The notes beneath the pieces were generated by a model. The model was not told where the DNA came from. It did no database searches and saw only the letters and a list, made by a program, of their open reading frames with translations. Source: Impatiens glandulifera (lineage: Eukaryota; Streptophyta; Magnoliopsida; Ericales; Balsaminaceae). Taken from it: a stretch of 64,000 nt of DNA. The translations under genes were made by a program, and so were the position numbers. The DNA lies in NCBI RefSeq assembly GCF_907164915.1, contig NC_061862.1, positions 93,823,995 to 93,887,994 of the forward strand. Direction: 5' to 3'. This document shows, piece after piece, positions 1 to 64,000 of this stretch (the first letter of the stretch is position 1; every line of letters begins with the position of its first letter).

Positions 1-1065
1 TATTACAAATAATGTACTTACAAACTCTTCTTCAACTTGAGCAAACGGTCTACTTCCCGTATGATGTGGGAATTTCAACTTCTTTCTATTAACAATATTT
101 GTTCTACTGTTTTTCTAAATTTCAAATAAACAAAATAAAGTTAGAATAACTAACATCAGATTTTATTTGAATTATTAAACCGTACCTTAAATTTTTCCGT
201 AAAGAAATGGTTACGACACACAAACTCCCAATCATCTCCTTGATGGACACGGATATATTCCTTGTTTAAATCCGAGCGCCATCTATCCCATATCTGCTTG
301 GAGTTTCCCAATCCGGTCTTTCGAAAAGAATCAATATGACCATTAGTAGCCTCGAACGGATCCTGAAAATAAAAACATTCAAATGTTATAAAAAAATTAT
401 TGAATGATTAATGTATAATTAATTATTAATTATTACCGTCATAGCAGTCCAACTGTAATCCAATTGATCAGCACTTAATGTATTTCACTTCAAAAGATGG
501 TGTGAGACGGCTGAGGGGTCCCGCACAACCGACCCCACATGTCTAGACCACCTTGTTCTTCCCTCGTCAGCACCGTCGGGCCTCCCATCTACCTCTCTAA
601 AAGTCAGAGGAATCCTTGTCCCCGCTGACCTCTTAGATAGAACAATATTCTTGTTCTTCCCCCGTCTCTTGCGGGCAAAAGATTCTTACAAATTTTTCAA
701 ATTCATAATTAGATATGTGAATCAATTCAAACAATAACTAATTGTAAAAACAAGTTACCTGTCGATGATGGGTCGGGAGTGGAACCGTGCTCCTCCTCAT
801 CATCCTCCTCGTGAGGCTCCTCATGATCCTCGTGTCAGGCTCATCATCATCCCCCATATTAGCAAATGTACTCTCCACAAACACTTCAGCCTCAGCAGCA
901 TCAACATCCTCGTCTACTGGGGGAGAAATAGTTATCGGGATCACAACAATAGGTGGTTGATCTCTAGAAGACGATTCTCGGAGCCTTAAGTTTTATGATT
1001 GTGCAATGAGGTTCTGATACGGCTTAGACAGTTTGCTGGTTGTTTTCCTCATACTCCACAAAGGT
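1..1065 (-). pseudogene. Ptta/En-Spm (Transposase_24-like) gene, 3' part cut by window edge
   Basis: Several minus-strand exon-like blocks fit the plant Ptta/En/Spm transposase family. About 740-990 is an acidic N-terminal stretch. About 437-690 encodes a basic segment including KNKNIVLSKRSAGTRIPLTF. 186-362 encodes DPFEATNGHIDSFRKTGLGN and then a WDRWRSDLN segment, with a good acceptor and a GTACGG donor. 22-106 encodes the family hallmark FPHHTGSRPFAQVEEEF, ending at a GTAAGT donor. The C-terminal coiled-coil part would lie left of base 1. The blocks sit downstream of TNP2 on the same strand, the usual CACTA order. Exon edges are my reading of splice signals; whether the gene is intact cannot be judged. 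Confidence 0.65.
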
Positions 1066-1215
1066 TCTTTACTACATTTAGACATTCTTAATGCATACCA
1101 TTAATAAATGAGCGAATAATTGAAATAAGGGAGTAATAAGAATAAATATAAATATAAAGTAAAAAACATAAATCTACATAATTAATTAATCTGAACTATA
1201 TATTTGTAAACCGCA

Positions 1216-4200
1216 GTTTTATTTTTTTCACAATCTTCCAACCGGGTCGGGCTGACATATCAGGGGCGTAGAATACTTGTTTTGCTTGACTCGCCAATAT
1301 ATACGGGTCTTGACTTTGAGTTTTCAAAATTCGGTTTACATTTATACTTACGAAGCCATATTTATCCACTTTCACTTCTAATTCCCCCGAGTGTGTATCA
1401 AACCACTTACACTTGAATAAAAAAACTCGTTTGTGAGAAAAGTATTATACTTCGATTATATCCGTTAAAACTTCGTAGTATGACATAATTTCAGACTCGT
1501 TGTACACTTCAACAACCACCCCACTATTTTGAGTGGTCAAACCTTCGTCGTGTTTTTCTGTGCAGAATTTGTATCCATTTATTTTACACCAAACATACAT
1601 AGACGAGTACATACTTGGACCTTCTCCTAAGATCTTGAGGTCTCTTGATATGTCGTTAAATTCTGTTAATTGAGCGACCTATATATATACCCGAAATGTA
1701 GTCGTTAAAATAAATTTAAAGAGTTAAGATATATATGGTTTATAATTTACTCACTCTATGCTTGAAATAGGCGGCAAACGTTTCTCCACGGGACTCGTTG
1801 TTATTGCAATACTGCATATAATCTCTGGAAATAGATCGAATATTTAATAGCATACTCTTTAATGCTAATTAATAACAGTAACATAGAATCTTACATGTAA
1901 AAAGGTTCTACTTCAGGGCAATTTTTCAAAATGTATGAATGAGCTTTCACTCGATCGATATAATCCAAGTTGTATATTTTTCCGTTAGGTAGGTCTTCCA
2001 ACGATGAAAATATTGAAATGCCCGAGATTTCAGTTTGTGCATTTTCTTGTTCTTCTTCCTCCATATACCTGGCACATAAACTAATACTATCATTTACAAG
2101 ATAGCTCTTGCTTATAGAGACTTCGGGGTGGTTATTATTCCGCAAATATCTTTTCATTGTACCCATGTAATGTTCAAACAGATACATCCATCGATACTGA
2201 ACAGGTCCCCCAAGCAAAGCCTCAAATGACAAGTGAACTGGGAGAGGCATCATAATGTCGAAGATTGACGGCGGAAAAATCATTTCAAATTTGCAAAGTG
2301 TCAATGTAATATCCATGCACAATTGTTTGAGGTCCGCTTGAATCAACTCTTTGAAATACAACAACCAAAAGAACCGAGACAAATTTACAAGCGCATCATA
2401 CACATTATCTGGAAGTAATTCACGGGTTGCTAAAGGAATAAGATATTCCAACAAAATGTGACAATCATGACTCTTTAATCCAGAAATCTTTTTCTCTTCC
2501 AAATTTACACAACCGCCGATATTTGAGCAAAAATCATCAAGCAACTTGAGATCTTTCAAGAATTTACAAAGACGTTTTTTATTATCGGATGTCAAAGTGA
2601 AAGGCGCTTCTGAATAATGAATCACTCCTTCATCATTTATAGGATGTAACCATGATTTTATGCCTAAGAGTTATAAGTCTTTACGGGCTTTAGGACCATC
2701 CTTAGTCTTTTCTTTCACATTCATTATTGTTACCAACACGCTATCACAAATATTTATCTCAATATGCATCACATCCAAATTATGTCTTAATAATAGTGAT
2801 TTCCAATAAGGCAAACGAAAGAAAATGCTAAGTTTGTTCCAATTGTCTCCACGCGTTTCATGATATATCTTGGTTTCTTGCTCAGTTCCGTACTAAGAAT
2901 TATATTTTTTCAGATCTCATGCTTGCTCGTAACTTTCTTGCCCCGTTAACAATTTAGGGGGCTCTCTATAATCTGTTCGACCATCAAACGACACTTTATC
3001 CCTTCTGTATTTGTGCTTTTGTGGAAGGAAGCGTCTATGACCCATGTAACATTGTTTGGAACCATGAACCAATCGAATAGATATCATGTCGTTGTTACAA
3101 CAGGGACAAGCGAGTTTACCTTTCGTACTCCAGCCTGATAAGTTCGCGTAGGCGGGAAAGACGTTAATGGTCCACAACAACGCCGTTCGCATGTTAAAGT
3201 ATTGCGAGGTGTGTGCATCAAACGTTCTCACACCAGTTTGCCACAGTTCAGTCAACTCGTCGATTAATAGTTGGAGAAATATGTCAATTGCATCTCCCAG
3301 ACTCTTTGGACCCGGAATTAACATAGATAAAATAAAATTGCTAGAATCCATGCAAGTAGTGGGTGACACATTATAAGGAACTAGAATAACCGGCCAAACA
3401 CTGTATGACTTTTTCCCATTTGCAAATTATTGAAACCCATCGCTTGATAAACCCAATCTTACGTTTTGAGATTCTGACGCAAAATCTTTATAATTTTCAT
3501 CAAACGTTTTCCAAGTTAAGGAATTAGCGGGACGTCTCAACGTATCACTACCAACTCTTCCTTCCTTATGCCATCTCATCATTGGAGCCGTTTTTGAGAA
3601 AATGTATAGTCTTTGCAGTCTTGGTATTATAGGGAAATATCTCAACACCTTTTTTGGAATGTATTTCCCATTTTGCTTCTCTCGAACTGCCCCACTTTTT
3701 TGGTCGACTTTCAATCTTGAAAGACCGCAAACTCTGCAAAAATCTTCATTTTTGTCGTCCTTCCAAAATAGCATACAGTTGTTCTTACATTCGTCTATCT
3801 TGTCATATTTAAGCCCGATATTAGTAATGAATTTTTTACTTTCGTAGTAGGAGTTTGGCAATTGAGCGTCAATCGGTAATATGTAGTCTTTAAGTAGACA
3901 CATCAACATATCGAATGAAGAATTTGTCCATTGACATACATTTTTTATGTGAAGTAGTTTCAGTAGTGCTGATGATTTCGTTATTCGAGCACCTTCATAC
4001 AATGGCCGTTTGCAAGCATCAAACAATTTATAAAATCTATGCGCATCTTCGACTGGTTCATGGTTGTTCGGGACATCATTAACGTTGGAGAACATATCGT
4101 TTATAAAATCGTGCATATAACGTTCTTCATTGACCTCTTCATTAACTATATTATTCATCTCCGGTATCGCATCGTTGAATTCCGGCACGGCATCCTCCCA

Positions 4201-4545
4201 CTGATCATCGTCATCATCATCATCATCGAAGTCATCGGCATCTTCATCGACATCGTCATTAACCACTTGAGTAGTACGTCTCTTTTCTCCATGACAATAC
4301 CAGTACTCATAATGAACATTAAATCTATAAATGATGAGGTGAATCTTCATTTCGTCTATTTCCATAAACGACATGTTCAAGCATTTCACGCAAGGACATT
4401 TCACTGTTTGTCGGGATGTACTCCTAAAAGCAAACTCGAGGAATTTGTCAACACCTTCCTCGTAATCTGGATGATCTCGACGTAATGTCATCCAACTTTT
4501 ATCGGGTACTTCCATATTTCTAATAAAATGGAAAACAACCTGCAT
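1216..4545 (-). pseudogene. TNP2-type CACTA transposase, broken
   Basis: Starts at the ATG at 4545 after a CAACCTGC context. Domains in order: transposase-associated domain (MEVPDKSWM start, then CPCVKC), an acidic Asp-rich linker, the tnp2 core (ending LGLSSDGF, then resuming with VWPVILVPYN and ILSMLIPGPKSLGDAIDIFL), the LDVMHIE motif near 2770, DUF4218 (1891-2625; HDCHILLEYLIP and MYLFEHYMGTMKRYLRNN) and DUF4216 (about 1216-1680; GPSMYVWCKINGYKFCTEKH and FKCKWFDTHSGELEVKVD). 4545-1891 stays in one reading frame but is cut by in-frame stops near 3427, 2915 and 2665, plus one between 2880 and 2915. The DUF4216 part lies beyond an intron-like gap. TNP2 proteins bind the ends and catalyse cut-and-paste transposition; this copy should not make a full protein. 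Confidence 0.85.
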
Positions 4546-4559
4546 TATTATTTACATAA

Positions 4560-6060
4560 ATTAGGCTTCCATTTATCTTACATAATTCTAACCTAAATAC
4601 ATACATATAACCAAAATATAACTTAAATCAACATAAATCAAAACAAATATTCATAAATCTAACCAAATATCCATTAATCTAACCAATTTTATACACTAAT
4701 CAAACTTAATCAAACATAAATCAATTTATCAAACCATAAATCTAACCTAAAATCAAATCTAATCCAACACTATTGAATCATACATAATTCAAACAATTCA
4801 ATTCATACCTAACATCCAATCTAATCCAAGCAATTCAATTCTAACCTAAAATATAATTTATTCATACATAAACCAAATCTAACATAAAATCAAATCAAAT
4901 TCAACACTATTTCAATCATACACAATTCAAACAATTCAATTCATACCTAAAATCCAATCTAATCCAAACAATTCAATTCTTACCTAAAATATAATTCATT
5001 CATACATAAATCAAATCTAACCTAATCAAATCTAATTCAACATAATTCAATTCATAACTAAAATCCTATATAATCCTAACAACATAATAATAAAATTCTA
5101 ATATTATTAAAAACCTTAAAAACTGACCTTATTTAGCAGTTGTGGCGGCGACGGTGGAAATGCGCGGTGACGATGGAGGAGGCGCCTGAATGTGGAGGAA
5201 GCTTGACGATCTTCAATAGACGGAGGGTCGGTGCCGATCTGGGTCTTCAGGCGACGGTGGATGAATGTTCTAAACCAAACCTAATAACAATAAATATAAT
5301 CAAACTCAATATAACCAAATATGGATCATTTATGGAATATCCAACCTAATCTAACATCTTTCAAACCAGAATATACCTTAATATAACCAAATATTCATTA
5401 ATCATATCAAAACAACCTAATATATAACATATAACTTAATTTAACTAACACTTCAATTATACCAAAACCTAACCATATTCATCAAATCTAACTTAAATCA
5501 AACCTCAATCAAACCAAAAAAAAACCACAATCAAACCAAAACCCTAAATTAAACAAAATATAACCTAAATAAAACCTTAATAAAACCAAAAACAAACCTC
5601 AATCAAACCTCAATTAAACCAAAATCAAACCAAAACCCTAAATCAAAAAAAAACTAACATAAATCAAACCAAATCAAACCAAATCAAACCAAATCAAATC
5701 AAATCAAACCAAATTATCTAACTTAAATTTAACATAAATCCAACAAAGTTCAAACCAAATTATCTTAAATCAAACCTAAATCAAACAAAAATCAAACAAA
5801 AATAATATACCAAACAAAATATAATCTAATTCAAACCTAAACTAACCTAAATCAAACTTAAATCAAACCAAATTATCTAACATAAATCATATACCATACA
5901 AAATATAATCTAATTCAAACCTAATCTAACCTAAATTAATCAAAAAAATCAAATTAAACCCTAAATCTAATCAACAAAAACCTAAACAAACTAAAATCAA
6001 ACCCTAAATCTAATCAACAAAACCATAATCCAAACATATAAAATTATATAAACAATATAT
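4560..6060. repeat. AT-rich low-complexity tract (probable CACTA first intron)
   Basis: About 1.5 kb made almost entirely of shuffled short words such as AATCTAACC, AAATCAAACC and AACCCTAAA. It lies between the GC-rich leader (6061-6360) and the TNP2 start codon. A similar, shorter tract sits at 20940-21220 next to the other GC-rich leader, which supports an intron or leader role. The 5500-6010 part contains several AAACCCTAAA words resembling the plant telomere unit, but not in a clean tandem array. No coding potential is convincing. Confidence 0.6.
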
Positions 6061-6360
6061 ATTCTAACCTGGAAGGAGGCGGCGGAAGAAGGACTGGAGC
6101 GACGGCAGAGCAAGTCAACGACGGCGTTGTCTGATCAGAGGAGGAACCGGCGTCGTCGTCGTCGTCTGATCGAAGGAGGAAGGCAGCGGCGGCGTCGTCG
6201 TCTGATCGAAGGAGGAAGGCAACAGCGTCGTCATCGTCTGATCGAGGGAGGAAGGAGGAGGCGTTGTCGTCGTATGATCGAGGGAGGAAGGCGGCGCGAG
6301 AGAGGTGATCGGGGAGAGAGAGTGAAATCGGGGAAAATAAGAAAGGGATAGGGTTTTTTT
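6061..6360 (-). repeat. GC-rich tandem repeat in CACTA 5' leader
   Basis: Imperfect repeats of roughly 33-36 bp built on GTCGTCTGATCGAAGGAGGA, sharply GC-rich against its AT-rich surroundings. The plus-strand reading (6127-6351) is an Arg-rich low-complexity frame and I do not call it a gene. By position it is the transcribed leader of the minus-strand TNP2 gene: to its right come the subterminal repeats and, further on, the terminus. 21240-21330 has a comparable GC-rich, GAGAGA-rich leader. Confidence 0.5.
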
Positions 6361-7081
6361 AATAAGGTCAATTCCGAAAGTTATATGAAAACTTTCAGTT
6401 TTGATTAATTGTATAATTCCGAAGGTTTTTCATATACCTTTCGGTTTTGATCAGTTGATTAATTCCGAGAGTTAATCATATAACTCTCGGTTTTAATTTT
6501 CATATTTCCGAGAGATTTGTATATATCTCTCGGTTTTGATCATTTAAATTCCGAGAGATGTGTCTAAATCTCTCGGTTTTGACATATGTACAATTAAATT
6601 TAAATAGATAAAACCGAGAGATTTGTGTATATCTCTCGGTTTTGATCACTATTTCCGAAAGTAATGTAATTAACTTTCGGTTTTACAACGTGACAAATTG
6701 TTAAATCAATTGGTTTCTCACTTTCTAATAACCTTGAACAATATTAATTTATCACATTTGATATCCTTAAAACATTTCTCAATCCATATGATCAAACATT
6801 ACACAAATACATAGGATAATCAAACATAAACATTCATATACACTTCTCTATATAATCAAACACATTCATGAACATTTTAACATTAAACACAATCTTAATT
6901 TTTAAAATGTAACACACACTTGATTATATTAGTTAGGAGTCTAGATTGGAAAGTAGAAAACCAATTAATTTAATAATTTGTGAAATGGTAATTCCGAAAG
7001 TTAATGGTATAACTTTCGGTTTTGATAGCTATTTCCGAAAGTTCCACCATTAACTTTCAGAATAACTATTTAAACAAATTG
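6361..7081. repeat. CACTA subterminal hairpin repeats (inner block)
   Basis: Short inverted repeats recur: CCGAAAGTT...AACTTTCGG and CCGAGAGAT...ATCTCTCGG, each about 35 bp with an AT-rich loop. About 6690-7060 is homologous, in the same orientation, to 18726-19085, which lies directly across the family 2 retrotransposon. CACTA subterminal repeats are the binding sites of the element's own accessory protein. 7077-7081 (AATTG) is the left copy of the retrotransposon target duplication. Confidence 0.7.
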
Positions 7082-7342
7082 TGATAGGATCGGCTTTATC
7101 AATAGAGACGGGAGTCTGACAATTGATGAAGGCTAATGAAAAATAGTTTGAAAGAAATGTTGTTAAGGATTTAATTCGCTTTCTATTCTACGCAAACCCT
7201 TGTAAACACTTGAAACAGAATCAAGGCGGAATTGTTTACTTAGGTTTGAAGCTCAAGATGAAGAATGTGAAGATGGAAGAAATGAAAAGACACAGCAGTT
7301 TATTTATGGATGTTCTGAGCACTAAAGTTCCTAATTGAAGGA

Positions 7343-9100
7343 TTGTCCCAACAATCAGCCGCTACGCAGGCCTTGCATGGTGCCCTTAAACAGCAGCTAG
7401 CCGAACTAAACAATAATATAGACGGAAGATTTAGTGTCGCTGAAGAAAGACTTGCAGCAATTGAAAGTGCCGCGTCGGGTAAGGGCCAAGATCCCCGCGC
7501 CTGCCCCGATGATCAATATGAGCCTTCATGCCACGGTCCTCCATATCGACCACAGCACCCCGTCCAGAACCGTGACCAACACTATGTTCCTCCCACTCGG
7601 CTAACCAAGGTCGATTTTCCTCGGTTTGATGGGTCGGATGTCGAGGGCTGGTTGATATCCGCCGAGCAATTCTTCAGGGTGGACAAGACCAAGGATGACA
7701 CCAAATTAGATATCGCCCCCATTCACTTTTCTGGCGAAGCAAGAATTTGGTAAAGGTCATATCTCCAGAACCGCGACCAAAAGGAAGCATTGTCATGGGA
7801 TGTGTTCAAAAGAGACCTTGTGGCGCAATTTGGGCCCTCTATACACGACACTCCAATGAGGCAGCTGATGAATTTGAAACAGGTTGGTTCGGTCCAAGAA
7901 TATAATCTCTGGTACATGTCGATTTCTCAAAAGTTATTACATATGCAAAGGGACTACGTCATAGATTACTACTTGTCCGGTCTAAGGGAAGAGATTGCAA
8001 ACTGCACCAGGTTGCGATTACCAGATTCTTTAAACGAAGCCATGGCCATGGATAAGGTCCAAGAAGCAACGTATCGGTCCCTAATGTGCAGCGGGCACTT
8101 ATACAGCGCCGAAGCACCGTTGCTACCCAAGCCATCGAGTATCAACACAGCCTGGCCGAGCACCAATACCGACTTCAAGAATTCATCATATGGGTCCTCT
8201 TCAAGTGTAAACCAGGGCCATGTTAAGCAATTAGACCCGGTCTCAATGGATGAAAGGCGAAAGAAGGGCCTATACTACTCTTGCAATGAAAAATGGCAAC
8301 CAAACCATAGGTGTAAATCAAAGTTATTCATGGTCTCGACCAATCAAGAAGACCAAGAACCTGATCAAGAACCTGTTTTTGATGATTTACCTTCGTTGAT
8401 CGGTCTAAGGGATGAACCAGCCATATCCTTACATGCCTTGACCAGGTTTAAAGTTTTTCAAACGCTCCAGATTCTTGGCAAAGTTGGGAACCTGCCGGTA
8501 GTGATTCTGATCGATACAGGCAGCACCCACAATTTTATCAATAGCAGGATTTTGGAGAAAATAGACCACAAAAGCATAGCAACCCGGGTGCAATCGGTTA
8601 GGGTGGTTGATGGGTCTAATGTGTTATGCTCTAGTATTTGCAAAGACTTGAAGTGGTCGATGGAAGGCAATGAATATCAAACAGAAATGAAGGTAATTTC
8701 CATGGATGGATATGATATTGTGTTGGGCATTGAATGGCTGATTACTCTAGGCCCGTTATCTTGGGACTTCGAAAAGCTGACCCTATCCTATGAAATGCAA
8801 GACAGAACCACGGTTCTAAGGGGAATTCCTCGGTCGCAGGACACTTTGATGTATGGAAACCAGCTGGAAAAAGCCTTAGATGAATATGGTGTTGCTGCCA
8901 AAATGCAAATAAAGAGTAAGCCCGAAGGCCAAACTGTTTCACTCGCGGCAATGACCTTGGAAGATATTCATGAAGATCTAATTAGAAGTTATGGCTCTTT
9001 CGATGCCACTGTTATGCTGGTTCGGGAAAAAGACTTGGCCTGGATTTTTGATAACACTATAGAGTTTAATCGAAGTTGGAAGAAATTATTTTTGCATTAG
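7343..9100 (+). pseudogene. Ty3/gypsy gag-protease polyprotein fragment
   Basis: A single frame interrupted by TAA at 7751-7753; the initiator is missing and the frame opens with TTG, so the N-terminus is truncated. The gag domain spans the stop: VDFPRFDGSDVEGWLISAEQ before it and FKRDLVAQFG, QEYNLWYMSISQ and YYLSGLREEI after. A zinc-knuckle relic near 8270-8320 (SCNEKWQPNHRCKSKLF) lacks the first cysteine of the usual CxxC. The retropepsin domain near 8490-8760 has the active site LIDTGSTHNF and the later DIVLGIEWLITLGPLSWDF block typical of plant RVP_2 proteases. After about 8800 the expected reverse transcriptase is absent and the sequence is unfamiliar. Confidence 0.8.
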
Positions 9101-9388
9101 GCGCTGGAGACATTGCAGCAACAAAGGTCAGCTCTAATCGAAGAAAACCTCGACCTTGTGCACACAGAAATTTCATACATGGGCGGAATGGCGAGGACCC
9201 GACCAACACCACTACTAAAACGATTCTGCTGAAAGATTTTTCAGAGGAACGGTCCTATGCAGCGAAGCTTGCTGAACATTTTAAAGCCCGACCGAAGCAA
9301 TATGTTTTGAAGTTTGAAGATGCGCATTAGAGGTTGACCTGTCCAAGTTCTTTTCGTCGAGGGCGACGAACTTTGAAGGGGGAGATTA

Positions 9389-9809
9389 TGTTATTGTCTG
9401 CTCACCAGAGCCTCGGTCCTAAAATATTTGCAGCACCTGTCTCTCGGCACTAGTGTGCATATGGGCCAGTTTATGTTTTTTATTGAATAATTCTGTTTTG
9501 TTTCCTTTCTCTCTTATTTCTCTTGAAATCGAATTCTGTTATTTTGGAAGTAGTTGTAACCGAATACTCTTGGATAAACCAGCCTCTATAAATGCTGATG
9601 CCCACCCCATTTTTTGGGACTATGAATTGAATCTTTTGGAACTTGGTGCTCTAAGTTATCTCTCGGCCCTCATCCTCTTTCTTGAACTACTAGGTGTATT
9701 CTAGTGGTATTCTCTTCTCACCCCGGTTTCTTCTCTCTTTAACCTCGAATTCTTTCCTCATTTTATGTCCGTTGCGTTTGATTATTGAATTCCATCCTTG
9801 GCCCCAACA
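9389..9809 (+). repeat. Gypsy LTR (single copy)
   Basis: Starts TGTTATTGTC directly after a purine-rich tract and ends CCCCAACA, so it has TG...CA edges over about 421 bp. No second copy is in the window, so the edges rest on terminal dinucleotides and the polypurine tract alone. No convincing gene inside. Confidence 0.6.
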
Positions 9810-10239
9810 ATCAAGAACTCATTTCTTGAAACAAGAACTCGAAAGGCTAGGTTATAATTTAAAGCGTAATAGATTGATTACACAGTAATTTCAGCAGGAT
9901 GATCGAAAATGTAATGACTTGTAGTTCGTCCGTTGTCATTAAGATTTGATAAATACTGGGCAGAGACTAACGGTCGAATCTTCAGAATGATACGTGACAC
10001 TCTTCCATTGGAAAGCCTCCATAATACACAGCAGGTTCTGAGCATAAGGATCGTGGTCGTACACCATCTGGTTGTGCAGCGAATATTCTTCAGGGATGTA
10101 TATGCAAAACAAGTAGTGTGAAGGATATTCTCTTACGTGGCATTCGTTGGTTGGTTGCGTCTAGCTATCGTACTGATCTTCACTAAAAAGTGGAGCAGGA
10201 GTAGTGTACAGCTATAGCACGTGGGTAGGCCAGTGCTAG

Positions 10240-11205
10240 CTTCAAGTAGACGGCTTAAGCATAGCATTAGACATATTTCAGTTAGACGACCTCGTCTAAT
10301 GAAATCAAACGTCCCCGTCTAAGAGCAGAATCCATTAAATCACCTAGTCTAATTGAATTAGACTTACGTCTAATTACAATCACTTCAGACTAATCTGAAT
10401 GAGTTAGACTACACGTCTAACTTTCACAAATCATTAGACTGCACATCTAACTCCACGAGTTAGACTGCACGTCTAATTCCGATTCTACTTCAGACTAGTC
10501 TGAAGGAGTTAGACTACACGTCTAACTTTTTCTTTCTATTAGACTGCACGTCTAACTCCACGAGTTAGACTACACGTCTAATTATTGTTCTAATTTAGAC
10601 TTGTTTGAAGGAGTTAGACTACACATATAACTTTCTCTTTCTATTAGACTGCATGTCTAACTCCACGAGTTAGACTGCACGTCTAATTACGGTTCTACTT
10701 CAGACTTGTCTGAAGGAGTTAGACTACACGTCTAACTTTTACTTTCTATTAGACTTAAACGTCTAATTTTGAGTTCATTAGACTACACGTCTAACTCCAC
10801 GAGTTAGACTGCACGTCTAATTCCGAATTCATTAGACTGCACGTTTAACTCCACGAGTTAGACTGCACGTCTAATTCGGAATTCATTAGACTGCACGTCT
10901 AACTCCACGAGTTAGACTGCAAATCTAATTCCGAATTCATTAGACTGCACGACTAACTCCACGAGTTAGACTGCACGTCTAATTCCGAATTCATTAGACT
11001 GCACGTCTAACTCCACGAGTTTGACTGCACGTCTAATTCCGAATTCATTAGACTACACGTCTAACTCCACGAGTTAGACTGCACGTCTAACTCCACGAGT
11101 TAGACTGCACGTCTAACTCCACGAGTTAGACTGCACGTCTAATTCCGAATTCATTAGACTGCACGTCTAACTCCACGAGTTAAACTACACGTCTAATTCT
11201 ATGCA
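10240..11205. repeat. TTAGAC...GTCTAA palindrome array in family 2 LTR
   Basis: Dozens of imperfect copies of the 17 bp palindrome TTAGACTGCACGTCTAA, alternating with linkers CTCCACGAG and TTCCGAATTCA, so larger units of about 26 and 54 bp appear. Interspersed are CTTCAGACTAGTCTGAAG palindromes. The same array occurs in the other family 2 LTRs at 18020-18720 and 52860-53660 with different unit order and number. It lies in the part of the LTR nearest its 5' edge, where plant LTRs carry enhancers. Confidence 0.9.
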
Positions 11206-11358
11206 TCTAATATCAAATCGGTTTAATGAACCTCATTAGAACCAAGTCTTATGAAATTTGATTTTGATACACCTGCATTAAAACGCATAAATCATTTCAT
11301 CATAAAATTCCAATAGTCAAACTATTTCAACACTTACTCAAAATAATTTAACCCAACA

Positions 11359-11371
11359 ATTTCCCCCTTTT
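11359..11371 (-). other. Polypurine tract of family 2
   Basis: Minus strand reads AAAAGGGGGAAAT immediately before the 3' LTR start TGTTGGG. This purine run is the expected plus-strand primer site for reverse transcription. Confidence 0.75.
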
Positions 11372-11536
11372 GATGATGAAATTGAAAACCTGCATATATA
11401 TAATAAAATACGCATTCATCATATAAATAAACTTCTGTTCTCATGCAATATTCATCACCAATTTTCAAAACCAATATTCAAAGACATAGTTAGAGAAACT
11501 TAGTTTAAGAAACATAACAAGGTAGGAGAAAAGAGA

Positions 11537-14500
11537 TTATTGTTCTTCCCTTTTTACTCGAGGATCGGTTGGACTCATCCCTTCATCAACCATATCTTGA
11601 CCAGTTAACAGGTTTTTGAAAAGGAGGAAAAATGCGACCACTACGACCGCTTCCAATGGATCTTCCACCACGATCACCGCCACTGGCACGACCTCTTTGA
11701 TCAATACCAGATTGCCTACCACGACCACCACCACTGCTTCGGCCTCCACGATCACCACTGCTTCGACCTCCGCCTCTTTTAGTTGACCTTGGATTTTCAT
11801 CGTTGATCTGCGCTCGTTTAGATCTGGTGTCGGTTGACACCCCGTCACCTTTTCTACTTGGCTCACCTTCGGTGATTCGAGGTTGTTCTTTTTCAGCATC
11901 AACTTTCGCATTCTCTTTTGCTTGAAATTTTCTAGAAATAGAGTCAGCAAACTCCATTCGTTCACCATCTGTTCTTCTCAAGCATCCTTGAATTTCTACC
12001 ATCTGGTTTTTCACCAAACTGAGTTCCTCCAAAGTTTCTCGATGACGATCATCATTGATGTGCCTTTAAATATCCATCATTTCAAATTGACGACTGAAGA
12101 GCTTCTTTTCAAATTTGGAGAAATTTAATTTGCGATATGAGTCTCATACGTATTCTTCTTCAGAGTATTGTCCAATTCATTAAGAACATTGACAAAATCA
12201 GCAAATTCATTTCTTTCTTCTTTCTGGGAATTCAGAACCTTTATCATATTTGATCCCATGGATACCACGTTCTTCTGAAGAGAAGAGAGCACAGACGTCA
12301 TACACTTTAGAAGCTTGATACCATCAACAGAGGATTCTTCATTCGATTAATTTTCTTGAGATTATGCTGACATACTATGAATAGGATCAAAATGGGTATG
12401 GATCTGTAGGGATTGCACCGGCTGATCCTTCTCAGACACATTTCCAGATTTATTACGCTCTTCTTCTTCCAATTCCCTTTCAGCTCTCTCAAATATTTCA
12501 TACAGATTTCCCTTGCTGTGAAGAGGATTGTTGATATTTTTATGAACATTTATCGCATTGATCTTAGGGAATGGAAGAGGCTTGACAAATCTAGCATTTT
12601 GATTATGTTCCTCATCAGATGAGGAACTCTCTTCTTCAGCATCTTTGTCATTGGACGGTTTCCCCTCAGATCTGATAATTTATGGCTGAGTTACTTCAGC
12701 CTCCTTCTCTTGGGCTTCCTCTGTTCTTACAACAGGGGATATCACAAATTCTTCATCATTAGGAGCTTGAGCAAACTCCTCAATAACATCTTCTTCTTCT
12801 AAGAGAGGATTCTCTTGAACGGGTTGAGCCAAAAGACGTCTTTCTTCAGCAGAAAGACTCCCAAATTCTATCAGGAGAGCAGCATCTTGCTCATCTGTAT
12901 CATCATGATCATCAGGGATATCCATTGGTTCATCATCATCAAAAATATTTTCTCTAGAGCAATTAGCGCCATGAACGTATCGGGTAGCAACCGAGACGTA
13001 GTCAGCCATGATGTCGTCTAATCTTTTCAAAACTTTTGCTTCCACTTCAGATCCTTTCTCAATGGGGTTAAAATTTTCCTTTCTGGCTTCAAGAATGGGG
13101 AATAAAGCTCTTCCTCTTAAACAAGCTTTAACAAGGTCCGTTCTCTTCAGAGCTTCAGGCACATCTGAAGTTTTAACCCACTTGAGAACCTTCTTTTCAT
13201 TGGCTACACGCTTCTGCCATTCACAAACTATTTCTGAATTTGTTAAGACTTCATCATACTTGACAGATAGTCTTTCTAGGATCCAGGATTCATAAATTTC
13301 TATTTTTTCAGCGAGGTCAACAATGCATGTTGCCTCCGAAACTTCTTCATTAACAGATTTGCAATATTCTTACCTTTACCAACAACATCGACAAGTTTTG
13401 GAGAAGGTCTTGGTTCACCAAATACAATTCCACACGACAGCCTTGTGGAACGCATCAACTCGTACGCAGATTGGGGTTTCTTGCAAAATTCAACAGGGAG
13501 CTCTCCACGAGTGACCTTTTCGGTTACTAAGGAATCCTTAGAGATGGGATTTAACAAGGGAGACTCTCTGACAGAAACATAGGACTCCTTTTCAGAAGAG
13601 TTACCAGCAGCAAGGGTAAGGACTGCACCTTGTTCTGGTTGAGCAATATCTGTAGCACCTGCGGCTAATTGGTCAAGTTGATGAATGGGAGACTCAATCC
13701 TGTCAATATTTTTAGTATTCGGACCAGCTGACTCAATAGCGGGCCCTTCAGCAGATTCCTTTTTAGGAATAAAAACATATTCAACTTGTTCCATCACAAG
13801 AACATCAAACTTGGGCACATCGGCCAAGGGTCTAGAAGAAGTTACCTTTGATGATACATTTATTTATTTAGACGCGCGAGGCGCCTTAGGCTTCTTTTCT
13901 TTCGAGATACTGGATCTCGAAGGCTTTCTCAGGATGGTCGCCGGAGAAGACATAGGAGATAGGGGAATAGAAGTAAGTACACCTGGACCTTGCCTGATTC
14001 TTGAATCGACTGATTTATAATCCTTCTTTGAGGAGCTTTTTAGACTGGAGGAACTGGCCTCTAATTCGTTGATGATTTTTGATCTCTTCGCCCCCGTTGA
14101 CATAATAGAAGTAGACGGTTGTCTAGATCGAGTAGCGGGCCTACCACCCATCTGTTGACTAGAGGCACCTGAGGGAGATTCCATATTGTTCTTCATTCTC
14201 ATCAGGGTACTGGCGACTGTAAGGGCAGAGAACACCCTTGGAGAGTTGATCTGCACAGGTTCACTCATCGGAACCCCCAAATGCTCCAATAATCGACTTA
14301 GTTGAGCCACAAATGTTATGCTTTCTTTGTTCGCCTGGTTGATGGAGAAACTAAGATTCTGAAATAAAGTTGAAGCCCAGTTTACCTGGATTCCCTTTGA
14401 GATGGCACACATATAGTCAAAACGATCTTGACTATAGAGATGGAAGGATCCAGCCTTTCCTTGGAGCGCTTTAACTATCACATCATTTATCAAAATAAAG

Positions 14501-14896
14501 TGAGGTTTGAGGACCTTCTTGCTTCCGTTTACATGAATCGCCGAGCCATCGGTAGAAAGAGCCTTCTTCATTTCTTTCATTATTTATGATGAGAGAAGTT
14601 TGTCGAACGTATGACCCTCTATCGGATGTTCAAAGAACTGCATATACAGTCTCGTCGAAGGATATTTCCACACCATTAACGGTTGCTACGATAGAGTCAT
14701 CTACCATTGTTGCAGATTTGAAAAACTCTCGAACTTCCTTTTCGTAGAATATGAATGGACCTCCAAGATACTTTCTCAGACCAGAATACTCTAGGGTTCT
14801 AAACATATCCACCACTTCCGGCTGATCGAAAGTGTAGACCGATGGAAAATCCACCTGCAATGTACAATGACCCAGCGTGATTTTCTTGTTCACCAT
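11537..14896 (-). pseudogene. Family 2 accessory gene (env position), related to family 1 third gene
   Basis: Minus strand from the ATG at 14896, broken across several frames. Segments in order: 14896-14630 (LQVDFPSVYTFDQPE, YSGLRKYLGGPFIF, SIVATVNGVEISFDE); 14580-13864 (VKALQGKAGSF, KGIQVNWASTLFQNL, then a Ser/Lys-rich stretch); 13827-13300; 13162-12680 (FNPIEKGSE plus an acidic region); 12032-11537, a C-terminal tail rich in RGG/GGR repeats. The first two segments match the N-terminal half of the family 1 genes at 38342-43668 in order and motif. An ATATAA-type box lies about 125 bp before the ATG. I infer an accessory protein of copia elements; its function is unknown. The RGG tail suggests RNA binding, but that is only a compositional hint. 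Confidence 0.7.
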
Positions 14897-15017
14897 TTTT
14901 TCAGAAGAGTATGAACAGACACAAGATTAAGAGAGGTTTTGAGAGAGATGCAAAGAAAACTAGGGTTCTTAAGAATCTCGAGAGATGAAAAACTTTCAAT
15001 CTCATGCAAAACTGTCC

Positions 15018-15025
15018 TTATATAG
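15018..15025 (-). promoter_or_regulatory. TATA box of family 2 accessory gene
   Basis: Minus strand reads GTCTATATAAGGACAG about 122-129 bp before the ATG at 14896, followed by a CT-rich leader (CTCTCTCAAAACCTCTC) typical of plant core promoters. It is separate from the LTR promoter. Confidence 0.6.
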
Positions 15026-15284
15026 ACAAAGAAAAGATATACAAAATAACCATCGCTTTTCTTAGGGGTATGGCCCAATAACTAATATTAGACGTCCTTT
15101 CCAAAGAGTCATCATTAAAATGAGGCTATATTAGTCATTCTCTCTTAACTTGAAAGACTTATGAGGTTATTATATGAGTCTTCATGTTGATAGGAGATGA
15201 CTTTTTAATATTTAAGCGGGAAAAATAGATAGCTCTTCACGTGAAACATCTGTCCTTGATCAGTCTAATCGGCACGTAGTTAGA

Positions 15285-15610
15285 CGTTTTTCTTACTGCA
15301 CAAATCCATACAACTAAACGTCTATTAGACGAATGGTTCCATTAGACGCATACGTCTAATTTCGTGTTGTAAGGAATATGTCTAATGTCTTTTAGACGTG
15401 TACGTCTAATTACGCATGAACACCACGTGTTATACGTGTGTTTGGTTAGACGTGAGCATCCTCTTGCTCATGACGTAAAAACATCTAACGTCTATTAGAC
15501 GTGTACGTCTAACCGCGTAGGTTTTAAACCGCAACATATAGACTTAGATGTATAGATTGTGAGCAAAAATACGTCTAAGTACAGACCGTTTCTTTTAGAC
15601 ACCCTTGTTT
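15285..15610. repeat. Internal TTAGACGTGTACGTCTAA repeats
   Basis: Several palindromes of the same TTAGAC...GTCTAA type as the LTR arrays, here with the perfect core TTAGACGTGTACGTCTAA, lie in the internal region just upstream (minus strand) of the accessory-gene TATA box. Spacing is irregular, unlike the LTR arrays. Confidence 0.8.
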
Positions 15611-15869
15611 AATAGATCGATTAAGGTCATTCGTTTAGAGAGTATCTTAACTTTCAAAGAAATTTTCCCTCTCATTTTGTATAGGGACAAGAAAGCATAA
15701 GAAACAGTTTTTGTGGTCCAAAGACAGAAAAATATTTTTAACAAATAAAAATATTTAATCTAGTGGAATGGCAAATGCCATTGTTGATCTTCTAGGTTGT
15801 ATACTCAAAAGAGTATTCTTCCTGCTTCCTTCCTGCAATCCTCCTGCATCACCTACAAAAGAAACTATT

Positions 15870-17673
15870 TACACATTTTGGTACCCATATTCAATTGGGT
15901 CCTCGATCAATTATTCCTTGGGAATCCATATTTGAGTTATTCTAATGGATTTCTCATTTTGTGTTGTGATTAGTGCATAAGATTTTGACTTAGCAGATGA
16001 CTTCCTACTAGCCATTGATCCCTTAGCTTTTGAAGAAGACTTTCTTTTAAAACTCCTTGACTTTGAGTCAGGTTTTAGATTGTCAGACTTGTTGGCTGCT
16101 TCTAACTTATTCTTAAGTCAGCTAACAGTCGGCGGAACATAAGTTATTTCATTCTTAAAAGCTACTTCTTCAAGAATGAGATCGGATTCAATGTCAGTCA
16201 TATTCCCTTTGACAAAACTTATTGGTTTAAGCTTGTCAATTGTTGAGTTTAACTTTTTGCAGGACAGTTAGGGTCATTGCCATCAAATCCCAATCCGGAT
16301 CTAGATCCAGCAGGTTTTAACTTGCTGATCTGATATTTGACATCTTCTCCAGACCTTGTCCATGCACAGACAACATAATTTAATCTCTTGTTTTCAGATA
16401 AAAGGGTTTGAATCTGTTCTCCGAGCATCTCATTCTCAGATGAGATCTCTAGAACCTTCTTTTCAAAAATATTTGACTCTTTAGTTTGAAATAGAATCGG
16501 TTTTTGTACATCTGGTGAAGATTTAGTTTCATTTAGGGATTCTTCTAGATTTCTGTACTCGATGACCATGTCATCTAGTGCAGCTACCAGTTGTTCCCTT
16601 GAAAACCTTTCGGAAGAGAAAGTCAAATACCTCAGTTTCCTGAGTCTTTTCTTCATTTTCTGTTGCCATGAAGCAAGCCACCTCTTCTTCATCACTTTCA
16701 CTGGATGAGAAGTAGGAATCACGGTTATTTCGTTGGTTCTTCCCGTCACCAGCCATAAGAGCCTTCGGCTCTTTTCCATCATCCTTTGCATCTTCACGTT
16801 TTGGCTTCCGGCATTCCAATGCATAATGACCTTTAATACCACAGTTGAAACACGTAACGTTAGCTTTAGATTTTTTATTGTCATTAGAATTTGAAGAGTT
16901 TGAGTTAGAGTTGCTCTTCTTCATGAAGTCGCCAAACTTCTTCACAAAGAGAGACATGGCGTCGCTGCTCAACTGCTGAGCCGCCATCTTCACATCCGGA
17001 GCGCTTGGTGGCTCTTCAGCAGTCACCAGCGCCTTGGCAATGATAATGGATGTGGATTTATCTTCTTCCATCCTACAGTTCAACTCGAACTCATAGGCCT
17101 TGAGATCAGTAAATAGATCAAACAGAGAGATCTTGTTAAGATCTTTGGATTCTCTCATTGCCATCGTCTTTATGTCCCATTCCCTTGTAGAGCACGCATG
17201 ACCTTAATAGCAAGCTCCCGGTTGCTATAGGTCTTGCCTAGGATGGATAAGGAGGAGACAATCTTGTCGAATCTGGTGTCGAAAACTTTCATTGTTTCAC
17301 CAGGATGCATCTTGAAACTATCAAACTACTGAGTGGCAACCATAATCTTGTTTTCCTTGGTTTGTTCGTTGCCCTCACACAGTTGGGTGAGTCTGTCCCA
17401 GACCTCTTTAGCAGTATCGCATTCGATAATGTAGTTGAACATGCTATCATCGAGAGATCTGTACAGAACATCAAGAGCCATGTTGTTGAGGTTGTTCTGC
17501 CTCTTTTCTTCAGCAGTCCAGTCGGCTTTCTCCTTATCGATCTTGATAGGACCTTCTGTGACGACACTCCACATGTCGTCATGAAGAGAAGAAAGATGAG
17601 AACGAACTCTTTTCTTCCATACAATATAGTTTTCTCGGGAGAAGGTTGGAATAGTTGTAGCACTGGCATCTTG
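15870..17673 (-). pseudogene. Family 2 copia gag and first codons of pol, broken
   Basis: Gag reads from about 17673: FSRENYIVWKKRVRSHLSSL, then TEGPIKIDKEKADWTAEEKR and NEQTKENKIMVATQ (UBN2-type capsid region), a stop near 17325, a second capsid segment, and a CCHC zinc knuckle CFNCGIKGHYALEC (near 16845-16805). Next come an acidic region, a coiled coil with LGEQIQTLLSENKRL in another frame, and the gag tail ending QIWIPKE. A few codons resembling the family 1 pol start (YGYQ) follow near 15885. Protease, integrase, RT and RNase H are absent. Gag makes the virus-like particle core; here it is frameshifted and interrupted. Confidence 0.75.
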
Positions 17674-18725
17674 TAGTTCGTCCGTTGTCCGTTGAGATTT
17701 GATAAATACTGGTCAGAGACTAACAATCGAATCTTCAAAATGATACATGACACTCTTCCATTGGAAAGCCTCCATAATACACAGCAGGTTCTGAGCATAA
17801 GGATCGTGGCCGTACTCCATCTGGTAGTGCGCCGAATATTCTTCAGGGATGTACCTGCAAAACAAGTAGTGTGAAGGATATTATCTTACGTGGCATTCGT
17901 TGGTTGGTTGCGTCTAGCTATCGTACTGATCTTCACTAGAAAGTGGAGCAGGAGTATGGTACAACTATCGCACGTGGGTAGGCGGGTGCTAGCTTCAAGC
18001 AGACTGCTTAAGCATAGCATTAGACGACCTCGTCTAATGAAATCAAACGTCATCGTCTAAGAGCAGAATCCATTAGACCACCTGGTCTAATGGAATTAGA
18101 CTTACGTCTAATTGCAATCACTTCACACTAATCTAAAGGAGTTAGACTACACGTCTAACTTTCACAAACCATTAGACTACACGTCTAACTCCACGAGTTA
18201 GACTCCACGTCTAATTCCGGTTCTACTTCAGACTAGTCTGAAGAAGTTAGAATACACGTCTAACTTTCTCTTTCTATTAGACTGCATGTCTAACTCCACG
18301 AGTTAGACTGCACGTCTAATTACGGTTCTACTTCAGACTTGTCTGAAGGAGTTAGACTACACGTCTAACTTTCTCTTTCTATTAGACTACACGTCTAACT
18401 CCACGAGTTAGACTGCACGTCTAATTACGGTTCTACTTCAGACTTGTCTGAAGTAGTTAGACTACATGTCTAACTTTTACTTTCTATTAGACTTCAACGT
18501 CTAATTCCGAGTTCCATTAGACTGCACGTCTAACTCCACGAGTTAGACTGTACGTATAATTCCGAATTCATTAGACCGCACGTCTAACTCCACGAGTCAG
18601 ACTGCACGTCTAATTCCGAATTCATTAGACTGCATGTTTAATTCTGAATTCATTAGACTACACGTCTAACTCCACGAGTTAGATTGCACGTCTAATTCCG
18701 AATACATTAGACTGCACGTCCAACA
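17674..18725 (-). repeat. Family 2 LTR (5' LTR), truncated
   Basis: Matches the left LTR from the TTGTAGTTCGTCCGTTGTC region through the palindrome array, then ends CGTCCAACA before the AATTG duplication. Compared with the other two LTR copies it lacks the roughly 150 bp outer edge (apart from the terminal bases) and the whole end adjoining the primer site, so it joins gag directly. Confidence 0.75.
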
Positions 18726-19099
18726 AATTGTAAAAATAATTGGTTTTTAATCTTTTAATGACTTTGAACAGCATTAATTTAACACATTTGATAACCTTAA
18801 AACATTCATTACAAAATCCATATGATCAAACTTTATACACATTCATGTGATCATCAAACACAAACATACACTTCTTTATATAATCAAACACAATCATAAA
18901 CATTTTAACATGAAACACAATCTTAATTTTTAAAAAACAACACACACTTGATTAGATTATTTAGGAGTCTGGATTAGGAGGCAAAAAATCAATTAATTTA
19001 ACAAATTAGGAAGTGGTAAAACTAAAAGTTTTATATATATAACTCTCGGTTTTGATGATTATTTCCGAAAGTTTTGAATAAACCTCTCGGTCCTGACAT
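18726..19099. repeat. CACTA block duplicated on both sides of the retrotransposon
   Basis: After the AATTG duplication, about 360 bp align in the same orientation to about 6690-7060 (shared words: CACATTTGATA, CATATGATCAAAC, ACACTTGATTA, TTAGGAGTCT). So this CACTA region was internally duplicated before or independently of the retrotransposon insertion. No gene seen. Confidence 0.7.
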
Positions 19100-20440
19100 T
19101 AAACAGAATGTTTTTTAACAAAGGTCAAAACCGAAGGTTTATTTAAAAACCTTCGGTTTTGACCCTTCCCAACACTAAGAATTTTTTATGCTTTTTTTAA
19201 ACAAAGGTCAAAACCGAAGGTTTTGTTTATTTGAAAACCTTCGGTTTTGACCCTTCCCAATACTTAGAATTTTTTCTGCCTCCTTTTAACAAAGGTCAAA
19301 ACCGAAGGTTTTCAAATAAACCTTCGGTTTTGACCCATCCCAACACTTAGAATTTTTTGTCTTTTTTTAACAAAGGTCAAAATCGAAGGTTTATTTGAAA
19401 ACTTTCGGATTTGACACTTCCCAACACTTGGAATTTTTTCTGCTTTTTTTAACAAAAGTCAAAACCGAAGGTTTATTTGAAAACCTTTAGTTTTGACACT
19501 TCCCAACACTTAGAATTGTTTATACTTTTTTTAAACAAAGGTTAAAACCGAAGGTTTATTTGAAAACCTTCGGTTTTAACCCTTCCCAACACTTAGAATT
19601 TTTTCTGCCTTTTTTTAACAAAGGTCAAAATCGAAGGTTTATTTGAAAATCTTTGGTTTTGACCCATCCCAACACTTAGAATTTTTTCTGCCTTTTTCTT
19701 AACAAAGGTCAAAACCGAAGGTTTATTTGAAAACCTTCGGTTTTGACCCTTCCCAACACTTAGAATTTTTTCTACTTTTTTTTAACAAAGGTCAAAATCT
19801 AAGGTTTATTTGAAAATATTCGGTTTTGACCATTTCCAACACTTAGAATTTTTTCTGCCTTTTTTTAACAAAGGTCAAAACCGAAGATTTATTTGAAAAC
19901 TAAACCTTCGGTTTTGATCCTTCCCAACACTTAGAATTTTTTATGCTTTTTTTTAACAAAGGTCAAAACTGAAGGTTGATTTGAAAACCTTCGGTTTTGA
20001 CCTTCCCAACACTTAGAATTTTTTCTGATTTTTTTAAACAAGGGTCAAAACCGAAGGTTTATTTGAAAATCTTCGGTTTTGACCCTTCCCAACACTTATA
20101 ATTTTTTCTACTTTTTTTTAACAAAGGTCAAAACAGAAGTATTATTTGAAAACCTTTGGTTTTGACCCTTCCTAACACTTAGAATTTTTTATGTTTTTTT
20201 TAACAAAGGTCAAAACCGAAGGTTTATTTGAAAACCTTTGGTTTTGACCCTTCCTAACACTTAGAATTTTTTATGTTTTTTTAACAAAGGTCAAAACCGA
20301 AGGTTTATTTGAAAACCTTCGGTTTTGAACCTTCCCAACACTTCGAATTTTTTCTGTCTTTTTTTAACAAAGGTCAAAACCAAAAGTTTTCAAATAACCC
20401 TTCAGTTTTGACCCTTCGCAATTACCCCTATTTTTTTGTT
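19100..20440. repeat. CACTA hairpin array, about 16 units of about 83 bp
   Basis: Tandem units each contain a near-perfect inverted repeat: GGTCAAAACCGAAGGTTTA, a short AT loop, and AAACCTTCGGTTTTGACC, followed by a spacer CCTTCCCAACACTTAGAATTTTTT and a T-rich run. About sixteen starts can be counted between 19119 and 20367. The stem core CCGAAGGTT also recurs singly near the terminus (21340-21870). These are subterminal repeats, probable binding sites of the accessory transposase protein. Confidence 0.9.
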
Positions 20441-20639
20441 AAAAATATACCATGTTCTATAATTTTCTCAAATAAAGGCAATCTATTAAATAAAGGAAAA
20501 GAATTCATAAAAACCATTAATAAACCAAAACCAAAGGATAATAATAATAATTCATAATTATGAAAACAAAACACACCAAAATATCATCATTCGTACGGAA
20601 AAGATAATATATAATTAATCAAACAATATAATCTAGAAT

Positions 20640-20935
20640 TAGTAGATGTGGGGGAGGAGGCGGTGGTTGATTCTGCCTCTTCAACAATTCAATTTGTTGT
20701 TCGAGATATTCCAATTTTTGCGCCATTTCAGCCCTGTCCGCTTTAATTTCAGTAAGCATTTGGCCTCTTTCTGCATCCCTCAATCGGATTTGCTCCAATT
20801 ACAGCGTCATTTTTCTCACCTCTTCCTCACGTGCCGCAGTTTTTGATGCTGCTAGCAAATTCTGGTATTGCCGGGACTGTTTCTCTGGTGTACGCCGAAT
20901 ACTCATCCATGACTCACTCATCCTAAATGCATTTC
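20640..20935 (-). pseudogene. C-terminal exon of a Ptta/En-Spm protein, displaced copy
   Basis: Minus strand from about 20933 encodes MSESWMSIRRTPEKQSRQYQ, then LLAASKTAAREEEVRKMTL, a stop, and LEQIRLRDAERGQMLTEIKA, with Gln/Leu-rich heptads and a final Pro-rich PPPPPPHI. This is the coiled-coil tail of Ptta/En/Spm proteins. It lies between the hairpin array and the 5' terminus, not downstream of TNP2 where the element's own Ptta gene sits (1-1065). So it is a second, displaced copy, or part of a nested or rearranged CACTA. Confidence 0.65.
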
Positions 20936-21339
20936 ATATATATATGTATATATATTACTCAAACAAAATTACCGTAATCCAAATCTGATATAACTTAAAT
21001 CAAACTCAATAACCAAAATATATCATTCATTTAACAAAATCTAACAAAATCATATACATTTAACAAATTAACATAAATCTAATCTAAACAATAACAAATC
21101 TAAATCAAACTACCAAACAAATAATCTAAACTAGCGGCCTAAATCTAGATAATATAAACTAAATGATAACAAATCTAAATCTAATAATTAACAAAAGCAA
21201 ATAAATCTAACTTGGAACGCGAGAAGACGAAGATGAGAAGCAGCGGAGGCGGGGGCGGCTGCGGCGCGGAAGAGAGAGAAAGAAGAGAGGAGATTGAAAA
21301 ATGAAGGGTTAGAGTTTGTATTTATAAAGGTATTTACCG
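20936..21339 (-). other. AT-rich intron-like tract and GC-rich leader of CACTA 5' end
   Basis: 20940-21220 is made of the same AAATCTAAC-type words as 4560-6060. 21240-21300 is GC-rich (GCGGAGGCGGGGGCGGCTGC) and merges into GAGAGAGAAAGAAGAGAG. On the minus strand a TTTATAAATACAAAC stretch near 21310-21330 could be a TATA box just inside the subterminal repeats. The arrangement mirrors 6061-6375. No coding frame is convincing. Confidence 0.45.
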
Positions 21340-21880
21340 AAGGTTTTCATATTACTTTCGGAAATATTACCTTAAAACCGAAGGTTTTCCAATAAACCTT
21401 CGGAAATAAGAATCACGGGATTTAATTTTTTTTGTCTTTTTTGGGATGGGTCAAAACCGAAGGTTTATAGGATAAACCTTCGCAATTAACAATTTCAGGA
21501 AAAGGTAAAACCGAAAGTTTTTTAAATTACCTTCGCAATAAATCATTCTCCAACTTAGAAATTTTTTTCATTTTTCTGGGATGAGTCAAAACCAAAGGTT
21601 TATTGGACAACCTTCGCAATTAAGAATTTCATGAAAGGTAAAACCGAAGGTTTTTTGAATAACCTTCGTAAATAACCAACTTCCAATACTTAGAATAATT
21701 TTGATTTTTATTGGAAGGTCAAAACCGAAGGTTTTACAAAGAACCTTCGGTACTAATTAGTAAACCCGAAAGTTTTACACCCCTCTCGGAATCTATTTTT
21801 AATAACGAAAGATTTATTTCTCTCAGGATCAATTAGGAGAGCTTTATAAAACTTTCGGTCAAGGTCATTTTTTACCAGTG
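21340..21880 (-). repeat. CACTA 5' terminal inverted repeat end and subterminal repeats
   Basis: The final bases on the plus strand are GGTCATTTTTTACCAGTG, so the minus strand starts CACTGGTAAAAAATGACC, matching CACTA termini that begin CACTG/CACTA. Inside are repeated AAAACCGAAGGTTT words separated by 30-60 bp. Beyond 21880 the sequence changes at once to the TTTAACACATTT minisatellite. Confidence 0.8.
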
Positions 21881-22940
21881 TATGTTTAACACATTTGATA
21901 AATTTTGGCACATTTACCACATTTTGATATGTTTAATACGTTTTGGCCCATTTAACACATTTATCAACATATTTAAAACGTGTTAAATATGTCAAAAAAT
22001 ATGTTAAACATGCAAAAACATGATAAACGTGCCACAAATATGTTAAACTTGTCAAAATGTGTTAAATGTACCAAAAACGTGTTAAACGTACCAAAAACGT
22101 GTTAAACATGTTAAACATGTGAAAAACGTGTTAAACGTGCCAAAAATGTGTAAAACATGCCAAAAATATGTTAAACGTATCAAACATGTAAAAAACATGT
22201 TAAACGTGTTAAACATGTAAAAAACGTGTTAAATGTGCCAAAACGTGAAAAGTGTGTTAATCTTTTTAAAACGTGTGAAAATATGTTAAACGTATTAAAA
22301 ATGTCAAAAACGTGTTAAATGTGCCAAAAACGTGAAAACGTGTTACATGTGCCAAAAACGTGAAAAATATATTAAATGTTTCAAAATTGTGTAAACCATG
22401 TGAAAAATGTGTTAAACATGCCAAAAACATGAAAAACGTGTTAAATGTGCCAAAAACGTGAAAAAAAGTGTTAAATGTGCCCAAATGTAAAAAACGTGTT
22501 AAATATGCCAAAAACGTGAAAAACGTGTTACATGTATCAAAACATGTTAAATATGTCAAAATGTGTAAAACGTGTGAAAAACGTGTTAAACATGCCAAAA
22601 ACGTGTTTAACGTGCCAAAAAGGTGAAAAACATGTTAAACGTGTGAAAAACGTGTTAAACATGTTAAACATGCCCAAAATGTGAAAAATGTGTTAGATTT
22701 GTCAAAACGTGTGAAAAACATGTTAAACGTATTAAAAATGTCAAAACATGTTAAACATATCAAAAACGTAAAAAACATGTTAAACGTATGAAAACGAGTT
22801 AAACATGTCAAAAACGTGTTTAACATGTTAAACATGTCAAAAACGTGTTTAACATGCTAAACATGTCAAAAACGTGTTAAATGTGTTAAGCATGTCAAAA
22901 ACGTATTAAACATACCAAAAATGTGAAAACGTATTTAAGA
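21881..22940. repeat. Minisatellite of about 20 bp units (AAAAACGTGTTAAACATGCC)
   Basis: Over 1 kb of degenerate tandem units with the theme GTTAAAC(A/G)TG(C/T)CAAAAACGT. Some halves read as TTTAACACATTT, so unit orientation changes near 21900-22000. Open frames on the minus strand here (for example 22266-22598) are Phe/Thr/Leu repeats produced by the array and are not genes. The CACTA end abuts it exactly, so the transposon inserted into or at the edge of this array. Confidence 0.85.
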
Positions 22941-24259
22941 AATTAACATTTTGAACCGATATTTTATTTTACCAACATAGGAATTGAAATTAAATTACAG
23001 TTCTATCATTTTCCAATCATAAGAAATTGAATTGAATTACAATTCTATAATTTTTTCAAACATATGAATTGAATTGTAATTTGTATGTCAATTCTCACCA
23101 AATTAGAATTAGAATTATAATTCCAATGTCAATTCCAATTTCAATTCCAATTCAATTCAATTCCCTCTCATCAAACACACCCTAACATTATAAATAAATA
23201 TTTACCAAATCAAAGAATTTTAAATTAATTAAATTAAAAAATTATTTCTTCTTTCACACCTGCTTTGATCAAAATACAGTACTAAAGAAATGAAATAAAT
23301 AACTCATGTTTCTGTGTTTCTGTAACACAAATATGAATTCTTTAATGTAGCTTGGTCTTGAAAATCATTTTTATAAAATTATTTAAATGTTCACTTGGTA
23401 GTCCACTTGGTGAAAACTATTATTATTTTTTTAAATTTAAAATATAACTAAATATATTGAGGGATTGAAATGAATTAGTAAAAGTGACCTCTTAAATTTT
23501 AGAAGAGAAATAATAGAGGGGGTACTAAGGAATGAAAAATGAAATAAATTTGTCTATTTGGTTAATGAGTTTCATTCAAGTACAGTGATTTAATTACTCA
23601 ATACACAGAAATCATTCATTCCTCTCTAAATTGGGAGAAATAAATCTTATTTCCGTATGATAGACTCTCTCTCCTATGATGCCCACTATCTCCTCTCTCA
23701 TGTTCTCTCTCATAATTATAATTATAAATTATATATATCTTTACTTTTATAATTATATTATACATTTTATATAATTAAAATAATAATTATTTTTTAAAAT
23801 TTATTTATTTAAAGAAAGTTTTTCAATTATTTATATAATACAATAAATTATTTAAAATAAAATATAATTAATAAAATAAAATTTTAATAACAGTTACAAT
23901 TACTAACAATAATATAATCATTTTTATATAATTAATTTTAAATATTATATATTAATAATAAAATTATAATAAATTAAATAAAATATAAAAACTTAAAAAT
24001 AAAATAACAATTTTATATAAAAATATATTTAAAAAGTTAAATAAAAAATATTTTAATAAAAAATGTTATTAAAACATTATACCATCTTATATTATATGTT
24101 AATTAAGTAGAACGTTATATTTGTTATATTTAATTTCATTAATTATTAATATATAATATCTATTTTTCTTATATTATTTAAGTTAAATAAATTTTTTTTT
24201 ATTTATAATTATAAAAATTGAATCATTCAATTATTATTTTTATATTAAATATTATAAAA

Positions 24260-24290
<31 letters not shown>

Positions 24291-24715
24291 TATAATAATA
24301 TGATAATATATTAGATGTTTATATTTTATTAAATTGTTACATTTCCATAATTTTATATATTTTAAAATATTATGATATAAAAATAATAATATTTTATATT
24401 TTAATAAAATAAAATATAATAAAAAAATTTAAGGGGTCCAAAAGTTATTCATGGGATTAAGAGTGATTAATATTTCTAACCAAACACCACACTTCTATAA
24501 TCATACACATTCTCATTTCACACATCTATCAATCAAACAACTATTATTTGAAAAAGAAATGAGAGAGAATTTGAAAAAGAAATTGAGAGAGAATTACGTC
24601 TTACCATATCACTAATTAGAAGAAAAAAAAGGTGAAGAGAGAGAAAAGAGAGAAAAATTGCATCATATCATTCCCTCCCAAAGTCTCTCTCCAAATCATT
24701 TCTCATTTTATAATA
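22941..24715. other. AT-rich intergenic DNA with AT microsatellite
   Basis: No gene seen. 22985-23160 is rich in AATTGGAATTG/CAATTCCAATT words, a self-complementary stretch that may be a decayed MITE. 23740-24430 is extremely AT-rich, with a poly-A plus (TA)n run at about 24257-24293. Purine-rich GAGAGAGAA runs near 24560-24660 face CTCTCTCC runs near 23665-23710, so the region could be one large decayed inverted-repeat element. Confidence 0.4.
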
Positions 24716-24723
24716 CTCTAAAC

Positions 24724-25619
24724 TAGGGGTATAAACGAGTCGAGCCGAGCTCGAACTAGCCCTGACTCATTTTTTATTGGCTCGAGCTCGATCGAACTTT
24801 TAACATTAAGCTCGAACTCCGCTTGATCAAATAACCATAGGCTCGAGTTCGGCTCGATAGACTCGATAAGCTCGAAGCTCGAATTTAAAAATATTTATAT
24901 ATAAATATCTTATATTCAACAACTACTATATAGATTTAGTGCTTAAAGAGAGCAATAACTGAACAAGATTTAGGATTTTACCGGAGAGAGATTTAGGGCT
25001 TCGAAATAAGATGTAAGTTTGTTGAAGAAGTATTGGGAAGTTTTGAAAAATAAATTTTTTTATAGTAAAATAAAAATACCTTTATATCTTATAAAATATA
25101 ATATATTGAGATTACATATATTAAATAATAATACAATATAATTATATTATTTTATTTGATTTTAAAAAATTATATTTTCGTAATTAAATTAATATCAATA
25201 TATTTATTTCCTTATAAGTATTATATGATACATATTTTTTAATTTATAAATATTATTCTGGTATATCTTAATATATCAAAATATTGAAAATCTCATACCT
25301 TTTTTTTTATGTTCCAATAATTTTGGTATCAGTATAATAAACAATAAGTCCATAAATAGTCTTATAGGTGTTTTAAATTTTCATTAAAAAATATAATATA
25401 ATAAAAAAAATATGATTAGACTTGAAAAAACTCGACGAACCATCAAACGAGTCTTACCTAAGCTTGAATTCAGCTCGAATCTTAAACGAGCTGGCTCGAG
25501 TTCGGCTCAAATTCGATGAGTTCGGCTCAAATTCGATGAGTTCGGCTCAAATTCGATTTTGACCGAACTCGAATTGAGCTTTGACCGAGCGGCTCACGAG
25601 CGGCTCATTTACACCCCTA
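24724..25619. mobile_element. Non-autonomous hAT-type element with perfect 8 bp duplication
   Basis: Left end TAGGGGTATAAACGAGTCGA and right end (reverse complement) TAGGGGTGTAAATGAGCCGC are inverted repeats. CTCTAAAC occurs directly outside on both sides (24716-24723 and 25620-25627). An 8 bp duplication and TAGGG-type ends are hAT hallmarks. Both arms are rich in GAGCTCGA words that can pair; the 600 bp middle is AT-rich and non-coding. Length 896 bp, with no transposase. Confidence 0.8.
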
Positions 25620-25629
25620 CTCTAAACTA

Positions 25630-26440
25630 TAAGATTATACTCACTTTAATTGATTTAATAATTATTTAGATTTTTTTCTTTTCAATTATATAACATATAT
25701 ATTTTTTAATAATTTTGAATTTATTATTATACAAAAATTCATCTACATTACCCATTATTATGTCAATTGAGAAGATTTCTGTCCAATACACACAGATAAA
25801 AAAATAAACAAAATAAATTTATTAAAAATTATAATAATATGTATTCTATGATTATTATTTTTAATAAATCACGAATCATATATTAAAATTAAAAATAAAA
25901 CACTCTCATTCCACATTTTATTCATTTCGGTAAAACAACTCATTTTCTCACATATCTTATCACATATTTTTTTTCCCAATGAAGCTCTAATCTCGTGATC
26001 TTACACTTTCACTTTGGTAAAATAAAAATCTAAAACATTACCAATCTATTTTTACCCTCACTTTAGCCCATCAATGCTCAACCGACCTCTCATCTCGAGA
26101 TCTTAAACCACTCAGACTAACCAACCATCTCATTCTACATTTATCTACCAATTCAAATCGGACTTCTTATCTCGTGACGTTAACTTTTACTTCAGTCAAA
26201 CAACTATTATTCTCGCATATTTTAACCACCAATATCAATTTCTTCCTAATCGGGCTTCATCTTTTTACCTTATTTTTCACTTCGACTAATAAAAACTCAT
26301 CTAATTTTATATTTATCCACTATCACAATCGACCTTTATTATCTCGAAGATTTTACTTTCACTTCATCAAACAACTCATATTCTCACATATTTTATAATA
26401 TACAACCCACCATTCTTATCATCACTTCGGTTAATCATAT
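25630..26440. repeat. Degenerate tandem repeats (ATCTCGTGATCTTACTTTCACTT theme)
   Basis: From about 25900 a unit of very roughly 110-190 bp recurs about four times, with the words ATCTCGTGATCTTA, TCACTTCGGTAAAACAACTC, ATTCTCACATATTTTA and CAATCGGACTTC. Copies are heavily diverged. The first 270 bp are plain AT-rich DNA. The open frame at 26174-26398 is a by-product. Confidence 0.5.
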
Positions 26441-27275
26441 CTAATTTCATAAAAGAGGATAAATTTTAAAAATAACCTACCCCATAATTATATGCAAAAA
26501 TAATATTTTGCCCCTAGAAAAGACCAAATTACCCAAAATAACTTTTCTTCACCTTCTTCGTTTCTCTTCTTCTCTTCTCTTCTCTTCTTTCTATCTTCTT
26601 CTCCCCTAGTAATGAGGGACAACAACGAGGGACGCTATCCCCCTACGACGTCTAAGAAAAGCAACGCCGAACGTCTACTTCCCCTCCCGACGACGTCTTC
26701 AGCATGGACGTCTGCATATATGCAGAACTGTAGCAAAGACTCTCCTCGACGACTCCATCAAGTTAGATCTCTAACAAACGTCGAATCAATCAATGGGATG
26801 TTAGATTTTGTTTTGTTTTAGCTGAAAATACTTGTTATTAATCAATTGGGATCGTAAAGTGCATCTTGCGCCGATGCAATGTCTATTTTGCGCCGACGCA
26901 AACTACATCTTGCGCCGACTCAAACTACACTTTACATCGACGCAAGATGCACTTTGCGCACTTTGAATCGGTGTAAACTGCTGTTTTGAGCACTTTTCTG
27001 CACTATTTCTTAGATGTTCTTTGTCTTCTGTGGTGTCTTCTTATTTCTTGGTGTACTCAAGATCTCTACTAATGGCTGGTTCGAGTCTACAATTGAAATT
27101 TTTGAGTCCAGTCAGATTCTTTTTTCCCTTATCTTAAAATTCTAATTATTATTGAATCTTTCATTAGATCATGGTTCATGCTTCATTACATGTTTTTTTT
27201 GTTGTTAAAGTAAAAATATCTAATGATTATTGATTGTGTGTTTAAGCATCCATGTTTGATTTCTTTCTTTTGCAG
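26441..27275. other. Non-coding stretch before the O-fucosyltransferase pseudogene
   Basis: 26570-26600 is a CTTCTCTTCTC tract resembling a plant 5' leader, followed by an ATG at 26612 opening a 69-codon frame. Its product resembles nothing I recognise. It could be a first exon of the pseudogene downstream, but O-fucosyltransferase N-termini are too variable to tell. 26840-26960 holds a separate small repeat. 27000-27275 is T-rich and intron-like. Confidence 0.35.
26860..26980. repeat. Short repeats of TTGCGCCGACGCAA
   Basis: Four to five degenerate copies of a palindromic word (TTGCGCCGACGCAA, CTTGCGCCGACTCAA, TACATCGACGCAAG) at about 22 bp spacing, joined by ACTACA(T/C)(C/T)T. The GC content is unlike the flanks. 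Confidence 0.6.
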
Positions 27276-28029
27276 AACTAGATGCTAAGACAAATGAGTA
27301 TCTTTTGATAAATGCTAATGGTGGATTGAATCAAATGCGTTTTGGGGTATGGATATCTTTTTCTTTAATAATATATTCATTTTCTTTGATAATGTTTACT
27401 CCAAAACTGATAACCAAACAATTTTAGAATGCAGATATATGATATGGTTGTTGTAGCTGAAATCATGAATGCAACCTTTGTCCTTCCTTCTTTGAATTAT
27501 ACATCATATTGGGCTGATGAAAGGTTTATCTTTTTATAATCTTTTCATGATTTTTAGTTTCATTCCTAATAATACATTCCTTTTTTTACCTGTAGCGGAT
27601 TTAAAGATCTGTTTGACTATCGACATTTTGTTGAGGCGCTTGCAGATGATATCCACATAGTTGATACACTACCTCCAAAATTTTCTAAATCGAGCCTCAC
27701 AAAGACACTGATATCTTGGTCTAAGGTTCGTATTTAATTGGATTGTTCGTACTTGGTGATCAATTATAAAGAAATATATTGTAGAAAAATGAAGAAAAGA
27801 GAGAAATTTTATTGATGTGTTTTTGTTGTGATTCTTACATAAGACGTCTAGTACTTAAATAGTAAATTACATTTACAGAAAAGGAAATAATTAAATAGTA
27901 AAATCATGTAACTGATAATCAACGGCCAATTAGCAAATCAATTAGTCTAATTGATTGATTTGCTGCTGACTTTCTCAACATCCTATTCTTGGAATTATTT
28001 TTATTCCAGGATAATTCTACACGCACCCT

Positions 28030-28215
28030 CAAGTTGGGTAGTAGATGTTGAGACTTCCCAACTTGCCACATACTTTCTCGAGTCGGCTTGGTGAGTATGT
28101 TAGCCACCTGATTGCGGGATGTAACATAGAGGGCTGTAATAAAGCCTTGACAGAGATTGAAGAGGGTGTTGCCGATGAAATGTTGATGACACCGAGTTGT
28201 CTTGAAATGCCTGAG
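28030..28215 (-). pseudogene. Copia RNase H C-terminal remnant
   Basis: Minus strand reads CHQHFIGNTLFNLCQGFITA, then YVTSRNQVANILTKPTRES, matching the conserved copia pol ending ([21 protein letters not shown]). Only this last part of pol remains. The usual polypurine tract follows it, as in complete elements, so an internal deletion removed everything between the primer region and the end of RNase H. Confidence 0.7.
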
Positions 28216-28231
28216 TGTCACTGAATGGCAG

Positions 28232-28640
28232 TGAAAAGACTTTGAATTGCCGAAGTTTCACTGGAATTTGATGACAATGAAAAGGCTTGAAATGCCGAAG
28301 TTTCACTTGAATTTGATGACAGTGAAAAGGCTTGAAACGCCGAAGTTTCACTAGAATTTGATGGCAGTGAAAAGGCTTGAAACGCCGAAGTTTCACTTGA
28401 ATTAGATGATGGTGAAAAGGCTTGAAACGCTGAAGTTTCACTGGAATTTGATGGCAGTGAAAAGGCTTGAAATGCCGAAGTTTCACTTGAATTTGATAAT
28501 AGTGAAAATGCTTGAAACACCGAAGTTTCACTTGAATTTGATGATAGTGAAAAGGCTTGAAACGCTGAAGTTTCAATGGAATTTGATGGAAGTGAAAAGG
28601 CTTGAAACGCCGAAGTTTCACTAGATGTTGATGACGTCTC
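28232..28640. repeat. 45 bp tandem array, about 9 units
   Basis: Unit GTGAAAAGGCTTGAAACGCC + GAAGTTTCACTTGAATTTGATGACA-like half, period 45 bp (starts near 28232, 28279, 28324, 28369, 28414, 28459, 28504, 28549, 28594). The period is a multiple of three, so several frames stay open and give spurious 15-residue repeat proteins. Each unit contains a TGAAAC...GTTTCA inverted repeat. Confidence 0.85.
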
Positions 28641-29432
28641 ACTTGTTTAACATAGTGGGTGATAAAATAAAAATACTTAAAAATATGAGATAATATAATA
28701 ATTTGAGTTCTCCTCCAATGACTATTTCCACAATTGGGGGAGGCAGCGGAAGTTGTGAACAGGTTCCTTCAAGATGGAAAAACCTACTCTGATAACATGT
28801 AGAAAAATGAAGAAAAAAGAGAAATTGTATTGATGTGTTTTTGTTGTGATTCTTACATAAGACGGCTAGTGCTTGAATAGTAAATTCCATTTGCAGAAAA
28901 GAAAATAATTAAATAGTAAAATCATGTAACTGATAATCAACGACCAATTAGCAAATCAATTAGTTTAATTGTTTGATTTGCTGTTGACTTTCTCAACATT
29001 CCATTCTTGGAATTATTTTTCTTCCGGGATAATTCTACATATATCAATATTTATGTTGTTGTTGTTTTGTTTCTCTTCAGTCCAGTTACTGTAAAATATA
29101 GATCCTTTCACTTTTAAAGCAACACAAAGTGATGTATTTTACTCACACAGATTCTCAACTTGCCAACAATGAACTCCCGTGCTCCATATAAAAGCTCCGT
29201 TGTCCTGCAAACTACCGAGCACTAAAGTATTAAAAATAAATAGAAGAAGTTGGAGAGATCTTTATTTTGAGGATGAGAGATAATGGAGGCCCTTACCTTG
29301 CTCTCCATTTTACGACAGTGTAAGAATATGCTCGTTTTGGATAGTCTTTTTTATCGAGAATTCTTAGTGAACATTGAAGAGTTGGCTGGGTGACTGGCTA
29401 AACTAAGTGCATATAAATGAGGACCATAAAAA

Positions 29433-30660
29433 CTTAGGAATTCCATTAACCGCAAAGAAAATCGAGATCTCACACTGCAAGCCGCTGATTAAAAAGGTAA
29501 AAAATACGATATCTGGCTGGACAGTAAAAAAACTTTCTTATGCAGGGAGGATCGAACTTATCAAAACCGTGGTCATGGACATAGTTGGCTACTGGCGCAG
29601 CAAATGGTCATTCCGAAGAAGGTAATGAAAAGAGTAGGCTTTAGAGCGTAACCAGGAGTCACTATGGATCAAATGGGTGTATACGAGGTTTATGAAATAC
29701 GAAACCAGCATCTGGACCTGCAAAATTTATGAAGGAATGAGCTGGTCTCTAAAAAAGATTTTTAAACTAAGAAGCAATATTGCAGATCTTTATGACATCC
29801 GGCTAGGGGACGGGAAAGACACTCTATTATGGCACGACACCTGGTTCGAAAACTAGTCTATCATTCACAAGGAGGAGTTTCAAAATACCCGCATCAGAAG
29901 GACTACACAGAAACGAAAATCATAGACAATAAAGACGGGAATTGAGACTCACTCCTGAGAAGAAATTCAGAAGGACAAAGGATACTTGATCATATAAGTA
30001 ACATACAACTACACGACAGACCAGATATTCATGAATGGAAAGATGATGACAATGGGAAGTTGGTATTGAAGAAAATATGGGAGGTAACACGGGAAAAAAC
30101 ACAGAAAGTAGAATGGGCTCCTCTTGTATGGTCAACGAAGATTATCCCTAGAAACTAGTTAATCATATGGCTCGCCTTCTGGGAAAGACTTAACACTCGT
30201 GATCGTATCAGCAAGTATATGAGCATCCTGGACACGAACTGTCTTCTATGTAGAGGAAATGAAGAAACCATAGATCACCTATTCGGGAGCTGTTGTATTG
30301 CTTCAGAGCTTTGGGACAGATTCTATAAAAGCCTGGAGCTGATCAGTTTCCCGAGCGAATGGAATGAAATCAAAGATGCATCACTACTCAAAGCCAAGGG
30401 AAATAGATTTGCAACAAGCGTGTTCAAGTGCGGCTTTGGAGCAGTGGTGTATAACATTTGGCAAGACGGAATGCAAGGGTATATGGCAAAACCCACAGGA
30501 GCGTTGAAGAGTTATGGAAAGATATTGTATCGGATTGTAGCGCCCTCGCGGGAACGTGGACAAGAATTCTAAGCACGGAGCAGAACTGGAATATCTGTAG
30601 GAACTGGAATTTACCGTTTTTTAAACTCACTAGAATTGAAAACATTATAATCAGATAATT
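29433..30660 (+). pseudogene. LINE reverse transcriptase C-terminus and zf-RVT domain
   Basis: The first part encodes LGIPLTAKKIEISHCKPLI and ISGWTVKKLSYAGRIELIKT, the thumb-side end of plant L1 RT (LGIPL...GW..K.LSYAGR..LI). Frames then shift several times. 30219-30572 encodes the zf-RVT block: CLLCRGNEETIDHLFGSCC and ASELWDRFY. Stops and frameshifts make it non-functional. The product would act in target-primed reverse transcription. Confidence 0.8.
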
Positions 30661-30800
30661 CATTTACGTTTTTAGCTTTTTAGTTTTTATTCAGAATGTT
30701 ACGACTTCAAAATCATTCTAGGCCTGTCTAGAATGATCTCTTAAACTCGTGGTTTTTTTTTCATTTTTGGGAATTTTTAATGAAATGACGCTAAGTCGTT

Positions 30801-30826
30801 CCCCCCCCCCCCCCCCCCAAAAAAAA
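30801..30826 (+). repeat. C18-A8 homopolymer tail of the LINE
   Basis: Eighteen C (30801-30818) then eight A (30819-30826), directly before the right target duplication. A plain poly-A tail would be usual, so the C run is odd; it could also be an assembly or sequencing artefact. Confidence 0.7.
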
Positions 30827-30840
30827 GAGGACCATAAAAA

Positions 30841-31843
30841 TAGAACTGGTTGGTTTGGTGACTAGCTGAGCCATATATTGATTGATACTAGAATTTAATA
30901 TGGTTTCTACTTTTTGCATTTTATTCAATGATTACATAAAAGAAACTTATATATGAGATTATACTTTGAATTTGTATTATTTTATAGAAGAAAGTTAGAG
31001 TCATAGCCAAACCATTTGTTTAGAATTGTTCATCTATTATATCTATAACTTCTTCCCTTTTTGGTTAATTTGTTTTGTAGGAGAAAACATATTGTTTCCC
31101 TTATTAATAACAAATTTTTATGTCCAAATTCCTTTTTTCTATTAGATTCAAGTTATTTGGAGATTTTTTATTTAGATTTAATCTAATTAACCAACATCAA
31201 ACAAACCCTTAATTTGTAATTGATATGAAAGAGAAAAGTAAAAGAATCATTAATCAAGAATATCATTGTTAAATTAACTTTAATCACACCACAAAGAAAA
31301 TGGTTTATCCTGAAAATAAAGAATTCCATAACTCACAAGGGAGAAATAAGATAACTAGAAGAGCCTTTGATAAAATGAAAACAAGATCGAAGAAGTTTTA
31401 TAAATACTCTCCTCTATAGGTGCAAGATGGATTCAACTAGTTCATATAGAGGTGTAAGTTCTCCCTTATCAATCAACCTGAATTCTGCTACACGAATTAA
31501 GAAACTATTTAGATGATCTTCTTCCTTCAAATAATTATATTAATTCATTGGTAATCTATTAGAAATATAAAACTTACCCATATGAAAAGAACAAAATGCT
31601 TAAAGCAAGTGTTTAGATGAGCTTCTCCCTTCAAACTCACAATTTTCTAGAAATGTGAGTGATAAATATGAGTATAAACTCTAACTATTTTTTTTTGAAT
31701 ATTGTCTTAACTACATCTTGGAAGTTCCCCGGAAATAGAGTTCTTACAATTTACCCACAATATATAAAAAAATCATAAAAAATCAACATCAACAGCTGCT
31801 CCCCAACGAAGCCCATATCTTGGTTTAGCTTAAATATATGTAC
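30841..31843. other. Intergenic, no gene seen
   Basis: AT-rich sequence without a convincing frame. 30827-30900 continues the flank of the LINE target. I looked for further MOB1 exons on the minus strand and found none. Confidence 0.4.
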
Positions 31844-31977
31844 CTATTTTTTGAGGAAAAATGGATTCATCGTCGAGTTGAGTTTCAATCCAGTCCATCA
31901 AATACACCACATACTTTGGAGACGACACCTCTATCGTTTTCTTTATGGTCACTCCACCAACCCATCTATATTCATAC
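31844..31977 (-). pseudogene. Orphan exon of a MOB1-type kinase activator
   Basis: Minus strand, between a TGATGTAG acceptor and a GTACAT donor, encodes YEYRWVGGVTIKKTIEVSSP, then KYVVYLMDWIETQLDDESIF, then PQKIG. This is the central block of MOB1 proteins (YEYRW.DG..IKKPIEV.APKYVEYLMDW), which bind and activate NDR/LATS-type kinases. The exon is open and its splice sites look good, but no other MOB1 exon is visible within 1 kb on either side. The neighbours are a LINE and a hAT relic. Either a captured fragment or the last survivor of a decayed gene; Gly in place of the usual Asp and Thr for Pro fit decay. Confidence 0.8.
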
Positions 31978-32183
31978 CTACATCAATAATAGATAAAGAT
32001 CATTTCACATAATACCAAAATAACTCCTTATGTTAAAATATATTAAGTTAAAATGCATGTTATTATGGAAGATAATGTTATTTTCACTATTAAATCAAAT
32101 AAAAAAATCCTAAGAGTTTGAAAATGAAGATTTTTGGAGAATATTTTGATCACTTTTTGTAAAAGTTATAAATTTTATAAATT

Positions 32184-32918
32184 TTGGAGGTTAAAAATTT
32201 TGAATATTTTAGAGAATCTGGATTTGATCAAGCCTTGGTTGAAGTCGAATATATTGCAAGTGAAATGAGAATTGAACCTATTTTCCGAGAAAAACGCATC
32301 ATTCGGAGAAAGAGACAATTTGATGATATCAACAGTGAAGAGGTAACTCAATCTCCTAAAAAATCTTTTCGAGTTAATTACTTCTTATTTATAATTGATC
32401 AAACTCTTTCTTCACTTCAAACTCGGTTTGAGCAATTTCAAAAGTACGAAGAAACCTTTGGGTTTTTATTTAGTTTGGAGAAGTTGAAGTCTATTGATGA
32501 TGATGGTCTCTTGAGCTCATGTGTCAATCTTCAAAATTCTTTAACACATGATGGGCACTCCGATGTTGATGGATCAGATTTATTTCTAGAACTAAAGTTG
32601 TTAAGACATTAATTACCCGGAGAAGCAAAAAGAGCGATTGATGTGCTGAATTATTTGAAAACAATGGATGGTTTTTATCCAAATTCCTATATCGCATATC
32701 GAGTTTTGCTGACTATACCAATTACTGTTGCATCTGCAGAAATGAGTTTTTCCAAATTGAAGTTGATTAAAATTTATCTTCGATCAACTATGTCGCAAGA
32801 AAGACTAAATGAGTTAGCTATGTTATCTATCGAGAAAAAAATTATTGAGAAAGTTGATTATACAAACTTGATCAATACTTTTCCTTCAAAAAATGCGAGA
32901 CGAGTAATATTCAAGTGA
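32184..32918 (+). pseudogene. hAT transposase relic (TTF/ZMYM-type, C-terminal part)
   Basis: One frame with a TAA at 32610-32612. After it, LNYLKTMDGFYPNSYIAYRV and LLTIPITVASAEMSFSKLKL, then LRSTMSQERLNELAMLSIEK form the hAT C-terminal dimerisation domain of plant zinc-finger-MYM-like transposases. The usual AERSFSK has Met instead of Arg. Before the stop is the weakly conserved helical part (FREKRIIRRKRQFDD, TRFEQFQKYEETFGFLFSLE). The N-terminal zinc finger and the catalytic first half are missing. 33085-33140 (GGGCACCAAGTTTTGTGCTC) may be part of the same element's 3' end. Confidence 0.8.
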
Positions 32919-33649
32919 CTATTTACTAGTTCGGAACATAAATTTTTTATTTTGTTTAGATCTTCTTTGTTTTTTTAGTATTTACTTATGGCATATTGTT
33001 TTAATGATATTTTATTTCTAGAATTCATGCTACAAATACTATTATATTTAAATCGATAAAAAATATATGCATGAATATTAAGCTTTGAGGGCACCAAGTT
33101 TTGTGCTCGCCTCAAGCCTCAAACCTCAGGTCCGACACTAATTTAATGGTCATGTTTTATTTGTAGTAAGAAAAACATTTAGAATAACAATAAACAAAAA
33201 TTCATTACCTAGTAGAATCTAACAAAGGAAAGTTTATATAAAATATCAATACTCATAGTGATGATGTCTTGTTTTTAAGTAGAAATTGAAACTGTTATTG
33301 TATAGTAGGAATGAACTTCATATTACACAATCTGGTGATTAAATTAAATCTCACTAAAATAAATAAATATTTAATTATTAGAAAAATGTCAATTTTAAGA
33401 AAAATTGGACCAATGTGTCAATAAATTATTTATTAAGTTGGTGACCCACCTATTTTGTTTCTATTTTGTTTCGGTAGGTTATTGTCTATTCATGAACCCA
33501 TCCTAGTCAATATGTGGTTGAGAATTTAAAAGAGGAATTATTGTTTTATTATCTTTGTAGGAGGAAAATATTATAAAAATATAATAATTTTAAATTATTA
33601 TTGATTAAATATATATCACAGTAATATTATTTATATATATATATATATA

Positions 33650-33681
<32 letters not shown>

Positions 33682-33936
33682 CAAATGATATATATTTTTT
33701 TAATTATTATATTATTTTTAGTAAAAAAATATATAATAATTAAAATTCACATATATTTAATTAATAATAATTTAAAATTATCATGTTATTTTAGTAAAAA
33801 CAAAATCTATAATAATTTAATATATTATTTTTTTAATTTAAATTATCAACTATAATTGGGTTTATGAGTTAATTGAAAAAGAAAATTTTTAAATATTATA
33901 ACTCAATTATAAATGGATTAGGACTGTGTCCTGTAT
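32919..33936. other. Intergenic with TA microsatellite
   Basis: No gene seen. AT-rich; (TA)n runs at about 33630-33682 interrupted by one TTATTTA. Probably holds the decayed end of the hAT relic. Confidence 0.4.
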
Positions 33937-35797
33937 TAGAGCTGGGCATCGTGCATAAACGTTCGTATTCGACTCGGGCAAGTCATGTTAGACTCTTAAT
34001 CGTGTCGTGTTGTGTCGTGTCTCAATCTTATCTGTGTCGTATCGTGTCTTGACCCACTCAAAATATTATGATTCACAGACTCTTTCGTGTCGTGTTATTC
34101 GTGTCTACGAGTTTATTCGTGGCGTGCTAAGTCGTGTTTAAACTTGTGTTTCGTGTTATTCCGACTAGATTTTGTCATCGTGTCAACACAATCGTGTTTT
34201 ACCACACTCATTTAATTAATTATTTATATATATATAAATATATATTAAATTATATTATTAATATAAATGATAAAATATGATTATTAATTTATTTTAATTT
34301 AGAAATTTTAAATTAATTTGATAAGTTAAATGTATTAAATTTATTTAAAAAGTTATTTAATATGTAAAATGTGTAAATATAAATTTTAACATATAGTTTC
34401 ATAAATAATAATTTGAATGTCAATTTATAATTAAAATGTGTTTTAAAACATAATATAATTATTCAAATAAAATTAGTTAAATTTGTTTTATAAAGTTATT
34501 TAAAATATATATTAAGTTGGTTAAATATGATAAATGTGAAATTTTATAATTTTAAATATTATATAAGAATTTATATATAATTATTTAATTAGGTATATGA
34601 TATTTATTATTATAAATAATTAAAATTAGTGGAGATTTTTTATTATAAAATAATTTTATTTTTTTAAAATATTTTATTAACTTTTAAAATTTTAGAGTGA
34701 TTTAAGATTTTGTTTTTAAATATTGAGTGATATACTAAGATTAATCAATTATTATTGCAAGTATTGGATATTTTTTTAGGAAAAAATATTATAATTAATA
34801 TATTATTAATTTTTTATTTAATATAATTAAAAGTAGTTTGAAATTTATTAGGTTAAAATAAATTTCTAGAACTATTCACTATTGTATTTTTTGAATTAAT
34901 ATTAATTTTATAAATTATATTTTTATTTAATTAAAAATATTATTTTAATCCTTTTATTTTATAAATTTTTTATTAGGTAAAGTTTTTTATTAACTTGTAA
35001 AATTTTGGAATGATTTAAGATTTTTTTAAAATAATTTGATAATAAACAATTAAATAATTAAATATGTGATAATTACTAGGAGACTTAAAAGAGACGTGAT
35101 AATTTGATAATGTTAATGTAAAAATGGATAACTTGAGTAAAAAAATAGGATAGAAAGTGGGAAAGGTGGGTAGCAATTATCCAATTATAAATATATATTA
35201 TTATATTATTAAAATTAAAATTATTTTCATATATTTATTATTTAATGTATTAACAATAATAAATAATTAAATAATTAACAAGTGATTAATAAAAGTAATA
35301 TCGAAAAGAATTATTAATAGACTCACATTTCTATTCATATAATTTATTTATTTTATTTATATTTTAATTTATAGTATTTAAGTTAATATTTTTTATTGTA
35401 TTTTAGTATGTTTAATTTTAATTTTAATTATTATATTTATAAAATTAAATAATTTATTAATTAAATAAAAATGTAATAGGTTTAGAGAATGTTAACGTGG
35501 ATAGCTTAAGTTATGTGACTAATTGTGTTTATGTCGTTTCGTGTGTGTATACCCGTGCTCGTGTAGTGCTTATATTTGTATTGTGTCTATACTCGTGATG
35601 TGTCTGTGTTGACTCATAACCGTGTTACGATCGTATAAACTCATAATTGTGTTGTCTCGTACTTGTATCGTGTTGTCTCGTACTTGTATCGTGTTAACCT
35701 AAGACACGAGTGAGATAATATCGTATCGTGTCGTTCCGTACAATTATCGTGTTGGATCGTTTCGATTCGTAATTATCCAATCCATTACCCAACTCCA
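33937..35797. mobile_element. Probable hAT-like non-autonomous element (GTGTCGTGT-rich ends)
   Basis: Outer 12-mers TAGAGCTGGGCA (left) and TGGAGTTGGGTA (right, reverse complement) form a terminal inverted repeat. Both arms are packed with CGTGTCGTGT/TCGTGTTG words, and the 1.2 kb middle is extremely AT-rich and non-coding. The flanking 8-mers TCCTGTAT and GTAGGTAT agree only at their last four bases, so the duplication is decayed or the ends are misplaced. Confidence 0.5.
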
Positions 35798-36064
35798 GTA
35801 GGTATATATATGATCTAACGAATCCTCTTAAGTTGGGATAATTGTTAAACTAGAACTCTACGTGTGTGTGTGAGAGAGTGTGAGTTATTTGATTGACTTT
35901 TAATAAATATTCTCTTCTTGTTCATGGTTTTTTATTTATATGTCATATTTTTTTTTTATTTCATAATTGTATTACCAAAGTGAGAACTTATTGATTGAAT
36001 TTTGTATTCTTTATTTATTTTTTACTATTATGTACAAATGAGGTAGCGAAGCTGAAGTCAGCCT

Positions 36065-36620
36065 AAGATCCGACCTCGATAAATATTTTATTAACTCGAG
36101 CTCGAATGAGTTTTTAAATTTGAACTTGCACTCGACTCAATAATTTACATACATGTTCGAGTTTGATTCGAAAAATTTGAATTAAAATTAAATTTTTAGA
36201 TATGAACTCGAACTTAAGTTAAAACCAATTTTCAAAATGATAATATCAAACTATTGTATTAATTAATTAAAATTCCATAATATAATATTTAAAATCAAAA
36301 TTAAAACTATAAATTTTGAACAAGACTTACCGATAATTGATTAACTAAAAAAGAGTTCTTGAGTTCTTTTCTTTGCTTGTTCACCTTCTCTCCATCTCTT
36401 GTTAAAAGCTGTGATGATAGCTCTTTTCCAGTTGATAGAAGGAAGAGGAGCCACAATAAGAGTAGGGTAAGTGTGTGATAAAAAGATGGATTGATGGAGT
36501 ATGATTTAAAAAATGGTTATAGACAAAGATGCATGCGAGGGGATTTTTACACACATACCTAAAGAGAATGTGATTAATTTTCTTTGTGATATCATTATTA
36601 TTATTATTAATATTATTATT
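36065..36620. mobile_element. Left part of a decayed GAGCTCG-type hAT element
   Basis: 36080-36240 carries AACTCGAGCTCGAATGAG and GAACTCGAACTTAAG words like the arms of the 24724-25619 element. The other arm lies at 50880-51055, beyond the 14 kb copia insertion. The inserted copia element's TTATT duplication falls in an ATT microsatellite (36590-36620) in the middle of it. Outer ends are not resolved. Confidence 0.5.
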
Positions 36621-37873
36621 TGTTAGGATCGGGGACGCCCTTGGAGGACCGGGGGTGTTTCCGGTTTCAGGAAGGGTGGCCGCTTACACAACACAACACT
36701 CTTTGGTGATAGTCCGGTTAAAGACTAAAACCTTTCTCAGCACTGCACAACCTGTCACAGACTCTTGAACCGGGTTCAAGGGCGGAAATGTCTGTTTCAG
36801 GTTGAAGCAACGAATGCGACTTTAGATGATGTTTAAGAAGGAGTCGGTTTTATGGAGGTAAGTGACCGGTTTTGGAAGTATGATTAGTTTGCAGTTTACG
36901 TTAAGAAAGCAAGAAATGAAAGCGAAGGAAAGAATACAAGACAGGAAATTTGTTTATGGATGTTCGGAGCAAACTCTCCTACGTCACCCCTTCTTCTCAG
37001 ATTATGAGAAGGATCTCCACTAACTCTTTAGAGTTACAACAGTACTGCCGGTCGAGCCCAACTTCGCTACTCGCCGGTTACACCAAACTCACACTTTGAT
37101 GTAATACAACAACACAACACAATAACACACAAAAGGCTTCCGGTTTTAGACACACCGGTTTTAGAATATAAGACTTTATCTCTCTAGAATTTAATGCTTT
37201 TATAACTCATTAACTATTTCTCAACTTCTTCGAACTGCTGCATTGAATGAAGACGATCCGTCTTCCTTTTATAGCTGAAAGTAGCTAACGGCTACTTTCT
37301 TCTCTCTCTTGCGGATTGGTCGATCATTATCACGCCTGTTTGCAGAAAGGTTGCTTGCACGCTTCAACTTCCTCAACACCTGGCATTCATGCAGGTGACT
37401 CTGAGCATATGATGACATAGCCGGTTTTTCAGATTGTAACACGTGTTGAGCATCCGCCTCCGGTTGTCAGCATCGGATCAACAAAGCATCATTGCTTTCC
37501 TCGCATGCTTCTGATCGGATCCGATCTTCTTTTATTCTTTTGAGACACGTTTCTTCCGTCATGGTACGTCATTCTTTGAATTTTGAATCTTCTGACTTTT
37601 GAATTGTACTATCCGGTTTCTGTGTCTTGTGCATTATGATCCGGTTGGAGTGTAATCTTTTGTTCTTCGTTAACCGGTCGCTTGAGAAAGTGAAACCGGT
37701 TCCTCTGATCTTTAACTTGATCACTTGAAGCTGGTTTCTTTGAAGTATATCAGCAACCGGTTTTTGATGCCCCAACCGGTTCATACGGTTTTAGAAGTAC
37801 CTGCACATAAAGATTAACCTCTATTTAGTTCGTCTGGCCGGTTCCAAAATTAATCTACTTAATTTTTCTATCA
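36621..37873 (-). repeat. 3' LTR of family 1 copy A
   Basis: 1253 bp, edges TGTTAGGATC and TTTTTCTATCA on the plus strand (TGATAGAAAAATT...CCTAACA in element orientation). A TATA box (CTATAAAAGGAAGAC) lies at 37267-37274 on the minus strand. The short plus-strand frame at its left edge is not a gene. Confidence 0.92.
37267..37274 (-). promoter_or_regulatory. LTR TATA box (copy A 3' LTR)
   Basis: Minus strand CTATAAAAGGAAGACG. It recurs at 50188-50195 (5' LTR, the one expected to drive gag-pol) and at 55324-55331 in copy B on the plus strand. Confidence 0.6.
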
Positions 37874-38110
37874 ATTTCTCCCTTTTTGATTATTTAGAAT
37901 AAATATTCAAAAATTGTAGTGTATGGCCGGTTCCAAAATTAATCTACTTAATTTTTCTATCAATTTCTCCCTTTTTGATTATTTAGAATAAATATTCAAA
38001 ACATGTAGTGTATGGCCTGTTTCAAAAATTTGCTTAGCAGCCAGTTTAGAAAAATTAATCTTTTTAATTTTTCTATCAATTTCTCCCTTTTTGATTATTT
38101 AGAATAAATA
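37874..38110 (-). repeat. Triplicated polypurine tract / LTR-edge repeat
   Basis: In element orientation the block AAAAAGGGAGAAATTGATAG, then AAAAATTAAG, then a stretch with ATTCTAAATAATC recurs three times before the LTR: at the true LTR boundary (37873/37874) and again near 37965 and 38080. Each copy therefore contains a polypurine tract followed by the first bases of the LTR. Units are about 105-115 bp. Sireviruses are known for multiplied polypurine tracts. Confidence 0.85.
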
Positions 38111-38341
38111 TTCAAAACATGTAATATATGGCCGGTTTAAAAACATGAGTTTGATTGTTTTAAAGAAAATGTTTCAAAAACATGAGTATGATTTTTGAGA
38201 GAAATATGTTTCAAAAACATGAGTGTGATTTTTTTTTTTTTTTTTTGGAGAGAAATATGTTAGAACCTAGTAGAAAGAACTAAGTAACCAAGTTCTGAGA
38301 CATAATAAAACATAATTGTTCAAAGTAAACAAAGAAAAAGT

Positions 38342-41203
38342 TTAGGGCTTGGATGATCCCCCCTTGTGTTGCTCTTTTTCTTGCTCCTTCTCCAACCGTC
38401 TTCTTTCTTCTTCTTGCCTTGCTCTGTGTTCTCTAGCACGTCTTTCGGCATCGATCAGCACACCGGCCCATACACTTGAATGACCGGTGCTCTTATTCTT
38501 GAGATCAAAGTTGGCACAAACTGGTCTTGGTGGTGGAGGCGGTAGAGTATTTGAAGGTCTGAAGCTTGGAGTTGCTGTAGACTCACCGGTTGGCCTTCTT
38601 TTCCGTTGATTGAGTTCCTCAGGATCTTCTTCTTCTTCCTCATCAAGCGGTTCAGCATTTATCGCGACTGGTGCGGCTGTTTTCTGTTCTGCCCGTTTCA
38701 TCACATTCTTAACTGCACTTCGCTTTTTCTTGTTCCTTGTATTCATGGAGTGGGACGGTTGAGCCAGAGAGAGATCCTGGGCGTTGACCTGCTCCTCCTC
38801 GTTGCATTGTTGGGCAAGCGCATAGTCTTTATCTTCAGTCTCCTTCTGTAACCGTTCCCTTTCTATCTCTTCCTCTTGCAGTTTCTTCGCGGTTTCAGCA
38901 TCCTTTTCGATTTGAGTCAGAGTGGTAGTGTCTTGAACCTTGAACATTTCCTCGATTTGAATTGCCATTGCTTGCAGCATATCCAAGAGTGGAGCGGTTG
39001 CGGCTTTAACGGAATCGGCAATCATGGTTTGTACTGTTGTCTGCATGGTCGTGTCAATCATCGTTTGTAGAGAAGTTGACAGTTTATCTTCAGCCACTGC
39101 AATTCTTTCGTCGGTTATGGCTGTGAACTTTCCAATGCAAGAGTCAACCGTTTCAGCCATTACTTGCTTGATCTGATCTATTTCCAGAACTTTGACCGGT
39201 TGAGAGGCTTCTTGTTCCCGGTTTTCAGAGGTTCCGGATGTCTCACTACTCATAAAAAATGGCTTACTTTGATATAATTCAGCATTGTTGAATTGACGTT
39301 GGCAACTTTTCCACCACTGCATGTCAAGACGATCAAGATTTCGCACAAGCTGTTCACGTACCCCGAGGAATCGTTCGGCCATCCTCATTTCAATCGGGTT
39401 TAGTGTCTTTCCTTGGGTTCCTTGAAACGCATTCTCAACTGCCTGTAACCGAGCATTTTCAAGGATTACCGGAGCTTTGTTAAACGCCGGTTGGATTAGG
39501 TCGGTGTTAGCCAAAGAAAGTGCCCTTTCTTCCAGTTCGATGAGCTTGTCCCATTGTCTGTTCCCACTAAAACCTGGAAGCATGTCGGCTAACTTGGTTT
39601 CGCATCGGAGCTTTACCCACAAGATGTATGGCGCTAGCGCATCACTTGCCCCTTTGTTCATATCTTGAATACACTCCTCGAAAATCTCATTTTCTTGCTC
39701 TATGGTGTAAGGAATATCGTCCCCGGTTATGGCTTCATGTTGAGGATCGATTTGCAGCGTGCCCGTTCCGGTTTCTGTTGTTTCTTCAATCAGGATGCTT
39801 TTGCCTTTGTCTACCTGAGAGGGACCTTCAGGTGTTGGTTCTGGTTGATTTTCTGAGACTATCTTTTCTCCTGCGGGACCGGACGGTTCCCGTTCTTCAA
39901 TATTTCCCTCCTGAGCCGGAGGTGCAACTTCTGTTGTGTTGGCCGTCTCACCGACCGGTTGTGCTTCGTTCTGATCAGGTACTTCAACCTGATCATCTGG
40001 CTTTCGACGACTTGAAACATCGTCCTCTTCGGTTTTTCTTGTGATCTCCTGGACCACATTCTGAATTGCTTCTGAGGTATTCAAACCCACATCGGCCAAT
40101 ACCTCTTCGACTTGCTTACTAGGTGACTTGGAGGTTGCAGATTGAACATTTTCCTCTGCTTCCTCCTTGGAAACTGATTTGTTCTCCTTGCTCCCCGAAG
40201 ATTCGGTTTGCTTTGGAGAATAGGATGGAATGGGAGTTGGAATAACGGTGTTGATGGGGATGGGCTGAAAGACATCTGCGGTTCTTTCCGGTGGATTGTC
40301 CGAGGAAAGCGTTTTCTCGGAGTCCGCCGGTTTCTTTGAGCTCTTCTTTGCAGATACTTTCTTCCTCCTCTTCGGTTCTGGTGGTACTTCTGCTTCAACC
40401 GCTTTTCTTGACGGTTTCCTCTGTCTTGTTTCTTCTTCAACTGGAACCGATGAACTGGCTCCCTTGGAGGATTTAGTTTTTGAGATTTTAGGTTTGATCG
40501 TCTTCTCCGGTTTTTCTATCATTGACTCAGAGTCAAGAATGTTGGAGATCGGAAGCGGTATGCCTTCACCTAGTTCCACATTAAGGAACTCAAGAATTTT
40601 GACGATTTGCATAGCATAGGCCTGCACCCGGCCATCTTTCTTTATCACCATTTGACAAAACTCTTCGTATATGACGTATCCCCAGTCCACCTTGTCTCCG
40701 CGGACAATGGCCAACAACATTCTGAGCTTAAATTTTGTGAGGTTATCGAAATTACCTCCTTTTCCTTGGAGTGATTTGACGATGACGGTCACTAACCATC
40801 TGTATTCCGGTTTTAGCTTGATCTTCCGGCTGGTGTGAATCACCAGATCCTGACTTGAGAAAGATACAACCAACCGGGCAGCATTTGATTCTGCCTCGGT
40901 TAAGTCAATCTTTAGGTCCGAACCGGTGTTGGGCAGACCAAGTGCTTCCGCAAAGATTTCTTCAGTGATGAGAATGGCCTTCCCGTTGACAGTAGCCGAG
41001 ATCTTCCTTTTTGACAGCGTCGCCGTCGCTAAGAACTCCGTCACCGCCGCCGGATGGATTATGAATGGACCAGACAGGAACTTTTCCAACCCAGATTCTC
41101 GAAGGAGTTGAAGAACAGCCTTGTTCTTATCGTCAGCATGCTCATCAATATCTGCGAAGTCAACTTGTAACATCCATTGGAATGGAGCTTTACCTAGATC
41201 CAT
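38342..41203 (-). CDS. Family 1 accessory gene 3 (953 codons), copia env position
   Basis: Open from the ATG at 41203 to TAA-type stop near 38342. N-terminal domain (residues about 1-240) shares an ordered motif set with the two genes upstream: LQVDFADIDEHADD, ESGLEKFLSGPFIIHPAAV, ISATVNGKAILITEE, then LVTVIVKSLQGKGGNF, DKVDWGYVIYEEF and AMQIVKILEFL. Residues about 240-520 are low-complexity, rich in Lys, Ser, Pro and Glu, with nuclear-localisation-like PKRRKKVSAKKSSKK. Residues 520-780 contain helical parts and a repeated TMIDTTMQTTVQTM segment; then a coiled coil (EEEIERERLQKETEDKDYAL) and a charged Arg/Glu tail. No signal peptide or membrane span, so not an obvious envelope protein. It resembles hypothetical proteins common in plant genomes, which may all be retroelement genes. 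Function unknown. Confidence 0.75.
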   Translation of the reverse strand: MDLGKAPFQWMLQVDFADIDEHADDKNKAVLQLLRESGLEKFLSGPFIIHPAAVTEFLATATLSKRKISATVNGKAILITEEIFAEALGLPNTGSDLKIDLTEAESNAARLVVSFSSQDLVIHTSRKIKLKPEYRWLVTVIVKSLQGKGGNFDNLTKFKLRMLLAIVRGDKVDWGYVIYEEFCQMVIKKDGRVQAYAMQIVKILEFLNVELGEGIPLPISNILDSESMIEKPEKTIKPKISKTKSSKGASSSVPVEEETRQRKPSRKAVEAEVPPEPKRRKKVSAKKSSKKPADSEKTLSSDNPPERTADVFQPIPINTVIPTPIPSYSPKQTESSGSKENKSVSKEEAEENVQSATSKSPSKQVEEVLADVGLNTSEAIQNVVQEITRKTEEDDVSSRRKPDDQVEVPDQNEAQPVGETANTTEVAPPAQEGNIEEREPSGPAGEKIVSENQPEPTPEGPSQVDKGKSILIEETTETGTGTLQIDPQHEAITGDDIPYTIEQENEIFEECIQDMNKGASDALAPYILWVKLRCETKLADMLPGFSGNRQWDKLIELEERALSLANTDLIQPAFNKAPVILENARLQAVENAFQGTQGKTLNPIEMRMAERFLGVREQLVRNLDRLDMQWWKSCQRQFNNAELYQSKPFFMSSETSGTSENREQEASQPVKVLEIDQIKQVMAETVDSCIGKFTAITDERIAVAEDKLSTSLQTMIDTTMQTTVQTMIADSVKAATAPLLDMLQAMAIQIEEMFKVQDTTTLTQIEKDAETAKKLQEEEIERERLQKETEDKDYALAQQCNEEEQVNAQDLSLAQPSHSMNTRNKKKRSAVKNVMKRAEQKTAAPVAINAEPLDEEEEEDPEELNQRKRRPTGESTATPSFRPSNTLPPPPPRPVCANFDLKNKSTGHSSVWAGVLIDAERRAREHRARQEEERRRLEKEQEKEQHKGGSSKP

Positions 41204-41316
41204 GATGTTTTGAAAAGAAAGGATGAAGAACGATGATGATCGGAGAGAGAAAAGCTTTTGAAGTTCTGGAGATTTTTAGAGAGAGAAAGCACATGTGTTG
41301 AATGGGCTGATTTGAG

Positions 41317-41325
41317 TTTATATAG
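41317..41325 (-). promoter_or_regulatory. TATA box of accessory gene 3
   Basis: Minus strand CATCTATATAAACTCAAATC, 114-122 bp before the ATG at 41203, with a CTTTCTCTCTCT leader between. Confidence 0.65.
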
Positions 41326-41726
41326 ATGGCGGTTCCAGGCGGTTTTGAAGACGAACCGTCAATTTGACGTTTTGGCGCCAACTTTCCCTCCAAAAAGTTA
41401 CTGCCGTAACTTTCGGCGGTAAAAGCGGGAATTCGATGGGCGGTAATTTTGAGAGGTAAAAACCATGGGCGATTAAGATTTTTCAAATTTTCATTTTTGC
41501 TCGAAATTCCGGTTTCTCTTGAAGTTTAACCGGAGATTGTTACGTTAACTTTGAGTTTTTGTATAGGTTTGAAAAACCGGAAATGAATAATATGAATGAA
41601 AAACCGGAGACTTTTTAAGAGTTGAAACATTTCATTAATACGAGAAAGGAAATGATTAACATGTGAGCGGTTCTGGTCGTACAACAAAATGACCAGAAAC
41701 CGAAAAGGAAACGAAAAGAGAGAGAA

Positions 41727-42485
41727 TTATTCAGTAAACCATCCTCCTTCCAACCTCCTTTCATACCATTTCTCCATGGTATTTTGAGGAGACCGTTCCT
41801 GAATTCTTAACACACATTTATAGATCATATCTATAGTGATGGTGTTGAAGGATCCAACCGGAACACCTTTTCCAAGGTTGCGACGCTTGGACATGAGAAA
41901 CTGGGTGATCTGAGGAGCGTAGCTGATCCTTCCTCTTTTACCGGTCATAAGCTGCTTTAGCTTATTGAACAGATAGGACGCCCAGTTGATGGCGGTTTCG
42001 CGGATGATGGCTATCATAATATCGAATGCCTCCCGGCTGTAGTTCTGATTGGGCATTCGGCCTATGATAGACCTTTGGACCAAATCGTGAAAGACTTGGT
42101 AGTGAGGAGCGAGATCTTCTTTCTTCCCAAAATCCTTAACAGGAGTGTATGAAGAAGAGAAGATCTTGAAAAAGGTTTCCTTAGCCGGTAAATACGGCGT
42201 CGGAAAATCGGAGAAACCTTCCGTTGAAAGGTGAAAGAAGGTGGCAAATTCCTCCTCAGAAAACTGGAGGAACTGACCGTCGATGATGGTGCGAATGCTG
42301 CCATCATCCAAAACATGACCGTTGTTGTAGAATTCGCACACCTCTTCCACGAGGATGAGGTCCGAACCCTTGAGAAAGCCTTTTAGGCCAGACTCTATGA
42401 CATGCTGAAAAATGCAGTCATAGTAGGAACTAAGCTTGATGTCTTCAAAATCAATGATCAGGGTGTTTCTTATCTCGGCAGACAT
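41727..42485 (-). CDS. Family 1 accessory gene 2 (252 codons)
   Basis: Open frame from the ATG at 42485 (MSAEIRNTLIIDFEDI). It keeps the shared motif order: IDFEDI, VIESGLKGFLKGSDLILVEE, TIIDGQFLQFSEEEFATFF, then HYQVFHDLVQRSIIGR, FDIMIAIIRETAINWASYLF, and YAPQITQFL near the end. Length equals the N-terminal domain alone, without the long tail of gene 3. The gap to gene 3 holds gene 3's own TATA box and a poor AT-rich stretch. Copy B has the start of the same gene (62983 on), cut by the assembly gap. Cytosolic or nuclear by lack of signal or membrane segments; function unknown. Confidence 0.75.
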   Translation of the reverse strand: MSAEIRNTLIIDFEDIKLSSYYDCIFQHVIESGLKGFLKGSDLILVEEVCEFYNNGHVLDDGSIRTIIDGQFLQFSEEEFATFFHLSTEGFSDFPTPYLPAKETFFKIFSSSYTPVKDFGKKEDLAPHYQVFHDLVQRSIIGRMPNQNYSREAFDIMIAIIRETAINWASYLFNKLKQLMTGKRGRISYAPQITQFLMSKRRNLGKGVPVGSFNTITIDMIYKCVLRIQERSPQNTMEKWYERRLEGGWFTE

Positions 42486-42587
42486 GATGATGAGCAGTGA
42501 AGAGGGTTTGATAAAGTTCTTGAGCTTTCGAGTTTTTAGAGAGATGAATGCTTGAAGGCGTGTTTTGAAAATGAAAGTGGAGTCCCC

Positions 42588-42595
42588 TTTTATAG
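42588..42595 (-). promoter_or_regulatory. TATA box of accessory gene 2
   Basis: Minus strand GGCTATAAAAGGGGACTCC, about 103-110 bp before the ATG at 42485. In copy B the same box (62881-62888) is also about 102 bp before its ATG. Confidence 0.65.
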
Positions 42596-42906
42596 CCTGG
42601 AGTGAGTGAGAGCATTTAATGAGAGGATTTGAAAATCTAGCCGTTTATGCTTAGTCATTAATGATTTTGTGATTTTCCAAGAGAATAAAAGCAAGTCTTG
42701 TCAAATCAAGTCAGGCATGCTCTTTGATAATGAAAGTTTATGTTTCCAAGAGTGAAATGATTTATTTTGATACGACGCATTTAATATTTTAGATTTTGAC
42801 TTTGAAAGGAAAGAAATTTGATTCATTGATTGGAGTACGAAACCGGTAGTACAACAAAAATACCGGTTTTGTAAAGAAAAGATAAAAGAAGAGAGGAAAG
42901 ACAGGT

Positions 42907-43668
42907 TTAGACATTTGATGACTCAGCCGCTTGAGCATTTGAAGCCTCAGCCGCTTGAATTCTTCTGGCTTTAACCGCTTCCCACTGGTCAATCATCTCT
43001 TGTACTCGCTCTATGGTGAGCACGTGCCTTGGGTGAAGAGTGACAAAGGGTCCGGAGTGGATGTCCAGACTTGCACAGAAACCGCTCAGCTGAGGAGCGT
43101 AGCCGGTTTTGTTGGAGAGAAGCATCTTCTTCAGGTTACTGAAGATGATCCACGACCAGTTGACCGGTGTCCCAACCGTTACTACGATCATCATTTCGAA
43201 GACCCTCTGAGTGTAATAGTAACTTTTCTCTCTGCACAAGACAGATTTTCCCAGAATCTCGCAGAGAATCTGGTACTTGTGAGAAAGTTGACTCTTAGCA
43301 CCCCAGGGTTTAACCGGGATGTCAGATCCAGAGAACCGGCGACACATCTCTTCCATTGTCACCGGGGAATAGGTTAGGTCGGTTACCCCTTCATTGGGTA
43401 AACCGCAGTATACAGCGAAATCCGTCTCGCTGAATAGGAATTTTTGACCGTAGACTTGTGCAACGAGTATATCTCGATGCACCTCTTTCGCGGTTTCAAA
43501 CAGTTCTTCGACTACAAGGTAGTCGATGATGAACCTGTTTTCAAGAAAACTTCTTAACCCACTCCTTTCTATGGCTAAGAACATTTCCTTTACTTCATGA
43601 TCCTCATATTGGTAGATTGATTCAAAATCTGCCAATAGGATCTTCTTGGCTAATGAGTTGGTATTCAT
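42907..43668 (-). CDS. Family 1 accessory gene 1 (253 codons)
   Basis: Open frame from the ATG at 43668 (MNTNSLAKKILLADFESIYQ). Motifs in the shared order: LLADFESI, IERSGLRSFLENRFIIDYLV, VAQVYGQKFLFSETDFAVYC, GLPNEGV, then YQILCEILGKSVL, FEMMIVVTVGTPVNWSWIIF, GYAPQLSGFC. The C-terminus is a short Gln/Ala-rich amphipathic stretch (VQEMIDQWEAVKARRIQAAE). The copy B counterpart (61812-62597) is very similar and also open, although its gag and pol are heavily broken. It is the first gene after RNase H, about 700 bp further on, with its own TATA box. Possibly in the family annotated as plant transposon protein domain; a profile search is needed. Function unknown. Confidence 0.75.
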   Translation of the reverse strand: MNTNSLAKKILLADFESIYQYEDHEVKEMFLAIERSGLRSFLENRFIIDYLVVEELFETAKEVHRDILVAQVYGQKFLFSETDFAVYCGLPNEGVTDLTYSPVTMEEMCRRFSGSDIPVKPWGAKSQLSHKYQILCEILGKSVLCREKSYYYTQRVFEMMIVVTVGTPVNWSWIIFSNLKKMLLSNKTGYAPQLSGFCASLDIHSGPFVTLHPRHVLTIERVQEMIDQWEAVKARRIQAAEASNAQAAESSNV

Positions 43669-43754
43669 GTTTTTGAGAGAGAGAAATGATTTTATCTCAA
43701 GAATGATACTTGTGAATAGTGAACTTGTGATGTTTTGAAAAGGATTAAGGATGG

Positions 43755-43763
43755 TTTATATAG
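43755..43763 (-). promoter_or_regulatory. TATA box of accessory gene 1
   Basis: Minus strand GGGCTATATAAACCATCC, 87-95 bp before the ATG at 43668. The copy B box (61723-61731) is 81-89 bp before its ATG, with the same TATATAAACCA core. Confidence 0.65.
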
Positions 43764-44380
43764 CCCGGGGATTCGGCTTGATCTTTAATGAGGTTAAGCA
43801 TGCCTGATGATGTCATCAACTATTTAATAGACTTAACTTGTTGGAGTAACTAATGGTTATTTCCAAGGTAAATCTAATTATTACTAAGATAGCAATGATG
43901 AAAAATATCTATTGTCAAGATGTAAGTCTTCCTCTCTTGATGATCGACACATGTCGTCATCTCGATTGTGGTAGACTTGTTTTTAATTAATCACAGGCTT
44001 CATTTTTCAAAACATGCACGAAAACTCGGTCAGTCATCTCAGGTTAACCGGAAAAGTTCATTTCATCAGACTAGAGTGCATATGTACTAAGCGGTTTTCC
44101 ATGACCGGTTTTAGTAGGATATTTCCATTTATGAAAAACAGTTGATTGATATCAACAGTTGTTCAGCTTTTGAACTTGTTTTATCCACTTCAACCTGGTT
44201 ATTTCAACCGTATTAGTAAACATACATTTGATTTGAAATAATGAAGTGATCGGGCATGATTGGAGACATCCTCCCGGTTAGCATGTTTGATTTATTAATG
44301 GCCTATTTGAATATGGTTTGAGAAGTAATAGCTTCTCCTTGAACACATATCCCGGTTTTATATACAAGCATGCATTATAA
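43764..44380 (-). other. Spacer between pol and accessory gene 1
   Basis: About 600 bp without a coding frame. By position it contains pol 3' flank and the upstream promoter region of accessory gene 1. The copy B equivalent (61114-61720) is clearly alignable by eye (shared CTCGATTGTGGTAGAC/GTCTACCACAATCGAG region), so it has been kept as part of the element. Confidence 0.5.
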
Positions 44381-47300
44381 TTATATCAATTGATTAAGAT
44401 TAGTAAGACCCAAGATATTTCGAAAATGTGAAAACTTAGCTTCCTGTAGCGGTTTCGTGAAGATGTCCGCTACTTGTTGCTCGGTCGACACATATTCCAG
44501 CCGGATGTGTTTCTCCTGAACATGCTCCCGGATGAAATGGTGTCGGATGTCGATATGCTTGGTTCTTGAGTGCAACACCGGATTGTATGTGATCGCTATG
44601 GCGCTGGTGTTGTCACAAAAGATTGGAGACTCCTTTGCTTCTATTCCGAAGTCCCTGAGTTGCTGTTGAATCCAGAGGAGTTGTGCACAGCAGCTTCCAG
44701 CCGCTAAATATTCCGCCTCTGCGGTTGACGTTGCAACGGACGTTTGTTTCTTGCTGCTCCAAGTGACTAACCGGTCACCCAGAAACTGACATGTTCCACT
44801 TGTACTCTTTCTGTCGATTTTGCACCCCGCGTAATCGGCATCTGAGTAGCTTATTAAATTGAAGCTTGAGTCTTTTGGATACCAAAGTCCCACTTCTTGA
44901 GTTCCCTTCAAATATTTCAAGATTCTCTTAGCCGCCGTATAGTGAGATTGCTTTGGATTTGCTTGGAACCTTCCGCACACTCCAACCGCAAACAGAATAT
45001 CAGGTCGGCTTGCCGTGAGATACAACAGCGATCCGATCATTCCTCGATATGCTGTGATGTCAACGGCTTGACCATCATCATCTTTGTCCAGCTTCACGGA
45101 AGGACTCATTGGCGTAGCCGCTTCGGCACAAGTATCCATCCCAAATCTCTTCAGCAGTTCGGCTGTATACTTCGGTTGGCTTATAAAGATTCCGGCTTCC
45201 ATCTGCTTGACCTGAAGTCCTAGAAAGAAACTCATTTCCCCCATCATACTCATTTGAAATCTATCAGTCATCTTTTTCGAAAATTTGTCACATAATTTTG
45301 GATCGGTTGATCCGAATATGATATCATCAACATAAATTTGAACAAGTAGAATTTGCTCCTTTCTTTCAAATTTAAAAAGGGTTTTGTCTACCGAACCTAT
45401 TGTAAATTTGTGATCAAATAAGAATTGAGTCAAAGTATCATACCAAGCTCTTGGAGCTTGTTTCAAACCGTAAAGGGCTTTATTCAGCCGGTAAACGTGA
45501 TTTTCATGTTCTGGATTTTTAAAACCTGGAGGTTGGTTAACGTACACCTCTTCATTTACTTTACCGTTTAGAAAAACGCTTTTTACATCCATTTGATAAA
45601 CTTTGAACTTTTTGAAAGCTGCATATGCTAAAAATATTCTAATGGCTTCAAGTCTAGCTACAGGGGCGAAGGATTCTTCAAAATCAATGCCTTCTTCCTG
45701 CTTATAGCCTTGAGCCACTAACCGGGCTTTGTTCCTCGTAACTAAACCGTCTTCATTGAGTTTATTTCTGAATACCCATCATGTGCCTATAACCGGTTTG
45801 TTTTTCGGTCTAGGAACTAGGTACCAGACTTTATTTCTCTCAAACTCGTTTAATTCCTCTTGCATTGCCAAGATCCAATCTGGATCTGACAGTGCTTCAT
45901 CCACCTTTTTCGGCTCAATTTGTGATATGAAAGCAGAGTTTCCATAGTGATCCAAATTTTGTTGCCTAGTTCGGACGGGTGAGGATATGTTACCTATTAC
46001 TAGTTCAAGAGGATGATTTTTGTTCCTTATGAGGTTAATCCGAGACGTGTCTACCAAGCTTTCGGTTGGCTGATCAAGGTTAGACTGATCGGTAGGTTGA
46101 ACAGAGTCAAACCGACCGATTTCTTCAGTAGAAACTGAAGCGTCAACTTTCTGCGGTAAAGCAGCTTGATCAGGCTGAATTTCAACATCAACCGCTTGGT
46201 CCTTGACAAAACGTCTACAAACCGGAACCTCGTCTTCATCATCAGAATAGATATTGAAATTTTCCATTCTGTTGTGAAGGTCGAAGGGTAATGCAGTGTT
46301 TCGCTCAACCGATTCATCGAAAACAACGTGTGCGGTTTCTTCAACTGTTAAAGTCCTAGTATTGTATACTCTGTAGGCTTTACTCACAGCTGAATATCCC
46401 AACATTATTCCCTCATCGGATTTAGCATCAAACGCGGTCAAGTACTTCTTGCCGTTATTGTGAACAAAGCATTTACTACCAAAAATTCGAAAATACCGTA
46501 CACTTGGAATTTGATCAAAATAAATTTCAAAAGGAGTTTTCGAAAACCGTTTAGTTACTAAAGATCGATTTTGTGTATAGCAAGCGGTATTGATAGCTTC
46601 AGCCCAAAACTTTTGAGCGATACCCGAATCGGCTATCATTGACCTTGCGGCTTCCTTGAGAGTTCGGTTTCTTCTCTCAGCCAGGCCATTTTGTTGAGGA
46701 GTTCTGGCATTAGACAACTCGTGCCTAATACCGGAGTCATCAAGAAAAGTAGTTAAATTACTGTTAATAAACTCAGTTCCTCTATCACTTCTGATTTTGT
46801 TTACTTTAATAGATTTTTCATTTTGTATTCTCAAAATCAGTTTAATCAAGTTTGGAGTTGCTTGATTTTTAGAAGTTAGAAAAGTAACCCAAGTAAATTT
46901 AGAGTAATCATCAACAACTACCATAGTATAATGCATGCCTCCTAAGCTAGTTACTTTAACCGGACCAAACAAATCCATATGCAAGAGTTCTAAACATCTT
47001 TCAGATTGATAATTTCCTTTACTTTTAAAAGATGATTTCACTTGTTTCCCCATTTGACATGCAACACATACTTTATCTTTTGAAAACTTAACATTTGGAA
47101 AGCCGTGAACCAGTTCCTTGGAACAAATAAAGTTAATCGTTTTGAAATTCAAGTGATTTAACCGTTTATGCCAAAGCCAATTTGGATCATTTCCGGCTAT
47201 CATACACACAGGTTTTTCGAACTCAGTTTTCCAGTTTACTTTATAAATGTTTCCTATCCGGTTACCGGTTAACAAAGTGTCATTATTTTGATTTTTGACT

Positions 47301-47644
47301 AAACATGAGTTTTTATGAAATTCAACTTTGTAGCCCACATCACACATTTGGCTTATGCTTAGTAAATTAAAGCTTAGTTTTTCTACTAATAGCACATTAT
47401 TTATGGATAATTCACCATGGACAATCTTACCCTTGCCCACGGTTTTACCTTTTGAGTTGTCCCCGAATGTGATGAATGCTCCGGTTTCGTACTTGATGTC
47501 AGTCAGTAGCTCCTTGTTTCCGGTCATATGCCTTGAGCATCCACTGTCCAAGTACCATTCAGAATTCTTCAACCGGTTGTTCCTCCTAACCTGCAAGAAA
47601 CAATTATTTACACCTTTTTGGTACCCACATTTAGTTGGGTCCAT
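44381..47644 (-). pseudogene. Family 1 copy A copia pol: PR-IN-RT-RNase H, one internal stop
   Basis: Starts at the ATG at 47644 (MDPTKCGYQKG). Protease: EWYLDSGCSRHMTGN. GAG-pre-integrase zinc region: WHKRLNHLNFKTINF, then CVACQMGKQ. Integrase catalytic core: HMDLFGPVKV (D), IRSDRGTEF (D), QNGLAERRNRTLKE (E). [42 protein letters not shown] and the YVDD box in [12 protein letters not shown]. RNase [56 protein letters not shown]. Complete in length, but TGA replaces a Gln codon at about 45779-45781 at the start of RT, in an otherwise unbroken frame. Pol is in a different frame from gag. Confidence 0.9.
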
Positions 47645-47681
47645 GGTTGATTAGTCCCTTTGGGATCCAGACTTGAATGAG

Positions 47682-49497
47682 TCAGATCACTTTCCCGGTT
47701 ATTGTTTTGATAATATTTGGCTTAACTTCTTGGCCGTTGCTCAAGAATTCCTTATGTGGTGATGGACTTCTTTGATGTCGGTTTTTATTTGTTTTACTTG
47801 GTTTCCGGTTGGCTTTCCTTCTCTCAGGATGAAGCCATTTTTCAGTTTCGTTAGGGCCTACATATTTAAGCGTTTCTTCCGGTTTTAAGTCATTTTCGGT
47901 TTGTGAAATTTTGACAAATTTTATAAACGGAAGATTATTTTTCGTTAGTTTCATCCCGTTGGATTGTTTTGTTTCATTTTGTTTACTTGGATCATAACCG
48001 ATACCATATCTACACTTAGGATGTCGTTTATAGTTACACATTTGTTTTACTGCTTGTCGTGATCTCTCCCACGCAGCCGTGACGTACATTGCTCGTTCAT
48101 CGGTTTCGATTACCGGTTGAACTGTCTCCTCATTATCGGAGAATAGTTCATCCGGTTCATACGTTTCGATCTCACATGTTTTATCGTTTTCATCATTTAT
48201 TTGTTCGGTTTTAGGTTCTACAGGTGTTGGTATATACGCAGATATATTTCTGAACTCAGCAACCATTTGGTTGAGTGCAGAAACTAGATCTTCTTTAGTA
48301 AACTCATCAGAGGAGAAATCAAATACCTCTTCATCGTTTGCCATGAAGCAGGTTACTTTCTCTTCAGCATCTTCATTATCGGAGTATGCCCACTCGCTTC
48401 CTCCGTCGGATGCAATGAGTGCTTTTTGAATCTCCTTTCCTTCATCGGCATGTTGATCATCATTTCTCCGGTAGCCGTTTCGTTGGTTGTTGTTGTTTCC
48501 CCGATAATTGTTTTCCTTGATAATTGTTTCCCTGATACCGGTTGCCTTGATAGTTATTTCCTTGATAATTATTTTCTTGATAGTTTCCTTCCGGTTTTCT
48601 ATCGTCTCTTCTTGGTTTTCTACATTCTGACCTGAAATGTCCAAAACCATCACAGTTATAACATCTCTTGTTTGATTTATCTACATAGTTATAATTAAAA
48701 TCATTATTAGATGGTGGCTGGCTCTTCTTCATAAATTTCCCAAATTTCTGAGCTAGCATTGCCATCACATCGTCGGTTATTTGATCGGTGTTTTTGACTG
48801 GAGCCGGTGCGGTTGATACTGGAGCCGCCGGTTCCACCGATGTGACCAAAGCTCTTGTTGCGGTTGATGTGGATGCTTCATCTTCGATCCGAGACTTGAT
48901 CTCGAATTCGTAGGCTTTCAAGTCCTCAAACACATCATGCAACTTCATCTGCCCAAGGGTGCTTGATTCCCTCATCACCATGGTCTTGATATCCCACGTG
49001 CTTGGCAAAGATCTTAAAGCTTTGATGATCACTTCTCGGTTGTCATACTTCTTTCCGAGTGTCTGAAGCTCGTTTACTACGCTGGTGAACCGGTTGCTGA
49101 ATTCCTTCATATTTTCTCCCGGTTTCATCCTTATATTTTCATACTTCTGCGTAGCCACCAAGATTTTATTCTCCTTGGTTCTTTCGTTTCCCTCGTGGAT
49201 CTGAATAATTGTTTCCCAGGCTTTCTTTGCATTTTCGCACTCTGATATTTTGTTCAACGTGTTGTTATCTATAGCTTTATAGATATACCTCATGCAATGG
49301 TTGTCCAGGTTGCTTCTTCTCCGATCTTCACTCGTCCACTGGCTCTCCTCCTTGTTAATCTTGATCGGTCCCTCTTTCAGGACTCGGCTCATCTCATCAT
49401 CTAGCGTAATCAGATGTAAATACATCTGCTTCTTCCAACTGCTAAACGCTTCGCTGTTTAGCATTGACGGCTTGTCGCTGTGGGTCATGCTTCCCAT
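47682..49497 (-). pseudogene. Family 1 copy A gag, frameshifted
   Basis: Begins MGSMTHSDKPSMLN, 45 bp after the primer site. N-terminal capsid-type region: SWKKQMYLHLITLDDEMSRV, EGPIKINKEE, ENILVATQKY-like segment, NMKEFSNRFTSVVNELQTLG, LRSLPSTWDIKTMVMRESST. CCHC knuckle: CYNCDGFGHFRSEC. A run of NYQGN repeats follows, and within it (about 48460-48650) the reading frame shifts; the rest (YSDNEDAEEKVTCFMAND, DFSSDEFTKEDLVSALNQMV, AAWERSRQAVKQM, then YGIGYD) is in another frame and ends at 47682. Copy B reads through this repeat in one frame, which shows the copy A break. Confidence 0.85.
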
Positions 49498-49528
49498 TTT
49501 CTTCGGTTGCTTGAGTGCTGAGAACCTT

Positions 49529-49540
49529 GCTCTGATACCA
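49529..49540 (-). other. Primer binding site (tRNA-Met type), copy A
   Basis: Minus strand TGGTATCAGAGC, two bases inside the 5' LTR edge at 49543; complementary to the 3' end of plant initiator tRNA-Met, the usual copia primer. Confidence 0.9.
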
Positions 49541-49542
49541 CT

Positions 49543-50794
49543 TGTTAGGATCGGGGACGCCCTTGGAGGACCGGGGGTGTTTCCGGTTTCAGGAAGGGTG
49601 GCCGCTTACACAACACAACACTCTTTGGTGATAGTCCGGTTAAAGACTAAAACCTTTCTCAGCACTGCACAACCTGTCACAGACTCTTGAACCGGGTTCA
49701 AGGGCGGAAATGTCTGTTTCAGGTTGAAGCAACGAATGCGACTTTAGATGATGTTTAAGAAGGAGTCGTTTTATGGAGGTAAGTGACCGGTTTTGGAAGT
49801 ATGATTAGTTTACAGTTTACGTTAAGAAAGCAAGAAATGAAAGCGAAGGAAAGAATACAAGACAGGAAATTTGTTTATGGATGTTCGGAGCAAACTCTCC
49901 TACGTCACCCCTTCTTCTCAGATTATGAGAAAGATCTCCACTAACTCTTTAGAGTTACAACAGTACTGCCGGTCGAGCCCAACTTCGCTACTCGCCGGTT
50001 ACACCAAACTCACACTTTGATGTAATACAACAACACAACACAATAACACACAAAAGGCTTCCGGTTTTAGACACACCGGTTTTAGAATATAAGACTTTAT
50101 CTCTCTAGAATTTAATGCTTTTATAACTCATTAACTATTTCTCAACTTCTTCGAACTGCTGCATTGAATGAAGACGATCCGTCTTCCTTTTATAGCTGAA
50201 AGTAGCTAACAGCTACTTTCTTCTCTCTCTTGCGGATTGGTCGATCATTATCACGCCTGTTTGCAGAAAGGTTGCTTGCACGCTTCAACTTCCTCAACAC
50301 CTGGCATTCATGCAGGTGACTCTGAGCATATGATGACATAGCCGTTTTTTCAGATTGTAACACGTGTTGAGCATCCGCCTCCGGTTGTCAGCATCGGATC
50401 AACAAAGCATCATTGCTTTCCTCGCATGCTTCTGATCGGATCCGATCTTCTTTTATTATTTCGAGACACGTTTCTTCCGTCATGGTACGTCATTCTTTGA
50501 ATTTTGAATCTTCTGACTTTTGATCTGTACTATCCGGTTTCTGTGTCTTGTGCATTATGATCCGGTTGGAGTGTAATCTTTTGTTCTTCGTTAACCGGTC
50601 GCTTGAGAAAGTGAAACCGGTTCCTCTAATCTTTAACTTGATCACTTGAAGCTGGTTTCTTTGAAGTATACAAGCAACCGGTTTTTGATGCCCCAACCGG
50701 TTCATACGGTTTTAGAAGTACCTGCACATAAAGATTAACCTCTATTTAGTTCGTCTGGCCGGTTCCAAAATTAATCTACTTAATTTTTCTATCA
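49543..50794 (-). repeat. 5' LTR of family 1 copy A
   Basis: 1252 bp, nearly identical to 36621-37873: about eleven substitutions and one 1 bp indel by eye. Its TATA box (50188-50195) is the one expected to drive gag and pol. Confidence 0.92.
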
Positions 50795-51055
50795 TTATTA
50801 TTATTATATAGGTTTGTTTTTAAGTTTAAGTTTATAAGGGACATTAAAATTATTAAAATTAAATAAAAAAAATATATTATATATTGATTGGCTCGAAAAA
50901 GTTCGACAAGTCAAAGAGACAGTATTATATGATCTTGAACTCTGTCCGAATATTAAATGTTTCGGCTCGAACTCATTCGAACCTAGTCAAAATTAAGCTA
51001 AGTCGAGTTTTGAATAAGTGACTCATAAGTGACTCATAAGTGACTTGAACATATA
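50795..51055. mobile_element. Right part of the decayed GAGCTCG-type hAT element
   Basis: Continues the element interrupted at 36620. GGCTCGAACTCATTCGAACC and repeated GTGACTCATAA words form the second arm. Confidence 0.45.
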
Positions 51056-51772
51056 AATAACTAATTTATTTGATGGATTGCATTTAAAAATTACCATGTT
51101 TTATCTTTAATGTACTTAACTATCTTACTTTCAACAAATTTGATATTAAATTAAATTAAGAGATAAAGTGATAGTTAATTGTGAGATTGTAGGTAACATA
51201 TTTTAAAATTAGTAAAGTATATTTTTTAAATAGTTATTTAAAAGTTATATTTAATTTATTAAAAATAATTTATATAATATATATATATTAAATATATATG
51301 TAAATTATAGAAAAATATAAGTATATGTAAACCATTTAAATTTTAATATTAAATCATATATTAAATATTTCCTCTTTGAAAAATCAACAATCATTAAAAA
51401 AATATATATATATATATAGTAAGTATATGAAATAAAGAAAAGAGAAAAGATTAGATTTTGTTGTTAAAATTTCTTTAATTGTCTTCATTAGTAGAGTGTT
51501 TTATCTAAAAAGAATTAAGAAAGGTAAATTTTTTTTATCTAGATTTGTTTGTTGTCTTCAACTAATTTTCTATCGTAAAGTGGGAGATCTCAATGGGTTC
51601 ATTGAATTGAATGTGACGAGAGTACCGAGAGAGGGCATCACGAAGGATGTGTTAAAATTCTGGTGGTTCCTCTAAAGTCGAACGTCGAATATCCGGAAGC
51701 TTTTCTTGTGGAAACGGAACCCATGATTGTAAAGTTATGGTTTGACCAGAATTTTTTATTGTTGTTTTAATA
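51056..51772. other. AT-rich intergenic DNA
   Basis: No gene seen up to about 51590. 51590-51770 is less AT-rich and may already belong to the degraded coding sequence that follows, since a frame reads IELNVTRVPREGITKDVLKF before a stop. Confidence 0.35.
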
Positions 51773-52570
51773 ATGTCAGGTTGTAGCTCTTGTTCTAGTT
51801 CACACAAGGATATCCTTGTTAAACCTTTATCGACATCTCATCCTACAAGTCTAACGACGTTAAGAACACATGTTAAGGAATTAATGGTGACCCGTTTCTG
51901 TGTGGATCATATTTGTTTGTCTAGGCTCGCTAATGTTGAATGGTTAATAGTTGTGGAGGAAAATGTGCGGGTATTGAGTCTCTACGGCTTGTATGTCACG
52001 GATGTCATGGAGTGGTTAGGCGAAGAGAAGGTTGATCATGAGGTTGTGTTTGAGATTATGACCCATTATATTCGACTCCACTTACCCAATATTGTCTTGT
52101 CTCAATTAAGGGTCTTGTTAAGGTTATGGAGTATTCGTCTCAAATGCACACAGTTGAGGCGAATATTCAACATTTTTCTCTTTTCTTACTTATTCTCGAG
52201 TTTGCTAACTATATCTCTCTCCGTTTCTCTTGTGATAAATGATTTATATTTGGTCTCAAACAAAGTTAGAGTGTCCCTATTTTCACATCAAATCTCAGAT
52301 TTAATAGGAAATTTGGATCGTGTTGAAAGGGTTGATGATGGTATTTAATCCACTTATGCCGATGATACTAATGTCATCCCAGTCAGATCTCTATATTCCA
52401 TTGTTGAGTCACATATGGTCATTCATGTAATTTCTAAGGAAGAATTAGTTGAGTCTGATCTTGAGTACTACGCCAACAAGGAGGTTTTTGCAGATTTCTC
52501 TAAGGAAAATAGATATTCGGTGCAAAAAAATATTTGGGTCCGAGACGGAGGTTTGGTCGAAGATTCGTGA
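51773..52570 (+). pseudogene. Unrecognised coding-like sequence with one internal stop
   Basis: A 191-codon frame from 51773 (MSGCSSCSSSHKDILVKPLS) stops with TAA at 52346-52348; the same frame then stays open for another 73 codons (STYADDTNVIPVRSLYSIVE ... VFADFSKENRYSVQKNIW). Base composition is more even than in the flanks. Middle residues (LYGLYVTDVMEWLGEEKVDH) look like globular protein; a Leu/Phe-rich segment near residues 130-165 could be a membrane helix or decayed sequence. I do not recognise a family. It lies between AT-rich DNA and a family 2 LTR and may be a decayed host or transposon gene. Confidence 0.3.
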
Positions 52571-52723
52571 GATTCCCCAACTTCCATATTATTATATTCG
52601 AAGTGTAATAAAGAAGATTGTTTTGCTTAATGATAATATTGTTGATGGAAAACATGTTTCGATCTAATATGACATACTCTAATTAGTTTATCTTAATGAT
52701 TAACAAAATTGTAGCTTGCAACG
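52571..52723. other. Flank of the plus-strand family 2 LTR
   Basis: Short non-coding stretch. CAACG at 52719-52723 would be the left target duplication of the family 2 insertion; its partner is not in the window. Confidence 0.3.
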
Positions 52724-54625
52724 TGTTGAGTCAAATTATTTTGACTAAGTGTTGAAAATAATTTAACCATTGGAATTTTGATGATGAAATGACTTATGCG
52801 TTTTGATGCAGGTGTATCGAAATCATATTTTATTAGACTTGGTTCTAATGAGGATCATTAGACCGATTTTGGAATTAGATGCATAGAATTAGACGTGCAG
52901 TCTAACTCAGCGGAGTTAGACGTGCAATCTAATTAATGCACAAAATTAGACGTGCAGTCTAACTCAGCGGAGTTAGACATGTAGTCTAATGAATGCACAG
53001 AATTAAACGTGCAGTCTAACTCATCGGAGTTAGACGTGCAATCTAATGAATGTATAGAATTAGACGTGTAGTCTAACTCAGCGGAGTTAGATCTGCAGTC
53101 TAATGAATTCCCGAATTAGACGTGTAATCTAATTAACTGAAAGTTAGACGTAAGTCTAACTCCTTCAGATTAGTCTGAGGTAGAACCGGAATTAAACGTG
53201 CAGTCTAACTCAGTGGAGTTAGACGTGCAGTCTAATGATTATTGGATAATTAGACGTGTAGTCTAATTAAGTAAAAGTTAGACGTAAGTCTAACTCCTTC
53301 AGATTAGTCTGAGGTAGAACCGGAATTAGACGTGCAGTCTAACTCAGTGGAGTTAGACATGCAGTCTAATGGTTATTGGATAATTAGACATGTAGTCTAA
53401 TTAAGTGAAAGTTAGACGTAAGTCTAACTCCTTCAGATTAGTCTGAGGTAGAACCGGAATTAGACGTGCAATCTAACTTAGTGGAGTTAGACGTGCAGTC
53501 TAATGGTTATTGGATAATTAGACGTGTAGTCTAATTAAGTGAAAGTTAGACGTAAGTCTAACTCCTTCAGATTAGTCTGAGGTAGAACCGGAATTAGACG
53601 TGTAGTTTAACTCAGTGGAGTTAGACGTGCATTCTAATGGTTATTCGATTTCTATTATATCAGGTGGTTTAATAGACTCTGTTATTAGACTGGGATGTTT
53701 AAATTTCATTAGACTGATTTTCACAATCCGTCTAAATGAAATACGTCTAATGCTCAGCTTAAGCAGTATGCCTGAAGCTAGCACCCGCCTACCCACGTGC
53801 TATAGCTGTACCCTACTTCTGCTCCACTTTCTAGTGAAGATCAGTACAACAGCTATATGCAACCAACCAACGAATGCCACGTAAGAGAATTTTCCTCATA
53901 TTACTTGTTTTGCAGGTACATCTCTGATGGAATATTCGGCGCACTACAAGTTGTGTACGACCACGATCCTTGTGCTCAGAACCTGCTGTGTACAATGGAG
54001 GCTTTCCAATGGAAGAGTGCCACGCATCATTATAAAAGATTTGACCGTTAGCCCCTGCCCAGTATTTAACAAATCTCCAGGACAGCGGACAATCAACTTA
54101 CGAACTGCCAGATTTTACAAAAGAGTCAATCGACAATTATGCTTGCTATTCCAGAGAGAGAAATCAAGCCTTATACCATGAAGCTGCTTTTCTGATTGTA
54201 CTGTGTGTGAATCAAGAGAGAGCTAGAATCAAAAACACCTTTAGCTGATTGATATTCTTAATCTTGTAATTGAGCAGAGTGTGTTTTGTTCAATAGTGAG
54301 CTAAGTGTGTGCAAACTGTATTTGGTTCTAATCATATTAGAGTGAATCCTTCCGGTGGTTGGAAGAAGGGGTGACGTAGAAGAGTTTCTCCGAACATCCA
54401 TAAACAAACTGCTGTGTTCTTTCATTTCTGTCATCTTTTCATTTTTCATCTTGAGCTTCAAACCCAAGTAAACTATTCCGCCTTGAATCTGTTTCAAGTG
54501 TTTACAAGTGTTTGCGTAGAATAGAAAACGAATCAAATCCTTAACAAGATTTCTTTCAACCCGTTTTTCATAAGCCTTCATCCATAGCCAGACCCCCGTC
54601 TCTATTGATAAAGCCGATCCTATCA
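52724..54625 (+). repeat. Family 2 LTR, most complete copy
   Basis: Carries the palindrome array (52860-53660), the conserved ACCCACGTGCTATAGCTGTA region (53790-53810) and the end ATTGATAAAGCCGATCCTAT-CA. Aligns in reverse with 7082-11358 and 17674-18725. The open frames inside it are not genes. Confidence 0.85.
52860..53660. repeat. TTAGAC...GTCTAA palindrome array, plus-strand LTR
   Basis: Units ATTAGACGTGCAGTCTAACTC with linkers AGCGGAG or AGTGGAG. From about 53140 a higher-order unit of about 125 bp (containing CTCCTTCAGATTAGTCTGAGG and GTAGAACCGGA) repeats about four times, so this copy has expanded as a higher-order array. Confidence 0.9.
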
Positions 54626-54627
54626 AT

Positions 54628-54639
54628 TGGTATCAGGGC
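54628..54639 (+). other. Primer binding site of family 2
   Basis: TGGTATCAGGGC, two bases after the LTR end at 54625; one mismatch (G for A) to the usual tRNA-Met complement seen in family 1. Confidence 0.8.
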
Positions 54640-54659
54640 CCTGTTTTTATTCTCAAGAC

Positions 54660-54747
54660 TGATAGAAAAATTAAGTAGATTAATTTTAAATCGGCCACAC
54701 ATTACAAGTTTTGAATATTTATTCTAAATAATCAAAAAGGGAGAAAT
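54660..54747 (+). repeat. Extra polypurine/LTR-edge unit outside the copy B LTR
   Basis: TGATAGAAAAATTAAGTAGA ... TTTATTCTAAATAATC ... AAAAAGGGAGAAAT, then the LTR proper begins with the same TGATAGAAAAATTAAG. It is one unit of the repeat that copy A has three times just inside its 3' LTR. If 54660 is the true left edge, this copy's LTR is 1300 bp and was defined by an upstream polypurine tract. Confidence 0.8.
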
Positions 54748-55959
54748 TGATAGAAAAATTAAGTAAGTTAATTTTTAGAACCGGCTAGACAAACTAAACA
54801 GTTGTTAACTTTCATGTGCAGGTACAGATCAAATCGTATGAACCGGTTGGGGGATCATTAACCGGTTGCTGAAACTCCTCAAAAGAAACTGGTTTCAAGT
54901 GTTCAAGTCAAAGATCAGAGGAACCAGTTTTCACTCTCTCAAGCGACCGGTCAGCAAAGACAAATTCATATACCAGCCGGATCATACTGCACAAGAGACA
55001 AAACCGGAAAATTCAAACTTCAAGAGTGACGTAACATGACGAAACAGACGTGTCTTTTAAGAATAAAAGAAGATCAGATCCGATCGGAAGCATGCGAGGA
55101 AAGCAATGATGCTTTATTGCTCTGAAGTTGACAACCTGAGGTGCATGTTCAACACGTGTCCGAATCTGAAAACCGATTATGTCATCTTACACTCAGAGCT
55201 GCCTGCATGACTGCCAAGTGTTGAGGAAGGTGAAGCGTGCAAGCAACCTCTCTGCACCGGCGTGATAATGATCAACCAATCCAGAGGAGAGAGAGAAGAA
55301 AAGTGACCGTTGGCTCTTCTCAGCTATAAAAGGAAGACGAATCGTCTTCATTTAATGCAAGTTACGAATTACGAAAAACAAATTATGAAAGCATTAAGTT
55401 AGAGAGATAAACTCCTATATTCCAAAACCGGTGTGTCTAAAACTGGAAGCTTTCTGTATCGTGTTGTGTTGAGTTGTTGTATTACATCAAAGTGTGAGTT
55501 GGTATAACCGGCGAGTAGCGAAGTTGGGCTCGACCGACAGTATTGTTGTAACTATAAAAGTTAGTGGAGATCCTTCTCATAACCTGAGAAGAAGGGGTGA
55601 CGTAGGAGAGTTTGCTCCGAACATCCATAAAAATCCTTGTCTCGTGTTCTTTCTTTCGCTTTCTTTATTTACTTACTTAACCTAACCTCAAACCAATCAT
55701 ACTCCGTAAATCGGTCCACTCATATCCATAAAACCGACTCCTTCTAAAACATCATCTAAAGTCGCATAAGTTGCTTCAACCTGAAACAGACATTTCCGCC
55801 CTTGAACCCGGTTCAAGAGTCTGTGACAGTTTGTGCAGTGCTGAGAACGGTTTTAGTCTCTAACCGGACTATCACCAAAGTGTTGTGTGTGTTGTAAGCG
55901 GCCACCCTTCCTGAAACCGGAAACACCCCGGTCCTCCAAGGGCGTCCCCGATCCTAACA
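54748..55959 (+). repeat. 5' LTR of family 1 copy B
   Basis: 1212 bp, TGATAGAAAAATTAAG to GATCCTAACA; clearly homologous to the copy A LTRs in reverse but with many substitutions and small gaps. TATA box at 55324-55331 (CTATAAAAGGAAGACG). Confidence 0.88.
55324..55331 (+). promoter_or_regulatory. LTR TATA box (copy B)
   Basis: CAGCTATAAAAGGAAGACGA, same core as both copy A LTRs. Confidence 0.6.
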
Positions 55960-55961
55960 AG

Positions 55962-55973
55962 TGGTATCAGAGC
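55962..55973 (+). other. Primer binding site (tRNA-Met type), copy B
   Basis: TGGTATCAGAGC two bases after the LTR end at 55959. Confidence 0.9.
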
Positions 55974-56004
55974 GAGGTTCTTAGCACTCAAGCAACCGAA
56001 GAAG

Positions 56005-57867
56005 ATGGGAAGCATGACCCACAGCGACAAGCCGCCAATGCTAAACAGCGAAGCGTTTAGCAGTTGGAAGAAACAGATGTATCTACATCTGATTACGTTA
56101 GATGATGAGATGAGCCGAGTTCTGAAAGAGGGACCGATCAAGATCAACAAGGAGGCAGACCAATGGACGAATGAAGATCGAAGACGGAGTAACCTGGACA
56201 ACCATTGCATGAGGCACATCTACAAGGCTATAGATGATAACACTTTGAATAAAATATCAGACTGTGATAGTGCAAAGGAAGCCTGGGAAACGATCATTCA
56301 GATCCATGAGGGAAACGAAAGAACTAAGGAGAACAAAATTTTGGTGGCTACACAGAAATATGAAAACATCAGGATGAAACCAGGGGAAAATATGAAGGAA
56401 TTCAGCAACCGGTTCACCAGTGTAGTCAACGAGCTTCAAACACTCGGAAAGAAGTATGACAAACGAGAAGTAATCATCAAAGCCTTAAGATCTCTGCCAA
56501 GCACTTGGGATATCAAGACCATGGTGATGAGGGAATCAAGCACCCTCGGGCAGATGAAGTTGCATGATGTGTTCGAGGATCTAAAAGCCTACGAGTTCGA
56601 GATCAAGTCTCGGATCGAAGACGAAGCATCCACATCAACCGCAACTAGAACTTTGGTTACATCGGTGGAACCGGCGGTCCAAGTATAAACCGTTCCGGCT
56701 CCAGTCAAAAGCACCGATCAGATTACTGAAGATGTGATGGCGATGCTAGCTCAGAAATTCGGGAAATTCATGAAGAAGAGCCAGCCACCATCTAACAATG
56801 ATTTTAATTATAATTATGTAGACAAATCAAACAAAAGATGCTATAACTGTGACGGTTTTGGACATTTCAGGTCAGAATGTAGAAAGCCAAGGAGAGACGA
56901 TAGAAAACCGGAAGGAAACTATCAGGGAAACAACTATCAAGGGAACAACTATCAAGGCAACCGGTACCAGGGAAACAACTACCAGGGAAATAACTACCGG
57001 AGAAACGACAACCAACGGAACGACTACCGGAGAAATGATGATCAACATGCAGACGAAGGAAAGGAGATTCAGAAGGCGCTCATTGCATCCGACGGTGGAA
57101 GCGAGTGGGCATATTCCGATAATGAAGACGGTGAAGAGAAAGTGACATGCTTCATGGCAAACGAAGAAGATGTATTTGATTTCTCTTCTGACGAGTTCAC
57201 CAAAGAAGATTTGATTTCTGTACTCAACGAAATGGTTGCTGAGTTCAGAAACATATCTGCGTACATACCGACTCCGCTAGAATCTAAAACCGAACAAACA
57301 AATAATGTATACGATAAAATCTGTGAAACCGAAATGTATGAACCGAATGAACTATTCTCCAATAATGAGAAGACAGTTCAACCGGTTACTGAAACCGATG
57401 AACGATCAATGTACGTCACGGCTGCGTGGGAGAGATCACGTCAAGCGGTAAAACAAATGTGCAACTATAAAAGGCACCCTAAGTGTAGGTTCGGTATCGG
57501 TTACGAACCGAATAAACAAAACAAATCAAAACAAACTAATGGGATGAAACTCACAAAAAACAACCTTCCTTTCATAAGATTTGTCAAGAGTTCAAAAACC
57601 GAAAATGACTTAAAACCGGAAGAAACACTTAAGTATGTAAGTCCTACTGAATCGAAAAAATGGCTTCATCCTGAGAGAAGGGAAGTCAACCGGAAACCGA
57701 ATAAACCAAATAAAACTCGACATCAAAGAAACTCATCACAACATAAGGCATTCTTGAGCAACAGCCAAGAAGTTAAGCCAAATATTATAAAAACAGATAC
57801 CGGGAAAGTGATCCGACTTATTCAAGTCTGGATCCCAAAGGGACTAATCAACCATGGACCCAACTAA
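56005..57867 (+). pseudogene. Family 1 copy B gag, one internal stop
   Basis: Starts MGSMTHSDKPPMLNSE at 56005. The capsid region is intact (SWKKQMYLHLITLDD, EGPIKINKEADQW, FSNRFTSVVNELQTLGKKYD) until TAA at about 56686-56688 in the linker before the zinc knuckle. The same frame then continues with VMAMLAQKFGKFMKKSQ, CYNCDGFGHFRSEC, six NYQGN/NYRRN-type repeats, the acidic part and YGI/FGIGY-type tail to the stop at 57865-57867. That stop overlaps the pol start by 14 bases in another frame. Confidence 0.85.
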
Positions 57868-60800
57868 ATGTGGGTACCAAAAAGGTGTAAATAATTGTTT
57901 GTTGCAGGTTAGAAGGAGCAACCAACTAAAGAATTCAGAATGGTACCTGGACAGCGGATGTTCAAGGCATATGACCTGAAACAAAGAGCTACTAACCGAC
58001 ATCAAGTACGAAACCGGAGCAATCATCACATTCGGGGACAACTCGAAAGCTAAAACTGTGGGCAAGGGTAAGATTGTCCATGGTAATTTATCCATAAGTA
58101 ATATATTGCTGGTAGAAAAACTGCGTTTTAACCTGTTGAGTATAAGTCAAATGTGTGATGTGGGTTACAAAGTTAAATTTCATAAAAACTCATGTCTAGT
58201 TAAAAACCAGGATAATGACATTCTTTTAACCAGTAACCGGATGGGAAATATTTACAAATTTAACAAACTGATTTTGAAAAACCTGTGTGTATGATAGCCG
58301 GAAATGATCCAAACTGGCTTTGGCATAAACGGCTAAATCACTTGAATTTCAAAACAATCAACTTCATATGTTCCAAGGAACTAGTTCACGGTTTTCCAAA
58401 AGTTAAGTTTTCAAAAGATAAAGTATGTGCTGCATGTCAAATGGGCAAACAAGTAAAATCATCTTTCAAAAGTAAAGGAAATTATCAATCTGAACGATGC
58501 TTAGAACTTTTACACATGGATCTGTTTGGTCCGGTTAAAATAACTAGTTTAGGAGGCATGCATTATACTATGGTAGTTATTGATGATTATTCTAAGTTTA
58601 CTTGGGTTACTTTTCTAGCTTCTAAAAATCAAGCAACTCCAAACCTGATTAAACTGATTTTGAGAATACAAAATGAAAAATCTATTCGAGTGAACAAAAT
58701 CAGAAGTGATAGAGGAACTGAGTTTATAAACAGCATAACCACTTTTCTTGATAATTCCGGTATTAGACACGAGTTGTCTAGTGCCAGAACTCCTCAACAA
58801 AATGGTCTGGCTGAGAGAAGAAACCGGACTCTCAAGGAAGCCGCAAAGTCAATGATAGCTGATTCGGGTATTGCTCAAAAGTTCTAGGCTGAAGCTATCA
58901 ATACCGCATGCTTTACACAAAACCGATCTTTAGTAACTAAACGATTTTCTAAAACTCCTTTTGAAATTTACTTTGATCAAATTCCAAGCGTACGGTATTT
59001 TCGAATTTTTGGTAGCAAATGTTTTGTTCACAATAACGGCAAGAATTACTTGACCGCTTTTGATGCTAAATCCGATGAGGGAATAATGTTGGGATATTCA
59101 GCTGTGAGTAAAGCCTACAGAATATACAATACTAGGACTTTAACAGTTGAAGAAACCGCACACGTTGTTTTCGATGAATCGGTTGAACAAAACACTACAT
59201 TACCCTTCGATCTTCACAAAAGAATGGAAAATTTCAATATCTATTCTGATGATGAAGACGAGGCTCCGGTTTTTAGACGCTTTGTCAAGGACCAAGCGGT
59301 TGATGCTGAAATTCAGCCTGATCAAGCTGCTTTACCGCAGAAAGTTGACGCTTCAGTTTCTACTGAAGAAATCGGTCGGTCTGACTCTGTTCAACCTACC
59401 GATCAGTCTAACCTTGATCAGCCAACCGAAAGCTTGATAGACACGTCTCGGATTAACCTTAGAAGGAACAAAAATCATCCTCTTGAACTAGTAATAGGTA
59501 ACATATCCTCACCCGTCCGAACTAGGCAACAGAATTTGGATCACTATGAAAACTCAGCTTTCATATCACAAATTGAGCCGAAAAAAGTGGATGAAGCATT
59601 GTTAGATCCAGATTGGATTCTAGCAATGCAAGAGGAATTAAACGAGTTTGAGAGAAATAAAGTCTGGTACCTAGTCCCTAGACCGAAAAACAAACCGGTT
59701 ATAGGAACACAATGGGTATTCAGAAATAAACTCAATGAAGACGGTTTAGTTACGAGAAACAAAGCCCGGTTAGTGGCTCAAGGCTATAAACAGGAAGAAG
59801 GCGTTGATTTTGAAGAATCATTTGCCCCTGTAGCCAGACTTGAGGCTATTAGAATATTTCTAGCATACACAGTCTTTAAAAATTTCAAAGTTTTTCAAAT
59901 GGATGTTAAGAGTGCTTTTCTAAACGGTAAAGTAAATGAAGAGGTATATGTCAATCAACCTCCAGGTTTCAAAAACCCAGAACACGAAAATCATGTCTAC
60001 CGGCTGAACAAAGCCCTTTACGGTTTGAAACAGGCTCCAAGAGCTTGGTATGATACATTGACACAATTTTTATTTGATCACAAATTCACAATAGGTTCGG
60101 TAGACAAAACACTTTTCAAATTTGAAAGGAAGTAACAAATATTACTTGTTCAGATTTATGTTGATGATATTATATTCGGATCAACCGATCCAAAGTTATG
60201 TGACAAGTTTTCAAAAATGATGACTGATAGATTTCAAATGAGTATGATGGGAGAATTGAGTTTCTTTCTAGGACTTCAGGTTAAGCAGATTGAAGCCGGA
60301 ACCTTCATAAGTCAACCGAAGTATACAGCCGAACTGCTGAAGAAATTTGGAATGGATACATGCGCTGAAGCGGCTACGCCGATGAGTCCTTGCGTAAAAC
60401 TAGATAAAGATGATGATGGTCAAGCCGTTGACATCACAACATATCGAGGAATGATTGGATCACTGCTATATCTAACAGCCAGCCGACCTGACATTTTGTT
60501 TGCGGTTGGAGTATGCGGAAGATTCCAAGCAAATCCAAAGCAATCTCATTATACGTCGGCCAAAAGAATCCTAAAATATCTGAAGGGAACTCAAGAAGTG
60601 GGACTTTGGTACCCAAAAGACTCGAGCTTCAATCTTATAAGCTACTCAGATGCCGATTACGCAGGATGTAAGATTGATAGAAAGAGCACAAGTGGAACAT
60701 GCCAGTTCCTAGGTGACCGGTTAGTCACGTGGAGCAGCAAGAAACAAACATTTGTTGCAACATCAACCGCAGAGGCAGAGTACATAGTGGCCGGAAGCTG

Positions 60801-61113
60801 CTGTGCACAACTACTCTAGATCTAACAGCAAATAAGGGATTTCGGGATAGAAGCCAAGGAATCTCCAATCTTCTGCGACAACACCCGTGCTATAGCGATT
60901 ACATACAATCCGGTGCTGCACTCAAGAACAAAGCATATCGATATAAGACACCATTTCATCCGGGAGCACGTTCAGGAGAAACACATCCGGCTGGAATATG
61001 TATCAACCGAGCAACAAGTAGCCGATATATTCACGAAACCTCTACAGGAAGCTAAGTTCTCTCACTTTCGAAATATTTTGGGACTTACTAATCTTAATCA
61101 ACCCATATCATGA
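57854..61113 (+). pseudogene. Family 1 copy B copia pol, multiply broken
   Basis: Starts ATG at 57854 (MDPTKCGYQKG), overlapping the gag stop and in the +1 frame relative to gag. All domains are recognisable in order: protease (LDSGCSRHM), GAG-pre-integrase (WHKRLNHLNFKTINF), integrase (HMDLFGP, SDRGTEF, NGLAERRNRTLKE), RT ([17 protein letters not shown] near 60160-60170), RNase H ([19 protein letters not shown]). Breaks: TGA 57977-57979 next to the protease active site, a frameshift at about 58250-58285, TAG 58885-58887, TAA 60133-60135 just before the YVDD box, TAG 60817-60819 in RNase H. Not functional. Confidence 0.9.
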
Positions 61114-61811
61114 TTATGCATGCAATGAGAAACCGGGATATGTGTTCAGGGAGAAGCTCTCGCTTCTCAAACCATATTCAAATAGGCCATTGATAATTCA
61201 AAAATGCTAACCGGGAAGAAGTCTCCGGTTATGCCCGATTACTTCATTATTTTAAATCACATGTATATTTACTATACGGTTGAAATAACCGGGTTGAATT
61301 GGATATAATAAATCCAAAGTTGAACAAATGTTGACGTAAATCAACGTTTCTTCACAATCGGAGCAATAAATCCTACTAAAACCGGTCATGGAAAACCACT
61401 TAGTATAAATGCATTCTGGTCTGATGGAATGAACTTCTCCAGTTAACATGGGATGACTAACTGAGTTTTCATGCATATCTTGAAAAATGAAGCCTGTAAT
61501 AAATAAAAATAGTCTACCACAATCGAGATGACGACATGTGTCCATCATCAAGAGAGGGAGACTCACATCTTGTCAATAGATATTTGTCATCATTAATATC
61601 TTGGTAATAATTAGATTTTGCCTTGGAAATAAACATTATTTACTTCAACAAGTTAAGGCCTATTAAATGACTGATGACATCATCAAGCATGCTTAAATCT
61701 ATTAATATAGCCGAACCCCTGGCTATATAAACCACTCTTAAACTTTACAAATCTTCACAAGATTACTATTCACAAGTATCAGTCTTGAGATTAACATTCT
61801 CTCTCAAGAAC
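61114..61811 (+). other. Spacer with promoter of accessory gene 1, copy B
   Basis: Corresponds to 43669-44380 of copy A. Non-coding. Contains the TATA box at 61723-61731 and the leader of accessory gene 1. Confidence 0.5.
61723..61731 (+). promoter_or_regulatory. TATA box of accessory gene 1, copy B
   Basis: CCTGGCTATATAAACCACTC, 81-89 bp before the ATG at 61812, followed by a leader with ACTATTCACAAGTATCA shared with copy A. Confidence 0.65.
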
Positions 61812-62597
61812 ATGAACTCCAACTCTCTAGCAAAGAAGATTCTATTGGCAGATTTTAACTCAATCTACCAATATGAAGATCACGAAGTTAAAGAAATATT
61901 CTTAGCCGTCGAAAGAAGTGGGCTAAGAAGCTTCCTTGAAAACAGATTCATTCTCGACTACCTAGTAGTCGAAGAATTCTTCCAGACCGCAAAGGAAGTG
62001 CATCGAGACATAATCGTTGCACAAGTCTACGGTCAGAAATTTCTGTTCAGTGAGACGGATTTCGCTGTATACTGCGGTTTGCCCAATGAAGGGGTAACCG
62101 ACTTAACATACTCCCCGGTGACCATGGAAGAAATGTGTCGCCGGTTCTCAGGATCTGACATCCCGGTTAAACCCTGGGGTGCTAAAAGTCAACTCTCACA
62201 TAAGTACCAGCTTCTCTGTGAGATTCTGGGAATGTCCATCTTGGGCAGAGAGAAAAGCTATTATTACACCCAAAGGCTTTTCGAGATGATGATTTCTGTA
62301 ACGGTTGGGACACCGGTTAACTTGTCCTGGATCATCTTCAGCAACCTGAAGAAAATGATCCTCTCCAACAAAACCGGCTACGTTCCTCAGCTGAGCGGTT
62401 TTTGTGCAAGTCTGGACATCCACTCCGGACCGTTCGTAACCCTCCATCCGAGGCATGTGCTCACCAAGGAAAGAGTACAAGAGATGGTCGACCAGTGGGA
62501 AGCAGTCAAGGCTAAGAGAAATCAAGCGGCTGAGTCATCTAACGTCTATCCTGTCCTTTTCCTCTGTCTTATTTTATTTCTTTTCCAAAACCGGTAA
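61812..62597 (+). CDS. Family 1 accessory gene 1, copy B
   Basis: I choose the ATG at 61812 (MNSNSLAKKILLADFNSIYQ) rather than the in-frame ATG at 61785, because it matches the copy A start and lies after the same leader. The frame is open over the whole domain: VERSGLRSFLENRFILDYLV, VAQVYGQKFLFSETDFAVYC, TVGTPVNLSWIIFSNLKKMI, GYVPQLSGFCASLD. The stop that ends copy A after SSNV is replaced by TAT, so the protein runs 16 residues further into a Leu/Phe-rich tail (LFLCLILFLFQ). Trp to Leu in the VNW motif is a possible damaging change. Open despite the ruined gag and pol. Confidence 0.7.
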   Translation: MNSNSLAKKILLADFNSIYQYEDHEVKEIFLAVERSGLRSFLENRFILDYLVVEEFFQTAKEVHRDIIVAQVYGQKFLFSETDFAVYCGLPNEGVTDLTYSPVTMEEMCRRFSGSDIPVKPWGAKSQLSHKYQLLCEILGMSILGREKSYYYTQRLFEMMISVTVGTPVNLSWIIFSNLKKMILSNKTGYVPQLSGFCASLDIHSGPFVTLHPRHVLTKERVQEMVDQWEAVKAKRNQAAESSNVYPVLFLCLILFLFQNR

Positions 62598-62982
62598 TTT
62601 TGATGTACTACCGGTTTTGCACATCAATTAATGAAGCATATTTCCTTCCTCTTTTAATCCAAAATCTAAAAAATCATAAATGATCAAACACTTAATGTGC
62701 CGTATCAAAATCAAATCGAATCTCTCTTGGAAACATAAATCCTCATTCTCAATAAGCATGTCTGATTTGATTCGACAAGACATGCCTTTATTCTCTTGAG
62801 AAATCACAAAGTCATTAATGACTAGACATAAACGACTAGATTTTCAAATATCCTCATTAATTGCCTCCAACCGTTTCAAGCTATAAAAGGGGAATCATTC
62901 CTCAATTGTCAAAACACGCTTCCAGCATTCCTTCTCTCTAAATCTTAAAAGTTCAGAACATCCTTCCAAAACCTTTCTCACA
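62598..62982 (+). other. Spacer with promoter of accessory gene 2, copy B
   Basis: Non-coding, matching 42486-42900 of copy A; holds CTATAAAAGGGGAATC at 62881 and a CTTCTCTCTAAATC leader. Confidence 0.5.
62881..62888 (+). promoter_or_regulatory. TATA box of accessory gene 2, copy B
   Basis: AAGCTATAAAAGGGGAATC, 95-102 bp before the ATG at 62983, same core and spacing as in copy A. Confidence 0.65.
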
Positions 62983-63140
62983 ATGTCTGCTGAACTCAGA
63001 AACACCCTCATCGTCAATTTTGAAGACGTAAAAGATTGCAGATATTATGAATGGGTCTTCCAACCGATCATAGAATCGGGGCTCCAAGGTTTTCTCAAAG
63101 GTTCAGACACTATCCTCGTAGAGGAGGTGTGTGAATTTTT
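62983..63140 (+). CDS. Family 1 accessory gene 2, copy B, cut by assembly gap
   Basis: First 52 codons only: MSAELRNTLIVNFEDVKDCR, PIIESGLQGFLKGSDTILVE, EVCEF, then N bases. Very similar to copy A gene 2 (41727-42485). Whether the gene continues beyond the gap is unknown; the sequence right of the gap is unrelated. Confidence 0.75.
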
Positions 63141-63240
63141 NNNNNNNNNNNNNNNNNNNNNNNNNNNNNNNNNNNNNNNNNNNNNNNNNNNNNNNNNNNN
63201 NNNNNNNNNNNNNNNNNNNNNNNNNNNNNNNNNNNNNNNN
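63141..63240. other. Assembly gap of 100 N
   Basis: Exactly 100 N, the usual placeholder for a gap of unknown size. Copy B's second and third accessory genes, polypurine tract and 3' LTR, and the rest of the plus-strand family 2 element, could be missing here. Confidence 0.98.
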
Positions 63241-64000
63241 AAACATGTCAATATTATTAAGCATGTGACTATTATACTGTTTACATAAAATAATTTCAAA
63301 CTATAAACATAAATATAAATAAGTTATAAAATAAATTTATAACTTAACTAATTTATACATAATATTATTATAAAGATGTAACTCATCACGTTAACACATA
63401 TCGTTATACATAAAACAAAATTAAATATCTCATTTGATTTTCACCTTTTTTACTAATGTATAACCTTTTGTTTTAAATTAACATTAAATTTAATCATAAT
63501 TAATAATGATCATAAGTGATAAACATTTTGATGTCTTTCTTACAATACAGAAACTTCATTTTTTTATAAATTTTTTTAATTATAAAATATTCTACAAAAC
63601 CTGAATTACAATGATAATTGAAACAGAAACTAATAATTAAATAGTTAAGCTCGATCAAGCATGGAACATTTAAATGATTTTATAATACAATTAAAGAGTT
63701 CATATAGATATTGGCGTTCTGAGTGTTACACTTAGAAACGTGGTTATTTATTTTAATTTATTTAGTCCTGACTTTTGATCAAAGCCATTTTATCAAAGTC
63801 ATGTGGAAGAAGGGATAATGTTTTTAATTAAAATTTAAGATATGGCCGGTGAGTTGGTAAAATATTTATTTATATCATTGTTGTCAACCTGTGATTTTGA
63901 AGACTTGATGGATCATTACAAATGTTTTTATATTTTTGATATATATCCAAATTCAGACACATGAAGATTTACAAATTAATTCATGTTAGTTAGCAATACA
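63241..64000. other. AT-rich intergenic DNA
   Basis: No gene, repeat unit or transposon end recognised. The sequence is not similar to copy A's corresponding region, so it is genuinely different DNA beyond the gap. Confidence 0.4.

Follow-up and report, generated by a model that had tools for sequence, protein, structure and literature searches.

Three paralogous accessory genes with a predicted VANC-like fold and an element-specific DNA motif in a Sirevirus-like Copia retrotransposon of Impatiens glandulifera

We analysed a 64,000-nucleotide stretch of the Impatiens glandulifera genome (NC_061862.1, positions 93,823,995 to 93,887,994; hereafter the window). A Copia retrotransposon on its minus strand, copy A, carries three accessory open reading frames (ORF1 to ORF3) between pol and the 3' LTR, laid out as follows.

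36620-50794 (-): copy A, Copia retrotransposon
49542..50794 (-): 5' LTR, with the TGGTATCAGAGC primer site next to it
47682..49497 (-): gag and the overlapping next ORF (Pfam Retrotran_gag_2)
45779..47644 (-): integrase region of pol (Pfam gag_pre-integrs, rve, SH3_retrovirus)
44381..45718 (-): reverse transcriptase and RNase H part of pol, the former by Pfam RVT_2 and the latter from its position
43755-43762 (-): putative TATA box of ORF1, 94 bp before the ATG, conserved in copy B
42907..43668 (-): ORF1, 253 aa
42587-42594 (-): putative TATA box of ORF2, 109 bp before the ATG, conserved in copy B
41727..42485 (-): ORF2, 252 aa
41204..41726 (-): ORF3 upstream region, with TATA box and motif sites
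41317-41324 (-): putative TATA box of ORF3, 121 bp before the ATG
38342..41203 (-): ORF3, 953 aa
37873..38143 (-): polypurine tracts (PPTs), three copies of AAAAAGGGAGAAATTG, shortly before the 3' LTR
36620..37873 (-): 3' LTR

The two LTRs of copy A were 99.04% identical. Pfam confirmed the Copia domain order, with integrase before reverse transcriptase, and the gag zinc knuckle scored slightly below the Pfam cut-off. The AAAAAGGGAGAAATTG copies at 38092, 37976 and 37887 represent a Sirevirus trait, namely multiple identical PPTs near the 3' LTR. The consensus Sirevirus PPT octamer AGGGGGAG had no copy in A or in the two further elements described below (B and C), and we therefore class the element as Sirevirus-like only.

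The three frames all lie on the minus strand (43668-42907, 42485-41727 and 41203-38342), as an earlier note on this DNA had described. Its proposal that each gene has its own TATA promoter is supported at the sequence level by a candidate box in all three leaders. The ORF1 box GGCTATATAAACCA and the ORF2 box GCTATAAAAGGGG were kept in copy B, with diverged flanks. CTATAWAA occurred 17 times on both strands of the 64 kb, the three leader boxes counted; because this is only 0.13 per kb of strand, one occurrence in each of three leaders is more than chance would predict.

BLASTP related ORF1 to ORF2 (E 7e-26, 30% identity), ORF1 to ORF3 (E 5e-18) and ORF2 to ORF3 (E 2e-16). None of 1000 residue shuffles reached the observed score for any of the three N-domain pairs (z 38.6, 29.5 and 27.9), bearing out a shared origin by duplication. 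ORF1 consists of one VANC-like domain and ORF2 of one VANC-like/Transposase_32-like domain, classed by its paralogy to ORF1 and the ORF3 N-terminus. ORF3 has an N-terminal VANC-like/Transposase_32-like domain (about residues 1-230) and a long tail, of which residues 236-953 showed no relation to ORF1 or ORF2 (shuffle z 0.2 and -1.2). K/R-K/R-x-K/R clusters lie at ORF3 residues 126, 278, 279, 825, 867 and 921; in pattern only, they resemble those in nuclear signals. No strongly hydrophobic stretch was found in ORF1 to ORF3, the maximal 19-residue Kyte-Doolittle means being 1.40, 1.09 and 1.16, and by this measure the proteins show no sign of a membrane span or other env-like hydrophobic feature, in line with the earlier note.

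A second copy of the same family allowed selection to be estimated.

54660..63138 (+): copy B, ending at an assembly gap within its ORF2
61812..62597 (+): intact ORF1 of copy B, protein 91% identical to that of A over 244 residues

Copies A and B were 87.8% identical over 8357 aligned positions. The dN/dS between their ORF1 genes was 0.085, which supports, in silico, purifying selection on ORF1. ORF3 of copy B falls outside the window.

Structure prediction gave models of ORF1 and the ORF3 N-domain whose fold resembles VANC21. The single standout fold match for the modelled accessory proteins was 9LNJ, and the models share the VANC21-like fold of a DNA-bound chain. Matches to Transposase_32 (PF20167) were weak for ORF3 (E 3.7e-7, 30.6 bits) and ORF2 (E 1.1e-3, 19.3 bits), both below the 45-bit gathering cut-off, and ORF1 had none. 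Pfam scans up to E 10 returned only Transposase_32 and thus neither DUF1985 nor DUF287, the sequence-level VANC domains named in PMC5735166. A sequence search of the PDB gave weak, unrelated matches (best E 0.014 for alignment A1 and 1 for alignment A2), which we take as chance. The viral structure library yielded nothing at E <= 0.001 (best E 0.3, probability <= 0.14 among the matches listed), and in viral contigs relatives were confirmed for neither ORF3, alignment A1 nor the reverse transcriptase. A plant mobile domain (MAIN/MAIL1) was also considered; it had no Pfam match, and the fold search gave VANC21 instead, although we do not weigh its absence from the lists of fold matches against it.

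The element also accumulates a short motif, AACCGG/CCGGTT, which is scarce in the non-element sequence of the window. The 3' LTR of A holds 19 sites, 12 of them upstream of the TATA box at LTR position 599, and the ORF3 upstream region has four, together with three AACCGC and a CpG observed/expected ratio of 1.53. Enrichment extends, away from promoters, into the gag, integrase and ORF3 coding sequence. In A the sense strand carries more sites than the antisense strand (46:22); copy B has 25 AACCGG and 15 CCGGTT. Between A and B, AACCGG sites were better conserved than CpG-matched neighbours. CpG richness is not favoured as the cause of the motif, because these matched neighbours are less conserved and because five other stretches of the window are no poorer in CpG (observed/expected 0.89-1.02, against 0.87 in A) while AACCGG is scarce in non-element sequence.

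A related Copia relic in the same window carries a different motif.

9918..18724 (-): relic C, with LTR-like repeats, gag and one ORF3-like gene
about 17670-18760 (-): 5' LTR-like repeat, with 16 TTAGAC-N(3-8)-GTCTAA boxes
15201..15650 (-): TTAGAC-N6-GTCTAA/TAGACG cluster upstream of the ORF3-like gene
12680..14926 (-): broken ORF3-like gene, read as four separate frames
9918-11011 (-): second LTR-like repeat; similarity to a stray copy (52.7-54.1 kb) extends to 11358

No pol was recognisable in relic C. Frames 1 and 2 of the four in its ORF3-like gene match ORF1 to ORF3, and TATATAAG lies upstream of this gene at about 15024. Its motif occupies noncoding tandem repeats, in the LTR-like repeats and the region before the accessory gene, whereas the sites of A are dispersed and partly coding. 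Each motif has accumulated in the element that encodes the proteins, AACCGG in A and B and TTAGAC-N-GTCTAA in C; the accessory genes are related, and the motifs are unrelated and lie in matching cis-regions. This suggests that the accumulated motif is the accessory proteins' own target. Protein and DNA motif would then co-evolve, with a single gene of this kind and a different motif in C.

There is support in silico for the paralogy and intactness of the genes, for purifying selection acting on ORF1, and for the TATA boxes, the predicted VANC21-like fold, the element-specific motif with its conservation and the different motif of the sister relic. We consider it fairly likely that ORF1 to ORF3 are paralogous, VANC-fold, sequence-specific DNA-binding proteins which serve the element in the nucleus by counteracting silencing. 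Each would be expressed from its own TATA promoter, and the proteins would bind AACCGG-type sites across the LTRs, accessory promoters and element body. Binding would keep or make the element DNA unsilenced, through loss of cytosine methylation or repressive chromatin, and so permit transcription from the LTR promoter and of the accessory genes themselves. Of these steps, the proteins probably do bind the motifs, and we lean slightly towards binding relieving silencing rather than just activating transcription; heterodimers or a division of labour among the three ORFs are weakly suggested. Among the roles that the earlier note had ventured, silencing suppression or transcription control is favoured over movement because of the VANC21 fold match and the element-specific motif.

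The proteins could instead be plain transcription factors that trans-activate LTR and internal promoters and leave silencing marks unaffected. The position of 12 of 19 LTR sites before the TATA box, the sites upstream of ORF3 and, in C, those in the LTR-like repeats and before the accessory gene would all suit such activators, and a DNA-binding fold by itself implies just binding. We nevertheless find this unlikely: enrichment in the gag, integrase and ORF3 coding sequence of A better fits an element-wide mark, and the nearest fold is that of an anti-silencing protein whose primary effect was judged not to be transcriptional activation in the part of PMC5735166 consulted. Somewhat less probable again is that the motifs have nothing to do with the accessory proteins and are host-factor sites or RNA/hairpin features, for packaging or as a source of small RNAs. 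As single strands, pieces of the LTR array of C (z -6.7), of its upstream cluster (z -4.5) and of the LTR of A (z -3.2, 1 of 200 shuffles equally good) folded better than their shuffles; the sense bias of A's sites points the same way, and LTR palindromes of maize Sireviruses are small-RNA hotspots according to PMC5311732. However, a piece upstream of ORF3 with several sites (41440-41589) folds unremarkably (z -1.15), the two elements pair related accessory genes with unrelated motifs in LTRs or LTR-like repeats and near the gene, and the predicted fold of the accessory proteins is that of a motif-binding protein. Env-like or movement proteins, the reading of earlier literature from the position between pol and the 3' LTR, where SIRE-lineage elements often have an ORF (PMC6317226, in part), are very improbable given the predicted DNA-binding fold and the basic clusters of ORF3, and the low hydrophobicity maxima lead us to reject the env reading.

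The anti-silencing interpretation draws on VANC21 and VANC6 of Arabidopsis VANDAL elements, which share with the ORFs the predicted fold, a mobile-element origin and an element-specific short motif in the element itself, related proteins going with different motifs. VANC genes are carried by a Mu-like DNA transposon, whereas the present element is an LTR retrotransposon with LTRs, gag, integrase, reverse transcriptase, primer site and PPTs. DUF1985 or another sequence-level match is absent here, one element here holds three paralogues, and VANC sites lie in noncoding tandem repeats whereas the putative sites of A are dispersed and reach coding sequence. No link of the 9LNJ/VANC fold to LTR elements was found among the matches listed, at title and abstract level; the 9LNJ authors may draw one.

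Sireviruses (SIRE/Maximus) resemble A in Copia order, large size, an env-position sense ORF, several identical PPTs and a mid-LTR TATA box, as far as the consulted parts of PMC2829016 and PMC6317226 describe them. Their repeated-motif (RM) boxes are comparable to the symmetric CpG-containing boxes of C, which lie in its LTR-like repeats and ahead of its env-position gene, but the CGG-CCG core is missing in C, and RM boxes are arrayed whereas the motif of A is dispersed. Sireviruses also have one env-position gene instead of three, and AGGGGGAG is absent here. The earlier note had suggested that a set of genes in the env position would be unusual. A single ORF there is nothing out of the ordinary, since an extra sense ORF at the 3' side occurs in 74% of SIRE elements (same part of PMC6317226); of a set of three paralogues the literature as far as consulted gave no report. 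In those portions of PMC2829016 and PMC6317226 the binding factor is unnamed, the gene is seen as envelope-like, and the purpose of env-position genes and RM boxes is left open, as are extra-ORF effects on methylation in that of PMC12844716.

A VANC-like fold with an element-specific motif offers one testable answer for both. Tentatively, and with rather less confidence than for A itself, we suggest that Sirevirus-type Copia 'envelope' genes are at least partly VANC-fold anti-silencing proteins and RM boxes their cognate sites, a co-evolving module spanning DNA transposons and LTR retrotransposons, its code written into gag-pol in A. If so, sequence-specific anti-silencing extends to LTR retrotransposons as well, and the sequence of each family could itself reveal the motif.

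Accessory genes of other LTR elements show narrower likeness. The sunflower Athila 14 3' aORF(+) (PMC11728184) is a 3' sense gene with Transposase_32, the profile that ORF3 and ORF2 match weakly, and a nuclear prediction has been reported for its protein; Athila is a Ty3/gypsy element, for which a single such sense ORF is reported. Grande gene23 and the Retand aORFs (PMC7264820) lie between pol and the 3' LTR as in A but, unlike ORF1 to ORF3, are antisense and have other domains (Transposase_28 in Retand); for gene23, an own promoter and a nuclear product have been reported.

Copy A, the Copia element that carries three accessory genes (ORF1, ORF2 and ORF3) between pol and the 3' LTR, has LTRs that are 99.04% identical across a 1254-position alignment. 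A primer site, TGGTATCAGAGC, directly adjoins the 5' LTR, Pfam places Copia gag, integrase and RT domains in that order, and three identical polypurine tracts lie within the final 0.25 kb ahead of the 3' LTR. Gag-pol is broken into several ORFs, and all three accessory ORFs are intact; ORF calling gave exactly the positions and lengths claimed for them in the earlier note. Because the consensus Sirevirus PPT octamer is absent from copy A and its placement rests on features rather than on phylogeny, the element is filed as Sirevirus-like and not assigned to Sirevirus proper. The window also holds copy B, of the same family, and relic C, a related Copia remnant.

Copia elements and accessory genes in the window
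36620-50794, minus strand: copy A, Copia element (LTR comparison)
43668-42907, minus strand: ORF1, 253 aa (ORF calling)
42485-41727, minus strand: ORF2, 252 aa (ORF calling)
41203-38342, minus strand: ORF3, 953 aa (ORF calling)
54660-63138, plus strand: copy B, ORF2 cut by an assembly gap and ORF3 outside the window
9918-18724, minus strand: relic C, gag and accessory-gene region kept, recognisable pol lost

BLASTP related ORF1 to ORF2 (E 7e-26, 30% identity), ORF1 to ORF3 (5e-18) and ORF2 to ORF3 (2e-16), and the score of every pair of N-terminal domains was matched in 0 of 1000 shuffles (z 38.6, 29.5 and 27.9). The paralogy proposed in the earlier note is thus borne out by mutual comparison, and the shared motifs it described recur as invariant columns (DF..I, SGL..FL and Y..Q among them) in an alignment of ORF1 (copies A and B), ORF2 and the ORF3 N-terminus. 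ORF3 residues 236-953 showed no relation to ORF1 or ORF2 (z 0.2 and -1.2). In Pfam, Transposase_32 (PF20167, "putative plant transposon protein") matched ORF3 at 30.6 bits and ORF2 at 19.3, both under its 45-bit cut-off, with no match in ORF1; three of the four alignment members matched it at E <= 10, the best at 3.6e-8. The domains reported for VANC, the anti-silencing proteins of Arabidopsis VANDAL DNA transposons, are DUF1985 and DUF287 (PMC5735166). VANC sequence domains were sought in the accessory proteins and not found, so we file these as VANC-like by predicted fold and not as VANC members; the predicted structures were built on shallow alignments, and the VANC21 structure (9LNJ) was their standout match. 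A VANC-like (or plant-mobile-domain-like) hypothesis, set down once the AACCGG motif described below had been noticed, predates the fold result. An unpublished VANC21 structure had been presented at a meeting (PMC8756742).

Separate TATA boxes, described for each accessory gene in the earlier note, were found 94, 109 and 121 bp before the ATGs of ORF1, ORF2 and ORF3; in copy B those of ORF1 and ORF2 are kept as 13-14-bp blocks with diverged neighbours. ORF1 is also intact in copy B. Its dN/dS between the copies, a check suggested together with the paralogy, is 0.085 (dN 0.069, dS 0.81), comparable to gag (0.046), integrase (0.114) and RT (0.029), and stretches read in the two other frames gave 1.8 and 2.5, so ORF1, at least, has been maintained as a protein, much as pol has. 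For ORF2, with 51 readable codons and saturated dS, a ratio was not obtainable. Between 36620-50794 (A) and 54660-63138 (B), dS is uneven along the element, from 0.21 (integrase) to 0.81 (ORF1), a pattern suggestive of recombination or gene conversion between copies. The region upstream of ORF3 (41204-41726) has a higher CpG observed/expected ratio (1.53) than the two remaining accessory spacers (0.67 and 0.78) and in this recalls the CpG islands described for Sireviruses ahead of ENV (PMC2829016).

AACCGG is the top hexamer in copy B as well as in copy A, where this holds whether the LTRs are counted or not. Copy A (14,175 bp, both LTRs included) has 60 AACCGG and 27 CCGGTT, with AACCGGTT scored under both, versus first-order Markov expectations of 2.8 and 1.7; 31,535 bp elsewhere in the window has seven and one. 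AACCGG leads in two of four 2.6-kb chunks of the copy A interior, the other two are headed by CGGTTT (z 4.9) and ACCGGT (z 6.6), and the top hexamers of two ORF-bearing control stretches scored 4.6 and 5.5. Under a stricter second-order model, which itself takes up part of the motif signal, 68 sites were observed versus 22.1 expected in copy A minus its 3' LTR (maximum over 500 runs 38), 50 versus 18.7 in its internal part (maximum 34) and 40 versus 12.8 in copy B (maximum 26). In copy A the LTRs carry 14-15 sites per kb, the interior 1.3-7.7 per kb and the 44-bp leader none, with a sense-strand bias of 46:22. The flanks of AACCGG showed no clear consensus extension; among variants with one mismatch, those more frequent than expected are mainly AACCGC, AACCGA and certain N-ACCGG forms.

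The coding sequence of copy A holds 37 sites versus a mean of 9.5 after synonymous-codon shuffling (0/1000); AACCGG by itself is present in each of the three frames and tops the ranking of 3110 hexamers. Broken down by ORF, gag, the ORF after it, integrase and ORF3 show a clear excess in this shuffling; in RT, ORF1 and ORF2 it does not reach significance. Since copies A and B share ancestry, enrichment in copy B is no independent count, and excess conservation of sites adds information: 34 of 47 gap-free aligned sites of copy A are unchanged in B, versus 22.5 for hexamers drawn at random no more than 200 columns away (3/5000 draws reach 34) and 23.7 for random hexamers with one CpG (4/5000). 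From B to A, 34/40 are unchanged. Sites of A that are altered in B mostly changed at the CpG, the pattern expected from deamination. Conservation is equally high in other hexamers that contain CCGG (186/242), many of which overlap AACCGG sites.

Relic C, in which two gag pieces share 45% and 48% identity with copy A gag, retains one broken ORF3-like gene (12680-14926; tblastn with ORF3, E 6e-23). Its region has two AACCGG and no CCGGTT. TTAGAC-N(3-8)-GTCTAA boxes number 16 and 22 in its LTR-like repeats, and the 450 bp upstream of the accessory gene hold three further boxes plus more half-sites (TAGACG/CGTCTA, 12 versus 0.41 in randomised sequence). The spacer of this gene-proximal cluster (6 bases, versus mostly 5 in the repeats) argues that it is not simply an LTR copy. 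The rest of the relic C interior has no such box and four half-sites versus 1.1, and copies A and B have no such box. Two related elements, two families in one window, would so couple related proteins to different motifs, AACCGG in A/B and TTAGAC-N-GTCTAA in relic C, each placed both in the LTR and close to the accessory gene. A stray C-family LTR-type stretch at 52700-54100 (+) carries 15 TTAGAC-N-GTCTAA boxes. The LTR borders of relic C are uncertain because the gag frame starts inside the terminal repeat block and a PBS of the usual sequence was not found.

Tested single-stranded pieces of the relic C LTR, the relic C upstream cluster and the copy A LTR fold better than shuffles (z -6.7, -4.5 and -3.2), and the piece tested upstream of copy A ORF3 does not (z -1.15), so the boxes may serve an RNA or small-RNA role. 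LTR palindromes of Sireviruses are reported as small-RNA hotspots (PMC5311732).

Most likely, judging from predicted structures, sequence data and analogy in one window and two families, all three accessory genes encode DNA-binding proteins that tag the element carrying them via its motif and counter silencing. The accessory genes would be expressed from their own TATA promoters, and the products would act in the nucleus, as basic clusters in ORF3 suggest. Fold and motif together point to binding at AACCGG-type sites, from which silencing may be relieved across the element, by analogy with VANC. The three genes perhaps serve one cis-region each, or form heterodimers. Binding itself could, we conjecture, be methylation-sensitive, since CCGG holds CG and CHG methylation sites and the relic C box often holds CpG.

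VANC21 is reported to bind YAGTATTAY, both in vivo and in vitro, and to demethylate the element that encodes it; other motifs occur in VANC6 targets, and VANC target motifs are located in noncoding tandem repeats (PMC5735166). VANC effects spread over the element, starting at binding sites (PMC10398659). In nine ENV-containing, motif-bearing Sireviruses, 77 of 79 linker motif copies lie upstream of ENV, for which an internal promoter is suspected; a common binding site for one factor was reported as not identifiable (PMC2829016). A 3' sense extra ORF is described in 74% of SIRE elements, and these ORFs fall into 19 groups that resemble each other little or not at all (PMC6317226). An Athila 3' aORF, predicted to be nuclear, matches Transposase_32 in part (PMC11728184), Grande gene23 is antisense with its own promoter (PMC7264820), and Retand has antisense ORFs with Transposase_28 (PMC11963269). 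Modulation of the epigenetic landscape by Tork and Athila extra ORFs was left by the authors as an open question (PMC12844716).

Elsewhere in the window, tandem arrays occupy 19111-20480 (81-84-bp repeat), 21950-22930 (AACGTG dominant, 28 copies in the 22-kb bin, 9/11/20-base spacing) and 28197-28691 (45-bp repeat, open in more than one frame). By eye, long ORFs at 1891-4551 (-) resemble a DNA transposon transposase, and ORFs at 7319-9100 a Ty3/gypsy gag-protease fragment.
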